From positions 1 through 49,382 of the forward strand of contig JANQFB010000301.1 of assembly GCA_028278085.1 (NCBI GenBank): a stretch of 49,382 nt of DNA, written 5' to 3'. The DNA comes from Chitinophagales bacterium (GTDB lineage: Bacteria > Bacteroidota > Bacteroidia > Chitinophagales > JANQFB01). The position numbers and the translations under genes were made by a program. Of the stretch, positions 1 through 49,382 are shown piece by piece. Below the pieces are notes generated by a model. The model saw nothing but the letters and a program-made list of their open reading frames with translations, was not told where the DNA came from and searched no databases. How positions within the stretch are numbered: the first letter of the stretch is position 1; each line of letters starts with the position of its first letter.

Positions 1-693
1 GCCGGTTTGATCGCCAAAGGATTGTTAAACGATCCCATGCCCTATTGCCATGTTGTTACCACCACCACCCACAAAACCCTGCGCGGCCCGAGGGGAGGAA
101 TGATCATGATGGGCGAAGATTTCGACAATCCCTGGGGACTGAAAACGCCTAAAGGGACGGTCCGGAAAATGTCAGCCTTGCTCGACAGCGCCGTTTTTCC
201 AGGTATGCAGGGCGGACCATTGGAACACGTGATCGCGGCCAAGGCAGTCTCCTTCCAGGAAGCCTTATCAGAAGCGTACAAACAATACTGCCAGGAGGTG
301 ATCAGGAATGCACAGGTAATGGCGGAAGCCTTTGTCAATAAAGGTTATAAAGTAATTTCCGGCGGTACGGACAACCATCTAATGTTGATCGACCTCCGCT
401 CCAAAGGTATTACCGGTAAACAGGCGGAAAATGCCCTGGTTCAGGCCGATATTACCGTCAACAAAAACATGGTTCCCCAGGATGATAAGTCTCCTTTTGT
501 TACCTCCGGCATCCGAATTGGAACGGCCGCAGTAACCACCCGGGGGATGCAGGAAATGGATATGCTGCAGATCGTCCAATGGATCGACCAGATCATTATG
601 GATCCGGAAAACGAGACCTTGATCGCTTCGACAAAAAAAGAGGTGAATGCCTATATGGACCGCTTTCCGCTCTACAGCAGTGTCACCCGCTAA
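1..693 (+). CDS. glyA: Serine hydroxymethyltransferase, C-terminal part (5' truncated by window edge)
   Basis: Frame 1 open from base 1; [18 protein letters not shown]-lysine motif, [34 protein letters not shown]. Confidence 0.97.
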
Positions 694-708
694 CCAGCGG
701 GGACACTG
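674..708 (+). terminator. Hairpin overlapping the glyA stop (agcagtgtc-a-cccgct / agcggg-gacactgct)
   Basis: Imperfect inverted repeat directly at the stop codon; no clear T tract. Confidence 0.4.
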
Positions 709-799
709 CTATTGGCTGGAAAGCGTGTACTAATCTTAAACGTAATCACCTTAGCAGTTTCCCTTCTATCAGGCAGGTGATAATCACCAAAGCGTACTC

Positions 800-844
800 A
801 CCTTAGCAGTGTCCCTTCCATTCGGTAGGTGACACTGCTAAGGT
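800..844. repeat. Perfect 14-bp inverted repeat (accttagcagtgtc / gacactgctaaggt), 17-nt loop
   Basis: Read directly; related sequence at ~746-780 and at the glyA stop. Confidence 0.7.
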
Positions 845-903
845 AAGAGAGGTAAGAAAACCGCGTCCCCTCTTGCAGGTAACACGGCTAAAGTTCGTCC
901 ACT

Positions 904-2016
904 TTATTCCAATACGATCTTCCGGTATTTGATCTCCTGACCTGTATCGATCCTCAGCAGGTATACCCCGGGCGGGAAATTCTCGAGATCGGGTGCATCT
1001 TTATCCGTTTGGGATTGGTCCGGTGTGTTTTGGCTAAAAACCAATTGACCCTGGGTGTCGTATAGTTGCCAATAAACCGGTTCCAGGGTCTTATCCGTGA
1101 TCTCAGCCACAACGGTCGAAGAGCTTCTCGGTATCCGCCGGTTTTTCAGATCGGTTATCAGAGATGGCTTATCGGCCATTTGGCGGATGAGTATGGTGTT
1201 TTGAATGGTAACCTGTTGGCATGGGTTGGAGGCCTCCAGCCTGACTATATAAGAGCCTTCTTCAGCATACTGATGCTTCGGCTCCTTGATCGAGTGAGTT
1301 TTTCCATCCCCGAAATCCCAGTGAAAAGCACTGGCCTCCGGAACCTCAGCCTTAAATTCGACCTGTCTTCCCCTGACCTGGTATGAAAAATGCCCGGAAG
1401 GCTTTTGGGGAAAGCTGACCTGGATGGAGTCCTTAAGGGTGCAATGATTTTCGGTACGAACCGTCAATCCGTAAATGCCGTTTTCCTGTACCGTAATCCG
1501 GGGGGTTGTGGCCCCGTTAGACCACTGGTAAGAAAAAAAGCCACCTCCTCCAAAAAGTATCAAACTGTCTTTGCAAGAAATTGTGTCATCACCTAAGTTT
1601 AAGACAGCAGGCGAGAGTAAAGTAACTGTAATGGAGTCGGTGGCTGTATTACCATTTTTATCGGTTATGGTTAAGTGGTAAGTACCACTGGTATTTACTG
1701 TTATCGCCGGTTCACCGGAACCGTTCGACCATTGATAGGATCTAAACTTCCCCGGAACTTCGATCGTGTATGAATCTTGACAAAGGGCAATATCCTCGCC
1801 CAGGTCAAAGTTTGAAGCCTGGGAAAAATGATCCACCACATTCGGAAAATGAGGTGGATCATTACCTTTGAAAGGGATTATTGAAATAAACCTATCAAAA
1901 TTGTTGAGTGGACTGCCCCCTTTGGGTTTATCGATAGTAAGTGTGTAGTTTTTGATAGCTCCTACACTGTTATAGATCAATAGCAACGCCAATAGTGATG
2001 GCAATACGCCTCTCAT
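904..2016 (-). CDS. Secreted PKD-domain protein with T9SS type A-like C-terminal sorting domain
   Basis: Signal peptide; PKD motif FHWDFGDGKTHSIKEPKHQYAEEGSYIVRLEASNPC; C-terminus FPPGVYLLRIDTGQEIKYRKIVLE. Confidence 0.85.
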   Translation of the reverse strand: MRGVLPSLLALLLIYNSVGAIKNYTLTIDKPKGGSPLNNFDRFISIIPFKGNDPPHFPNVVDHFSQASNFDLGEDIALCQDSYTIEVPGKFRSYQWSNGSGEPAITVNTSGTYHLTITDKNGNTATDSITVTLLSPAVLNLGDDTISCKDSLILFGGGGFFSYQWSNGATTPRITVQENGIYGLTVRTENHCTLKDSIQVSFPQKPSGHFSYQVRGRQVEFKAEVPEASAFHWDFGDGKTHSIKEPKHQYAEEGSYIVRLEASNPCQQVTIQNTILIRQMADKPSLITDLKNRRIPRSSSTVVAEITDKTLEPVYWQLYDTQGQLVFSQNTPDQSQTDKDAPDLENFPPGVYLLRIDTGQEIKYRKIVLE

Positions 2017-2200
2017 ATAGTAAAGGTCAGGGTTTTGACGCTTGAGGTCAATCCATAATGATTCAACGGCTTGTTTGACTTATTTTACGGGCAATATTGA
2101 TGTTTGAACGGATTATGGTTTGATGCTGTTGTTTGTGTAGGGTACGAAACGGGGCAATTATGCCTGTTTTTCTTATCTTCACCGTGCAGACAGCAGTTCT

Positions 2201-2755
2201 ATGGTCCCATTTAACAAGTATGTCGTTCTTGGCGCATCCCTGCTGATCATTTTCGGATTAACCTGCTGTAAGGGTTCCAGAAAATCATCACGGGCCAAGC
2301 TGGAATCCCAGATAGCTACGCAAAAGACCACTATCGAAGCCATCCGTGAAAACAAAGGGATCTCCGGTGAAGCGCAATCTCAACCCCAGGATGTTCCTGA
2401 ATCAAATATTGAAATACAACAGGTAGTGATCGATAACACTTATAAAGGAGAAGATACGGGTCCGGTTTTCAACATCGACAACATCCGGGTCAATGGCGAT
2501 CAGTTGAACATTACGGTCAACTATTCCGGCGGATGTGAAACGCATCATTTCCAACTGATCAGCAACAGGGGATATATGAAAACCCATCCGCCCAAATTAC
2601 GGTTATACCTGAAGCATGGTCCGCATACCGATAGCTGCCGGGAGTTGGTGAAAAAAGACCTGGTTTACGATATCAAAGCCATTCAATACCCGGCATCCTC
2701 GGAACTGATGTTATCCGTGAATGATTACCCTGACCTCATCAGCTATACCTATTAA
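2201..2755 (+). CDS. Putative lipoprotein
   Basis: N-terminal lipobox-like LIIFGLTCCKGS. Confidence 0.65.
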   Translation: MVPFNKYVVLGASLLIIFGLTCCKGSRKSSRAKLESQIATQKTTIEAIRENKGISGEAQSQPQDVPESNIEIQQVVIDNTYKGEDTGPVFNIDNIRVNGDQLNITVNYSGGCETHHFQLISNRGYMKTHPPKLRLYLKHGPHTDSCRELVKKDLVYDIKAIQYPASSELMLSVNDYPDLISYTY

Positions 2756-2897
2756 AACGGCAAAAACGTCCTAAATTTGGCTGAAATGCCCGCTGTATAG
2801 CATCTTTTTCGATTGGATATCGTAAATTAGTCACCCCGCATTGAACAAAGGAAAATTGAACGTAATACGAATACGGGTGTACCGTATTAACCACTTG

Positions 2898-5153
2898 ATG
2901 ATGAAAACACAGCAATTTTTCCTTTACCTGGCCCTGCTCCCGGGCCTGTTTTATTCTATATCCGTGAATGCTCAAATCAGCCAGGGTGGGCTGCCGGTGA
3001 GCTTTGAAGAACAGGTCCTTACATCCGATATTCCCACCGCTATGATGCCGGCCATCGAGTTAGCCGCGTTGCAAGCGGAAGATAATATCAGGGACCATAG
3101 TCCCGGGCAACCGTGGCGCTTTGGAAAGAACTTTGCCGTAAACCTGGGTCTTGACAACTCGGGTGTATGGGAAACTTTAGCCAATGGGGATAAAGTCTGG
3201 CGCCTGAAAATTTACGCCCCCGGCGCTCTGACCATCAACCTCAGCTTCAATGATTATCACCTGCCAAAAGGAGCGCAATTATTCATCTACAACGAATCCA
3301 AAAGTGAGATCCTCGGGGCCTTTACCCACAAAAACAACCAACCCTCCAGGGTATTTGCCACCGACCTGGTCACCGGGGATATCGTTATCCTGGAATATTA
3401 TGAACCGCAGGGTGTTTCATTCAGCGGTTCCCTGAACGCGGACAGGGTAACCCATGGCTATCGCTCGTTAATCGATAAAGCCCGCGGTTTCGGCGATTCA
3501 GGCTTTTGCAACATCAATGTCAATTGCCCGGAAGGGGACGACTGGCAGGACCACAAGCGAGCCGTAGCCCTTATTATTGTCAACGGCAACGAGTGGTGTA
3601 CCGGTTCTTTATTGAACAATGTGCTGGAAGACGGCACCCCCTATTTCCTGACGGCAGATCATTGCCTGACCGGTGGCGTAGCCACCTGGGTTTTCCGTTT
3701 TAATTATGAAAGTGAAAACTGCCAAAGCCAGGATGGCCCCAAAACACAAGCGGTTACGGGTGCTGTTGTAAGAGCCAGCAGCAGCAATTCGGATTTTGCC
3801 TTGTTGGAATTGACCAGTAAGCCGCCGGATAGTTATGGCGCGTACTACCTCGGCTGGGATAACAGCGGTAATCAACCCACCTCACAGGTCTGTATCCATC
3901 ATCCCAGCGGAGATATTAAGAAAATATCCTTTGATAACGACCCGGCTATTTCAACAACCTGGCAAAGCGCTGAAGTCTGGGAAGTATCGAATTGGGAAGA
4001 TGGCACCACGGAAGGCGGATCTTCCGGTTCACCCCTGTTCGACCAAAATCAGCGGGTGATCGGGCAATTATATGGTGGGCCGGCATCCTGCACCGATATT
4101 TCCGATGATAATTATGGCCGGATCGATGCCTCCTGGGACGGTTTCAGTGCCGGTACCCGGTTGAAAGACTGGCTGGATCCCGGCAACAGCGGTGACTCAG
4201 TGGTCAACGGGTTTGATCCGAATATCCCCAAGTTTACCCTGGATGCCATAACCGATCCGCTACCGGAAAACGATTCGGTGATCTGTGACTCGGCTATCGC
4301 TTTAACCATCAACATCACCAATAACGGAGAACAGACCTTATCGAGCCTGAACATCAATTATGACCTCAACGGAACCGGGGTACAGGTTTATGAGTGGGCC
4401 GGATCATTGGTTTTCAAATCGTCGGAGGCAGTTACCCTTCCTGTATTGGCTCTCACGCCGGGCCTTCATGAGATCACTGTTTTCACCTCTGATCCGAATG
4501 CCGGCCTGGATGAAGATCCTTCAACGGATTCCTTAACCTTCCGGTTCAGATCTTTCGACGATCACGAAACGATGGGCCTGAGCTTTAAAACGGATAACAG
4601 GGGTTCCGAAACCCGCTGGGAGATCAAAGACTCGGCCGGACAGGTGATCTATGGGGCCGGTCCTTATAAGAACATCAGCGGCGGACAGGTAACCAACTAT
4701 AATCTTTGCCTGGGCATCGGTTGTTATACCCTTATTGTTTCAGACTCGGAGGGCAATGGTATGTGTTGTGAAGACGGTTCGGGCGGCTATACGGTCTACG
4801 ACCAGCATGGCCGGTTGATCAAAGCTTCCAACGGCGATTTTTCGGACCTGGAGATCTTCAATTTCTGTGTTACCCATAAAGATCCTACTGACGGTATCGA
4901 CCCCTTACACAATGATCCCGAAATTATCATCACCCCTAACCCGGCTTCGGATAAAATTTTTGTGCAACTGTCCGAACCATCGACGGACACAAAGGCCGCC
5001 ATATATGATGTTTCGGGAAAGATCATACTTCAACGATCTCTTTCCCGTGGCCCCGGTGAGATCGATCTTTCTTCGCTCGATGCAGGACTCTACCTGGTCG
5101 TTATTCAAACCAACAACCGGCAGATCTCGCATAAAGTAATTGTTAACCGGTAA
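2898..5153 (+). CDS. Secreted trypsin-like serine peptidase with T9SS type A-like sorting domain
   Basis: WCTGSLLNN...FLTADHC, EGGSSGSPLFDQNQRVIGQLYGG; C-terminal LDAGLYLVVIQTNNRQISHKVIVNR; start moved to ATG before the signal peptide. Confidence 0.88.
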   Translation: MMKTQQFFLYLALLPGLFYSISVNAQISQGGLPVSFEEQVLTSDIPTAMMPAIELAALQAEDNIRDHSPGQPWRFGKNFAVNLGLDNSGVWETLANGDKVWRLKIYAPGALTINLSFNDYHLPKGAQLFIYNESKSEILGAFTHKNNQPSRVFATDLVTGDIVILEYYEPQGVSFSGSLNADRVTHGYRSLIDKARGFGDSGFCNINVNCPEGDDWQDHKRAVALIIVNGNEWCTGSLLNNVLEDGTPYFLTADHCLTGGVATWVFRFNYESENCQSQDGPKTQAVTGAVVRASSSNSDFALLELTSKPPDSYGAYYLGWDNSGNQPTSQVCIHHPSGDIKKISFDNDPAISTTWQSAEVWEVSNWEDGTTEGGSSGSPLFDQNQRVIGQLYGGPASCTDISDDNYGRIDASWDGFSAGTRLKDWLDPGNSGDSVVNGFDPNIPKFTLDAITDPLPENDSVICDSAIALTINITNNGEQTLSSLNINYDLNGTGVQVYEWAGSLVFKSSEAVTLPVLALTPGLHEITVFTSDPNAGLDEDPSTDSLTFRFRSFDDHETMGLSFKTDNRGSETRWEIKDSAGQVIYGAGPYKNISGGQVTNYNLCLGIGCYTLIVSDSEGNGMCCEDGSGGYTVYDQHGRLIKASNGDFSDLEIFNFCVTHKDPTDGIDPLHNDPEIIITPNPASDKIFVQLSEPSTDTKAAIYDVSGKIILQRSLSRGPGEIDLSSLDAGLYLVVIQTNNRQISHKVIVNR

Positions 5154-5157
5154 ACGG

Positions 5158-5721
5158 ATGATGACCAGATTTGCGCTGCTACTATTGCTCTTGTGCTTAT
5201 TAAGTAGTAGCTGCCGCAAAAAAGACGATTCGGGGAATATCATCTATACCATCAAGAAAGGAAAGCATGTCTCCGGTAGCCGGGCTTCCTGCTTTAGGGG
5301 TCAACATATCCGCTTCCGGGCCAAATTCGACGATTCCGCCATTTATACCAATCAAAACCCCGACAACCAACTGGACCTGAACAAGCTTTATGGATTCTCT
5401 GACTGTTCAGCCTATCACCACCACCGCAACAGCGCCCGTTTCACCTGGCGTTGGTACGAAGAGGCCCTGGAGATCCATGCTTACTGCTATGTGAAAGGCG
5501 AAATGCAATTCGAATATGTTACCACCGTCGATTTGAATGAATTTTACGACTACGAGATCTTAGCCGAGGGTAATGAATATATCTTTATCTGCAATGAGGA
5601 TACGACGACCATGGCCCGGGCTTGCTCGGGAAAAGGCGGCGTTAAATACCGTTTATTCCCATACTTCGGAGGAGACGAAAAAGCGCCGCACGATATCACC
5701 ATCCTGCTAAAAGAATATTAA
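5158..5721 (+). CDS. Putative lipoprotein
   Basis: MMTRFALLLLLLCLLSSSCRKKDD lipobox. Confidence 0.6.
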   Translation: MMTRFALLLLLLCLLSSSCRKKDDSGNIIYTIKKGKHVSGSRASCFRGQHIRFRAKFDDSAIYTNQNPDNQLDLNKLYGFSDCSAYHHHRNSARFTWRWYEEALEIHAYCYVKGEMQFEYVTTVDLNEFYDYEILAEGNEYIFICNEDTTTMARACSGKGGVKYRLFPYFGGDEKAPHDITILLKEY

Positions 5722-5802
5722 CATTTGTTTCGAGGTCCCCTCGGAACAAATGATCACGCAAAATACCCCTCGAAAAAATTGACCACGCAAACCTTAACCT
5801 CC

Positions 5803-6828
5803 TCACAACAGCCCATACCGGTCAATAAAACCGATCAGTTTTGTCGCAAACTTTTTATTCGCCAGGGCGCTGGGATGTGAATCATAAGGCAGGCAATTAT
5901 GCTCCGGCAGGCTCAAATCGACGGTAATATCCGTAAACGGGATGCCATTGTCCCGGCAAAACCGATCGATATCATCCGGCTCATAAACATTGGCGATCAA
6001 TAAGGGAATTTCTTCTTGCTGACAGATCCGGTGGATCTCGCGCAGGATCTCAAGGGTTACCAACCGTTCGTCAATATGCTTATCCTTTAAATAGATATAT
6101 TTGTCCTGCAGAGCATTCATGAAAGCGGAATAACGGATAAGCGGCCATTCATTGAATTCCTTGATATCGGACCGGAAGATCTTCAAACGGCCGGAGTTAT
6201 CGAACCTGGCATAGGGCTGTTCCAATACTTCGAGGCCAACATTCTGATAGAGCGCTTTCCGCCGGTCAAAAGTGAACACATTCCGTTGGTCGTGAAAAGA
6301 AGCATAACCGATGATGATAAGCGCAGGCTTTTGCCGGGTTTTGAGGGCTTCGCGAATTTGCAGCAGAAAATGTATCGTGCCATATCCGTTGACCCCGAAA
6401 TTGATCACTTCATGATCCTTGTAATTTTCCTGCAAAAGCCAGGCTAGCGTTTCTTCATCATTAAGAGCGGCACCATGCATAAAGGAACAACCCATTAACC
6501 ACAGCTTTGCTTTATCCCGGTAAAGACTGTCGTCTGCCAGCGGATGGGTGATCCGCAGGGTATTTTCCCGGTGGGTTACCGTATGCACAAATGAATCTTT
6601 GATGGTATAGGTAAACTTCCCGGCAATATGCGAATAGCCCAATAGCTCATGACTTTGATATTCCCTACCCCCCGGTTCGATCTTAATATGACCCGACTGG
6701 CTGACGCGGTAAACCTTATAGCCCATCAATCGCACAACCACCTCTCCCAGACCAAAAACGATCACGCCATTGATGACTAAAAAAATAAGGTAGAAGAGAA
6801 TTCTTTTAGCAAGGGAAGGCTGCATCAA
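5803..6828 (-). CDS. SGNH/GDSL hydrolase-like protein with N-terminal TM segment
   Basis: GCSFMHGAALNDEETLAWLLQE, VINFGVNGYGTIHFLLQIRE, C-terminal DSHPSALANKKFA. Confidence 0.6.
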   Translation of the reverse strand: MMQPSLAKRILFYLIFLVINGVIVFGLGEVVVRLMGYKVYRVSQSGHIKIEPGGREYQSHELLGYSHIAGKFTYTIKDSFVHTVTHRENTLRITHPLADDSLYRDKAKLWLMGCSFMHGAALNDEETLAWLLQENYKDHEVINFGVNGYGTIHFLLQIREALKTRQKPALIIIGYASFHDQRNVFTFDRRKALYQNVGLEVLEQPYARFDNSGRLKIFRSDIKEFNEWPLIRYSAFMNALQDKYIYLKDKHIDERLVTLEILREIHRICQQEEIPLLIANVYEPDDIDRFCRDNGIPFTDITVDLSLPEHNCLPYDSHPSALANKKFATKLIGFIDRYGLL

Positions 6829-6885
6829 TACCAGCGGTGTTCAAAATACTAAAGCCAAATACGGGGTTACAAATAACCAAGTAAG

Positions 6886-9800
6886 TTAATCCTTTTTATC
6901 AATTATTACCAGCTTTTGCGTATGGATCAACCGGTCATCCAGCGTAACGGCCAGCCAATAGATCCCAGCCGGGAGATCATTCCGGTAAATGCTGATGTTT
7001 TTGCCAACGGCATCTGTTATGTTGACCACCAGCCTGCCGGTAACATCGAACAATTGTACCTGCCAATTACTGATAACAGGGAAATGAATAACCGTATGTT
7101 GATCAAAAGGGTTGGGATAAACATTTATATAGTAGCCGCCAAAATCGCCAACACCAGATACACCTGCTGAGATCAGTATCGTATCCGTTTGCGTACAACC
7201 CGTTCCGTCCGTAACCTGTACCCAATAGGTACCGGCATCGGAAACCTCGATCTTTTGCGTACTTTCACCGGTCGACCATTGATAAGTCGAACCCGGATTT
7301 CCGGCGTCAAGGGTTAGTGTACAGGCGCCGCAAATACTGGTATCCGCTCCTAGTTCTAACGCAGGATTGGCATTTACCGACACCGCTTGCTCAATATCGT
7401 TGGTGCAATTATTGGCATCCGTATAGGTATAAGTTACCGTATGAACGCCTAAGCCGGCTACACCGGGATCGAACTGGCTACCACTGACGCCATCACCGCT
7501 GAATGTACCTCCACCGGGGCTGCCGCTTAGCATAACCAGGCCATGATCCAAACAATATTCAGGATCCAGCCCGCTCATACTGACTACTGGTAATCCGTGG
7601 ACAGTTACTTGCTGATCTTCACTATTGGTGCAGTTATTGGCATCGGTGAAGGCATAGGTGATCGTATGGGTACCCGTTCCTGCTGCGGCCGGATCGAACT
7701 GATCACCGTTCATACCGTTACCGGTAAAGGTACCGTTCGAAGGGCTTCCGGTTAACGTAACAAGGGCATCGTCTTCACAGTAGGAAGGATCGAGTCCTGA
7801 AAAGGAAACCGTGGGTAAAGGACTGACGGTAACGATCACCGGAGGCGAAAGGCTGTCACATCCATTATGGGACACCAAGACCGTATAACTCCCCGCCTGG
7901 GTAACGGCATAGGATGGAATGGTGGCGCCAACGATGACTGCTGCATCTTTATACCACTGATAGGTTAAACCGGTCCCGGAATTAGCGTCCAGTATTACGG
8001 TCTCCCCGTCGCACAGGGAGGTAGGACCGGCGGGAATGATGACCGCATTGGGTTTGTTGCTAACCTGAACAACAACGGTATTGGAAACGCCGGTACATCC
8101 GTTTTCGGTGATCTCGATATGGTAGCTACCGGCCTGGCTGACCGTGTAAGTGGACTGGGTAGCGCCACTGATCATCACCAGGTCTTTATACCATTGATAA
8201 GCAAAACCGGCGCCGGTATTGGCTGACAATAATGTTGTTTCACCGGTGCACATACCGATCGATCCGGAAGGTGTAACACTGGCTGTCGGCAATTGGTTAA
8301 CCGTAATGTTGACGGCAGTGGCCGTATCCCGGGTACCGGAACAATCCTGAACCACCACTTCATAACTACCGCCGGCAGTAACGGTAAAATTTTGTGTGGT
8401 TACCCCGGTGCTTAACCCGTTATGCAACCATTCATATGTATTAGCGCTATTACTGACCAATTCCGTCGATCCGCCGGAGCAGAAGGTAACCGGGCCATTG
8501 ACCGTAATGCCCGGTGTAACCGGACCGCATTCATTGAACCAGATGGATACGCGGCTTCCGCTGGTAACAATATCCCGGAAGCCATCGCCGTCCATATCCA
8601 CGCCCAATACATCGGTAACATGGGTCGACATCGGCCCGAGCGCATTGGAGGTAAAATTCATGGAACCGTCATTTTCCAGGTAATAAACCCAACCATTTCC
8701 GGTGGGGTTGGTGCCCATTACAATATCGATATCATTATCATTGTCCATATCGGCAGCGTGGGCCGTTTCATAGACGCTTCCATTCAATACCTGGTGCTTG
8801 GTAAATTGCTGGCTGCCGTCATTCTCCCACCAGGCTAATTCCACGTTGTCCCACCAGGAGCCGGCGCTGCTGAACCTGTTGGTGCCCAGTACATCGATAT
8901 CATTATCACCGTCCATATCCGTGGCAAATACCGTTCTGGACATCCCAAAATCCGCTACAATGCTGTTTTGAGTGAAATTTTCATCGTCGTCGTTTTCCCA
9001 CCAGGATATATCGTTGGCCGATAAGGCATAATAACCCCTGGAGCTGAGCAGATCCATATCGCCATCTTTATCCAGATCGATCGCCATAATATCCGTCGCA
9101 TCATTATAGTTGGTGCTCAGATCATGTTGGGTGAAATTTTCATTCCCGTCGTTCTCGAACCAACTGACCATATCGTCCCAATCGGCAACAGCAGCCAGGT
9201 CCATGTCTCCGTCATCATCGATATCTTCCACCCATACCGCCGTGGCATCATAATTGGTTACAACCGAGTGCTTCGTAAAGGACTGATTACCGTCATTCTC
9301 CCACCAGGCCAGCTCATTGTCAGCGGTTGCCCCGGCCAAAACATCGATATCATTATCGCCGTCGATATCCGCCCCAAAAACATCATCCGCTCCATCGAAT
9401 CCGTAGGTAATGGCTTGCTGGTCCAGGTTCCTGTTCCCGGTATTTTCAAACCATCCGATCGCATCCGAACTGGTGGCAGAGCTTACCACATCCGGATCGC
9501 CGTCACCATCCAAATCAACCGTATGAACAGAAGAAGGGGCGCTGAAAGAAGGGGATACGGCATATTCGGTAGCCAGGGGCGGTACCCCGACATCCCACCA
9601 GTACACCCGGTAAGCTACCACAGCGCCACCGACAATATCCAATTTGCTGTCGCCATTGATATCGACGGCTAACACCGAAGAAGCGCCGTTGGTGGAACCG
9701 GAAATTACATGTTCGGTAAAAGACCCCGCGCCATCATTTTCATACATTGTGATATCATCGTCAAAATAGGCCGCCCCCAGGATATCGGTGTCGCCATCGC

Positions 9801-10704
9801 CGTCGACATCTCCGGCATGCACCCCACGAGCGCCATTGAAATTGGTATTAAGGTTTCGTTTACTAAAGTTCTGGCTGCCATCATTTTCCCACCAGGCGAT
9901 CAGGTCTTCATCATATCCCGTTCCCAGGATATCAAAATCGCCGTCGTCATCCACATCGGCCACATGTATCTCTGAGGGTTCGTCGATCGTTCCGCTTAGG
10001 TTAGTGCCATTAGTAAAATTCTCATTGCCGTCGTTTTCCCACCAATCGAATGATCCAAACCCAAAAGCCCCTGCCTTGGCTCCTGCAATATCGATATCCC
10101 CATCTTTGTCGATGTCTTCTGCATATACCAGGTTAGCGCCGTCATAATTACTTCTAACCACATTACGGGTGAAATTCTCATTGCCATCATTTTCCCAGAA
10201 AGTGATCTCGTCATCTCCCCTCGAAGCGCTTACCAGGTCCATATCGTTGTCCTGGTCGAGATCCACAACGATCACATCACTGGCAGCAATATAGGTATTG
10301 GAAAGGATGTGCTCGGTGAACTGCATATTTCCGTCATTTTCAAACCAACTGATCTTGTCGGCATCCCGGGCTGCCCCGGCGATATCCATATCCCCGTCGC
10401 TATCGATATCAGCGCCATAAACGCCATAACCATTATCGAAAGTATCCGTAACCAAATGCCGTATAAAATCAGGTCCTCCCGTATTTTCCAGCCAAACGAT
10501 CTCATCCTGCCCCCAACCCGTGGTCAGGATGTCCATATCCGAATCGCCATCCATATCGGCGGCGTGCATAGCATGGGCTTCTACGGCAAAGCCGGAAATA
10601 ATGTGTTCCGAGAAGTTTTGAGCGAGGCTATCGGTTATCCCTGCAAGGGTCAGCAGGAAAACGGCGACTTTATTTGATTTCGGGATTAATACTGATGTTT
10701 TCAT
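6886..10704 (-). CDS. Secreted FG-GAP/VCBS repeat protein with Ig-like domains and T9SS type A-like sorting domain
   Basis: Many D-x-D-x-DGD-x-D repeats; YQWYKDxxxIxGAT Ig-like repeats; C-terminal YPNPFDQHTVIHF...KLVII. Confidence 0.9.
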   Translation of the reverse strand: MKTSVLIPKSNKVAVFLLTLAGITDSLAQNFSEHIISGFAVEAHAMHAADMDGDSDMDILTTGWGQDEIVWLENTGGPDFIRHLVTDTFDNGYGVYGADIDSDGDMDIAGAARDADKISWFENDGNMQFTEHILSNTYIAASDVIVVDLDQDNDMDLVSASRGDDEITFWENDGNENFTRNVVRSNYDGANLVYAEDIDKDGDIDIAGAKAGAFGFGSFDWWENDGNENFTNGTNLSGTIDEPSEIHVADVDDDGDFDILGTGYDEDLIAWWENDGSQNFSKRNLNTNFNGARGVHAGDVDGDGDTDILGAAYFDDDITMYENDGAGSFTEHVISGSTNGASSVLAVDINGDSKLDIVGGAVVAYRVYWWDVGVPPLATEYAVSPSFSAPSSVHTVDLDGDGDPDVVSSATSSDAIGWFENTGNRNLDQQAITYGFDGADDVFGADIDGDNDIDVLAGATADNELAWWENDGNQSFTKHSVVTNYDATAVWVEDIDDDGDMDLAAVADWDDMVSWFENDGNENFTQHDLSTNYNDATDIMAIDLDKDGDMDLLSSRGYYALSANDISWWENDDDENFTQNSIVADFGMSRTVFATDMDGDNDIDVLGTNRFSSAGSWWDNVELAWWENDGSQQFTKHQVLNGSVYETAHAADMDNDNDIDIVMGTNPTGNGWVYYLENDGSMNFTSNALGPMSTHVTDVLGVDMDGDGFRDIVTSGSRVSIWFNECGPVTPGITVNGPVTFCSGGSTELVSNSANTYEWLHNGLSTGVTTQNFTVTAGGSYEVVVQDCSGTRDTATAVNITVNQLPTASVTPSGSIGMCTGETTLLSANTGAGFAYQWYKDLVMISGATQSTYTVSQAGSYHIEITENGCTGVSNTVVVQVSNKPNAVIIPAGPTSLCDGETVILDANSGTGLTYQWYKDAAVIVGATIPSYAVTQAGSYTVLVSHNGCDSLSPPVIVTVSPLPTVSFSGLDPSYCEDDALVTLTGSPSNGTFTGNGMNGDQFDPAAAGTGTHTITYAFTDANNCTNSEDQQVTVHGLPVVSMSGLDPEYCLDHGLVMLSGSPGGGTFSGDGVSGSQFDPGVAGLGVHTVTYTYTDANNCTNDIEQAVSVNANPALELGADTSICGACTLTLDAGNPGSTYQWSTGESTQKIEVSDAGTYWVQVTDGTGCTQTDTILISAGVSGVGDFGGYYINVYPNPFDQHTVIHFPVISNWQVQLFDVTGRLVVNITDAVGKNISIYRNDLPAGIYWLAVTLDDRLIHTQKLVIIDKKD

Positions 10705-10959
10705 CGGGTATGCTTTCTATCTTGTTAGCATAAAAAGATCTGATTACAGGTGGCTGCCAGATCAATGGCCGGGGAAGGATATTAATTTACAAATTCTGCT
10801 CCGGACAGCCAAAAGTCTTAATAAAGTTACACATACCTTGGATAGAATGGCAGTATCTCCGATCCATAAGACGGCTTTTACCGTTCAGATCCAACCTTAT
10901 TTCCGGTATTTTTCCTATTGCAGGTTTCAGACTGGAAACAGTTGATTAATTTTATAGGG

Positions 10960-11718
10960 ATGAATAAGATTATCGATGTTACGCCGGAAAATGTTATGGA
11001 GGAGGGGCTATTTTGTATCAAAGACCCTAAAAATCCGGGGTTTGAGCTGAAGAAAACATGGTTTACCCAGCGGTATGCGGAAGGATTACGGCTTAAGATC
11101 CTCAAAGATCCGGAAGGGAAGCAAATAGCTTTTATCGAGTATATACCCGCAGAAAAGGCCTGGCGGCCGGTACGGGCTAATCAATATTTATTTATTCAGT
11201 GTATGCTGCTGACGGCCAAAAAAGACCGGCAAAAAGGCAATGGAAACTTACTGCTGGATGCTTGTGAATCGGATGCCCGGCAACTGAAGAAAGCCGGCAT
11301 TACGGTGATGACCAGCAAAGGCTCCTGGATTGCCGATAAGAGGTTATTTGACAAAAACGGTTTTCATCAGGCCGACCAGCGAGGAAGATTCGAATTGATG
11401 GTTAAAAAGTTAAAGCCCGAAGCTGCAGATCCTTCGCTGATCGATTGGAAGAAAAATCAAGCCCAATACCAGGGCTGGCACCTCCTGTATGCGGATCAAT
11501 GTCCATGGCACGAAAAATCCGTATTAGCGCTTCAGGACGCCGCCCGGGAAATGGGCATTTCCCTGAATGTGAAAAAAATCACTTCTGCCGAGGAAGCGAA
11601 AAATGCTCCATCCGGTTACGGGGTTTTCAGCCTCCTGCATGATGGCAAGCTACTCGAAGATCATTATCTCAGCCAAACCCGCTTTCGTTCCATCGTCAAA
11701 AAAGAACTGGAAGGATAG
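10960..11718 (+). CDS. GNAT-fold N-acetyltransferase with YoaP-like C-terminal domain
   Basis: Acetyltransferase-like LTAKKDRQKGNGNLLLDACESDAR; C-terminal DQCPWHEKSV and GVFSLLHDGKLLEDHYLSQTRFRSIV. Confidence 0.75.
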   Translation: MNKIIDVTPENVMEEGLFCIKDPKNPGFELKKTWFTQRYAEGLRLKILKDPEGKQIAFIEYIPAEKAWRPVRANQYLFIQCMLLTAKKDRQKGNGNLLLDACESDARQLKKAGITVMTSKGSWIADKRLFDKNGFHQADQRGRFELMVKKLKPEAADPSLIDWKKNQAQYQGWHLLYADQCPWHEKSVLALQDAAREMGISLNVKKITSAEEAKNAPSGYGVFSLLHDGKLLEDHYLSQTRFRSIVKKELEG

Positions 11719-11822
11719 CCCCAAAAAAAAGAGACTGCATCGGTATAGCCAGCCGTGCAACCCCTATTGAGGTTTGAAGTCAACCCCGGCTATCTCAGGG
11801 ACAACCGGGGCCTGGAGAAGCG

Positions 11823-14800
11823 TCATTCAACCCGGATCATTTTTTCCCGGTGCAGGAGATTGCCTGATCCATCATATAAATGGCAAAGGAACAGCCCTTT
11901 TGGCAAAAAGTCAGCATTAAACGTTATGCTGTAGGGCACACTTGCCTGGACTGTCCCGTGAAATAATTCGGCGACTTCAGCGCCCATGATGTTGAATATC
12001 TTAACCCTGACTTCTTCTTCCCGGTCTACCATAAAACGGATCTCCGTTTGCCGGGCAAAAGGATTAGGAATAATCCGGAAATAAACGGCATCATTCGAAT
12101 AAACTTCTTCGGTGAAATTATCCGTGATCGCTTTAAAGTTTCCGCAGGGTCCAAGCTGGTCTCCGTGCGCCAGATGTTTCTCGACTTTATGGGCCGGCAC
12201 ACATTTGGTCTTGAATATGACTTCAGCTTCATCGCTTCCGCTGCTATTATTATCATGAGAGCTGTCATCGCTGCTACTATTATCAGCCGAAGCTGATGCA
12301 GAGGCCGACCCACTTCCACTACTGCTTTCTTCAGAACTGTTCGAACTATTTTGAACCTGGTGACAGAGCAAAACCTTATCATTGTTTTTACCACATCTTA
12401 CGTCAATAACGGTAACGGTCACCTGGTCGGTGCTATGGCACGTATTTTCCCCCCCTTCATCAACCGGTTCCGGCCTTACCACAACATCTTGATCCCCGGA
12501 CCCTGATTGAACGGGCTCCCATTCAGTGGTCAGGCTTAATTGAACGGAAAGCTCAAAAGTCGAGTCCGGGCAAATGGTAATGGCAGTGGCGGTATCGCCG
12601 GTATTCCATACAATATCTTCATAAGGCAGGTTCGCCCCTATCGTTGCCTGCAGATCGACACAGTCATTATAGCCCAAATAAACACCAGGCAATTCGCCGA
12701 TCTGGACCGGAGGCGGATTCGGAGTGACGATAACATCCACATCATCGTTGTTCTTGCAGCCATTATCATCGGTAACCGTAACGGTATAGGTAATATCGGC
12801 CGGAGGGTTGGCTACCGGATTGCAGATACCGGGATCACTCAGAAAGTATGACGGCTCCCAGTTGCAAGTCGTGCCGCCGGTAGCTTCGAGGGTCGTGCTG
12901 CCTCCCTCACAAATAGCGACATTCGGTCCGGCGTCGGCATCGGGCAATGAAAAGACCGTTACCGTGACCTGATCCACACTTTGCGACATATCCGGATTGG
13001 TGATCGTTAAGGTATATTCGGTGGTATAAGATGGGCTGGCAACCGGATTACAGATATTCGGATCGCTCAATCCCGCCGCAGGACTCCAACTGCAGGTATG
13101 TGCACAGGCGGCATTCAGGACGACATAGTCCCCCAGGCATATTTCCTGATCCAGGCCGGCGTCGGCCACCGGCAATTTTGGGCTTTGGTCGACAAATATC
13201 TCCAGGGTATCCATGTCCTCACATCCGTTGGCATCGGTGATAGTCAGGGTGTATTCCGTTGTCGAGGAAGGCGATGCCAGTGGCTGGCAAAAGGTCGGAT
13301 CATCCAGGCCTGCCGCCGGTGCCCAGGTACAGGAACCGCCGGATCCTCCGCTCAGGGAAGTGCTCTCCCCGCTGCAAAGGTTGACATCCAGGCCTGCATG
13401 TGCTACCGGCAGGGGGTTCACGGTAATGGTAATGGTATCCCGGTCGCGACATTCATTTTGATCGGTAATGATCACCTCGTAGGAGAAAGTTACCGGTGGA
13501 CTGGCTTTGGGATTGCAGCTCGATTGATCGCTCAAGCCGAAGCCGGCGCTGAACTGGCAATCCGGAGCTCCGGTTACGTTTATCGCCACGCTGTCGCCTA
13601 AACAGATCGATACATCTTCACCTGCATCGGCAACGGGCAAGGGATCGACGGAAACTTCTACCGTATCCTTGTCTCTACAACCATTATTATCAATTACGGT
13701 TAAGATATAGGTTTGCGGGGCTGTTATCCTAACCTTGGTCAGACAGCTATTTTGGCTGCTCAGACCGGTTGCCGGCGACCAAATGCAGGTGCCCGCACCG
13801 CTGCCACTAATGATCTTTTCCGTATCGTAACAAACGGATGTATCCCGTCCGGCATCAGCCACCGGCAAGGGTTTAACGATCACCAAAACCGTATCCACCG
13901 CCACATGGGCAACACCACAAGAATCAGTGATCGTTACCGTATAAGAAGTATTAACAACGGGGCTCGCTTTCGGATTGGCAATATTCGGATCGCTTAAACC
14001 GGTCGCCGGGCTCCAGGTATAAGCCGTTCCTCCCCAGGCGCTGAGCAAAACACTATCATAGAGACATACTTCGCGGCTTTCGTAGGGGATCCCGAAGCTA
14101 TCCGGATAAACATACCAGATCACACTATCCACCGGGGTTGTTTTACGGACCATGAAAGTCGTATCCAATACCTTACCGACTATTTTATAGGCACAGTTAT
14201 AGGTAGGATCCGTATAGAACAAATAAGAGGAGCTGGTGCTACCCACCACATTAGTATTCAATACCCATTGATGTTTTAAAGTACTCGGATCGGGGGTTAA
14301 CATGGAGTTGTTGGCAATGAGGTTGGTCCGGAAATATTTCCAGTCCCCCGGGGCCATGGAGACCTTTGCAGCGGGTGGCTCCATATATTGGATCATCATG
14401 GTTTCTTTGTGAATGGTCAATGCTACCTGCTCCCGGCATACTTCACAGAAATCATCGGCAGCAAACATCACACAAGCAATTCGGGGGCGATACCAGCCGC
14501 TGGTTTGACCGGCAGCTCCTTCAAATAACCCGACGACATTTTGTTTATTGACATAACAATCCGGGGGATCGGCGTTTGTACAGGTTGGAATGGCGGTTCC
14601 AGGAGTTACCCAATGCTTCCACTTTAATAAATTGGAATCGGTAACCATGGTTACATTGGCCTGGGTTTCATTTCCTGTTCCCCCAGAGGCCGTGTATTCA
14701 TCAGCCAGATTGGCGAAGTAATGCCCGAACTCATGCAGGGCGGTTGAGTAAGATCCGCTTGGCGAAACATTTGCCGTTGGCGGAAAATTTCCCACACCAC

Positions 14801-15314
14801 CATGATAAGGTGTGTTGATCAATACAAACACTTCATCGCGCTGTGGTAACCAGGTATTAAGTGCCTGAATAACTCGGTTCGGTTTGGTGATCACCAACGC
14901 AACATGATGTTCTCCCGGTTGGGGTCCGCCATCGAAAGAAGCGCCATACCAGGTATCTTTCATGCCACAGGGTACACCATTATTGTCATCCGGCGGATTT
15001 TCTCCCGGGGCATTACAGGGATGCGAAGCCCCGGAATCCACCGAAAGCGCCCCTATGCTGTATACATTAAAAAAATCTTTGTAGGATTTAAACGGCTCCC
15101 GCTCAAAAAAATAGTTGGTGGCGGCAATCGCATCATCCCTGAACTTTTGCTGTTGATCGATGGTATAGCCATCTCCTAAAAAAACCAGGTCGATCCTGCT
15201 GTCGAAAGAGCCGTTCTTAAAAATGGTATCTAAGCCTGTCGGTTGGGCATAGGTCTCCAAAAAGAATGATAAAAGGATTATCCCGATGATCGGTGTGATT
15301 GTCCGCACGTCCAT
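11823..15314 (-). CDS. Secreted M64 (IgA peptidase) family metallopeptidase with repeated Ig-like domains and T9SS type A-like tail
   Basis: ALHEFGHYFANLADEY zinc motif, LVFLGDGYT N-terminus; repeated DAGxDxxICxG...CxWxPxxGLSDPxxCxP modules. Confidence 0.9.
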   Translation of the reverse strand: MDVRTITPIIGIILLSFFLETYAQPTGLDTIFKNGSFDSRIDLVFLGDGYTIDQQQKFRDDAIAATNYFFEREPFKSYKDFFNVYSIGALSVDSGASHPCNAPGENPPDDNNGVPCGMKDTWYGASFDGGPQPGEHHVALVITKPNRVIQALNTWLPQRDEVFVLINTPYHGGVGNFPPTANVSPSGSYSTALHEFGHYFANLADEYTASGGTGNETQANVTMVTDSNLLKWKHWVTPGTAIPTCTNADPPDCYVNKQNVVGLFEGAAGQTSGWYRPRIACVMFAADDFCEVCREQVALTIHKETMMIQYMEPPAAKVSMAPGDWKYFRTNLIANNSMLTPDPSTLKHQWVLNTNVVGSTSSSYLFYTDPTYNCAYKIVGKVLDTTFMVRKTTPVDSVIWYVYPDSFGIPYESREVCLYDSVLLSAWGGTAYTWSPATGLSDPNIANPKASPVVNTSYTVTITDSCGVAHVAVDTVLVIVKPLPVADAGRDTSVCYDTEKIISGSGAGTCIWSPATGLSSQNSCLTKVRITAPQTYILTVIDNNGCRDKDTVEVSVDPLPVADAGEDVSICLGDSVAINVTGAPDCQFSAGFGLSDQSSCNPKASPPVTFSYEVIITDQNECRDRDTITITVNPLPVAHAGLDVNLCSGESTSLSGGSGGSCTWAPAAGLDDPTFCQPLASPSSTTEYTLTITDANGCEDMDTLEIFVDQSPKLPVADAGLDQEICLGDYVVLNAACAHTCSWSPAAGLSDPNICNPVASPSYTTEYTLTITNPDMSQSVDQVTVTVFSLPDADAGPNVAICEGGSTTLEATGGTTCNWEPSYFLSDPGICNPVANPPADITYTVTVTDDNGCKNNDDVDVIVTPNPPPVQIGELPGVYLGYNDCVDLQATIGANLPYEDIVWNTGDTATAITICPDSTFELSVQLSLTTEWEPVQSGSGDQDVVVRPEPVDEGGENTCHSTDQVTVTVIDVRCGKNNDKVLLCHQVQNSSNSSEESSSGSGSASASASADNSSSDDSSHDNNSSGSDEAEVIFKTKCVPAHKVEKHLAHGDQLGPCGNFKAITDNFTEEVYSNDAVYFRIIPNPFARQTEIRFMVDREEEVRVKIFNIMGAEVAELFHGTVQASVPYSITFNADFLPKGLFLCHLYDGSGNLLHREKMIRVE

Positions 15315-15513
15315 AGCTATTAGGTTTTGGTCAGTATTATCTTCGGTTAGCTGCCGTATCGGTAGGTACCGGTAAATACTTCCAAAATAAAACAAACCGG
15401 AGTGAGTGTTTTACTACCGATCAGCCGGCGGCAGCATCAAACCAGTAGCTGGTAGGATTGGGCCAGTAAGCGGTCAAAGCCATGGTTCGGGAATGTACAA
15501 ACCTGGCGCCTGC

Positions 15514-16260
15514 TTAGGGTCGCCATTTGTTCAGGAAGGCATCTTTGCGTCTTCTGGAGATCTCGACTTTTGAGCCATCCGTCATTTGGAGGTAACCCCC
15601 TCCGTCGCGGAAATATTGCCTGACCTGGTTCAGGTTGATCAAATGGGAATGATGAACCCGCAGGAAGTCATTGGCCGACAAGAGCTCGTCATATTCTTTT
15701 AGGGTTTTGGATACCAGGATCTTTTGTCTGTCGGTAAGGAAGAAATACGTATAATAATCACTGGCTTCACACCTGATAATCTCATTGATCCGGATAAAGA
15801 TCAAACCGTCGGTGGTGGGTAAAGCGATGCGGTCAAGCTTGTTATTTTTGTTTTTGATGTTATTCAACAAAACATCCACGCCGTTGGCAGCCGGTTTTTC
15901 TTTCAGTTTTTCCACCGCCTTGGCCACGGCGTTCTTAAGCTCGCGAATATTGATGGGTTTCAGCAAATAATCGAGCGCTGCCACTTTAATCGCCCTGATG
16001 GCATATTGGTCATAAGCTGTGGTAAAAATAATTTCGAAATTGATCGATTCCAGGGATTCCAGCAGATCGAAACCCGAGCCTTTGGGCATTTCCACGTCTA
16101 AAAAGACCAGGTCTGGGTGTTGTTCGTGAATAGCCTCCCTGGCGCTTGCTGCAGCATCGGCCATACCGGTAATTTCGACCTCCGGACAATATTCCGTTAA
16201 CAGGTTGGCCAACGTTTCCCGGCTGTTTTTTTCATCATCTACGATCAATGCCCTTAGCAT
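15514..16260 (-). CDS. LytTR-family two-component response regulator
   Basis: Receiver DLVFLDVEMPKGSGFDLL; LytTR IRCEASDYYTYFFL...FLRVHHSHLINLNQV. Confidence 0.95.
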   Translation of the reverse strand: MLRALIVDDEKNSRETLANLLTEYCPEVEITGMADAAASAREAIHEQHPDLVFLDVEMPKGSGFDLLESLESINFEIIFTTAYDQYAIRAIKVAALDYLLKPINIRELKNAVAKAVEKLKEKPAANGVDVLLNNIKNKNNKLDRIALPTTDGLIFIRINEIIRCEASDYYTYFFLTDRQKILVSKTLKEYDELLSANDFLRVHHSHLINLNQVRQYFRDGGGYLQMTDGSKVEISRRRKDAFLNKWRP

Positions 16261-16315
16261 TTGTACAATTTTTCTTGTATCGCTACTTTATGGTGAATGG
16301 AGAATGCCGAATAAT

Positions 16316-16370
16316 GAATGAAGAATGCTGAAGATTTTTACGCTGGAAAAAACTTCAGCATTCTTCATTC
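16316..16370. repeat. Perfect 18-bp inverted repeat (gaatgaagaatgctgaag), 19-nt spacer
   Basis: Arms 16316-16333 and 16353-16370, in the kinase-regulator intergenic gap. Confidence 0.8.
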
Positions 16371-16422
16371 TACCTTCTTCATTCATCATTTACTCCTTTT
16401 GGTTTCTTAACGTCATTCCATT

Positions 16423-19400
16423 TCACCTTGTTACTTCTGCCATGGGTATAAATAATTCAACTTTTGTCCCGGCCGGCGCTTGTTTATCATTATAAAGATC
16501 GGTTACCCTTACACTCAAATCACTTTGATGTTGTGTATTCAATAGCTCCAGCCTTTCGCGGGTTACATCCATCGCTCCGCTTCGGTGATGTTGTTTATGA
16601 CCGGATCTGTTTGAAGCAGCCTGTCTGCCGATCCCATTGTCTTTAATGCTGCAAATTAGCATATTATTGTCCAGGTTAATGTCTATGGTGATGGAACCTT
16701 TCTTTTCCAGGGGAACAATACCATGTAATATAGCATTTTCCACATAGGGCTGCAATAATAACGGCGGTATCTGGATCTCAAGTGGGTCTATTTCAGGCTT
16801 GAGCGAAAGGGTATAACTGAATTTATCCTCAAATCGAAGTAATTCCAGTGACAGATACAATTCCAGGGAGGTTAGCTCTTCTGCTAATGTTATGGTCGGT
16901 TTGGCGGAGGTATCGAAAACCAGCCGGATCAAATTCGCAAATTTGGTGAGATATTCGTTGGCCGACTCTTTGTCGTTGACGGTCATGAATTTTTGGATGG
17001 AGTTGAGGGCATTAAAAATAAAATGCGGGTTCATCCGGGCTCTTAGCGCCAGCATTTCGAGGGAGGCCATTTTGCGGTGAAAGGCTGTTTTTTTGGCCTC
17101 CTTACGCCTGACCTGTTGAATTATGCCAAACATGCCCCCGGCGATCAGGGCGGCTGCCACCAAAATGGCCAGGCTTGCGAACCACCATTCCTGCCAAAGG
17201 GGGGGCCGGATGGTGAAAGAAAATTCCGCCGGCAGCTTATTCCAGGTTCCATTACTATATGATTTCAGCCGGAAGGTATAGCTGCCCGGCTGCAAATTGG
17301 CATAGGTGGCTGCATGGGCTTGGGTTTCCGGCTGCCAATCCTGATCCAGGCCCAACAATTGGAATTGATATTTAACCGCTTCAGGACGGGTTAAACTGAT
17401 GCCGATAAAATCGAAGGTCAGATGATTTTGCCGCCACGTCAATGCCAATGTTTGTGGTAACCGGGTAACCGGATCCAGGCTATCGGTAAATTCCGACCAG
17501 TCGACTTCCTCGTAAAACAACCTGATACCACTGATATGGGTGGATGGTTCGGCAGTGATTTGCCGGACCAATGCGGGATCAAAACGGGAAGCGCCATTGG
17601 TCGTCCCAAACCAGACTTTTCCCTGGCCATCGATCATAGAGGCATTCAGGTTGCATTCGATGCCTGCAAAGCCGTCATGATCATTATATATCCTGATGAT
17701 TTTCTCTTTTGAAAATGTCTGTGCATTCAACCGGTTGATCCCCTTGACAGTTCCGATCCAGATATCGTGGTTTTCACCCGCCAGCACCGAAACAATGGCA
17801 TTGCTGCTAAGGCCATCCTTAACGGTAACCTGAAGCACCGCGGTATCCCTGCGGGCCGGATCAATTGTTAGCCTGAACAACCCTTCTCCGAAAGAGCCGA
17901 TCCAAATGTTGCCCATCGAGTCTTCTTCGATCGCATTGATGCGGTAATTCATCAATGGTTCGACTACCCGTAGGTCCTGCCATATTCCTTGCCGGTAGAT
18001 CTTTACCCCTTTATCCGTTCCAAACCACAAATTTCGGTGGCTGTCCTCCATAATTGCGTAAGCCTTGATCCTTACGTCAAAATTTCCCGAGTCTGCGGTA
18101 AAAAATCCCGTGAAGCGATCATCCTGCCATAAGCTGATGCCCCAATCGGTACCGAACCACATATTACCATCATGATCCTGGAGGATACTGTAGATGATAT
18201 TGTTGGTAATGCCGTTTCTTCGCGCTCTCTGGTAACGAAAATTAACCAAGCCTTTATTGCTCCATTGATAAGCACCATGATGGACCGTGCCGATCCATAC
18301 CCGCTGAGACCGGTCTTTATACAGCGACAAAATGTTTTTCCCTTCGAATCCGGGAGCTAGCTTCAGTGATTCCAGGCTATCCTTCCGGTAGACTTTTAAC
18401 CCTTCCCCGAAAGTCCCCATCAGGATACCGTCGTGATGCTGCAAAAATGCATTCACCACTGGCGCAGTTGCCCGGTCCAGGCTGGTGAAGTTGATGATAC
18501 TTTCATCCCGGTACCGGGTGATCCCTCCCTTGTCCGTCCCGAACCAAAGGTTATTTTCCCGGTCTTCAAAAATGGTGTAGACGGTATTGCTCGGGAGACC
18601 ATTGCGGGTATGGAACCATTGCAGCAACTGCTTTTTATGGGGATCTGTTCTAAACAAGCCCTCCCCTTCAGTGCCGACCCAGATATCCGAGCGGGAATCT
18701 TCAAATACTTCCCAAACGGTTTTGTCGGTAATCCCTAATGTGGATAAATAGTCTTCAAATGTTTGCCCGTCAAAATGAAATGCTCCTTTTGACCATAAAC
18801 CAAACCATAATTTTCGCTCCAGGTCTTGTATGATACTTTCAATGGAGCTGCCTTGCAGGTCAGCTATACTATTGCAGTTCAGTTGCTCTTCGAAATAATA
18901 ACATATACCCCCCAGTTCCTGGCCGATCCAGACCCGGCCCTCATCATCTTTTGCCAGGGATAATATCCGGTCGTTGTTCAACCCATTCCGGCTGTTCAGC
19001 CCGATCAGGCTATCCCGGTCCAGGATATTGACCCCTCCCCCATAAGTTCCCACCCAGATCCGGCCTTCCGGGCCCTCCAGCAAGGCCCAGACCCGGTTGC
19101 TGGTTAATCCGTTTGCGGTTGAATAGTTCCGGAATTCACTGCCATCATAACGGCTTACACCGCCGTCAAGCGTTCCGATCCACAGGTAGCCTTTTTGATC
19201 TTCCAGGATGGTCCAAACACGGTTCCCTGCCAGCCCGTCGGCGGTCGTGTAATTTTTAAACCTTTGCCCGTCGAAGCGGCTTAACCCTCCTCCATTCGTG
19301 CCGATCCAAAGGTAGCCTCTTGCATCCTGGCTGATGGCCCTCACTTGTGATTGAGCCAAACCATCTTCCACGGTATAAGTCTTAAAGGCAAAGCTTTGGC

Positions 19401-19521
19401 AAAAACCCGATCCGCTGATCAGCAACCATCCAATGGTCAATATATATCGACAACAAACCCTCAAAGGCAAGAAAAATTGAAATGCCTGATCCGTTAATGG
19501 CCTTATCAAAAGGAATCTCAA
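16423..19521 (-). CDS. Sensor histidine kinase: reg_prop beta-propeller, Y_Y_Y, TM and LytS-type kinase domains
   Basis: Repeated GYLWIGTxGGGLSRFDG; LRARMNPHFIFNALNSIQKFM H-box; IPPLLLQPYVENAILHGI. Confidence 0.95.
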   Translation of the reverse strand: MRFLLIRPLTDQAFQFFLPLRVCCRYILTIGWLLISGSGFCQSFAFKTYTVEDGLAQSQVRAISQDARGYLWIGTNGGGLSRFDGQRFKNYTTADGLAGNRVWTILEDQKGYLWIGTLDGGVSRYDGSEFRNYSTANGLTSNRVWALLEGPEGRIWVGTYGGGVNILDRDSLIGLNSRNGLNNDRILSLAKDDEGRVWIGQELGGICYYFEEQLNCNSIADLQGSSIESIIQDLERKLWFGLWSKGAFHFDGQTFEDYLSTLGITDKTVWEVFEDSRSDIWVGTEGEGLFRTDPHKKQLLQWFHTRNGLPSNTVYTIFEDRENNLWFGTDKGGITRYRDESIINFTSLDRATAPVVNAFLQHHDGILMGTFGEGLKVYRKDSLESLKLAPGFEGKNILSLYKDRSQRVWIGTVHHGAYQWSNKGLVNFRYQRARRNGITNNIIYSILQDHDGNMWFGTDWGISLWQDDRFTGFFTADSGNFDVRIKAYAIMEDSHRNLWFGTDKGVKIYRQGIWQDLRVVEPLMNYRINAIEEDSMGNIWIGSFGEGLFRLTIDPARRDTAVLQVTVKDGLSSNAIVSVLAGENHDIWIGTVKGINRLNAQTFSKEKIIRIYNDHDGFAGIECNLNASMIDGQGKVWFGTTNGASRFDPALVRQITAEPSTHISGIRLFYEEVDWSEFTDSLDPVTRLPQTLALTWRQNHLTFDFIGISLTRPEAVKYQFQLLGLDQDWQPETQAHAATYANLQPGSYTFRLKSYSNGTWNKLPAEFSFTIRPPLWQEWWFASLAILVAAALIAGGMFGIIQQVRRKEAKKTAFHRKMASLEMLALRARMNPHFIFNALNSIQKFMTVNDKESANEYLTKFANLIRLVFDTSAKPTITLAEELTSLELYLSLELLRFEDKFSYTLSLKPEIDPLEIQIPPLLLQPYVENAILHGIVPLEKKGSITIDINLDNNMLICSIKDNGIGRQAASNRSGHKQHHRSGAMDVTRERLELLNTQHQSDLSVRVTDLYNDKQAPAGTKVELFIPMAEVTR

Positions 19522-19632
19522 TGGCCCGGATCAGATCCAATATTTTATTACTAATAAAAATAATAAATAAAACGGATTGACCGGATAACAACCGGAAGGA
19601 TTAAGGAAGAATGAAGGAAATGCGGTTATACT

Positions 19633-19661
19633 TAGATCGCAAAAATTTCTCCGCAACTGCA
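19633..19661. repeat. Putative att-like copy of the 3' end of the iscA-type gene
   Basis: tagatcgcaaaaatttctccgcaactgca; 28/29 identical to 20611-20639, same orientation. Confidence 0.75.
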
Positions 19662-19691
19662 CAAATTTTTGTCAAGCTTTAAAAAGGAGAA

Positions 19692-19880
19692 TTAACAATT
19701 TTCTTTTGACCATTTTTTGAAATCATTCATGGTGAGCCCCATGTTCTTAACATTCGTATGAACATGCAAATAAGGTATTTCTTTTGTACTTCTATCAAAT
19801 ATGATGGACCGAATACAGCCCGGACACTTCCATTTATTGTGCTTGGTTCCTTTGGCTGGCCTACAACCTTCTGCTTTCAA
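19692..19880 (-). CDS. hicA: HicA-like toxin (possible TTG start)
   Basis: EGCRPAKGTKHNKWKCPG...IPYLHVHTNVKNMGLTMNDFKKW; downstream of a HicB-like gene. Confidence 0.65.
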   Translation of the reverse strand: MKAEGCRPAKGTKHNKWKCPGCIRSIIFDRSTKEIPYLHVHTNVKNMGLTMNDFKKWSKENC

Positions 19881-19935
19881 GGAATTTAATAAAACACGAA
19901 GAAGCTATTGGGGGAGGAGAACTCAATTTTGACGA

Positions 19936-20334
19936 CTATGCTACTTCCAACATTGATTCAGTTATTGGTGTATTTTCAGGTAATTCTAAATTATTCAAAA
20001 TCCCTTGCTTATCCACATGTACTTTATTGACAAAACGTTTTTGATAGATGCCTTTCTCCCATCCGTATTGCGACAATTCTCTGGTAATTTCATCCCGTTT
20101 TAAATTTATTAAGGTATCAAAGTAATCTATAATTACCTCTTCCAACATAGATCTGGCTTGATCTTTTGTTTCTCCATAGCCAGATAACTCAAGGCCAGGA
20201 ATGTAGGCTACCATAAACTTGCCGTCTTCAATGTAAAATACTCTAAGATCAGCATTAATCGTGCCCTTATTTTTATTTATCCTTAATTCTTGAGAGCCAG
20301 TATTGTCGACTTCTTTTATTTGTAATAAAGACAT
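19936..20334 (-). CDS. hicB: HicB-like antitoxin
   Basis: FYIEDGKFMVAYIPGLELSGYGETKDQARSMLEEVI HicB-type fold signature. Confidence 0.7.
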   Translation of the reverse strand: MSLLQIKEVDNTGSQELRINKNKGTINADLRVFYIEDGKFMVAYIPGLELSGYGETKDQARSMLEEVIIDYFDTLINLKRDEITRELSQYGWEKGIYQKRFVNKVHVDKQGILNNLELPENTPITESMLEVA

Positions 20335-20609
20335 AACCAAGTATTACGATTGTTACGTTAACATTATATTATTGCTCTTTGGGTACTTTTCCAGATGATT
20401 ATAATGCTAAAGAATATAATTATCAGTGTTTCTTATCAACAAATCTATGAAACAAATTTGATGGTTATCAAAAGTTACAAGATTAATTGAACTATTCGAA
20501 ATATCTTTATTAATCAGTATACCACGAACCAACTTTTACTCTAAATCCTTTTTCGTCCAATGTTTGGGTTGGATAGCCAAATTTGGCAATTACTATAAGG
20601 AGAAATTAC

Positions 20610-20936
20610 CTAGATCGCAAAACTTTCTCCGCAACTGCAGGTACGGCTGGCATTGGGATTGATGAACTGGAAGCCTGTTCCATTTAAGCCGTCGGAAAAA
20701 TCGAGGGTCGTACCGAAAAGGTATAAGACACTTTTTTTATCGGTAACCAGTTTCATGCCTTTATCTTCGAATACCTCATCATCCGGATGAGAGACATTGT
20801 CGAATTTCATATCATAAGAGAGGCCGGAACAGCCGCCGCCGATAACCGATACCCTGACGAAATAATCGTCCCCGAGCTTATCTTTTTGTTTGAGCTCTTC
20901 GACTTTATCTTTTGCTTTTTCCGAGATCAGGAGCAT
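20610..20936 (-). CDS. Iron-sulfur cluster assembly accessory protein, HesB/IscA/ErpA family
   Basis: VSVIGGGCSGLSYDMKFD ... FINPNASRTCSCGESFAI. Confidence 0.95.
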   Translation of the reverse strand: MLLISEKAKDKVEELKQKDKLGDDYFVRVSVIGGGCSGLSYDMKFDNVSHPDDEVFEDKGMKLVTDKKSVLYLFGTTLDFSDGLNGTGFQFINPNASRTCSCGESFAI

Positions 20937-21035
20937 GATTCAGGTTATGGCTTGAACTTCTTTAAACGCAAATATCCTCAAAAAAGTTCTAATACTTTGG
21001 ACAATAATAGCTAAATATTCCATTTGTTCCAAATG

Positions 21036-21142
21036 ATGCAGTATCACTGCATTTAAGTCCTCCAATATCAAGTTGGACAGAATTATTTGGCATAGTTTTA
21101 TCCATATGGTTCAGGAAAACAGCTACCCATTAGCTACCCATT
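21036..21142. promoter_or_regulatory. Integrase upstream region: palindrome ATGCAGT-ATC-ACTGCAT and tandem AGCTACCCATT x2
   Basis: Palindrome 21036-21052; exact tandem 11-bp repeat 21121-21131 and 21132-21142. Confidence 0.5.
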
Positions 21143-21163
21143 TGTAAACCAAAATTTAGAATC

Positions 21164-22534
21164 ATGAAAGTCTTAAAACTTCCTTCAGTAAACGTCGAAT
21201 TCAGAAAGAGCAAAGCCAAAAAAAATGGTAAAGTACCAATTTATATTCGCTTAGCTTATGATGGCAAGAAAAAATACATCTCCTTAAATATGTATGTCCA
21301 TCCTTCTAATTGGAATAGCAAACAAGCTAGGGTGAGACCCGGAGCAGGCAATTCCATCCGGACGAATAACTTTATTGAACAACAAACGAAACGGATTAAC
21401 GAAATAATTTTGCATCAAAGCGAACAATTAGGAAACGGAATTCGAAGATTCAATTTGGATCAAATTGTTTCACTTTTCGAAAGTAATTCAGATCATATTG
21501 ATTTTATCAAGTTTGCCTACAAAACTATTGAACAGAATAAAAATAAAAGGACGAAGGGTACATATACAATTTGGATCGGCAAAGTACGTCTTTTAGAGCA
21601 ATTTGTAGATCATCAAAAAATCGCAATGGATGATATTACCGATTTTTTTTTAATAGACTTTTATGAATGGTGCAAAATTGAATTGGGGCATAAATACAAT
21701 ACCCTTAAAACAACACAAAATATTATCAAGGGGTTTATAAATATTGCATACAAGAAGGGATTAATTTACAAATTGCCTCTTGAGGGTATGCGCCATATTA
21801 AGCACAAAGAACCTTTGGTTAAGGATTATCTGACAGAAAAGGAAATTCATCAACTATTAAGTATTTACGAATCAAAAGAATTAAATGGGAGGCAGCAATT
21901 ATCACTTCAAGGATTTTTATTTAGTTGCTTTACTGGATTAAGATATTCGGATGTTGCAAGAGTTAATAGGACAAACTTTGTTTTTGGAGAATTGAGGATT
22001 AGAATGAAGAAAACGCAAATTGATCTGACTTTGCCTTTTAGTGATATGGAGTTGGCTCAACGAGTTTTACCCGTTCAACCAACTGAATTGCCTTATTTTT
22101 TCTGGCCCAAAAATAATCCGGATCATTCAGAAAGTGTTAATACCCATATGAGAACCATACTAAAAAAATATGGCATCGCACAAGATCGTAAAATAACCTT
22201 CAAGTCTGCCAGAGATTCATTTGCAATAGTATCATTAATAAAAGGTATCCCTTTAAAAGTAATCAGCAGTTTTTTAGGTCATACTTCCATCAAAACTACC
22301 GAAATATATGCCAAGGTCGTGATGGATTTAAAAAGCAAAGAAATTAGGAAATGGAGTCTGAGAAAAGAAACCGCATTGTCCTTATCTCAAAAGGAGATCG
22401 CGGCAATTATTGATGAATTGCAAGCCAGTGAATTACCACAAAACAGTCCGGTTATATCAGGATTGTTGGAAAAGCTACATGAGATCAGCGATAATAATGA
22501 ACCGGAAATACAGCCAATGAAAAAAGTATCCTAA
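21164..22534 (+). CDS. Tyrosine-type site-specific integrase
   Basis: Arm/SAM-like N-terminus; FTGLRYSDVARV (Arg box), ISSFLGHTSIKTTEIYAKVV (H..R/Tyr box). Confidence 0.95.
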   Translation: MKVLKLPSVNVEFRKSKAKKNGKVPIYIRLAYDGKKKYISLNMYVHPSNWNSKQARVRPGAGNSIRTNNFIEQQTKRINEIILHQSEQLGNGIRRFNLDQIVSLFESNSDHIDFIKFAYKTIEQNKNKRTKGTYTIWIGKVRLLEQFVDHQKIAMDDITDFFLIDFYEWCKIELGHKYNTLKTTQNIIKGFINIAYKKGLIYKLPLEGMRHIKHKEPLVKDYLTEKEIHQLLSIYESKELNGRQQLSLQGFLFSCFTGLRYSDVARVNRTNFVFGELRIRMKKTQIDLTLPFSDMELAQRVLPVQPTELPYFFWPKNNPDHSESVNTHMRTILKKYGIAQDRKITFKSARDSFAIVSLIKGIPLKVISSFLGHTSIKTTEIYAKVVMDLKSKEIRKWSLRKETALSLSQKEIAAIIDELQASELPQNSPVISGLLEKLHEISDNNEPEIQPMKKVS

Positions 22535-22559
22535 AAGGGTTACAAGCAAAGCACGAACA

Positions 22560-22591
22560 GGGGAACCATATTAACTGGTTTCCCTTTTTTT
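22560..22591 (+). terminator. Intrinsic terminator after the integrase
   Basis: gggaacca-tattaac-tggtttccc followed by ttttttt. Confidence 0.75.
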
Positions 22592-22931
22592 ATTTGCTAT
22601 TAAATTTAATTACATCGGCTTCGCAAAGGTCTTGGCCTGTTCTGAAAACAATCCCATGAAAGCCATTATACTTTTTATTGGCGTACTTTATCATTGCCTT
22701 TACCCTTGCACCCTCTTTCCAACTATTGACCATAGCAGGGCAATCAATAGTACCCATAACGATATATTTATTTACAGGGATCGACCGGATAAAAATATAG
22801 ATACCATCTACGGTTTGAACGTTTGCCAATGAATTGTCGACTTCCTGAACTGTGCTATTGGACACGCTTAAAGAAATGAGTACGACAGTGAATAATAGTA
22901 ATATGGTTAATAATGGGGTTGGTCTTCTCAT
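22590..22931 (-). CDS. Small exported protein of unknown function
   Basis: N-terminal hydrophobic signal; VDGIYIFIRSIPVNKYIVMGTI. Confidence 0.5.
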   Translation of the reverse strand: MRRPTPLLTILLLFTVVLISLSVSNSTVQEVDNSLANVQTVDGIYIFIRSIPVNKYIVMGTIDCPAMVNSWKEGARVKAMIKYANKKYNGFHGIVFRTGQDLCEADVIKFNSK

Positions 22932-22968
22932 GTTTTTGATTTAAGATTTGTGAAATTAAAGTTTCAGG

Positions 22969-23262
22969 TTAAGCATTTCGCCTAACGATTTTTAACTTGC
23001 GTTTTTCCTGGACCAAATTATAGAACTCCATTATGTCCAACAATGCCTCCTCATAAAGGTAATGTATGTTATGAACCTTATCATGCCAGCTTGGTATTAA
23101 TCCGTCAGACCTTAAACGACCTAAAGTAATCTCGTTCCATCTGATTTGTCGTAATTCCGGATACTTCTTTATGGCCTGGGTAGGAGATAGCAAACCAGGA
23201 TGTTCCGGATGTTCTTTATGTTCCCAATTTCGACCGCTTTCATTAGCTTTTCGCTTCTTCAC
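22969..23262 (-). CDS. Excisionase/HTH-like DNA-binding protein
   Basis: LSPTQAIKKYPELRQIRWNEITLGRLRSDGLIPSW; similar to the ORF at 23991. Confidence 0.45.
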   Translation of the reverse strand: MKKRKANESGRNWEHKEHPEHPGLLSPTQAIKKYPELRQIRWNEITLGRLRSDGLIPSWHDKVHNIHYLYEEALLDIMEFYNLVQEKRKLKIVRRNA

Positions 23263-23452
23263 AGAGTTATTTAGTATTTCTTAACAAATAGAGATGTACT
23301 CATAATCAAGTACGCTTAGTTGCAAGGCTGCCAAAAATAATACAAAAAGAAGTTGATAAAAATGTTTTTAAAATAATTTTTTTATTGTAATATATCTCTT
23401 TTGCATACCTATATAATTCAATCTTTACAGTGGCTTTGGGGTTTACTAGGGA

Positions 23453-23503
23453 TCACTCCGTGATCACTTCCTTATCACTTCTATTTCGCTTCTTTACGGC
23501 TTC
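23453..23503. repeat. Five iteron-like 11-bp phased direct repeats (TCACTtC-NNNN)
   Basis: TCACTCC 23453, TCACTTC 23464, TCACTTC 23475, TCGCTTC 23486, CGGCTTC 23497; spacing exactly 11. Confidence 0.65.
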
Positions 23504-23573
23504 TAGTATTGGACTTGTACAGTGGTTTTACAAGGCTTTGTTTTGCAGTGTTCTTATTGCAAATCAGAGTTGA

Positions 23574-23987
23574 ATGAATAACGAACAGGACCAGAAAACA
23601 AAATCCCCTCACCTTCTGCAAGCCGCTACCAAAGCTGACATAATTGTAATGCAAGCGAAGCTATTGGAAGCACAGGAATTACGCTTTGCCGAACTCATGG
23701 CCGAGATCAATGAACTGAAAGGTAATACCCAAAATATAACCCGGAATACCAACAACCTGAGTTGCAACGGCAAAACGGCGACGATTAAGGAGTTCTATAC
23801 CACAAAGGAATTTTGTGAGATCACAGGCATGAAGTACAAAACCGTTGTGGCTTATTGTAACTCCGGCAAACTGAAGGCTACCACAGTAAGTAAGGATGAA
23901 GGTAGGCATAGCTGGATGATCCACCGGGAAGAAATTGACAACCTGGTAGAGCGGGCACATAAAAATGTCTTACCCCAAATTGTATAG
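23574..23987 (+). CDS. Helix-turn-helix (excisionase-like) protein
   Basis: EFYTTKEFCEITGMKYKTVVAYCNSGKLKATTV...WMIHREEIDNLVE. Confidence 0.65.
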   Translation: MNNEQDQKTKSPHLLQAATKADIIVMQAKLLEAQELRFAELMAEINELKGNTQNITRNTNNLSCNGKTATIKEFYTTKEFCEITGMKYKTVVAYCNSGKLKATTVSKDEGRHSWMIHREEIDNLVERAHKNVLPQIV

Positions 23988-23990
23988 GAA

Positions 23991-24263
23991 ATGTATGTAA
24001 AGAACCACATCAGCTATTTGACACCGGAAGAACTGTTATCCAAGTATCCTGTACTGGAGCGCACGAAGAAACTGACCGTTAAAGACCTCAAATTCTTGGT
24101 ATCGCTTGGCTTTTTAGAGGACGATCCGCAAAATAAAAAGCAGTTGCACATAAGGGAAAGTTCGGTTTTTACCCTTGCCAAAATAATGAACGAGGTATTT
24201 GAATCCAGGAAACTAAAAATTCCCATACTGACAGGCAATCACAGGCAGACACGAATTGTATAG
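23991..24263 (+). CDS. Small DNA-binding-like protein, similar to the ORF at 22969
   Basis: LTPEELLSKYPVLERTKKLTVKDLKFLVSLGFL. Confidence 0.4.
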   Translation: MYVKNHISYLTPEELLSKYPVLERTKKLTVKDLKFLVSLGFLEDDPQNKKQLHIRESSVFTLAKIMNEVFESRKLKIPILTGNHRQTRIV

Positions 24264-24294
24264 TACGACTGACTCAATCACCAAACAACAGCCA

Positions 24295-25512
24295 ATGCAG
24301 GTATTAGCCTTTACGGAAACCTTCGCCAAACTTGACCAGCTTATAGAGGACTACAACGAACAATTCAAATACTATGATGATGAAGGCAATCCCCATTTTG
24401 AGTATGGAAAGTGTATCCGGCCCAACCACCGGCATTTGATGATGGAGATTATCCGATGTTACGCAAAACAGCTATTCACATTCAAGATACTGGAACCCGA
24501 CCAGGAGCTACCCCCATTTCATGCCAATAGTGTCGGTTTAGGGAAGCGTACCGGATTTTCTGACCGAACCATCAGGCGACTGATAAAAAGGCTGTTAGAG
24601 GCCGGTATAATCGCTCACAAGGAATGGAGAGGAAGGAATACCAACTACCATTTGACCCTCAATAGGCAAGTGTTGATCATGCACAAAAAGTTTGAGGAAA
24701 TAGTAACCGACCCTATCTCACCGAAAAATGAAAAAACATGTAATGACGCTGTTTTGAGAGCCGTCATAAAGACAACTTGTCCGCAAATAGAAGCGGGGGA
24801 ATTAATCAATAAAGCTAAACTAAGCGGTGCAAAAGTTGAAAAAACTTTTGCGGCTAATGATAAGGCGGGAGACAAAGAGACAGGAGACGTTGGATTGCAA
24901 GTCTTAGCAGGAGATGGCATTAAAGCAGGCTTTAACGCCTCTCCTGCGGACTTCACCGAAGTTTTGGACTACGTGGAAAGGCTATTTGCTTTATTGCTTG
25001 GAACAGTCTTAAAACGCCTGCCATATTTGGCCGAAAGTGAAACTTTTGCGGCAAAAAAATTCTTTTGTGCCCAATTGCTGTTCGCACCGGCCAACAAACG
25101 AATGTCCATATACAAGGAACTAAAGATCCGGATCCTAATTGCTTCCAAATACCTGACAAACCATCCTGAATATAGGCCCCAAATACCATCATTGTATTTC
25201 AAGCCTGAAAATAGAAAAGGCTTTGCCCGGACAAAGGTTTGGTATGACCATATGGCAGAAAATAGCCCGAAAATCGAGAAGTACGAATCACGATGCAAAG
25301 ACTTTTGGACACGTTGGAACGCATTTATCAAAGCCACTTCGGGCTTCCTCAAGCACAAGAACCATATGGCATATTCGAAAAATAAAAACTGGCTTGTCAA
25401 AAAGTATCCTGAAATGGCAAGCGCCTACGATTATGTTACTCTGAAATTGGGAGTAACCGCGCCTAATCCCGATCAACTGGACGCCCTTCTAAACCAATCC
25501 TACGATGCCTAA
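24295..25512 (+). CDS. Replication-initiator-like winged-helix protein
   Basis: KRTGFSDRTIRRLIKRLLEAGIIAHKEWRGRNTNYHLTLN; position after HTH genes and a phased repeat array. Confidence 0.4.
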   Translation: MQVLAFTETFAKLDQLIEDYNEQFKYYDDEGNPHFEYGKCIRPNHRHLMMEIIRCYAKQLFTFKILEPDQELPPFHANSVGLGKRTGFSDRTIRRLIKRLLEAGIIAHKEWRGRNTNYHLTLNRQVLIMHKKFEEIVTDPISPKNEKTCNDAVLRAVIKTTCPQIEAGELINKAKLSGAKVEKTFAANDKAGDKETGDVGLQVLAGDGIKAGFNASPADFTEVLDYVERLFALLLGTVLKRLPYLAESETFAAKKFFCAQLLFAPANKRMSIYKELKIRILIASKYLTNHPEYRPQIPSLYFKPENRKGFARTKVWYDHMAENSPKIEKYESRCKDFWTRWNAFIKATSGFLKHKNHMAYSKNKNWLVKKYPEMASAYDYVTLKLGVTAPNPDQLDALLNQSYDA

Positions 25513-25822
25513 ACTCATTTATGATAGCTGTTTTAAGATGGTACTGTATTACTACGATGGAAACAGCCGGACCCGGTATAGTTGGGACTGGAACGACAAG
25601 CACTCCAAAATGATCAAACCACAAACCGGACTGAACCAACTGGAAAGGCATATCAGGGCAAATCTCTCCAAGATCAGGACAGCTCTAATCTATGATATCC
25701 GATTAGTACCGGATACACTTATCCGACAATGGAACGATGGAAGGTTAGTATTAGAAAAGGAGGTTGATTTTACCATTCGTAAAGTGTACTTGCCTCAAAA
25801 TACGCAAGCCCTAAAACGATAG
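25505..25822 (+). CDS. Hypothetical protein
   Basis: ORF overlapping the upstream stop (ATGCCTAA). Confidence 0.5.
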   Translation: MPKLIYDSCFKMVLYYYDGNSRTRYSWDWNDKHSKMIKPQTGLNQLERHIRANLSKIRTALIYDIRLVPDTLIRQWNDGRLVLEKEVDFTIRKVYLPQNTQALKR

Positions 25823-25824
25823 CC

Positions 25825-26376
25825 ATGAATAACGCCCTCAAAGTATTGCTGACATCCATTTTTTCGGGTTCGCTCCTGTTACTTGTTCGTAAAGGATTTG
25901 CCAGTGACCTGAAAGTAATCAACATTACTGAACAATTGGTAAGAAGTTCGGATAGGCAATACCTTACCCGTCCCATTGGGGAGATAACCGACGTTACCAT
26001 CCATCATAGTCGGAGCGAAGGACAGGATGCTTTTGATTATGCAAAATATCATGTCAATGTAAAGGGATGGCCAGGTGTTGCCTATCACTTTGACATCCAG
26101 CCCGACGGAACAATTTTCCAAACCAATTATCTAACCACGGTATCGTGGCACAACGGAACTGACAACGCGGGTGCAGTAGGTGTTTGTCTATCCGGCAATA
26201 TGGACAATAGGGTGCCTACCGATAAGCAATTAAAAAGCGCAATTCAACTGATAAAATGGCTGAAAAGAAAGCTACCTAACCGGATAGTGGTAAAAGGACA
26301 CAACGAATACAAATCAACAACTTGCCCCGGTAAGTATATGCCAATGAAATACATTAGATCACGAACAAACAGCTAA
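25825..26376 (+). CDS. N-acetylmuramoyl-L-alanine amidase (Amidase_2/PGRP-like)
   Basis: VTIHHSRSEG...GVAYHFDIQPDGTIFQTN...VVKGHNEYKSTTCPGKYMP. Confidence 0.85.
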   Translation: MNNALKVLLTSIFSGSLLLLVRKGFASDLKVINITEQLVRSSDRQYLTRPIGEITDVTIHHSRSEGQDAFDYAKYHVNVKGWPGVAYHFDIQPDGTIFQTNYLTTVSWHNGTDNAGAVGVCLSGNMDNRVPTDKQLKSAIQLIKWLKRKLPNRIVVKGHNEYKSTTCPGKYMPMKYIRSRTNS

Positions 26377-26379
26377 ACT

Positions 26380-26820
26380 ATGCCAATCATTGATTTTGAG
26401 GAAATCCAAGAGGGCGTATTTCAATGTACTGATGATGCCAAGATACGTCAGTTCATCCAATTGAAAAAGATGCTAATTCCCATGCAACCTGAACATAACT
26501 ACTTGTATGGATTAGTTGAAAACAGCGGTACCATAGACCTCTATATCGTCCAGTACACCAAAAGGGAAAGAGTCTTTGTATTGACAATGATACGAGACTT
26601 TTTACCGAGGCACGTTAATTTACAGCGTTATGCAATGCCTATAAATGTAGATGCAACCGTATTCCTGAATGTGTTGTTTCAACAGGTATTGATATTGGCG
26701 TATAAAGTCAATTACCCCCACAATATCATCCCGCTTATCTGCAGGGATTTTGTGGGCATAGTTCAGAGCAAACAACCCTCCAGACAAACCGATTCCTTAC
26801 CCCCTATCTGTTATAACTAA
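26380..26820 (+). CDS. Hypothetical protein
   Basis: ORF in colinear cluster. Confidence 0.45.
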   Translation: MPIIDFEEIQEGVFQCTDDAKIRQFIQLKKMLIPMQPEHNYLYGLVENSGTIDLYIVQYTKRERVFVLTMIRDFLPRHVNLQRYAMPINVDATVFLNVLFQQVLILAYKVNYPHNIIPLICRDFVGIVQSKQPSRQTDSLPPICYN

Positions 26821-26842
26821 CATGTACCCCAATCACAAGTAA

Positions 26843-26968
26843 ATGCAGGAACGAATAAGACTGATTGAACAAATTTTGGCCGAGATCCTATTTACCGATC
26901 CATACCCGCAAGAATATGCCGACAAGCTGAGAAACGAACTAAGGGAACTGGACGAAAAAATCGGATAG
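26843..26968 (+). CDS. 41-aa hypothetical protein (not in the ORF track)
   Basis: MQERIRLIEQILAEILFTDPYPQEYADKLRNELRELDEKIG, amphipathic helix pattern. Confidence 0.35.
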   Translation: MQERIRLIEQILAEILFTDPYPQEYADKLRNELRELDEKIG

Positions 26969-27242
26969 CAAGCTAGGCTTCATGTATCGCAATATGAATA
27001 GGTTTAGTTTTTAAAATAGCTATTAACAACTATGACAAATCAAACAATAGAGTTATCGAAATTACCTTGGCAAGCTAGATTTAGAACAAATAAAGATGGC
27101 CAAATAATGATAAATACAGCCCTTGTCATAGGAAATAAAATAGGAGCATATAACCCATTGGGACAATTGATACTTTTTGACCGCGACCGCAAAGTTTTGT
27201 CTTTGAGCAATACAATTCATCCATTCAAATAACGTGGAACCT

Positions 27243-27572
27243 ATGAAAAGAATCATCAATACGGATCAAACACAAATTGACTTGACCGAATTAACCCTTG
27301 ACCAGTACGAACAGGTTATCAATGGAATATATTTGCTAGACAATACCCTGCAAGATCTTTTACCGATAAAGGGTCAAGACTTAAAAATCCTATTCGAAAA
27401 AGTAGGTATAAGTGCATATGTATTGTCCAGTGCTTTTATTGAAACCTATCTAACCGAAAAAGGTTTTAAGGATAAAATATACAACAACAATGCGGCTTTA
27501 CTAAGAAAGGAGCTACGAGACAACTATGAAACACTTAACCAGATCTTTCTCAATTTAAGCAAACCGGCATAG
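27243..27572 (+). CDS. Hypothetical protein
   Basis: ORF in colinear cluster; internal ATG preferred over GTG at 27234. Confidence 0.45.
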   Translation: MKRIINTDQTQIDLTELTLDQYEQVINGIYLLDNTLQDLLPIKGQDLKILFEKVGISAYVLSSAFIETYLTEKGFKDKIYNNNAALLRKELRDNYETLNQIFLNLSKPA

Positions 27573-27618
27573 GAAGGAGAACGAATTGCAGGATTTTTTT
27601 AACTTCAAATAGTACCGT

Positions 27619-27837
27619 ATGGTTAAAAATAATACTGATTCGATGATCTATTTCATTACTGCTAAAGACCTGCAAAGAATTTACCCGACCATTTCTATTT
27701 GTACCGCCTACCGTAAACTGCGACTGATAAAAGATAGCCTGCAAATCAAGAAATGGGGTAAGCTGACTTTAGACGATTATTGTGAATGTGAAGGCATACC
27801 ACAGAACAGGGTAAAACAGCTTTTAGGTTACTTATAA
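27619..27837 (+). CDS. Small HTH-like protein
   Basis: FITAKDLQRIYPTISICTAYRKLRLIKDSLQIKKWGKLTLDDYCECEGI. Confidence 0.45.
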   Translation: MVKNNTDSMIYFITAKDLQRIYPTISICTAYRKLRLIKDSLQIKKWGKLTLDDYCECEGIPQNRVKQLLGYL

Positions 27838-27880
27838 GACCTATTCATTTTCATCCATCCCTACCTTTTTTGAGCCTGAA

Positions 27881-27980
27881 AAACTTATCAAAATTTATCA
27901 TTTCCTATCAAGAATAGGCGAAGCCAATCATTATTAATCAAGGACTATCATGAACCCTCAAACATAGGCAAACCTAGGCA
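27881..27980. repeat. Ten consecutive 10-bp phased degenerate units ending (N)CA, TATCA/AATCA/AGGCA type
   Basis: Units end tatca, tatca, tatca, aggcg, aatca, aatca, tatca, cctca, aggca, aggca; non-coding gap upstream of the 28014 gene. Confidence 0.6.
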
Positions 27981-28013
27981 GCCCCTAACTCAGTCCATTG
28001 TACTATTGCATCA

Positions 28014-28283
28014 ATGGACAAAAATTCAATTCTCCTATTAGTCAATTCCGGCCTGCTGGCGTTTATTGGAATCCTATTCACATTTGTCGGTTTTTTCCTA
28101 CGAGATCTCCATAGGGATTTTAAAGACCTGATCGAGAAGGTAAACAATCTTGCTGCTGATCTTCATACGCACATCCAGGTATCGAAAAGCGAAGGCAAGG
28201 CTATTCATGACGAAATAGAGCAACTCAACGGGAGAGTATCTGAACTGGAAAGGGCTGTATTCAAAAATGGAGGCACACAATGA
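28014..28283 (+). CDS. Small protein with N-terminal TM and coiled coil
   Basis: LLVNSGLLAFIGILFTFVGFFL then heptad-rich segment. Confidence 0.55.
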   Translation: MDKNSILLLVNSGLLAFIGILFTFVGFFLRDLHRDFKDLIEKVNNLAADLHTHIQVSKSEGKAIHDEIEQLNGRVSELERAVFKNGGTQ

Positions 28284-28789
28284 GTATGTGGCCCAAAATA
28301 GCTTTTGGAGCGGGCATACTCATCCTTATAGGAAGCGTTGCAAAGGCGGCCAACTCCACCAAAAAAGTAGTCATCACTCCAAAGGCCAACCTGCACTCCA
28401 TTGGATTGACCAATATCAAAATCAGGGTAGATCTAAACCTTAGAAACCCTACTGATACGGATGTAAAGATCAAACATCCCTTTATCAAACTTACTTACAA
28501 CGACAAAGATTTGGGTTCATCCAAACCGGAAAATAAAAACCTATCTATCCCCAAGTTGGGGGAACTGGACACCGATCCCATATTTATCGAGATACCCATT
28601 TTCCAATTGATCGGAGCATTAGGAGATGTGATAAAGCTCGTAACCGGCAAAATGGAGGAGATCATGATCAAGATACAAGTTACCTCATTCATTATCACAG
28701 GTATTAAGAACCTTCCTATTGATGAGACCAAATCCATACCCCTACGCAAGAAATCCATCCAAAGTATTCAAGCCCTTAGAACCGCATAA
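28280..28789 (+). CDS. Membrane-anchored LEA_2/WHy-like beta protein
   Basis: N-terminal TM; IGLTNIKIRVDLNLRNPTDTDVKIKHPFIKLTYNDKDLGSS. Confidence 0.5.
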   Translation: MSMWPKIAFGAGILILIGSVAKAANSTKKVVITPKANLHSIGLTNIKIRVDLNLRNPTDTDVKIKHPFIKLTYNDKDLGSSKPENKNLSIPKLGELDTDPIFIEIPIFQLIGALGDVIKLVTGKMEEIMIKIQVTSFIITGIKNLPIDETKSIPLRKKSIQSIQALRTA

Positions 28790-30700
28790 ATGCAGGCAAC
28801 CAAACCACGACATATAAAACCTGGCACACAGTATGACAAACTGATACCAAAACCGATTGGTAACGACATTGTCATCCTGAAAAAAGCCAATGTTGCCGAT
28901 ACGCTTTTATTGATTCCTCATATCGTACAAGACACCCTAACAGATACTAAAAGGTTGGCCCCGGTTCTCAAAGGTGCAAGCATTTGGGGCACCTGTTCAA
29001 ATATCTGGCACTTTATCTACGGTCATATCCAGTATAAAAAGGACGAACCCGGTATCGAGCAGGTACGCAGACCGGCACGTTCCTGGCATTTGGATCGCCG
29101 AACAGGAGTTGATTGCGACTGCTATACCGTTTTTATCAGTAGCATCCTGACTAATCTTAATATACCCCACACTTACCGTGTAACAGCCTACGATGGTAAT
29201 GATCATTATCAGCACATCTATCCAATAGTACCACTATCCAGTGGCGGATATATCACGATAGATCCCGTGGTAAATCAATTTAATTACGAAGAACCTTTTT
29301 CAAAAAAAATGGACAAAAAAATGGAATTGCACTATCTCAATGGTATCGGGGAAGATGAAGAATTGGAATTGACCCCTGAAGAACTAACCGGATCAACCGA
29401 TTTTTTCAATGCCCAAATTGATGCACCTGGAAACGACCATAATCCAACAGAAATGATGGATACGGACGAATTGGAAGGTTATGGCATAGATGAATTGGGC
29501 TTTCTCAAAAAGTTCCGGGATAAGGCCAGGGAACAATTGGAGAAATCAAAGACCGGCCAATTTATCAATAAGGTAACCGGTAAGGTGACAAACTTAGGCA
29601 GTAAGGTTGTCCACACGATTAATAAAGGCTATCCCCATACCGTCTTACTTCGCAACGGCATGTTGATCGGCATGAAAATCAATATGTTCAACATTGCCGG
29701 GAGACTAAGGTATGCGTATTTATCAGATGCTCAAGCCAAGGTAAAAGGCCTGGACCTTGCCGTATTCCGCAAGTACCAAAAGATCCTGGCAAAAATGGAA
29801 AAAACCTTTTGGACAGCAGGCGGAAAACCGGAGAATCTCAAGCTGGCCATCCTGACCGGAAAGGGTAACAAAGATGGCGCAATACCGCTTAATGGTTTGG
29901 GTAGTATTACCGTTCCTCAAAATGTTACCGCGCATTCAAGAATTATTGACGTATTAGGCCCGGATATCTTTTATTCCGAGAATGAACAAGTTTCAGTCCA
30001 GGGATTTGCCGGGATCTCAACTGTCAATGAACTTGGTTCAGTTGAAACAGCAGCAGCCATAACAGCAGCTACCACCGTTTTAGCTGCCATAGCCGCCCTT
30101 TTAAAGTCCGCAGGGGATATCAGGTTCCAAAGCAACAGATTAACACGCCCAAAGGATCCTTTGCCGAATGAACGTACGGCGACAAAAGGTTCCACAAATG
30201 TGGAAGACGCTATCGAAAAAGTAAATCCAATATTGGAGAAGTTAAACATCGATCCTAACAAGGTTAAACAAACAATTCCAACCGTGCAGACATTGGTTGA
30301 CCTTTTTCCTAAAGGAAAGGTTACCAAGACTCCTTCAGCGGAAAATTCTGTACCGGTAGTTACCGGTGAAGGAAGCACCGTATTTCTTCCACCGGCAGAA
30401 GCCAACCAAATTACTGAAATGATGAATATCGGAAGTGAAGGGGATGAACCGGAGAAAACTGAATTTGCCCCCCTTGTTTGGATAAAGGCTAATCCCGTCA
30501 AGACCGCTGCCATTGTTGGTGTTCCGATTTTAAGTTTTATCGGATGGAATGTATATAAGAACATGCAAAAGAAAAAGAACGCGGGTAAAACACCAGCTCA
30601 ATCTTCCTTGTCCGGAGCTAACTCCAAAAAGAAGCACAAAACGCGAAAAACCAATACCCGGAAAAAGAAGCCATTGGGCCAATTGGAGTATATCGCATAA
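28790..30700 (+). CDS. Transglutaminase-fold protein with C-terminal TM segment and basic tail (putative virion protein)
   Basis: RTGVDCDCYTVFISSIL...HYQHIYPIV...YITIDPVVNQF catalytic-type triad; hydrophobic KTAAIVGVPILSFIGWNVY. Confidence 0.65.
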   Translation: MQATKPRHIKPGTQYDKLIPKPIGNDIVILKKANVADTLLLIPHIVQDTLTDTKRLAPVLKGASIWGTCSNIWHFIYGHIQYKKDEPGIEQVRRPARSWHLDRRTGVDCDCYTVFISSILTNLNIPHTYRVTAYDGNDHYQHIYPIVPLSSGGYITIDPVVNQFNYEEPFSKKMDKKMELHYLNGIGEDEELELTPEELTGSTDFFNAQIDAPGNDHNPTEMMDTDELEGYGIDELGFLKKFRDKAREQLEKSKTGQFINKVTGKVTNLGSKVVHTINKGYPHTVLLRNGMLIGMKINMFNIAGRLRYAYLSDAQAKVKGLDLAVFRKYQKILAKMEKTFWTAGGKPENLKLAILTGKGNKDGAIPLNGLGSITVPQNVTAHSRIIDVLGPDIFYSENEQVSVQGFAGISTVNELGSVETAAAITAATTVLAAIAALLKSAGDIRFQSNRLTRPKDPLPNERTATKGSTNVEDAIEKVNPILEKLNIDPNKVKQTIPTVQTLVDLFPKGKVTKTPSAENSVPVVTGEGSTVFLPPAEANQITEMMNIGSEGDEPEKTEFAPLVWIKANPVKTAAIVGVPILSFIGWNVYKNMQKKKNAGKTPAQSSLSGANSKKKHKTRKTNTRKKKPLGQLEYIA

Positions 30701-30741
30701 ACCCATACAACCAAATAACTAACGATCCAAAAATAATCCAG

Positions 30742-31335
30742 ATGCAAGCAAAAAAAACCAAAAACCCCCGCAAGACCAGTAAATACATTCCCTCCTTTAC
30801 CAAAGCCAACTGGACCAGGGCAGGTAAAGAATCCTTATCCAATATCGGATTTACTGTTGTTGGAGGCGGTTTACTGGCCACACTGATAGGGAGACCTTCG
30901 GCATTACTTGGTGCAGGGGTAACCCTTTATGGTTCCCTGATCAAGAATAAACAAATATCATCTGTTGGCGCAGGTATGATGGCAGTAGGATTGGTGCAAA
31001 AACCAATTCCTGCAAATGAAATATTCTCCAAAGACAAAGCTATTGAGCGGGTAAGGAACTTAAAGGACCATGCCATCGCCAACTTGTATTTGGATAAGGT
31101 TGTACCAGGTGCAAAGCCCGCCGAGGAACTCAGTGGGATTTTCCTTCAGCAGACTAACCCCGATGAACCACTGGATTTTTCTGCGTTGGAGCAATTGCAA
31201 GCAGAATTGGCTGAAAATGCTGAGAAAGTGCAAATGCACCTACCGGGAACAAGCGATATAAACGGAACAGAAGTAGGAGCGTTGCCCGATGCCGAAATTT
31301 TGAACATCGATCCGGATGATGATCCAGACTTCTGA
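30742..31335 (+). CDS. Membrane protein, putative virion component
   Basis: Gly-rich hydrophobic segments NIGFTVVGGGLLATLIGRPSALLGAGVTLYG. Confidence 0.45.
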   Translation: MQAKKTKNPRKTSKYIPSFTKANWTRAGKESLSNIGFTVVGGGLLATLIGRPSALLGAGVTLYGSLIKNKQISSVGAGMMAVGLVQKPIPANEIFSKDKAIERVRNLKDHAIANLYLDKVVPGAKPAEELSGIFLQQTNPDEPLDFSALEQLQAELAENAEKVQMHLPGTSDINGTEVGALPDAEILNIDPDDDPDF

Positions 31336-31394
31336 TTATGGAAAAGGACAATTCGACCTTTTATAATTACTTAACTGCTTAAAAATAAGGACAA

Positions 31395-32126
31395 ATGACA
31401 ATCGAAGATTTAGATTTTATCGAACAAACCGAGTTTGACAATCCCGGTGAATTATTAGGGATTGATGGTGCGGACATGAATGCCGAGTTGTTAGGCATTT
31501 TAAACGGACTGGATGCTGTAAAGCGTCAAAGAGTACTCAATTCCCTGAAAAAGCGCAAACGGCCAAGCCGCAAATCAAGGGGCGAAATGGAAAAGTTTTT
31601 CCGGCTATTACCTAAACATATCCGCCAACAACTTCGCAAAGGCCAGCTACGGTTAGCGGACTATGTAATTTATTCCATTAAACCGGCCACTCAAAAAACC
31701 ATCAAGTTCTTTGAACCACAGGATGACAAAAATATCGGACTTCGCAATATTTCCAATGCGAAACTGCCCAAAAACCATGCGTTCATGTGCAGTGGTATTA
31801 TCATGCTCGCCGGTGCCGGTGCGGATAGCACCGAAGATGTGGTCAAATCCAACGAGTACAAAGAGATCGAAGCCGAAAATGCTATTGCCAACGGGGAATT
31901 TTCCTTAAAGGCAAATAAGGTGCAGATCGTTCCGGATACTTCCAACCGGGTGTTTTGTTCAAAGCAAAATACCTTCAACAACCTGGGTTATTACAAACTG
32001 GACAATCCCCGGTTGATAAAGGATGAGGAACCCATTGAGTTTACCGTCGAATTAGGTACGCTGACCGGGATAACCGCTCATACCCATATCTGGACTGGAT
32101 TGGTCGGAACGATCACCACACCATAG
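31395..32126 (+). CDS. Beta-rich protein, candidate major capsid protein
   Basis: Helical N-terminus then ~170-aa beta-strand-rich domain; followed by a strong hairpin; no recognised family. Confidence 0.4.
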   Translation: MTIEDLDFIEQTEFDNPGELLGIDGADMNAELLGILNGLDAVKRQRVLNSLKKRKRPSRKSRGEMEKFFRLLPKHIRQQLRKGQLRLADYVIYSIKPATQKTIKFFEPQDDKNIGLRNISNAKLPKNHAFMCSGIIMLAGAGADSTEDVVKSNEYKEIEAENAIANGEFSLKANKVQIVPDTSNRVFCSKQNTFNNLGYYKLDNPRLIKDEEPIEFTVELGTLTGITAHTHIWTGLVGTITTP

Positions 32127-32152
32127 CCATAATTCTGCCTGTTCGTGTAACC

Positions 32153-32208
32153 ATCAAAGTGCACTGAAGTGTATCCGCCTGGCGGATTCTACTTCGGTGT
32201 GCTTTGAT
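32153..32208 (+). terminator. Long RNA hairpin (18-bp stem with G-U pairs, inner perfect atccgcc-t-ggcggat)
   Basis: atcaaagtgcactgaagt ... acttcggtgtgctttgat with a nested perfect 7-bp stem; no T tract. Confidence 0.7.
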
Positions 32209-32240
32209 AAACTTTCAAAAAATATAAAAATCATTTAGCC

Positions 32241-32630
32241 ATGCCTGATAAAAACCTAACCCGCTTTTTCACCATAAATATTACAGCAGCCGGTATAACG
32301 GTTACAGGTGAATATGAGATTGACGATGACGTGACTAAAGTAAAGGGATTTTGGTTGAGTTCTGACCGTGAAGATTTGCTTTTTTACCGGGGGACTTTGT
32401 ATTTAAAGTTTAACGGCGCAGAATGGGTAGAAGCAGGTACACAGGCAAAGAATTTCATGAATAGCTCCAACGTGGATTATTGGTTAAGGATGTGGCCCTT
32501 TGGAGATGGGACAGCCGATCCCGGTGACCAGGAGATGGCAGTAGACTATACGGATAACGATCACCCAAACACCGTCTTTGAACCATATTCTGTCCATGTA
32601 TTTGTCGAATTTGATATTACTCCTCCATAA
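32241..32630 (+). CDS. Small beta-sandwich-like protein, paralog of 32649 (putative capsid/vertex protein)
   Basis: KVKGFWLSSDREDLLFYRG...DYTDNDHPNTVFEPYSVHVFVEFD. Confidence 0.45.
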   Translation: MPDKNLTRFFTINITAAGITVTGEYEIDDDVTKVKGFWLSSDREDLLFYRGTLYLKFNGAEWVEAGTQAKNFMNSSNVDYWLRMWPFGDGTADPGDQEMAVDYTDNDHPNTVFEPYSVHVFVEFDITPP

Positions 32631-32648
32631 TCACAAAACAACCAAACA

Positions 32649-33044
32649 ATGGGATCAAATAAAATAGTACAGCGCAGGTACGATGTGCAAGTAACAACCG
32701 CAGGACAACAAGTGCAGAACTCCATAACTCTGGATGTTGATGTCGAGAAGATCAAAGGCGTTATGCTGACTTCCGACAGAGAGGACTTGATGTATTTACG
32801 TGGGTCCTTCAAACTGCAAGCCGATGGAAGTGAATGTTTCCCTGATGGGACTCCGGCGAGGGTTATAATGTTCGGTTTAGGTATTGGTCCGGGCAACCGC
32901 TATGAACCGTTGGGCAATGGTTCATTTGACCCTGGTAACATGAATGTGACACTGGACTACAATGACACCAATCACCCACAAGCTGTATTCGAGCCTTATA
33001 CGGTGAGTTTATATATCCATGTGAATTTGGGGGAATTTGCCTAA
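32649..33044 (+). CDS. Small beta-sandwich-like protein, paralog of 32241
   Basis: KIKGVMLTSDREDLMYLRG...DYNDTNHPQAVFEPYTVSLYIHVN. Confidence 0.45.
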   Translation: MGSNKIVQRRYDVQVTTAGQQVQNSITLDVDVEKIKGVMLTSDREDLMYLRGSFKLQADGSECFPDGTPARVIMFGLGIGPGNRYEPLGNGSFDPGNMNVTLDYNDTNHPQAVFEPYTVSLYIHVNLGEFA

Positions 33045-33050
33045 CAGGAG

Positions 33051-33194
33051 ATGAAGCAGAACGAACCAAAACAATTTATTAAGGTAATCACTATTCCTAT
33101 TGTTGCGACAGGCCAGCGAAAGGTTACCCAAATTATCCTTCCACCGACTACCAGGAGGATCATCGGTATTAAAGCAACTGTCAAATTCTTATAG
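33051..33194 (+). CDS. 47-aa protein resembling the N-terminal strands of the 32241/32649 pair (not in ORF track)
   Basis: MKQNEPKQFIKVITIPIVATGQRKVTQIILPPTTRRIIGIKATVKFL. Confidence 0.3.
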   Translation: MKQNEPKQFIKVITIPIVATGQRKVTQIILPPTTRRIIGIKATVKFL

Positions 33195-33202
33195 CTGAGT
33201 GT

Positions 33203-33706
33203 ATGCCAAAGAAAGTAACCATACCCCAAGCATTTCAACCCCAGGTATCACCGATTACCCAAAAATCAGTCATTGACTTGATAGCTTCAATTTACGGATG
33301 TGGGTTAGAGAATCAAAAAGCAACACTATTAAATCAGCAAACCATCCCATTTGTTAACCAAATTATTCAAGCCCCTACCCCTGTAAACACACAACTCCAA
33401 GCCCTTTCATCTCCATTAGTTTTCAACCCTGAAAAAATTGGGGAAATTACTATTTCAGACCTGGATAAAATCATCTATCAGTCCAATGTCATGGATACTG
33501 ATGCGATCCCAATGACATGGGAAGATATGTTCGGTATACCCCGTCATACATTCGGAGCCGGAGAACCCTGGATAACAGGAGGCAAGTTATCAGAACCTTA
33601 TCCTTTAAATATCGAGGATGAGCATGTATTAAATGTCTATTATCTGGATATGCTTCCCACACCTTTCAGGGCGTATGAATTGATCATTGAAGTCTATTAC
33701 GAATAA
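33203..33706 (+). CDS. Hypothetical protein, putative virion component
   Basis: ORF in tight colinear cluster. Confidence 0.4.
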   Translation: MPKKVTIPQAFQPQVSPITQKSVIDLIASIYGCGLENQKATLLNQQTIPFVNQIIQAPTPVNTQLQALSSPLVFNPEKIGEITISDLDKIIYQSNVMDTDAIPMTWEDMFGIPRHTFGAGEPWITGGKLSEPYPLNIEDEHVLNVYYLDMLPTPFRAYELIIEVYYE

Positions 33707-34050
33707 TGGCTACGGCAAGCTCATATAATACCTTCCCATTGATCCCCCGCTTAATGAAAGAAAGGGGATATGCTGAAAATGAATATAAGACTAAGGAAAG
33801 GTACATGGTTCTAAAGCCTAACGCAACACGAACCATCAATGTGCATAATGAGATTTGGTTTATCCATAATGTACCCGATAACATCACTATCAAGTCCCTT
33901 ACCGGATACTTTGACACAGAGGATCAAAACGTCGATGAATTATGTACCGAGTTCAACAGGACATTCGACATTATCAATAAGGCCGGGGCGATCCAACATG
34001 TCATTTTTATTCAAATCATACCCACCAGGAAACGCAATAAAAAAGGTTAA
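33706..34050 (+). CDS. Hypothetical beta-rich protein, putative virion component
   Basis: YMVLKPNATRTINVHNEIWFIHNVPDNITIKSLTGYF; ATG overlaps upstream stop region. Confidence 0.4.
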   Translation: MATASSYNTFPLIPRLMKERGYAENEYKTKERYMVLKPNATRTINVHNEIWFIHNVPDNITIKSLTGYFDTEDQNVDELCTEFNRTFDIINKAGAIQHVIFIQIIPTRKRNKKG

Positions 34051-34055
34051 CGGAC

Positions 34056-34889
34056 ATGGCAGTTCACAAACAAAAGCATGATAACCGGAAGATAAACAGG
34101 ATTAAGGCTTCCATCCAAAATTCTGCTCAGCAGGGTAACCCTCAATATTTTGAGATATGGGTAGATAACATCAAAGTAGTACCCAGAACCCATGACATAA
34201 ACCGTTTTGATTCTTACTCCGAGTATGTCGACGGTGCAACAACAAGCATGGAGATCAAATTGTATCATGGTGATAGCATGAACAATGATAAGCACATTTT
34301 CACATGGGGCGACTCTCTAGCCGATGAAGGTGAATTAAACGGAGCAACGATCAACTCCCAAATTGATGAAAAGTTGAAGGAAGCTAAAAGGCAGTGGGAT
34401 TTTGAACAGCTACAAAAAGACCATGATGAACTAAAGGAAGAATTGGACAAAGCCGATGGCTACATCGAAGAGTTGGAAAAGAAAATACGCGAACTGGAGA
34501 ATGGGCCAAAGGTCAGCACGATTGGAGAATTAGGTTCAGTCATTGCCGAGAGTATGATCCGGAGAAATCCCCAATGGTTAGCCAAGTTGCCCTATGGAGC
34601 AGGAGAAACTTTGGCCGGTATCATCATCGAGGATAACAAGCGGCTGGAACAAGAGGCTGGCCAGGAGCAACAAACAGAAACCGATGCCAGTTTTTCAGAA
34701 CAAACTGAATTCAGCGGTATTGACCCCAAAGACAAACCCTATGTTGACTTTTTAAGGCAGTTAGAGCAGCGTTTCGACCAACAACAGATCGTCAAGGTTA
34801 TGACGATCATAGACCAGTTGGCTAACCACCATGACCAAATTGATATGGTATTCAATTTACTTAACAATAAAACACAGACAGATGCCTAA
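34056..34889 (+). CDS. Beta head plus long coiled-coil protein
   Basis: YFEIWVDNIKVVPRTHDI N-terminus; KDHDELKEELDKADGYIEELEKKIRELEN. Confidence 0.45.
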   Translation: MAVHKQKHDNRKINRIKASIQNSAQQGNPQYFEIWVDNIKVVPRTHDINRFDSYSEYVDGATTSMEIKLYHGDSMNNDKHIFTWGDSLADEGELNGATINSQIDEKLKEAKRQWDFEQLQKDHDELKEELDKADGYIEELEKKIRELENGPKVSTIGELGSVIAESMIRRNPQWLAKLPYGAGETLAGIIIEDNKRLEQEAGQEQQTETDASFSEQTEFSGIDPKDKPYVDFLRQLEQRFDQQQIVKVMTIIDQLANHHDQIDMVFNLLNNKTQTDA

Positions 34890-35067
34890 GTTCACTTACA
34901 AATTTTCGATTGAAGCGCCGGACAAAGATACCGCACAACGCAAAATGTCCGCACTGGCAACACTAGCCAAAAAACTGTCCCTGAAGGAGCTGGAAACTAC
35001 CGCTGATGTATTGGCAAACAAACCGGTCAAGGCAAAGGTGGCTAGAAAGATGTTAAGCACCCTCTAA
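34882..35067 (+). CDS. 61-aa helical protein
   Basis: MPKFTYKFSIEAPDKDTAQRKMSALATLAKKLSLKELETTADVL; internal ATG of the 34831 ORF overlapping upstream stop. Confidence 0.5.
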   Translation: MPKFTYKFSIEAPDKDTAQRKMSALATLAKKLSLKELETTADVLANKPVKAKVARKMLSTL

Positions 35068-35068
35068 G

Positions 35069-35755
35069 ATGATTTTGGAAAAAGCACAAAAGAGGTTGAT
35101 TACCCTGACCGACAAAGAACGGACGATAGCAAAGTATGTCGCATTCGGATTTGCAGGTGTAACGCTTCTAGGTGTTTCCTACCTGACAACGAGGTATTTC
35201 ATTAACAAGGCCAAAGCTGACGCAGCAGAAAAACTAACATTCGAGGAAGGTACCCCCGGATTCTATGCCAAACAACTGGAAATGGCATTTCTCAATGATG
35301 GTTTGCCAGGTACAAATGTTCCATTAGTTCGCAGGGCAATTAGTAAGATCCCCACAAAGGATTTCTGGAAGCAGGTACAAAAGCAATATAAATCCCTTTT
35401 CCGCAAAGTCCTAATTAAACGATTGAGTGAAGAGCTGACCACAACGGAGTATAGCGAAATGGTTTTTATTATCCAGGGCAAGCCTGACAGTATTACAGAT
35501 CCTAAACAATTCAGCCCTTTACTGATCGCCAAACGGTTGAATGCTGCATTTAATTATACAGTATTGGGATTCCCGGCAACTGATGAGGACGGGATAAGAT
35601 CAGCCCTAATCGATGTTCCTTCCAAAGTTGCATGGGAGCAAGTTAAAGATGCCTACCTGACTGAGTTTCAAATACCCCTAATGACAGACCTACGGGATGA
35701 ATTGGAGTTTTGGGAGATTGACGATTACCTGGACATTATCAAAAATAAATCCTAG
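35069..35755 (+). CDS. TM-anchored protein with two annexin-like helical repeats
   Basis: N-terminal TM; two ~70-aa repeats, second LNAAFNYTVLGFPATDEDGIRSALIDVPSKVAWEQVKDAYLTEFQIPLMTDLRDEL. Confidence 0.5.
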   Translation: MILEKAQKRLITLTDKERTIAKYVAFGFAGVTLLGVSYLTTRYFINKAKADAAEKLTFEEGTPGFYAKQLEMAFLNDGLPGTNVPLVRRAISKIPTKDFWKQVQKQYKSLFRKVLIKRLSEELTTTEYSEMVFIIQGKPDSITDPKQFSPLLIAKRLNAAFNYTVLGFPATDEDGIRSALIDVPSKVAWEQVKDAYLTEFQIPLMTDLRDELEFWEIDDYLDIIKNKS

Positions 35756-35760
35756 TACTA

Positions 35761-36701
35761 TGGATATTACACTGACAAAATCATCGAATAAGAAAACCAC
35801 CTTTACCCCTAACAACCTATTTTGGACGCTATTGATTGGGAGTGTCGTGGTGGGTTCAGCAGGTTTAGTAACCTATCTTGTTCTAAAACCCAAGAAAGAT
35901 TCCGGAGTGGATTTTGATCCACCTGGAGGCGATAGTGGTTCTTCATCCGACCCCAACCCACCAAACCTGCCAAAAGGCGATAGCTTTCCCCTAAAAAGAG
36001 GAAGTAAGGGTCCAAGAGTTCAGCGATTGCAATTAGCCCTTATTGCTAAATATGGTCCTTCGATTTTACCCCGTTTCGGAGCGGATTCTGATTTCGGAAA
36101 TGAGACCCAAACAGCTTTACAAATCAAGGGGTTACCAACAGTCATAACGGAAAGTTTCTTCAACAGCTTTGTCAGTAAAAACAGCGGTAGTGATTCAGGT
36201 TCAGGAAGTACTTCCACAGAAAGCCATAAAGCCGCTGGCCGGTTAGCCATTGAACTGTATTATCATGCCCTGAAAAAAAACCATGCTGGGATAATTCAGG
36301 GATTGAAGCGCATTAAAACACCAACGGACTATGTAGCTGTAAGCAACGTGTTTAGGACGAATTACCTAAGAGGTGTAAGGCAAACACTGGTGACTGGATT
36401 GTTGGGAACCTTTCCAAGCGAAGCCCTTAAAGAACCTATCCGAAAAGAGTTTTTGAGAATGGGTTTGATCTATGATGGCAGTAAATGGAGCTTGCCCCCT
36501 CTTAGTGGTTTGTTCGGTTCAGGGCGTACCCTGACCACCTTGCGTATGTCAGAAATTCATGACGGCAGGGGTAACAGTCTCTTTGTGCCGGCAGGAACAA
36601 CTTTAGGAACACCGATCAAAACCTATGCAGGTTACACCCTTTTTAGGACGATTGACAATCATAATTTGATCGTATTATCTAACGATGTAATTGAGCAATA
36701 A
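35761..36701 (+). CDS. TM-anchored peptidoglycan-binding-domain protein with helical annexin-like segment
   Basis: TM near N-terminus; LKRGSKGPRVQRLQLALIAKYGPSILPRFGADSDFGNETQTALQ (PG_binding_1). Confidence 0.6.
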
Positions 36702-36703
36702 CC

Positions 36704-37060
36704 ATGAAGCAGAAACACGTTTTACTAATCCTTATCATTGGCTTGGCATTAAGCCACCTGGTTGTTCATTTCAAACAGGTCAATGAAATAGAATTGCAGC
36801 AGCAATTTTTTACCGATAGCCTGAACGTAATTGATTCCAGTTACAATCTTCAACTGGAGGCATACAAGGCCGAAAACCAAAGGCTTGAAAATCAGATCCT
36901 CAACCTGGACAGTGTGATTGAAAACGAGCTGGTTGAATTAACACCGATTCGTGATAAAATAAGACAGTCGATCAATACGGACTGGAGCAATTTACCCAGG
37001 GATGAAAAGGCTGCCTATGTAGAGTATATCATTAACCGCTACAAATCTAAAACACCATGA
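36704..37060 (+). CDS. Small TM/coiled-coil protein (spanin-like candidate)
   Basis: N-terminal TM then coiled coil. Confidence 0.35.
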   Translation: MKQKHVLLILIIGLALSHLVVHFKQVNEIELQQQFFTDSLNVIDSSYNLQLEAYKAENQRLENQILNLDSVIENELVELTPIRDKIRQSINTDWSNLPRDEKAAYVEYIINRYKSKTP

Positions 37061-37533
37061 AGTACATACTTGTCATACTTTTCATCTTATCCTGGATAAC
37101 CTGCGCAGCGCAGCAAAGCTACATTCAGATCCTACCCAAAGGCAGTACCTATACAGTACCTTTTAATAATGTAGTGGTTATGGATGATACTACCTTTGCC
37201 GGATTCCACTACGCAAAGGATAAGTATGATTCCCTGAAAATAATGCTTGTCCAACTGGATGAAAGGCAAAGAACCGTTGACAGTTTGAACCAGGCCAAAT
37301 CGATCAGACTAAATGAACTGATACGGTTAAAGGATAATCAAATCCTATCTAGTGATAGCACCTACCAAAGAACTAAACAAACCCTGGAATTATGCATAGC
37401 AGATAACGATCAAAAACATACGCAGATCTCTACGCTTTCTACCAGGATTCAAAAGCAAAAGAGTAAGGGTAAAATTTTTGCGATCAGCACCGGGATTCTA
37501 TCAGCTATTATAATCGGATTCATTGCAAAATAG
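37057..37533 (+). CDS. Exported coiled-coil protein with C-terminal TM
   Basis: Signal peptide FILSWITCAAQQ; C-terminal IFAISTGILSAIIIGFIAK. Confidence 0.45.
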   Translation: MKYILVILFILSWITCAAQQSYIQILPKGSTYTVPFNNVVVMDDTTFAGFHYAKDKYDSLKIMLVQLDERQRTVDSLNQAKSIRLNELIRLKDNQILSSDSTYQRTKQTLELCIADNDQKHTQISTLSTRIQKQKSKGKIFAISTGILSAIIIGFIAK

Positions 37534-37535
37534 GA

Positions 37536-37751
37536 ATGAAAATATCGGACAATACCATTGTTGCCGGTGTTGCCCTTACCGGTTCATTGAGCGCCTATTT
37601 TTGGGCCAAAAAGCATGATCCGGACAACAGGATTCCTTTAATGCTTATTGCAGGTTTTGTAGGCAAATGGTTAGGTGAAAACCTGGTAGAATCCCGGAGG
37701 CAAACCGATGTTATTCAGCACAAGCGCAGGCGAAGAAAAGTAAGGACTTGA
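37536..37751 (+). CDS. Small membrane protein with basic tail
   Basis: Hydrophobic segments; QHKRRRRKVRT. Confidence 0.4.
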   Translation: MKISDNTIVAGVALTGSLSAYFWAKKHDPDNRIPLMLIAGFVGKWLGENLVESRRQTDVIQHKRRRRKVRT

Positions 37752-37755
37752 AACA

Positions 37756-38523
37756 GTGGCTAAGAAAAAGGCACATGAACTTAATAAGGAAATCGAAGTA
37801 TTCATGGATACCAAAGTCGGGGGTAGTGATTTTTACACCCGCGATGAAATTGAGTTTGTGAAGCAATATTCAGGCAGTGGTGGATTGGTAAGCGCAGGAG
37901 CAACAGGCAGGGGAATATTACATGAATATTATACAGACCAACAGATTGCAAAAGACATGTGGGATATAGCATCAGCGTACGGATTTATTGGCGGAAATGT
38001 GCTGGAGCCGAGTGCAGGCGTTGGCCGCTTAATAAAGGATGCCCCGGACTATCTCAAAGTGTGGGGGTTTGAGATCAACAAGTATGCAGCCAGGATAGCT
38101 GAATTGGCTCATTTGGGAGCAACAGTTTACCCCAGGCATTTTGAAACTGCTTTTATGGCAGAACCCCGGTACAGGACAAGGATAAAAGGTGATAAGCTGA
38201 CAAGTTTGGAAGGATACCCGTTTAGCCTGATAATCTCCAATCCTCCCTTCGGTGTACACAAGAATTTTTTTAGTGGCTTTTTCAAACGTCCAAAATTCAA
38301 ATGGATAGAACACTTTTTTATGTACTACGGCATGAAGCTACTGAAACCAGGAGGATTATTAGTGTATTTAACCAACAGCAATTTCATGCGAAATGGTAAT
38401 ACCCATGACCAAGCTAAAAAGGACTTGGAAGGGATCACCGAGTTCGTGGATGCCGTTAGGATCGGTTCAGTATTCAATACTACCGATGCCCCGGTAGATA
38501 TTTTAGTATGGCGCAGAATATAA
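37756..38523 (+). CDS. N6-adenine-type DNA methyltransferase (GTG start)
   Basis: NVLEPSAGVGRLIKD motif I; LIISNPPFGVHKNFF motif IV. Confidence 0.85.
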   Translation: MAKKKAHELNKEIEVFMDTKVGGSDFYTRDEIEFVKQYSGSGGLVSAGATGRGILHEYYTDQQIAKDMWDIASAYGFIGGNVLEPSAGVGRLIKDAPDYLKVWGFEINKYAARIAELAHLGATVYPRHFETAFMAEPRYRTRIKGDKLTSLEGYPFSLIISNPPFGVHKNFFSGFFKRPKFKWIEHFFMYYGMKLLKPGGLLVYLTNSNFMRNGNTHDQAKKDLEGITEFVDAVRIGSVFNTTDAPVDILVWRRI

Positions 38524-38942
38524 ATTCCGATATGAAAGAACCCACTGTAATAAGAAGATTTGTTGGCCCTAATGAAGATTGGGTTCCTATCTCAAAGAAA
38601 GAAGTCATTGGGGATCTGGAAGGTGCAGGGTATTGGGCAGAAGGTACAACATGGGATATGCTTTTGGATGGACACCAGTTGTGGACCCCCCATGCCCAAT
38701 ACAAGATCAAAGTAGAAGGGTTGGGCGCAATAGATGGCCCTAAAGACATCGATACGGAATTTAGATTGGAGATCAAACGCAATTTGGATAAGTGCAATAA
38801 ATCCGCTACTCCAAAAGTGTGCGAAAAGATACAATCACAAAATGGCTATACATGGGTAGAAGCAACCATAGCCAAAATAATGATTAATGACCAGGTATCT
38901 GCCGGTACTGCAATTGTAGCCATAGAAACTGACTACCTATAA
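38508..38942 (+). CDS. Hypothetical protein
   Basis: Overlaps MTase 3' end by 16 nt. Confidence 0.45.
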   Translation: MAQNINSDMKEPTVIRRFVGPNEDWVPISKKEVIGDLEGAGYWAEGTTWDMLLDGHQLWTPHAQYKIKVEGLGAIDGPKDIDTEFRLEIKRNLDKCNKSATPKVCEKIQSQNGYTWVEATIAKIMINDQVSAGTAIVAIETDYL

Positions 38943-39475
38943 TGACTAAGCCCCAAAATATAAAACCTCCTTCCTGGTGGAGATCACGGTTCCTGGTCCT
39001 GGATGATTTGTTAGGGGAGTTAAACCAGGAAATCAAACAAGCCGAGGCTAAAGACGACAAGCCGCTTTTAAGGAAGCTCAGTATTGAAATAGCAACACAC
39101 AGGCAGGGAAGGATACCCGACAGAATGAGAAATGGCAAAAATATCGAGGGATTAATTGACGAGAAATTCCAATCGCGATATCCCGATGTTCACGGCCAGG
39201 TGGAAGCAAGGAAAGCAGACATAGTAGACGTGCCCTTATCATTCTCCGAAATAACAAAATATAACACCTGGTTTGAAATGAACCCGGATAGAGTAGCAGG
39301 AACGGAAGTAATTACTACCTCTAGGAATTTCCCTATTCAGATCAAAACAAAAAGAAGCGATATCGACCGTGTTTTAAAGGTCATATTGAATTTAAAGGAG
39401 GATACTATCAACCTGCTATTACTCAAAAGTAAATCACTGAAGTTGAAGCTAAGTTTAGCCCAATTAGAAATATAA
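38942..39475 (+). CDS. Hypothetical protein with K/L-rich C-terminal tail
   Basis: C-terminus LLLKSKSLKLKLSLAQLEI. Confidence 0.45.
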   Translation: MTKPQNIKPPSWWRSRFLVLDDLLGELNQEIKQAEAKDDKPLLRKLSIEIATHRQGRIPDRMRNGKNIEGLIDEKFQSRYPDVHGQVEARKADIVDVPLSFSEITKYNTWFEMNPDRVAGTEVITTSRNFPIQIKTKRSDIDRVLKVILNLKEDTINLLLLKSKSLKLKLSLAQLEI

Positions 39476-39485
39476 ATACCCGGTT

Positions 39486-42400
39486 ATGAAAGCTATTGCA
39501 AATTACGCATCACTTAATGGTCTGGGCAGCCTTGGAAATACCGCATTAGCTCCGATTATTTCTTCCAATACTGAACTGGCAAGAAAAGCCTTAGATCGTT
39601 CAAAGAGCCAGGAGAAATCAAAGGAAAAGATATTGGACTTTGAGGACGTGCAAGGACAATATAATCAGGGAATAAGCGAAGATGAAACGATAGCATGGGT
39701 TTGGTATAAAAGATCAATCGGTATTCCAATGACCGGATGGCAGAAGTTCTTTATCAAAGGAACCCAAGGCATAGAAGGGGAAATGCTTGTTACAACCCAG
39801 GAAACTACCCTTTTAGATGCCGCACGCTTGCCCTATCACACCGTTCCTGAAGGTAAGGTTTTAGGCAAGCCGCTTGATAAAGATACAGATGCCGGTGAAA
39901 ATGGTGTTTATCGCGTTTTTAGGGACAGTGAAGGGTTAAAAATGGTTTTGAAAAATCATTCAAAGACCATAAAAACAGGTATTAAAACCAATCCCAAAGA
40001 ACTGGACAGATTGGTAAATGCCGGTGCTTTGTTCTATTTGAATGGTGAACTATTACCATTGCCTTTGTATGCGTTTGGAAATATGTACGACAGGGAATTG
40101 CAATTAAGCCAGGACAAAGAACATATCGAGGCCAAATACGGGATCGATGCATACCTGCGCCACGAACAGGTTATTAAGCACTACAAACCCAAATTGTTAA
40201 GTATTACTAATCCCGACCCAACACAACGTCCAAACATACTTGCCATATCTCAATTTGCTAAAGACTTCCATGTGGAAGATTTAGCGGCCGATACCGGTAT
40301 TACGCTTTCTGACAAATTACCACTGGTCAAAGCCTTTCAATTTTGGATGGCAAGTTTAGATCAAAGCAGTTTTAATGAATCATCAGCTAACCGGATTTGG
40401 AATCATTATATTGAAGCAAGGCGAGTAACTGATAAGGAACTTTCTAAGGAGCAAAAGAGGGAAGTAAAAACAGCCGCAAGGAATGAAGGTGAAAGGCTGT
40501 TTGCCCAATTTCTGCATGAAGGATTACAATTTGAAGATCAACAGAAGTTAGATTTTACCTGGAACAGGATCTTCAATGGACAATCCAGTGTGCCATACAA
40601 CAAGATACCCGTTGGATTTGAAGCCTCTGCTAACTTTAAGCAATTCGCACTGGAGCTGAGGCCACCCCAACGGGAAGCAATAGCATTTATGGAATTAACT
40701 GGCAGTGGTTGTATTGCCTATGATGTAGGAGTTGGTAAAACGATGGCCGCTATTGTTACCTTGGCCAATGCAATATTTTCAGGCAAGGCAAAAAGGCCAT
40801 TGGTTGTTGTACCCAATCCCGCCTATAAAAAATGGTTGGACGAGATCTTTGGATATGAGGACAACGAGAAACATTTTGTTCCCGGAGTGTTATCCCATAC
40901 CGGGATAAAAGTGAATGATTGGTTCAATTTAGGAAAGGGGATTAGGGACAAAATCAACTTCGATAAAGCAGTTCCCCCAAAGTCTATTACAGTAGTCACG
41001 TTCGAAGGATTTAAGAAGATCGGGTTTTCCGAGAAAATCATGGATGAAATGTTCCTGGAACTGGCTAACATAATAGGCCAATCCAAGGAAGGTATTTCAG
41101 AACGGGACCAGGAAATAGAATACGCAAGATATGAGGAAATTGTTGGGGTAGGTATTAAAGACACTATTGCCGACATAGATACTTTAGGTATTGATTATGT
41201 TGTGATCGATGAGGCCCACAATTTCAAAAATGTATTCCATACCGTAAAAAAGGATAAGGAAGGCAACAAACGATTTGGTATTGAAGGGCAAGCCAGTGAG
41301 AGTGGAATAAAGGCTTTTTTTCTCACCAATTACATACAAAGGAAGTTTGGCCGTAATGTCATGCTGCTTACCGCTACGCCGTTTACCAACAGCGCATTGG
41401 AAATATATTCTATCCTTTCCCTAATTGCTTATCAGGCCATGAAGCAAATGGGGCTAACAAGTATTACCCGCTTCTTTGAAACTTTTGTTCAGGAGACCAC
41501 AGAGTATGTGGTAAACATCAAAGAGCAACTGGTAGCTAAAGACGTTATCAAGCGGTTCAACAATCGGCTGGTCCTCCAAAAGCTGATCTATAATCATATC
41601 AATTACAAAACAGGTGAGGAATCAGGCGTAAAGCGCCCCTGCCTATTGAAACTGCCAAAGGTAAATGTAAAAGAGAATGGGACATTAAAACGGTTAAGAC
41701 CGGAGGATCAGGTATTGACCTATTTGCGAATGACCGAAACGCAAAGGCAGAATCAATTGAACATTGTTGCTATGGCTAAAGAAGCTACGGCCACAAGAAA
41801 GACAAATACAGCCATGTTGTTTCAGGCATTGAATTTGTCCCTGGATAATGCTCTTAGTCCTTTTATATATGAAGGAACGTTCCCGGAAACATATAAGGAG
41901 TTTATTGAGCAAAGCCCCAAATTGTTATATGCTGTTAGCTGCATTGCATCTCATAAGAAATACCATGAAGATCGGGGAGAGCCGATAAGCGGTGCCTTGA
42001 TCTACATGAACCGGGGTAAGGCATACTTTGAGTATATCCAGGATTGGTTATTTATTGAAACTGGCTTTAAAAGAGAGGTGAAATGGGGACGTTCCAGAGT
42101 GAGCGAAGTGGAGATCATTTCATCCGGAATAAGCCAGGGTAAAAAAGAAGTAATCAAACAGGCCTTTTTAGCAGGAGTGGTAAAAGTGATCATTGGAACG
42201 GCTACGGTTCGGGAAGGAATTGATTTGCAAACCAATGGCACACTAATTCTGAATTGTTATCCCGATTGGAATCCTACGAACATTCAGCAATTGGATGGAA
42301 GAATGTACCGTCCGGGAAATCGTTTTGGTTGGGTTCGATCAGTGATGCCTTTAGTACAGGATAGCATGGACGTGTTTGTATTTCAAAAGCTGGAAGAAAA

Positions 42401-43319
42401 AACTGCCAGAATCAATGATATATGGTATAAGGCAGATCGAGGTAATGTACTGGACCTGGAAGCACTGGATCCTGAAGAAGTTAAGTTTGCGCTGATAACA
42501 GATGTAGAGGCAATTGTTGATTTGAAGATAAAAGGCATTAAGGCTGAAATGCAGCGCAAGTATGATCGTCTTAAAGCAGAAAAGGAGGTAATGACCACCT
42601 TTAAGAATGATCTTTCAAATTACAATTCGTGGCGTTCCGATGCCCTGTCATTGATCGAGAAATGGAAAAATACGATTGCAGAGCGCCCACATATCAAAAA
42701 CCCCCCAAATGCCAAGCAGCGCAAGGCAATGGAAGCTGATGAGGTCAGGGTTATTGATCTGAACCAAAGTGTATTTGAAGATATACTTCGATTTCTTGAA
42801 TCAGTCCCACAAGTGGACACTGAAATTTTACGGGTATTGCGGAGAATCAGGGGTTCAGAACCCACATTTACAGGGTTTAATGTAATTGCCAATTTCAAAG
42901 AATATTTAGGGAAGATCCGAAAAGCTGAAAAGACAGTTCTTGCTAAAAGGGGCTTTGATCTGGATACGGATATCGAAGAACCATTAAGCCAAATTGAAGC
43001 AGACATTAGTTTACTGAAAGCCGAAGCTGAAAAGGTTATGTCTGATACGTTCCGCAGGGAGATCAAGGCAGAAGTAGACATCAAGAAATCCGCCATGAAT
43101 GTAGATGGCAAAACAATCGGCGAAAGAGTTGCTGAATTTGCATCAACGAACTACCTGCTTTCTTTCAAATTTGAAGACATAGACCCCTTTGCTTGCGAGG
43201 TACCCAATCCTGCCAATGAAAGGGAACCGGACACTATATTTTCCAATATGGGCTTGTTAAAAATCAAGGCCAAAGCATTAACACTGAAATTAAAACTGGA
43301 ACAATTTAATCTAAACTAA
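39486..43319 (+). CDS. SNF2/DEAH-type superfamily 2 helicase
   Basis: IAYDVGVGKTMAAIVTL, DYVVIDEAHNFKN, LLTATPFTN, IIGTATVREGIDLQTNGTLILNCYPDWNPTNIQQLDGRMYRPGN. Confidence 0.92.
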   Translation: MKAIANYASLNGLGSLGNTALAPIISSNTELARKALDRSKSQEKSKEKILDFEDVQGQYNQGISEDETIAWVWYKRSIGIPMTGWQKFFIKGTQGIEGEMLVTTQETTLLDAARLPYHTVPEGKVLGKPLDKDTDAGENGVYRVFRDSEGLKMVLKNHSKTIKTGIKTNPKELDRLVNAGALFYLNGELLPLPLYAFGNMYDRELQLSQDKEHIEAKYGIDAYLRHEQVIKHYKPKLLSITNPDPTQRPNILAISQFAKDFHVEDLAADTGITLSDKLPLVKAFQFWMASLDQSSFNESSANRIWNHYIEARRVTDKELSKEQKREVKTAARNEGERLFAQFLHEGLQFEDQQKLDFTWNRIFNGQSSVPYNKIPVGFEASANFKQFALELRPPQREAIAFMELTGSGCIAYDVGVGKTMAAIVTLANAIFSGKAKRPLVVVPNPAYKKWLDEIFGYEDNEKHFVPGVLSHTGIKVNDWFNLGKGIRDKINFDKAVPPKSITVVTFEGFKKIGFSEKIMDEMFLELANIIGQSKEGISERDQEIEYARYEEIVGVGIKDTIADIDTLGIDYVVIDEAHNFKNVFHTVKKDKEGNKRFGIEGQASESGIKAFFLTNYIQRKFGRNVMLLTATPFTNSALEIYSILSLIAYQAMKQMGLTSITRFFETFVQETTEYVVNIKEQLVAKDVIKRFNNRLVLQKLIYNHINYKTGEESGVKRPCLLKLPKVNVKENGTLKRLRPEDQVLTYLRMTETQRQNQLNIVAMAKEATATRKTNTAMLFQALNLSLDNALSPFIYEGTFPETYKEFIEQSPKLLYAVSCIASHKKYHEDRGEPISGALIYMNRGKAYFEYIQDWLFIETGFKREVKWGRSRVSEVEIISSGISQGKKEVIKQAFLAGVVKVIIGTATVREGIDLQTNGTLILNCYPDWNPTNIQQLDGRMYRPGNRFGWVRSVMPLVQDSMDVFVFQKLEEKTARINDIWYKADRGNVLDLEALDPEEVKFALITDVEAIVDLKIKGIKAEMQRKYDRLKAEKEVMTTFKNDLSNYNSWRSDALSLIEKWKNTIAERPHIKNPPNAKQRKAMEADEVRVIDLNQSVFEDILRFLESVPQVDTEILRVLRRIRGSEPTFTGFNVIANFKEYLGKIRKAEKTVLAKRGFDLDTDIEEPLSQIEADISLLKAEAEKVMSDTFRREIKAEVDIKKSAMNVDGKTIGERVAEFASTNYLLSFKFEDIDPFACEVPNPANEREPDTIFSNMGLLKIKAKALTLKLKLEQFNLN

Positions 43320-43331
43320 CAATCTACCATT

Positions 43332-44852
43332 ATGGCTGCGATCTACAATCCTGAAAACTACTTTACCAAACTGACCGAGGAAGATATTAAGGTTTTACCT
43401 GCTTCATTGAAAGAAGGCCATGAATTTGTCGTACTGGCTACTAACGACGGTGCAAACTGGACAGCTTACCGAACCGAAGCCGAAATAAAAGAGACCATCG
43501 ATCTATACTTTAGCAAGCTGTCCGAATGGAAAACAGAAAGGAACAGGACTAAGAGGGCTAAAAATGTTGAGCAATCAATTGAAAAAGAAGGCAAAAATCA
43601 GGGCAGTAATAAAAGTAAACCGCAACCCCCTCCCAAAAAGCAAGTAGAAAGCCATTCCTTAGAATACAAGTTTATTCAACGATATGTAAGACTGCATGAT
43701 AAGGTGAAAACCGCCAATTCGATCCGTCTGTTTATCCGGGCCATGCAACTGGCCATAACCGAAAAGCAAATTACAAAAGCCTCTCCATTAAAGGATGAAA
43801 TCAATTATATCCAAAAGCAACTTGTGGAGATCTACGAAAGCATGAAGGACGAACAGAAAATAGTCATACCTGCAGATGATCTAAACAAGTTCCTGGGCTT
43901 GATCGGTAAAGAAGAACAAATGCTGTCTGTTCGCTTGATAAAAAGCTATATCAACCTGCAAGGTAAGACCATCGAGAAGGTGAAAGCCAAGAATCTGTAT
44001 AACCGGATCGTTGCTGCTATTAATAAAAAGAGACTGACCGAGAAAGACAAATACTATTCAAAGATTGAAACGATAATGAAATCCCTAAAAGAATTGGCAA
44101 CTGGCAAAAAGGAATCCGGGGTATTGAAAATCAGTAAAGCCGAATTAAATGGGCTGAATGGGGTATTGGACGGATGTGGTTGTAGTGATGGGTTAGCAGG
44201 TACTCCCTCAAACAGTCTAAATGGTTTCACACCCATCGGAAAAATAGGCCAAAACGGAAATACCAGTACTTTCCGCTTACCCGGAGACTTGGGCGAGCTG
44301 TTCGGTGATCTTGAACGGTACAGGCTTGCCATAACCGTTGAAGGGGACCAGGGAGCCGGTAAGACACGGTTCACCTACCAAGTGGCTGATGGCTTCGCGG
44401 ATCTTGGATTCAATATAGGCATTTACAGCCTTGAAATTGGTGGGCGATCAGATCTTATCGAGCGAATGAGAGATGAGTATATCAGTCCAAAAAACATTGA
44501 TAATATATTAATATCTGGCGAAGCTGAAAACGGTATCCAGACTATCCGCAAAAATGCCAACAACTTCGATGTGATTATCATAGATAGTTGGAACAAACTG
44601 GATGCTCATTCCAAAGAGTTTGACAGCTTACGCAAGCAATTCCCCAATACCATTTGGATAGTCATCTTCCAACGGATAGGAAGCGGGGATATTCGGGGAG
44701 GAATTCAACCCCTTTATGATGCCGGTATCAACATTGAGGTTGTCAAAGCCAAAGGTGGCGACGAATTTAATTACGCCCATGCCACAAAGAATCGTTATGC
44801 CATGACCGGCATAAAGTACCTGGTATTTCAGCAGGAACTTTTGGAAGAATAA
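43332..44852 (+). CDS. RecA-like P-loop ATPase
   Basis: Walker A EGDQGAGKTRF, Walker B FDVIIIDSWNKLD, switch-like NTIWIVIFQ. Confidence 0.75.
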   Translation: MAAIYNPENYFTKLTEEDIKVLPASLKEGHEFVVLATNDGANWTAYRTEAEIKETIDLYFSKLSEWKTERNRTKRAKNVEQSIEKEGKNQGSNKSKPQPPPKKQVESHSLEYKFIQRYVRLHDKVKTANSIRLFIRAMQLAITEKQITKASPLKDEINYIQKQLVEIYESMKDEQKIVIPADDLNKFLGLIGKEEQMLSVRLIKSYINLQGKTIEKVKAKNLYNRIVAAINKKRLTEKDKYYSKIETIMKSLKELATGKKESGVLKISKAELNGLNGVLDGCGCSDGLAGTPSNSLNGFTPIGKIGQNGNTSTFRLPGDLGELFGDLERYRLAITVEGDQGAGKTRFTYQVADGFADLGFNIGIYSLEIGGRSDLIERMRDEYISPKNIDNILISGEAENGIQTIRKNANNFDVIIIDSWNKLDAHSKEFDSLRKQFPNTIWIVIFQRIGSGDIRGGIQPLYDAGINIEVVKAKGGDEFNYAHATKNRYAMTGIKYLVFQQELLEE

Positions 44853-44874
44853 CTTAACCCTAAAACTTTATCAC

Positions 44875-45303
44875 GTGAAATACATACTGCAACATTGGGA
44901 CTACTTCAACGCTTTGATAAGCGTCTGGATTTACAAATTAATTGAAATCCGGGACGTTCTGACCGATACCTACAACATCCGGCTATGGGAACTGGAGCCA
45001 GAAACCAGCTCGTCAGAATTTCTCTCCTTAAAGGTGAGGGTGATACATAGAACATTGTACTATCAAAAGGTCAATAGCTTCGGCAAAAGACAATTACTGT
45101 ATACAGGAGATCCAAACGAGGCCATGAAATTCGGATTCTTCTTCGCTATACTCTTTTACTATATTCTTCGATGGGAAAATAATGATCCGGACCTGGAATA
45201 TGGCATTGTACCCTTCCGGGAATCAAGTTTTCTTGACTTTGTTCATAATGGGGAAAGAACACCCGATCAATTAACTGGTCCAGCCAATGAAACAACTCAT
45301 TAA
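44875..45303 (+). CDS. Hypothetical protein with hydrophobic segment (GTG start)
   Basis: FGFFFAILFYYILRW. Confidence 0.4.
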   Translation: MKYILQHWDYFNALISVWIYKLIEIRDVLTDTYNIRLWELEPETSSSEFLSLKVRVIHRTLYYQKVNSFGKRQLLYTGDPNEAMKFGFFFAILFYYILRWENNDPDLEYGIVPFRESSFLDFVHNGERTPDQLTGPANETTH

Positions 45304-45427
45304 AAAGGTCCGGGCCTTTTTGTTTCCCGAAATAGGTTTTATCCCATTTGTGGCGATCACTTGGATAATCATTTGGGTATTCATCCTTATTAACTGGTAC
45401 ATTCAAAATACAGATAATCGGTTATAA
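45287..45427 (+). CDS. 46-aa single-TM protein (not in ORF track)
   Basis: MKQLIKKVRAFLFPEIGFIPFVAITWIIIWVFILINWYIQNTDNRL. Confidence 0.4.
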   Translation: MKQLIKKVRAFLFPEIGFIPFVAITWIIIWVFILINWYIQNTDNRL

Positions 45428-45455
45428 TTTTTTCTAACTCAATAAAGTCAGATCC

Positions 45456-46151
45456 ATGCTTACAACAACTAAGGACAGTAGACTAAACATATTGAAAATG
45501 ATAGAAATGGTTGATTTCCCAACCGAACAATATTATAAAGTAGAACATACCAAAGATCAAATTGTCTTGCACCACACCGTTAGTTCAGTTGGCGTAACTG
45601 GCGACCTGGAATGGTGGAGAAAAACAAAAGAAAGGATAGCCACCTGTATTATCATACATCATAATGGTAAACCCTTCCAATGTTTCAGTAGCAAATATTG
45701 GGGACACCATCTAGGTGTTAAATGGAATATTTTCAAAAACCGGGGATTCACCGATTATAAGATAAGAAACACTAATTTGAATCAAAGGAGTATTGGCGTT
45801 GAACTGGATAACGCAGGAGGACTAATATACCGGAATGGTAAATGGGTAAGTGATTTTGGGACAGTAATACCAAAAGACCGGGTTCAAATCTATCCGGATG
45901 GATTCAGAGGATTTTTTGGTTTTGAGAAATACACCGATGCACAGATCCGTACCTTGGATCTGTTATTAACTTATTGGAAACAGGGAAAGTACCATTATAT
46001 ACCCTTCAAATACAACGATGATATTTGGGATGTAAATGACCGAGCATTGGCAGGTAACCCAGGCTTATTTACACATTGTAGTTACAGATCGGACAAATCC
46101 GATTGTCACCCACAACCGGAACTAATTGAAATGCTTGAATGTCTTGAATGA
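45456..46151 (+). CDS. Second N-acetylmuramoyl-L-alanine amidase-like protein
   Basis: IVLHHTVSS...CIIIHHNGKPFQCF...RSIGVELDNAGG...THCSYRSDKSDCHPQP. Confidence 0.8.
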   Translation: MLTTTKDSRLNILKMIEMVDFPTEQYYKVEHTKDQIVLHHTVSSVGVTGDLEWWRKTKERIATCIIIHHNGKPFQCFSSKYWGHHLGVKWNIFKNRGFTDYKIRNTNLNQRSIGVELDNAGGLIYRNGKWVSDFGTVIPKDRVQIYPDGFRGFFGFEKYTDAQIRTLDLLLTYWKQGKYHYIPFKYNDDIWDVNDRALAGNPGLFTHCSYRSDKSDCHPQPELIEMLECLE

Positions 46152-46179
46152 ACTTGATTGAAGTGGGGATCAATCAAGA

Positions 46180-46208
46180 AGGGGTAGCCGATGGCCTACC
46201 CTTTTTTA
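46180..46208. terminator. Terminator between convergent genes
   Basis: gggtagcc-gat-ggcctaccc then ttttttatt. Confidence 0.7.
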
Positions 46209-46660
46209 TTGTGAATTATCTTTTCGGCTGTTATTTCCGGATGCTCCTCATTAAACCGGCCATAGATACTATCCAATACAATTTGCTCTCCCTCCAGTTC
46301 CGCCACAGGATATATATGGGAATAGACATTCGAATCATGGAATGAAACTACCTTTAGCTTGTACTTGATATTAAAATGCGTTAACAAAACACCCCAAAAT
46401 ATAGCGTAATCTGTTGCATCCCCTTCTTCGTCTATCAGGAACCGCTGCGGGCTTTTAAATTCTCCTATTTCCCGGCCTTTTTCATAGCGGAATTTGTCTG
46501 TTATAAGGTTGTAGAGTTGTTGTAAGAATTTCCGTTTATCCGGATCCTTGGGAATGGAATTTACAAAGTCAGTCAACGGACTGGAATCTGTCAATTGCTC
46601 CATGTTGATGGTACGGTAAAATATGTCAACGATATTTTCTATGGTTATTGCCCTTTCCAT
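46196..46660 (-). CDS. Transglutaminase-fold protein lacking the catalytic Cys
   Basis: EEGDATDYAIFWGVLL...SHIYPVAELEGEQIVLDSIYGRF aligns with GVDCDCYTVFISSIL...QHIYPIV of the 28790 protein. Confidence 0.6.
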   Translation of the reverse strand: MERAITIENIVDIFYRTINMEQLTDSSPLTDFVNSIPKDPDKRKFLQQLYNLITDKFRYEKGREIGEFKSPQRFLIDEEGDATDYAIFWGVLLTHFNIKYKLKVVSFHDSNVYSHIYPVAELEGEQIVLDSIYGRFNEEHPEITAEKIIHNKKG

Positions 46661-46717
46661 ATTGTGATTTTGACATAAACTTAGTGCAATTTCCCAAACT
46701 CAGCAAATATTGAGATT

Positions 46718-48250
46718 CTAACGCTTAACGTCCTGACTATGCAAAATTTCCAATACCATTTCCCAAAGGGTTTCATAGGGGATGATCTCAGCATCTGTCG
46801 GAGTGCCTTCATATTTGAAAGGATGCTGGCTTAATTGTTCCAGGTATTTTTCAGCCTTCTGTTTTGTTAGGTGAAAGTCAAAGGCTTGCTTCTCCATGAT
46901 CATAAGTAATTTGATAAAAACCTTGCTCCTCAAATCTTCTTCGCGTTTCAAATGCCTACTCCGATACAACTTTAATGCGTCCATTCGATCAATAATTCTT
47001 CCAAATTCACTCCTTATAAGCATAAAGAGAACTTGAATTACCAAAATTGCTACATTATAACCACGTTTGTCCTTTGAAAAAATAGGTACATTTGAAAGAA
47101 TATCATTGATGCTGAATGTTTTGCTTATTTTATTTGGGATATTAGTTGCTGGAATAACTTTTGCTTCCAACAACCAATAAATATAAGACTGATAAATACG
47201 CCATCTTTCCTTAATACTTTCCCTAAAATATTCAAACTTGGTATACTCAAAAACATCGATAAATATTTCCGTAGCTTTTTCATAGTTTTTGGTTCTGATT
47301 GATAGTAAAAAGTAGTATTCAAGGAATATGTATCTATTAACAGCAGTCTTTTTGTAAAGACTTAGTGCCTTGATTGCAGTAGCTTCACCATTTGTGAAAT
47401 CATTTAGATGTAGATAACAGTCAACCTTATATGTATATAGATATGCTAATATCGTTTCATCTTTAAAAACTGGATTTGAGTTCAGGAACCCTTCAAAATC
47501 TTCAAAAACCATTAATGCGTTTTTGTAATCTCCTTCAAATTCATAGCGAAAGGCCTTAATTCTATGATAGTCTTTTTGAAAATTAAGGGTGTTATAATTC
47601 AATGCCATTTGATCCAATCTATTGAGAAACTTTGTTGCCAGTTTTGTCAACTCGGATTTTGAGGCTACAGATTTGGTGTAATGAATGGCTAAAGTTTGAT
47701 AGTAATTTTCAGCTAACAATTCAGCAGTTAATACTTTTTCGTGTTCTTCGATGAGATTTATCAACTCTTGATGTTCTTTTAAATTTCCATCCAGAAATGC
47801 GGCATCTTTTAATATTTTTGCACATCCGATTACAACTTCGGCAAACTTATATTTTATGGCGACATTTAGTGTTTTCTTCCCTAATTCCACAGCCGATTCT
47901 CTAGCACTATGGGATGATAATATTCTGCACATAGCGAAATTCTTATAGCAAGTATAAAAGGCCTTTTTATAATCAGAATAACTTGGTTCGTTGACATCCA
48001 GATAGAAAAGATTATTATACAGTCGTTTCTTAAAATTATGTTTTAGAACTAAGTACCTATTATCGGACGGGCTAGAGTTATAAAGGTCTTTGGCAGCATC
48101 TTCATCTGTTTGGTATTGTTCACTAATGATTCCTTTATACAGTTGAGATAGTTTATTGCCTTTGTTACTCAATGTCGTATTCTTCAGTAACTCAATTTTT
48201 TCAATTCTCTTTTGCGTAATAATTTTAGCCATTTCTTTTAATTTTTTCAT
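46718..48250 (-). CDS. Helical-repeat (TPR-like) protein
   Basis: All-helical, repeated A/Y/L patterns; AT-rich gene. Confidence 0.45.
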   Translation of the reverse strand: MKKLKEMAKIITQKRIEKIELLKNTTLSNKGNKLSQLYKGIISEQYQTDEDAAKDLYNSSPSDNRYLVLKHNFKKRLYNNLFYLDVNEPSYSDYKKAFYTCYKNFAMCRILSSHSARESAVELGKKTLNVAIKYKFAEVVIGCAKILKDAAFLDGNLKEHQELINLIEEHEKVLTAELLAENYYQTLAIHYTKSVASKSELTKLATKFLNRLDQMALNYNTLNFQKDYHRIKAFRYEFEGDYKNALMVFEDFEGFLNSNPVFKDETILAYLYTYKVDCYLHLNDFTNGEATAIKALSLYKKTAVNRYIFLEYYFLLSIRTKNYEKATEIFIDVFEYTKFEYFRESIKERWRIYQSYIYWLLEAKVIPATNIPNKISKTFSINDILSNVPIFSKDKRGYNVAILVIQVLFMLIRSEFGRIIDRMDALKLYRSRHLKREEDLRSKVFIKLLMIMEKQAFDFHLTKQKAEKYLEQLSQHPFKYEGTPTDAEIIPYETLWEMVLEILHSQDVKR

Positions 48251-48344
48251 GGATCCTACTGTTTTTGCACCATAATATGTAGGAAAATACGAAAAATATA
48301 TTCAAATGAGTTACTTAATTTTTATTTACATTATGATACCATAA

Positions 48345-48380
48345 TTTATCGTCGATAAACATAGTTTGCAGAGTGCAAAC
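48345..48380. promoter_or_regulatory. Two adjacent palindromes: tttatcg-t-cgataaa and gtttgca-gag-tgcaaac
   Basis: Perfect arms immediately upstream of the 48390 ORF. Confidence 0.5.
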
Positions 48381-48389
48381 AAGTAAGGT

Positions 48390-48653
48390 ATGAGTATTAT
48401 AATTGAATGCTTGTTGCTCTTGCAACTTTTTCCTTCCCCAAGCGAAGTTCAATTATCAAGATTTTCTGATAGATCTATTAAGAAGATCGAAAAAATCCAT
48501 CATAGCATTGCCACCTTACAATCTCAAAATAAAAACTTTGATATACATGTAGAATCAGTCCAGGTAACGCCTAATAAAACGAATGTAAAGGTTTCTATTA
48601 TTTGTAATCGCAAAAAGTATTTTATTGTAATCATTGAAGATTTGGAATTATAA
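48390..48653 (+). CDS. Small hypothetical protein
   Basis: 87-aa ORF downstream of paired palindromes. Confidence 0.35.
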   Translation: MSIIIECLLLLQLFPSPSEVQLSRFSDRSIKKIEKIHHSIATLQSQNKNFDIHVESVQVTPNKTNVKVSIICNRKKYFIVIIEDLEL

Positions 48654-48659
48654 AGCTAT

Positions 48660-48745
48660 CCCCCGAAACTGTTCACCTTGTTTTCTCACGTTATAATTTG
48701 CACAATAAACCTGTTTGAAAACTTATCTATTAGCAGTTTCGGGGG
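48660..48745. repeat. Perfect 12-bp inverted repeat (cccccgaaactg / cagtttcggggg), 62-nt spacer
   Basis: Arms 48660-48671 and 48734-48745. Confidence 0.8.
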
Positions 48746-48964
48746 GTTTATGATATACAAGTAGCTTTCAAACAACAACAAATAGAATCTATTTTACATT
48801 CTTGCTTCACTGTCAATTCATTTGTAATAATTAGGGACTTAGCCTTCTAATTATAAATATTCTATATATTAATACTACTTTTTTATGCTGTCAATAGTAA
48901 CCTTCATTTTGACTTGACATTTTAAATACGTTTCTTTTTCTTTGTCCTTGCAAATTATAACGTG
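48687..48964. repeat. Perfect 16-bp inverted repeat (cacgttataatttgca / tgcaaattataacgtg)
   Basis: Arms 48687-48702 and 48949-48964; interleaved with the 48660 repeat. Confidence 0.8.
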
Positions 48965-49214
48965 GGTAGTCTCCATTAATTAGATTTCCCATTCTTACAT
49001 TTAGCTCCAATTTCGGAAGCTATGTGAATTATATCAAGGGATTCCCCATTGGGTTCGCTTCAATCCTGATACATTAATACGCCTGTATTAATCCTCCGAA
49101 TAGTCGGTGGGAATATCTACCCTTACTGGCGGGTATTAATGCAATGGCCACAGGCTTAAAAATATGCCTGTTCGCCAATTAGGGATTTTATGTCCGCATT
49201 AAAATAAATAGCCA

Positions 49215-49382
49215 ATGGAAATTAAAGCCAGTACACTCAAACAGTTTAAAAGAGAACTCAAAGAAGTTATTGTATCGCAAGTCGTCATGTATCATCATAT
49301 TAGCATTGATGAAGACGCCACCATTTACACTGCCGAGGTCAGAGACCGGGAAATGTATATAACCATTCCGGGTAAACGCATT
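49215..49382 (+). CDS. Hypothetical protein, 3' truncated by window edge
   Basis: MEIKASTLKQFKRELKEVIVSQVVMYHHISIDEDATIYTAEVRDREMYITIPGKRI, open to the end. Confidence 0.45.
   Translation, partial: MEIKASTLKQFKRELKEVIVSQVVMYHHISIDEDATIYTAEVRDREMYITIPGKRI

Follow-up and report, generated by a model that had tools for sequence, protein, structure and literature searches.

A candidate capsid module with a predicted single-jelly-roll protein in a probable SSIP-1-related provirus of a Chitinophagales genome

Introduction

The genome of Salisaeta icosahedral phage 1 (SSIP-1) is said to have hardly any similarity to GenBank entries. This phage is tailless, has T=49 and contains a membrane, and reviews group it with the single-barrel viruses that have two major capsid proteins (MCPs), P23-77 and the sphaerolipoviruses (PMC6356626, PMC6260650, PMC4958249). 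The latter are tailless, membrane-containing, single-jelly-roll viruses of which proviruses are known, and the Halopanivirales (realm Singelaviria) are defined by two MCPs together with an FtsK/HerA ATPase (PMC8328091). In Sulfolobus polyhedral virus 1 (SPV1, Portogloboviridae), a single vertical jelly-roll protein, VP4, forms the hexamers and another jelly-roll protein, VP10, the pentons of a particle with an internal membrane (PMC8459092). SPV1 is without a packaging ATPase, and one proposal likens the Portogloboviridae to the stage that preceded duplication of the MCP (PMC8812541). FLiP and PhiCjT23, with hosts in the Bacteroidota, also contain an internal membrane; their MCP is a double jelly roll and their genome an ssDNA of about 9 kb.

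We analysed a stretch of 49,382 nucleotides from a Chitinophagales bacterium (contig JANQFB010000301.1), called here the window. A preliminary description had proposed that positions 31395-34050 hold a capsid module in which two paralogous beta-sandwich proteins recall the two-protein, single-jelly-roll capsids of the P23-77 type.

Gene content of the element

The putative provirus extends over about 21.2-46.7 kb of the window. At its left end, in the region of the tyrosine recombinase gene at 21164, the G+C content falls from ~0.5 to 0.32-0.36, and its right end was placed near 46.7 kb from gene content. No convincing att repeats were detected in the window and no tRNA integration target was found. 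The genes assigned are the following.

21164..22534, + strand, tyrosine recombinase at the left end of the element (Pfam Phage_integrase E 1.6e-16; G+C drop)
24256..25512, + strand, winged-helix protein, possibly for replication initiation (family in 53 loci; sub-threshold HTH and RP-C matches)
25825..26376, + strand, N-acetylmuramoyl-L-alanine amidase (Amidase_2 E 2e-19; N-terminal hydrophobic segment)
28280..28789, + strand, LEA_2-like membrane protein in the module (family in 82 loci; LEA_2 match below cut-off at E 0.0014)
28790..30700, + strand, transglutaminase-like protein, homologue of SSIP-1 gp34 (profile E 9.5e-17, hhalign 97%)
30742..31335, + strand, small protein encoded upstream of the candidate MCP, with a hydrophobic segment (family in 84 loci)
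31395..32126, + strand, candidate MCP, single jelly roll with a helical N-terminal arm (AlphaFold2 model, Foldseek, highest conservation)
32241..32630, + strand, small beta protein, extra copy by duplication (37% identical to 32649; one copy in nearly all other loci)
32649..33044, + strand, small, conserved beta-sandwich protein, candidate for a penton or minor capsid protein (AlphaFold2 pLDDT 90.5; family in 91 loci)
33051..33194, + strand, third, longer paralogue, N-terminal fragment (profile positions 8-44, 23.9 bits)
33203..33706, + strand, third paralogue, C-terminal part (profile positions 66-142, 17.6 bits)
33706..34050, + strand, conserved small module protein, probably beta-rich to judge by its sequence (family in 86 loci)
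34056..34889, + strand, coiled-coil module protein (family in 82 loci; coiled-coil-type Pfam matches below cut-off)
34831..35067, + strand, small conserved module protein (family in 78 loci)
35069..35755, + strand, conserved module protein, probably membrane-anchored, with no segment above the hydrophobicity cut-off (family in 80 loci)
35697..36701, + strand, membrane-anchored, peptidoglycan-binding-like protein (family in 69 loci; hydrophobic segment 40-58; likeness read from the residues, no Pfam match)
37756..38523, + strand, Eco57I-type DNA methylase (Pfam E 1.1e-7)
39486..43319, + strand, SNF2-type helicase (Pfam E 1.9e-11)
43332..44852, + strand, RadA-like ATPase, homologue of SSIP-1 gp40 (profile E 4.2e-16)
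45456..46151, + strand, second amidase near the right end (Amidase_2 E 2e-8)
46196..46660, - strand, short paralogue of the module transglutaminase, close to the right end (49.9 bits with the profile of that family)

The transglutaminase-like protein has a conserved DCDC motif and conserved H142 and D158. Hydrophobic segments were found in the module proteins 28280, 28790, 30742 and 35697. Among the ORFs of the element scanned with Pfam no FtsK/HerA packaging ATPase was present; besides the helicase, the only ATPase was the RadA-like one. The methylase and SNF2 helicase genes (37756-43319) adjoin this ATPase gene, and the helicase resembles the defence helicases DrmD and BrxH (PADLOC). At the corresponding place of two related loci, G047 and G331, there are strawberry-notch-type helicases, the one in G047 being fused to a RadC-like domain.

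A candidate major capsid protein

The AlphaFold2 model of the 31395 protein, built with 36 homologues (pLDDT 84.7, pTM 0.79), showed helices up to residue 82 followed by eight strands between residues 86 and 242, which bears out the helical N-terminus and beta-rich C-terminus proposed earlier. The 243 residues hold one set of eight strands in this model and two tandem jelly rolls are absent; judged by the model, the element is not a double-jelly-roll virus (Bamfordvirae, FLiP).

In a Foldseek search of the PDB the top match was SPV1 chain A (E 2e-4, probability 1.0, TM 0.36/0.47), followed, among the best 50 matches listed, mainly by viral jelly-roll capsid proteins of iridovirus, PBCV-1 and EhV; the FLiP penton was a weak match, and no MCP of P23-77 or the sphaerolipoviruses was among these 50. 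Against BFVD, the highest query TM-score among the matches listed (0.42) was that of I1ZBH9 (211 aa), and I1ZBI0 (256 aa) was listed as well. By length and gene adjacency, we infer that these two entries are SSIP-1 gp46 and gp47, respectively. All these fold matches have modest TM-scores (0.3-0.5) and a large rmsd. Searches of the capsid genes with Pfam and PHROGs gave no significant match, and a PDB sequence search with the 31395 and 32649 families found no relative.

The 31395 protein is the best-conserved protein of the module, with 56-63% identity among close relatives compared with 28-43% for the 32649 family, and a mean column identity of 66% compared with 52%. From its predicted fold and its conservation, 31395 is likely the MCP.

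The small beta-sandwich paralogues

The four ORFs named in the preliminary description were recovered at their positions, all on the + strand: 31395-32126 (243 aa), 32241-32630 (129 aa), 32649-33044 (131 aa) and 33051-33194 (47 aa). The proposed paralogy of the second and third holds (37% identity, BLASTP E 5e-30), and the two motifs quoted for them are present in both proteins and represent the signature of a family whose invariant residues, in an alignment of 45 relatives, are R51, G52, E62, G96, D106, F114 and Y117. The AlphaFold2 model of 32649 (45 homologues; pLDDT 90.5, pTM 0.82) is mostly beta. Its best Foldseek matches are jelly rolls of mixed viral and cellular origin, furin P-domains and GOLD domains among them, and SPV1 chains were also matched. 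Thus, the check by AlphaFold and Foldseek that had been suggested gave beta-rich models with jelly-roll matches for both 31395 and 32649; as the matches of the latter are both viral and cellular, its fold is supported and its capsid role remains that of a candidate.

The 47-aa ORF at 33051, earlier compared with the N-terminal part of the paralogues, belongs to a genuine gene: it is the beginning of a third paralogue that is longer than the other two. The profile of the longer paralogue matched 33051 at positions 8-44 (23.9 bits) and the following ORF, 33203, at positions 66-142 (17.6 bits). The equivalent place in a sister copy on another contig of the same genome (C195) is occupied by a short ORF of 52 aa, so the split in the window is no sequencing error. 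This division into two ORFs, apparently present in the sister as well, is unusual; the relatives have a single ORF, and the gene that follows the 32649 homologue in them codes for a family mostly of 110-200 aa with wide length variation. By hhalign, the families of the longer paralogue and of 32649 are homologous (96%, E 3.7e-9).

Two copies of the 32649 subtype were found only in the window, and possibly in G251, among 91 loci; the usual relative has one 32649-type gene and one longer paralogue. The extra copy, 32241, is a local duplication in the window. Since nearly all relatives have this one-plus-one arrangement, 32241 and 32649 probably do not form a two-capsid-protein system, and the conserved partner of 32649 is the longer paralogue, not 32241 as the P23-77-like pair would have it.

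The two-MCP idea can be moved to the conserved partners, with the 32649-type and the longer 33051/33203-type proteins as MCPs, as VP16/VP17 in P23-77, and 31395 as a penton, scaffold-like or membrane-linking protein. The homology of the two families, their adjacency in relatives, as expected for a duplicated MCP pair, and the beta-sandwich model of 32649 with its jelly-roll matches agree with such an arrangement. We nevertheless consider it unlikely, because within the module 31395 clearly shows the highest conservation and is the one with MCP-like fold matches, and because the gene of the longer paralogue, divided into two ORFs in the window and its sister, varies widely in length.

An additional ORF lies between the MCP and the 32649 homologue in 18 of 85 loci (L042, L087, L100, L118 and others) and is absent from the window. 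The extra ORF in about 15 loci codes for a membrane-anchored protein of ~177-189 aa that looks like a lytic enzyme.

Relation to SSIP-1

When 50,697 phage records were searched with the transglutaminase-like protein 28790, SSIP-1 gp34 alone was matched (one phage, two accessions). The family profile of 28790 matched gp34 with E 9.5e-17 (hhalign 97%), and that of 43332 matched gp40 with E 4.2e-16 (hhalign 98%). Both gp34 and gp40 are annotated as structural virion proteins in the SSIP-1 record. These matches fall in widespread superfamilies, and controls were scored with the same profiles. The transglutaminase profile gave 37.9 bits for gp34 compared with at most 15.6 in the PDB; the strong matches in the genome studied here were confined to its two elements. 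For the ATPase profile, gp40, itself RadA-like (E 4e-7), scored 49.0 bits compared with 27.5 for RadA of the PDB and 18.9 for the highest-scoring other protein encoded in this genome; single RecA chains reached at most 22.3 bits, and the higher sums for fused RecA repeats in three PDB entries (59.6-83.3 bits) arise because three to five repeat copies are added up.

The likeness to SSIP-1 further includes the match of the 31395 model to BFVD entries that fit gp46/gp47 by length, the many small hydrophobic proteins, and a host within the wider Bacteroidota-Rhodothermota group. In contrast, the candidate capsid proteins differ in sequence: 31395, 32649 and the longer paralogue have no significant sequence similarity to SSIP-1 proteins. 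Where one 31395-type protein is present here, SSIP-1 encodes two paralogues, gp45/gp46 (25.7%, E 1e-12). The gene order also differs, and the SSIP-1 annotation names no integrase. Two further candidate links were set aside: an alignment of 31395 with gp45 (48 columns, 25% identity) was not significant and was not used, and the similarity to the giant methylase protein gp43 was too weak for a shared gene. Viral contigs held no relatives of gp46 or gp34 other than SSIP-1 itself.

Distribution and mobility

Searches of viral and genome contigs with single sequences were unsuccessful, and an alignment query worked. With the alignment search, the 31395 protein was found encoded at about 200 loci of a species-level genome collection. 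All 80 loci listed of these about 200 belong to Bacteroidota, the carriers being Chitinophagaceae, Cytophagales, Flavobacteriales and others. Among genomes of the order, 9 of 399 have homologues, as do 3 of 396 in a phylum sample. Ohtaekwangia koreensis DSM 25262, Puia dinghuensis and Persicobacter psychrovividus NBRC 101262 are examples of carriers in culture. The gene order from the LEA-like to the peptidoglycan-binding-like gene was identical in 92 of the 92 loci tested.

Several genomes carry two or more copies of the module. In the genome studied here, a second 31395 copy, about 63-64% identical, is located in a module on the 7.5-kb contig C195 (L021), and a second RadA-like ATPase copy on contig C317 (L133); the two contigs are probably one second element broken by assembly. 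A short stand-alone transglutaminase-like paralogue on the opposite strand is present in both elements of the genome (window 46196-46660, L021:1985-2431).

Tyrosine integrases related to that of the window lie near the module in G353 and G354, and large serine recombinases directly follow the ATPase in G047 and G331 (Pfam-confirmed), with related genes in four further loci. One module thus occurs with different integrase classes, large serine or tyrosine recombinases (L026, L029, window 21164-22534, G353). For some chromosomal copies no recombinase was found within the stretch read. In Persicobacter psychrovividus, the plasmid pPP10, circular and 53 kb long, carries a divergent module (L129/L130) together with rep, ParA and ParB genes, which makes pPP10 a candidate phage-plasmid; in this module one ORF encodes the LEA-like and the transglutaminase-like protein as a fusion. 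The 1.07-Mb plasmid pPP1 has a partly similar copy (L131/L132; 93-97% identity over parts). The idea that pPP10 is the excised form of the pPP1 copy was rejected, since only parts are common, at 93-97% identity.

No recognisable homologue of the 31395 protein was present among the 50,697 phage records, and two IMG/VR contigs matched the module. Such scarcity in virus collections, set against its frequency in chromosomes, is what one would expect of a domesticated particle-forming system kept by the host for gene transfer or delivery and no longer an active virus; several copies per genome, the variable type and position of the integrase, the plasmid form and the replication-type and lysis-type genes make this improbable.

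We found no description of these elements in the literature searched, many subscription papers lying outside its reach. The family is large and apparently undescribed, and its nearest known relative is apparently the orphan halophilic phage SSIP-1.

Discussion

The capsid idea of the preliminary description was probably right, and its assignment within the module was partly wrong. The beta-sandwich capsid module and the tailless, single-jelly-roll virus type are supported by the models, the fold matches and the SSIP-1 context, whereas 32241 and 32649 were not supported as the two MCPs. Nor is the ATPase that of the P23-77 group, a RadA-like protein being found in place of an FtsK/HerA packaging ATPase. 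What is shared with P23-77 and the sphaerolipoviruses is the idea of a single-jelly-roll capsid; they have two MCPs and FtsK/HerA, and the window has one MCP-like protein, 31395, two families of paralogous small beta proteins and the RadA-like ATPase. For want of an FtsK/HerA ATPase, the element is not to be filed in the Halopanivirales, and it may work like them. The one-MCP arrangement recalls the Portogloboviridae, and SPV1 is the best PDB fold match of 31395; however, SPV1 has an archaeal host and the TM-scores are 0.36-0.47, and no sequence relation was found, with no SPV1 record among the phage tblastn matches and no PDB sequence match. With FLiP and PhiCjT23 no similarity in gene content was seen.

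We regard this region as the likely capsid and virion module of an integrated, tailless, probably membrane-containing dsDNA virus related to SSIP-1, known here through its genes, with 31395 as the MCP. Homology, synteny, predicted folds and the link to SSIP-1 virion proteins support this reading, and it is from these that we infer the capsomer and penton roles, the internal membrane, the role of the ATPase and virion formation. The contrary view, that the beta proteins are cell-surface or carbohydrate-binding accessories of a mobile element, finds jelly rolls in cellular proteins too, as in the furin P-domains and GOLD domains matched by 32649, but is very improbable: in 92 loci these genes are invariably linked to homologues of two virion proteins of SSIP-1, and the fold matches of 31395 lean towards viral proteins.

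In the SSIP-1-related virus that we favour, the capsid faces would be made up of capsomers in which the single jelly roll of 31395 is upright, and its helical N-terminal arm would hold together neighbouring subunits or the membrane. Minor jelly-roll proteins of this capsid would be the 32649 family and the longer paralogue (33051 and 33203); they would most likely serve as pentons or at the vertices, or may decorate the shell, and the duplication of the 32649 type in the window might give mixed vertices or an altered receptor contact. The hydrophobic proteins 28280, 28790, 30742 and 35697 would reside in the internal membrane, where the anchored transglutaminase-like protein 28790 may be a virion component like its homologue gp34 in SSIP-1. 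The RadA-like ATPase 43332 would serve genome packaging or processing, acting on DNA in or near the particle; the amidases would open the cell wall and aid exit or entry, and the tyrosine integrase would insert the genome.

More tentatively, the elements may make up an undescribed, large bacterial family of proviruses and phage-plasmids whose capsid is built from one single-jelly-roll MCP and which uses a RadA-like instead of an FtsK/HerA ATPase. Such a family could be a counterpart of the presumed state before the two MCPs of the Singelaviria, linking SPV1, SSIP-1 and P23-77; we hold this wider proposal to be possible and with less confidence than the reading of the window itself.

Current virus finders seem to miss the group largely, as two IMG/VR contigs stand against about 200 loci in bacterial genomes. 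SSIP-1 gains hundreds of integrated relatives across the Bacteroidota, several of them in cultured type strains, and through these relatives capsid assembly, packaging and lysogeny of an SSIP-1-type virus become testable. If one jelly-roll MCP suffices here, this bears on the relation of two-MCP to single-MCP jelly-roll capsids.
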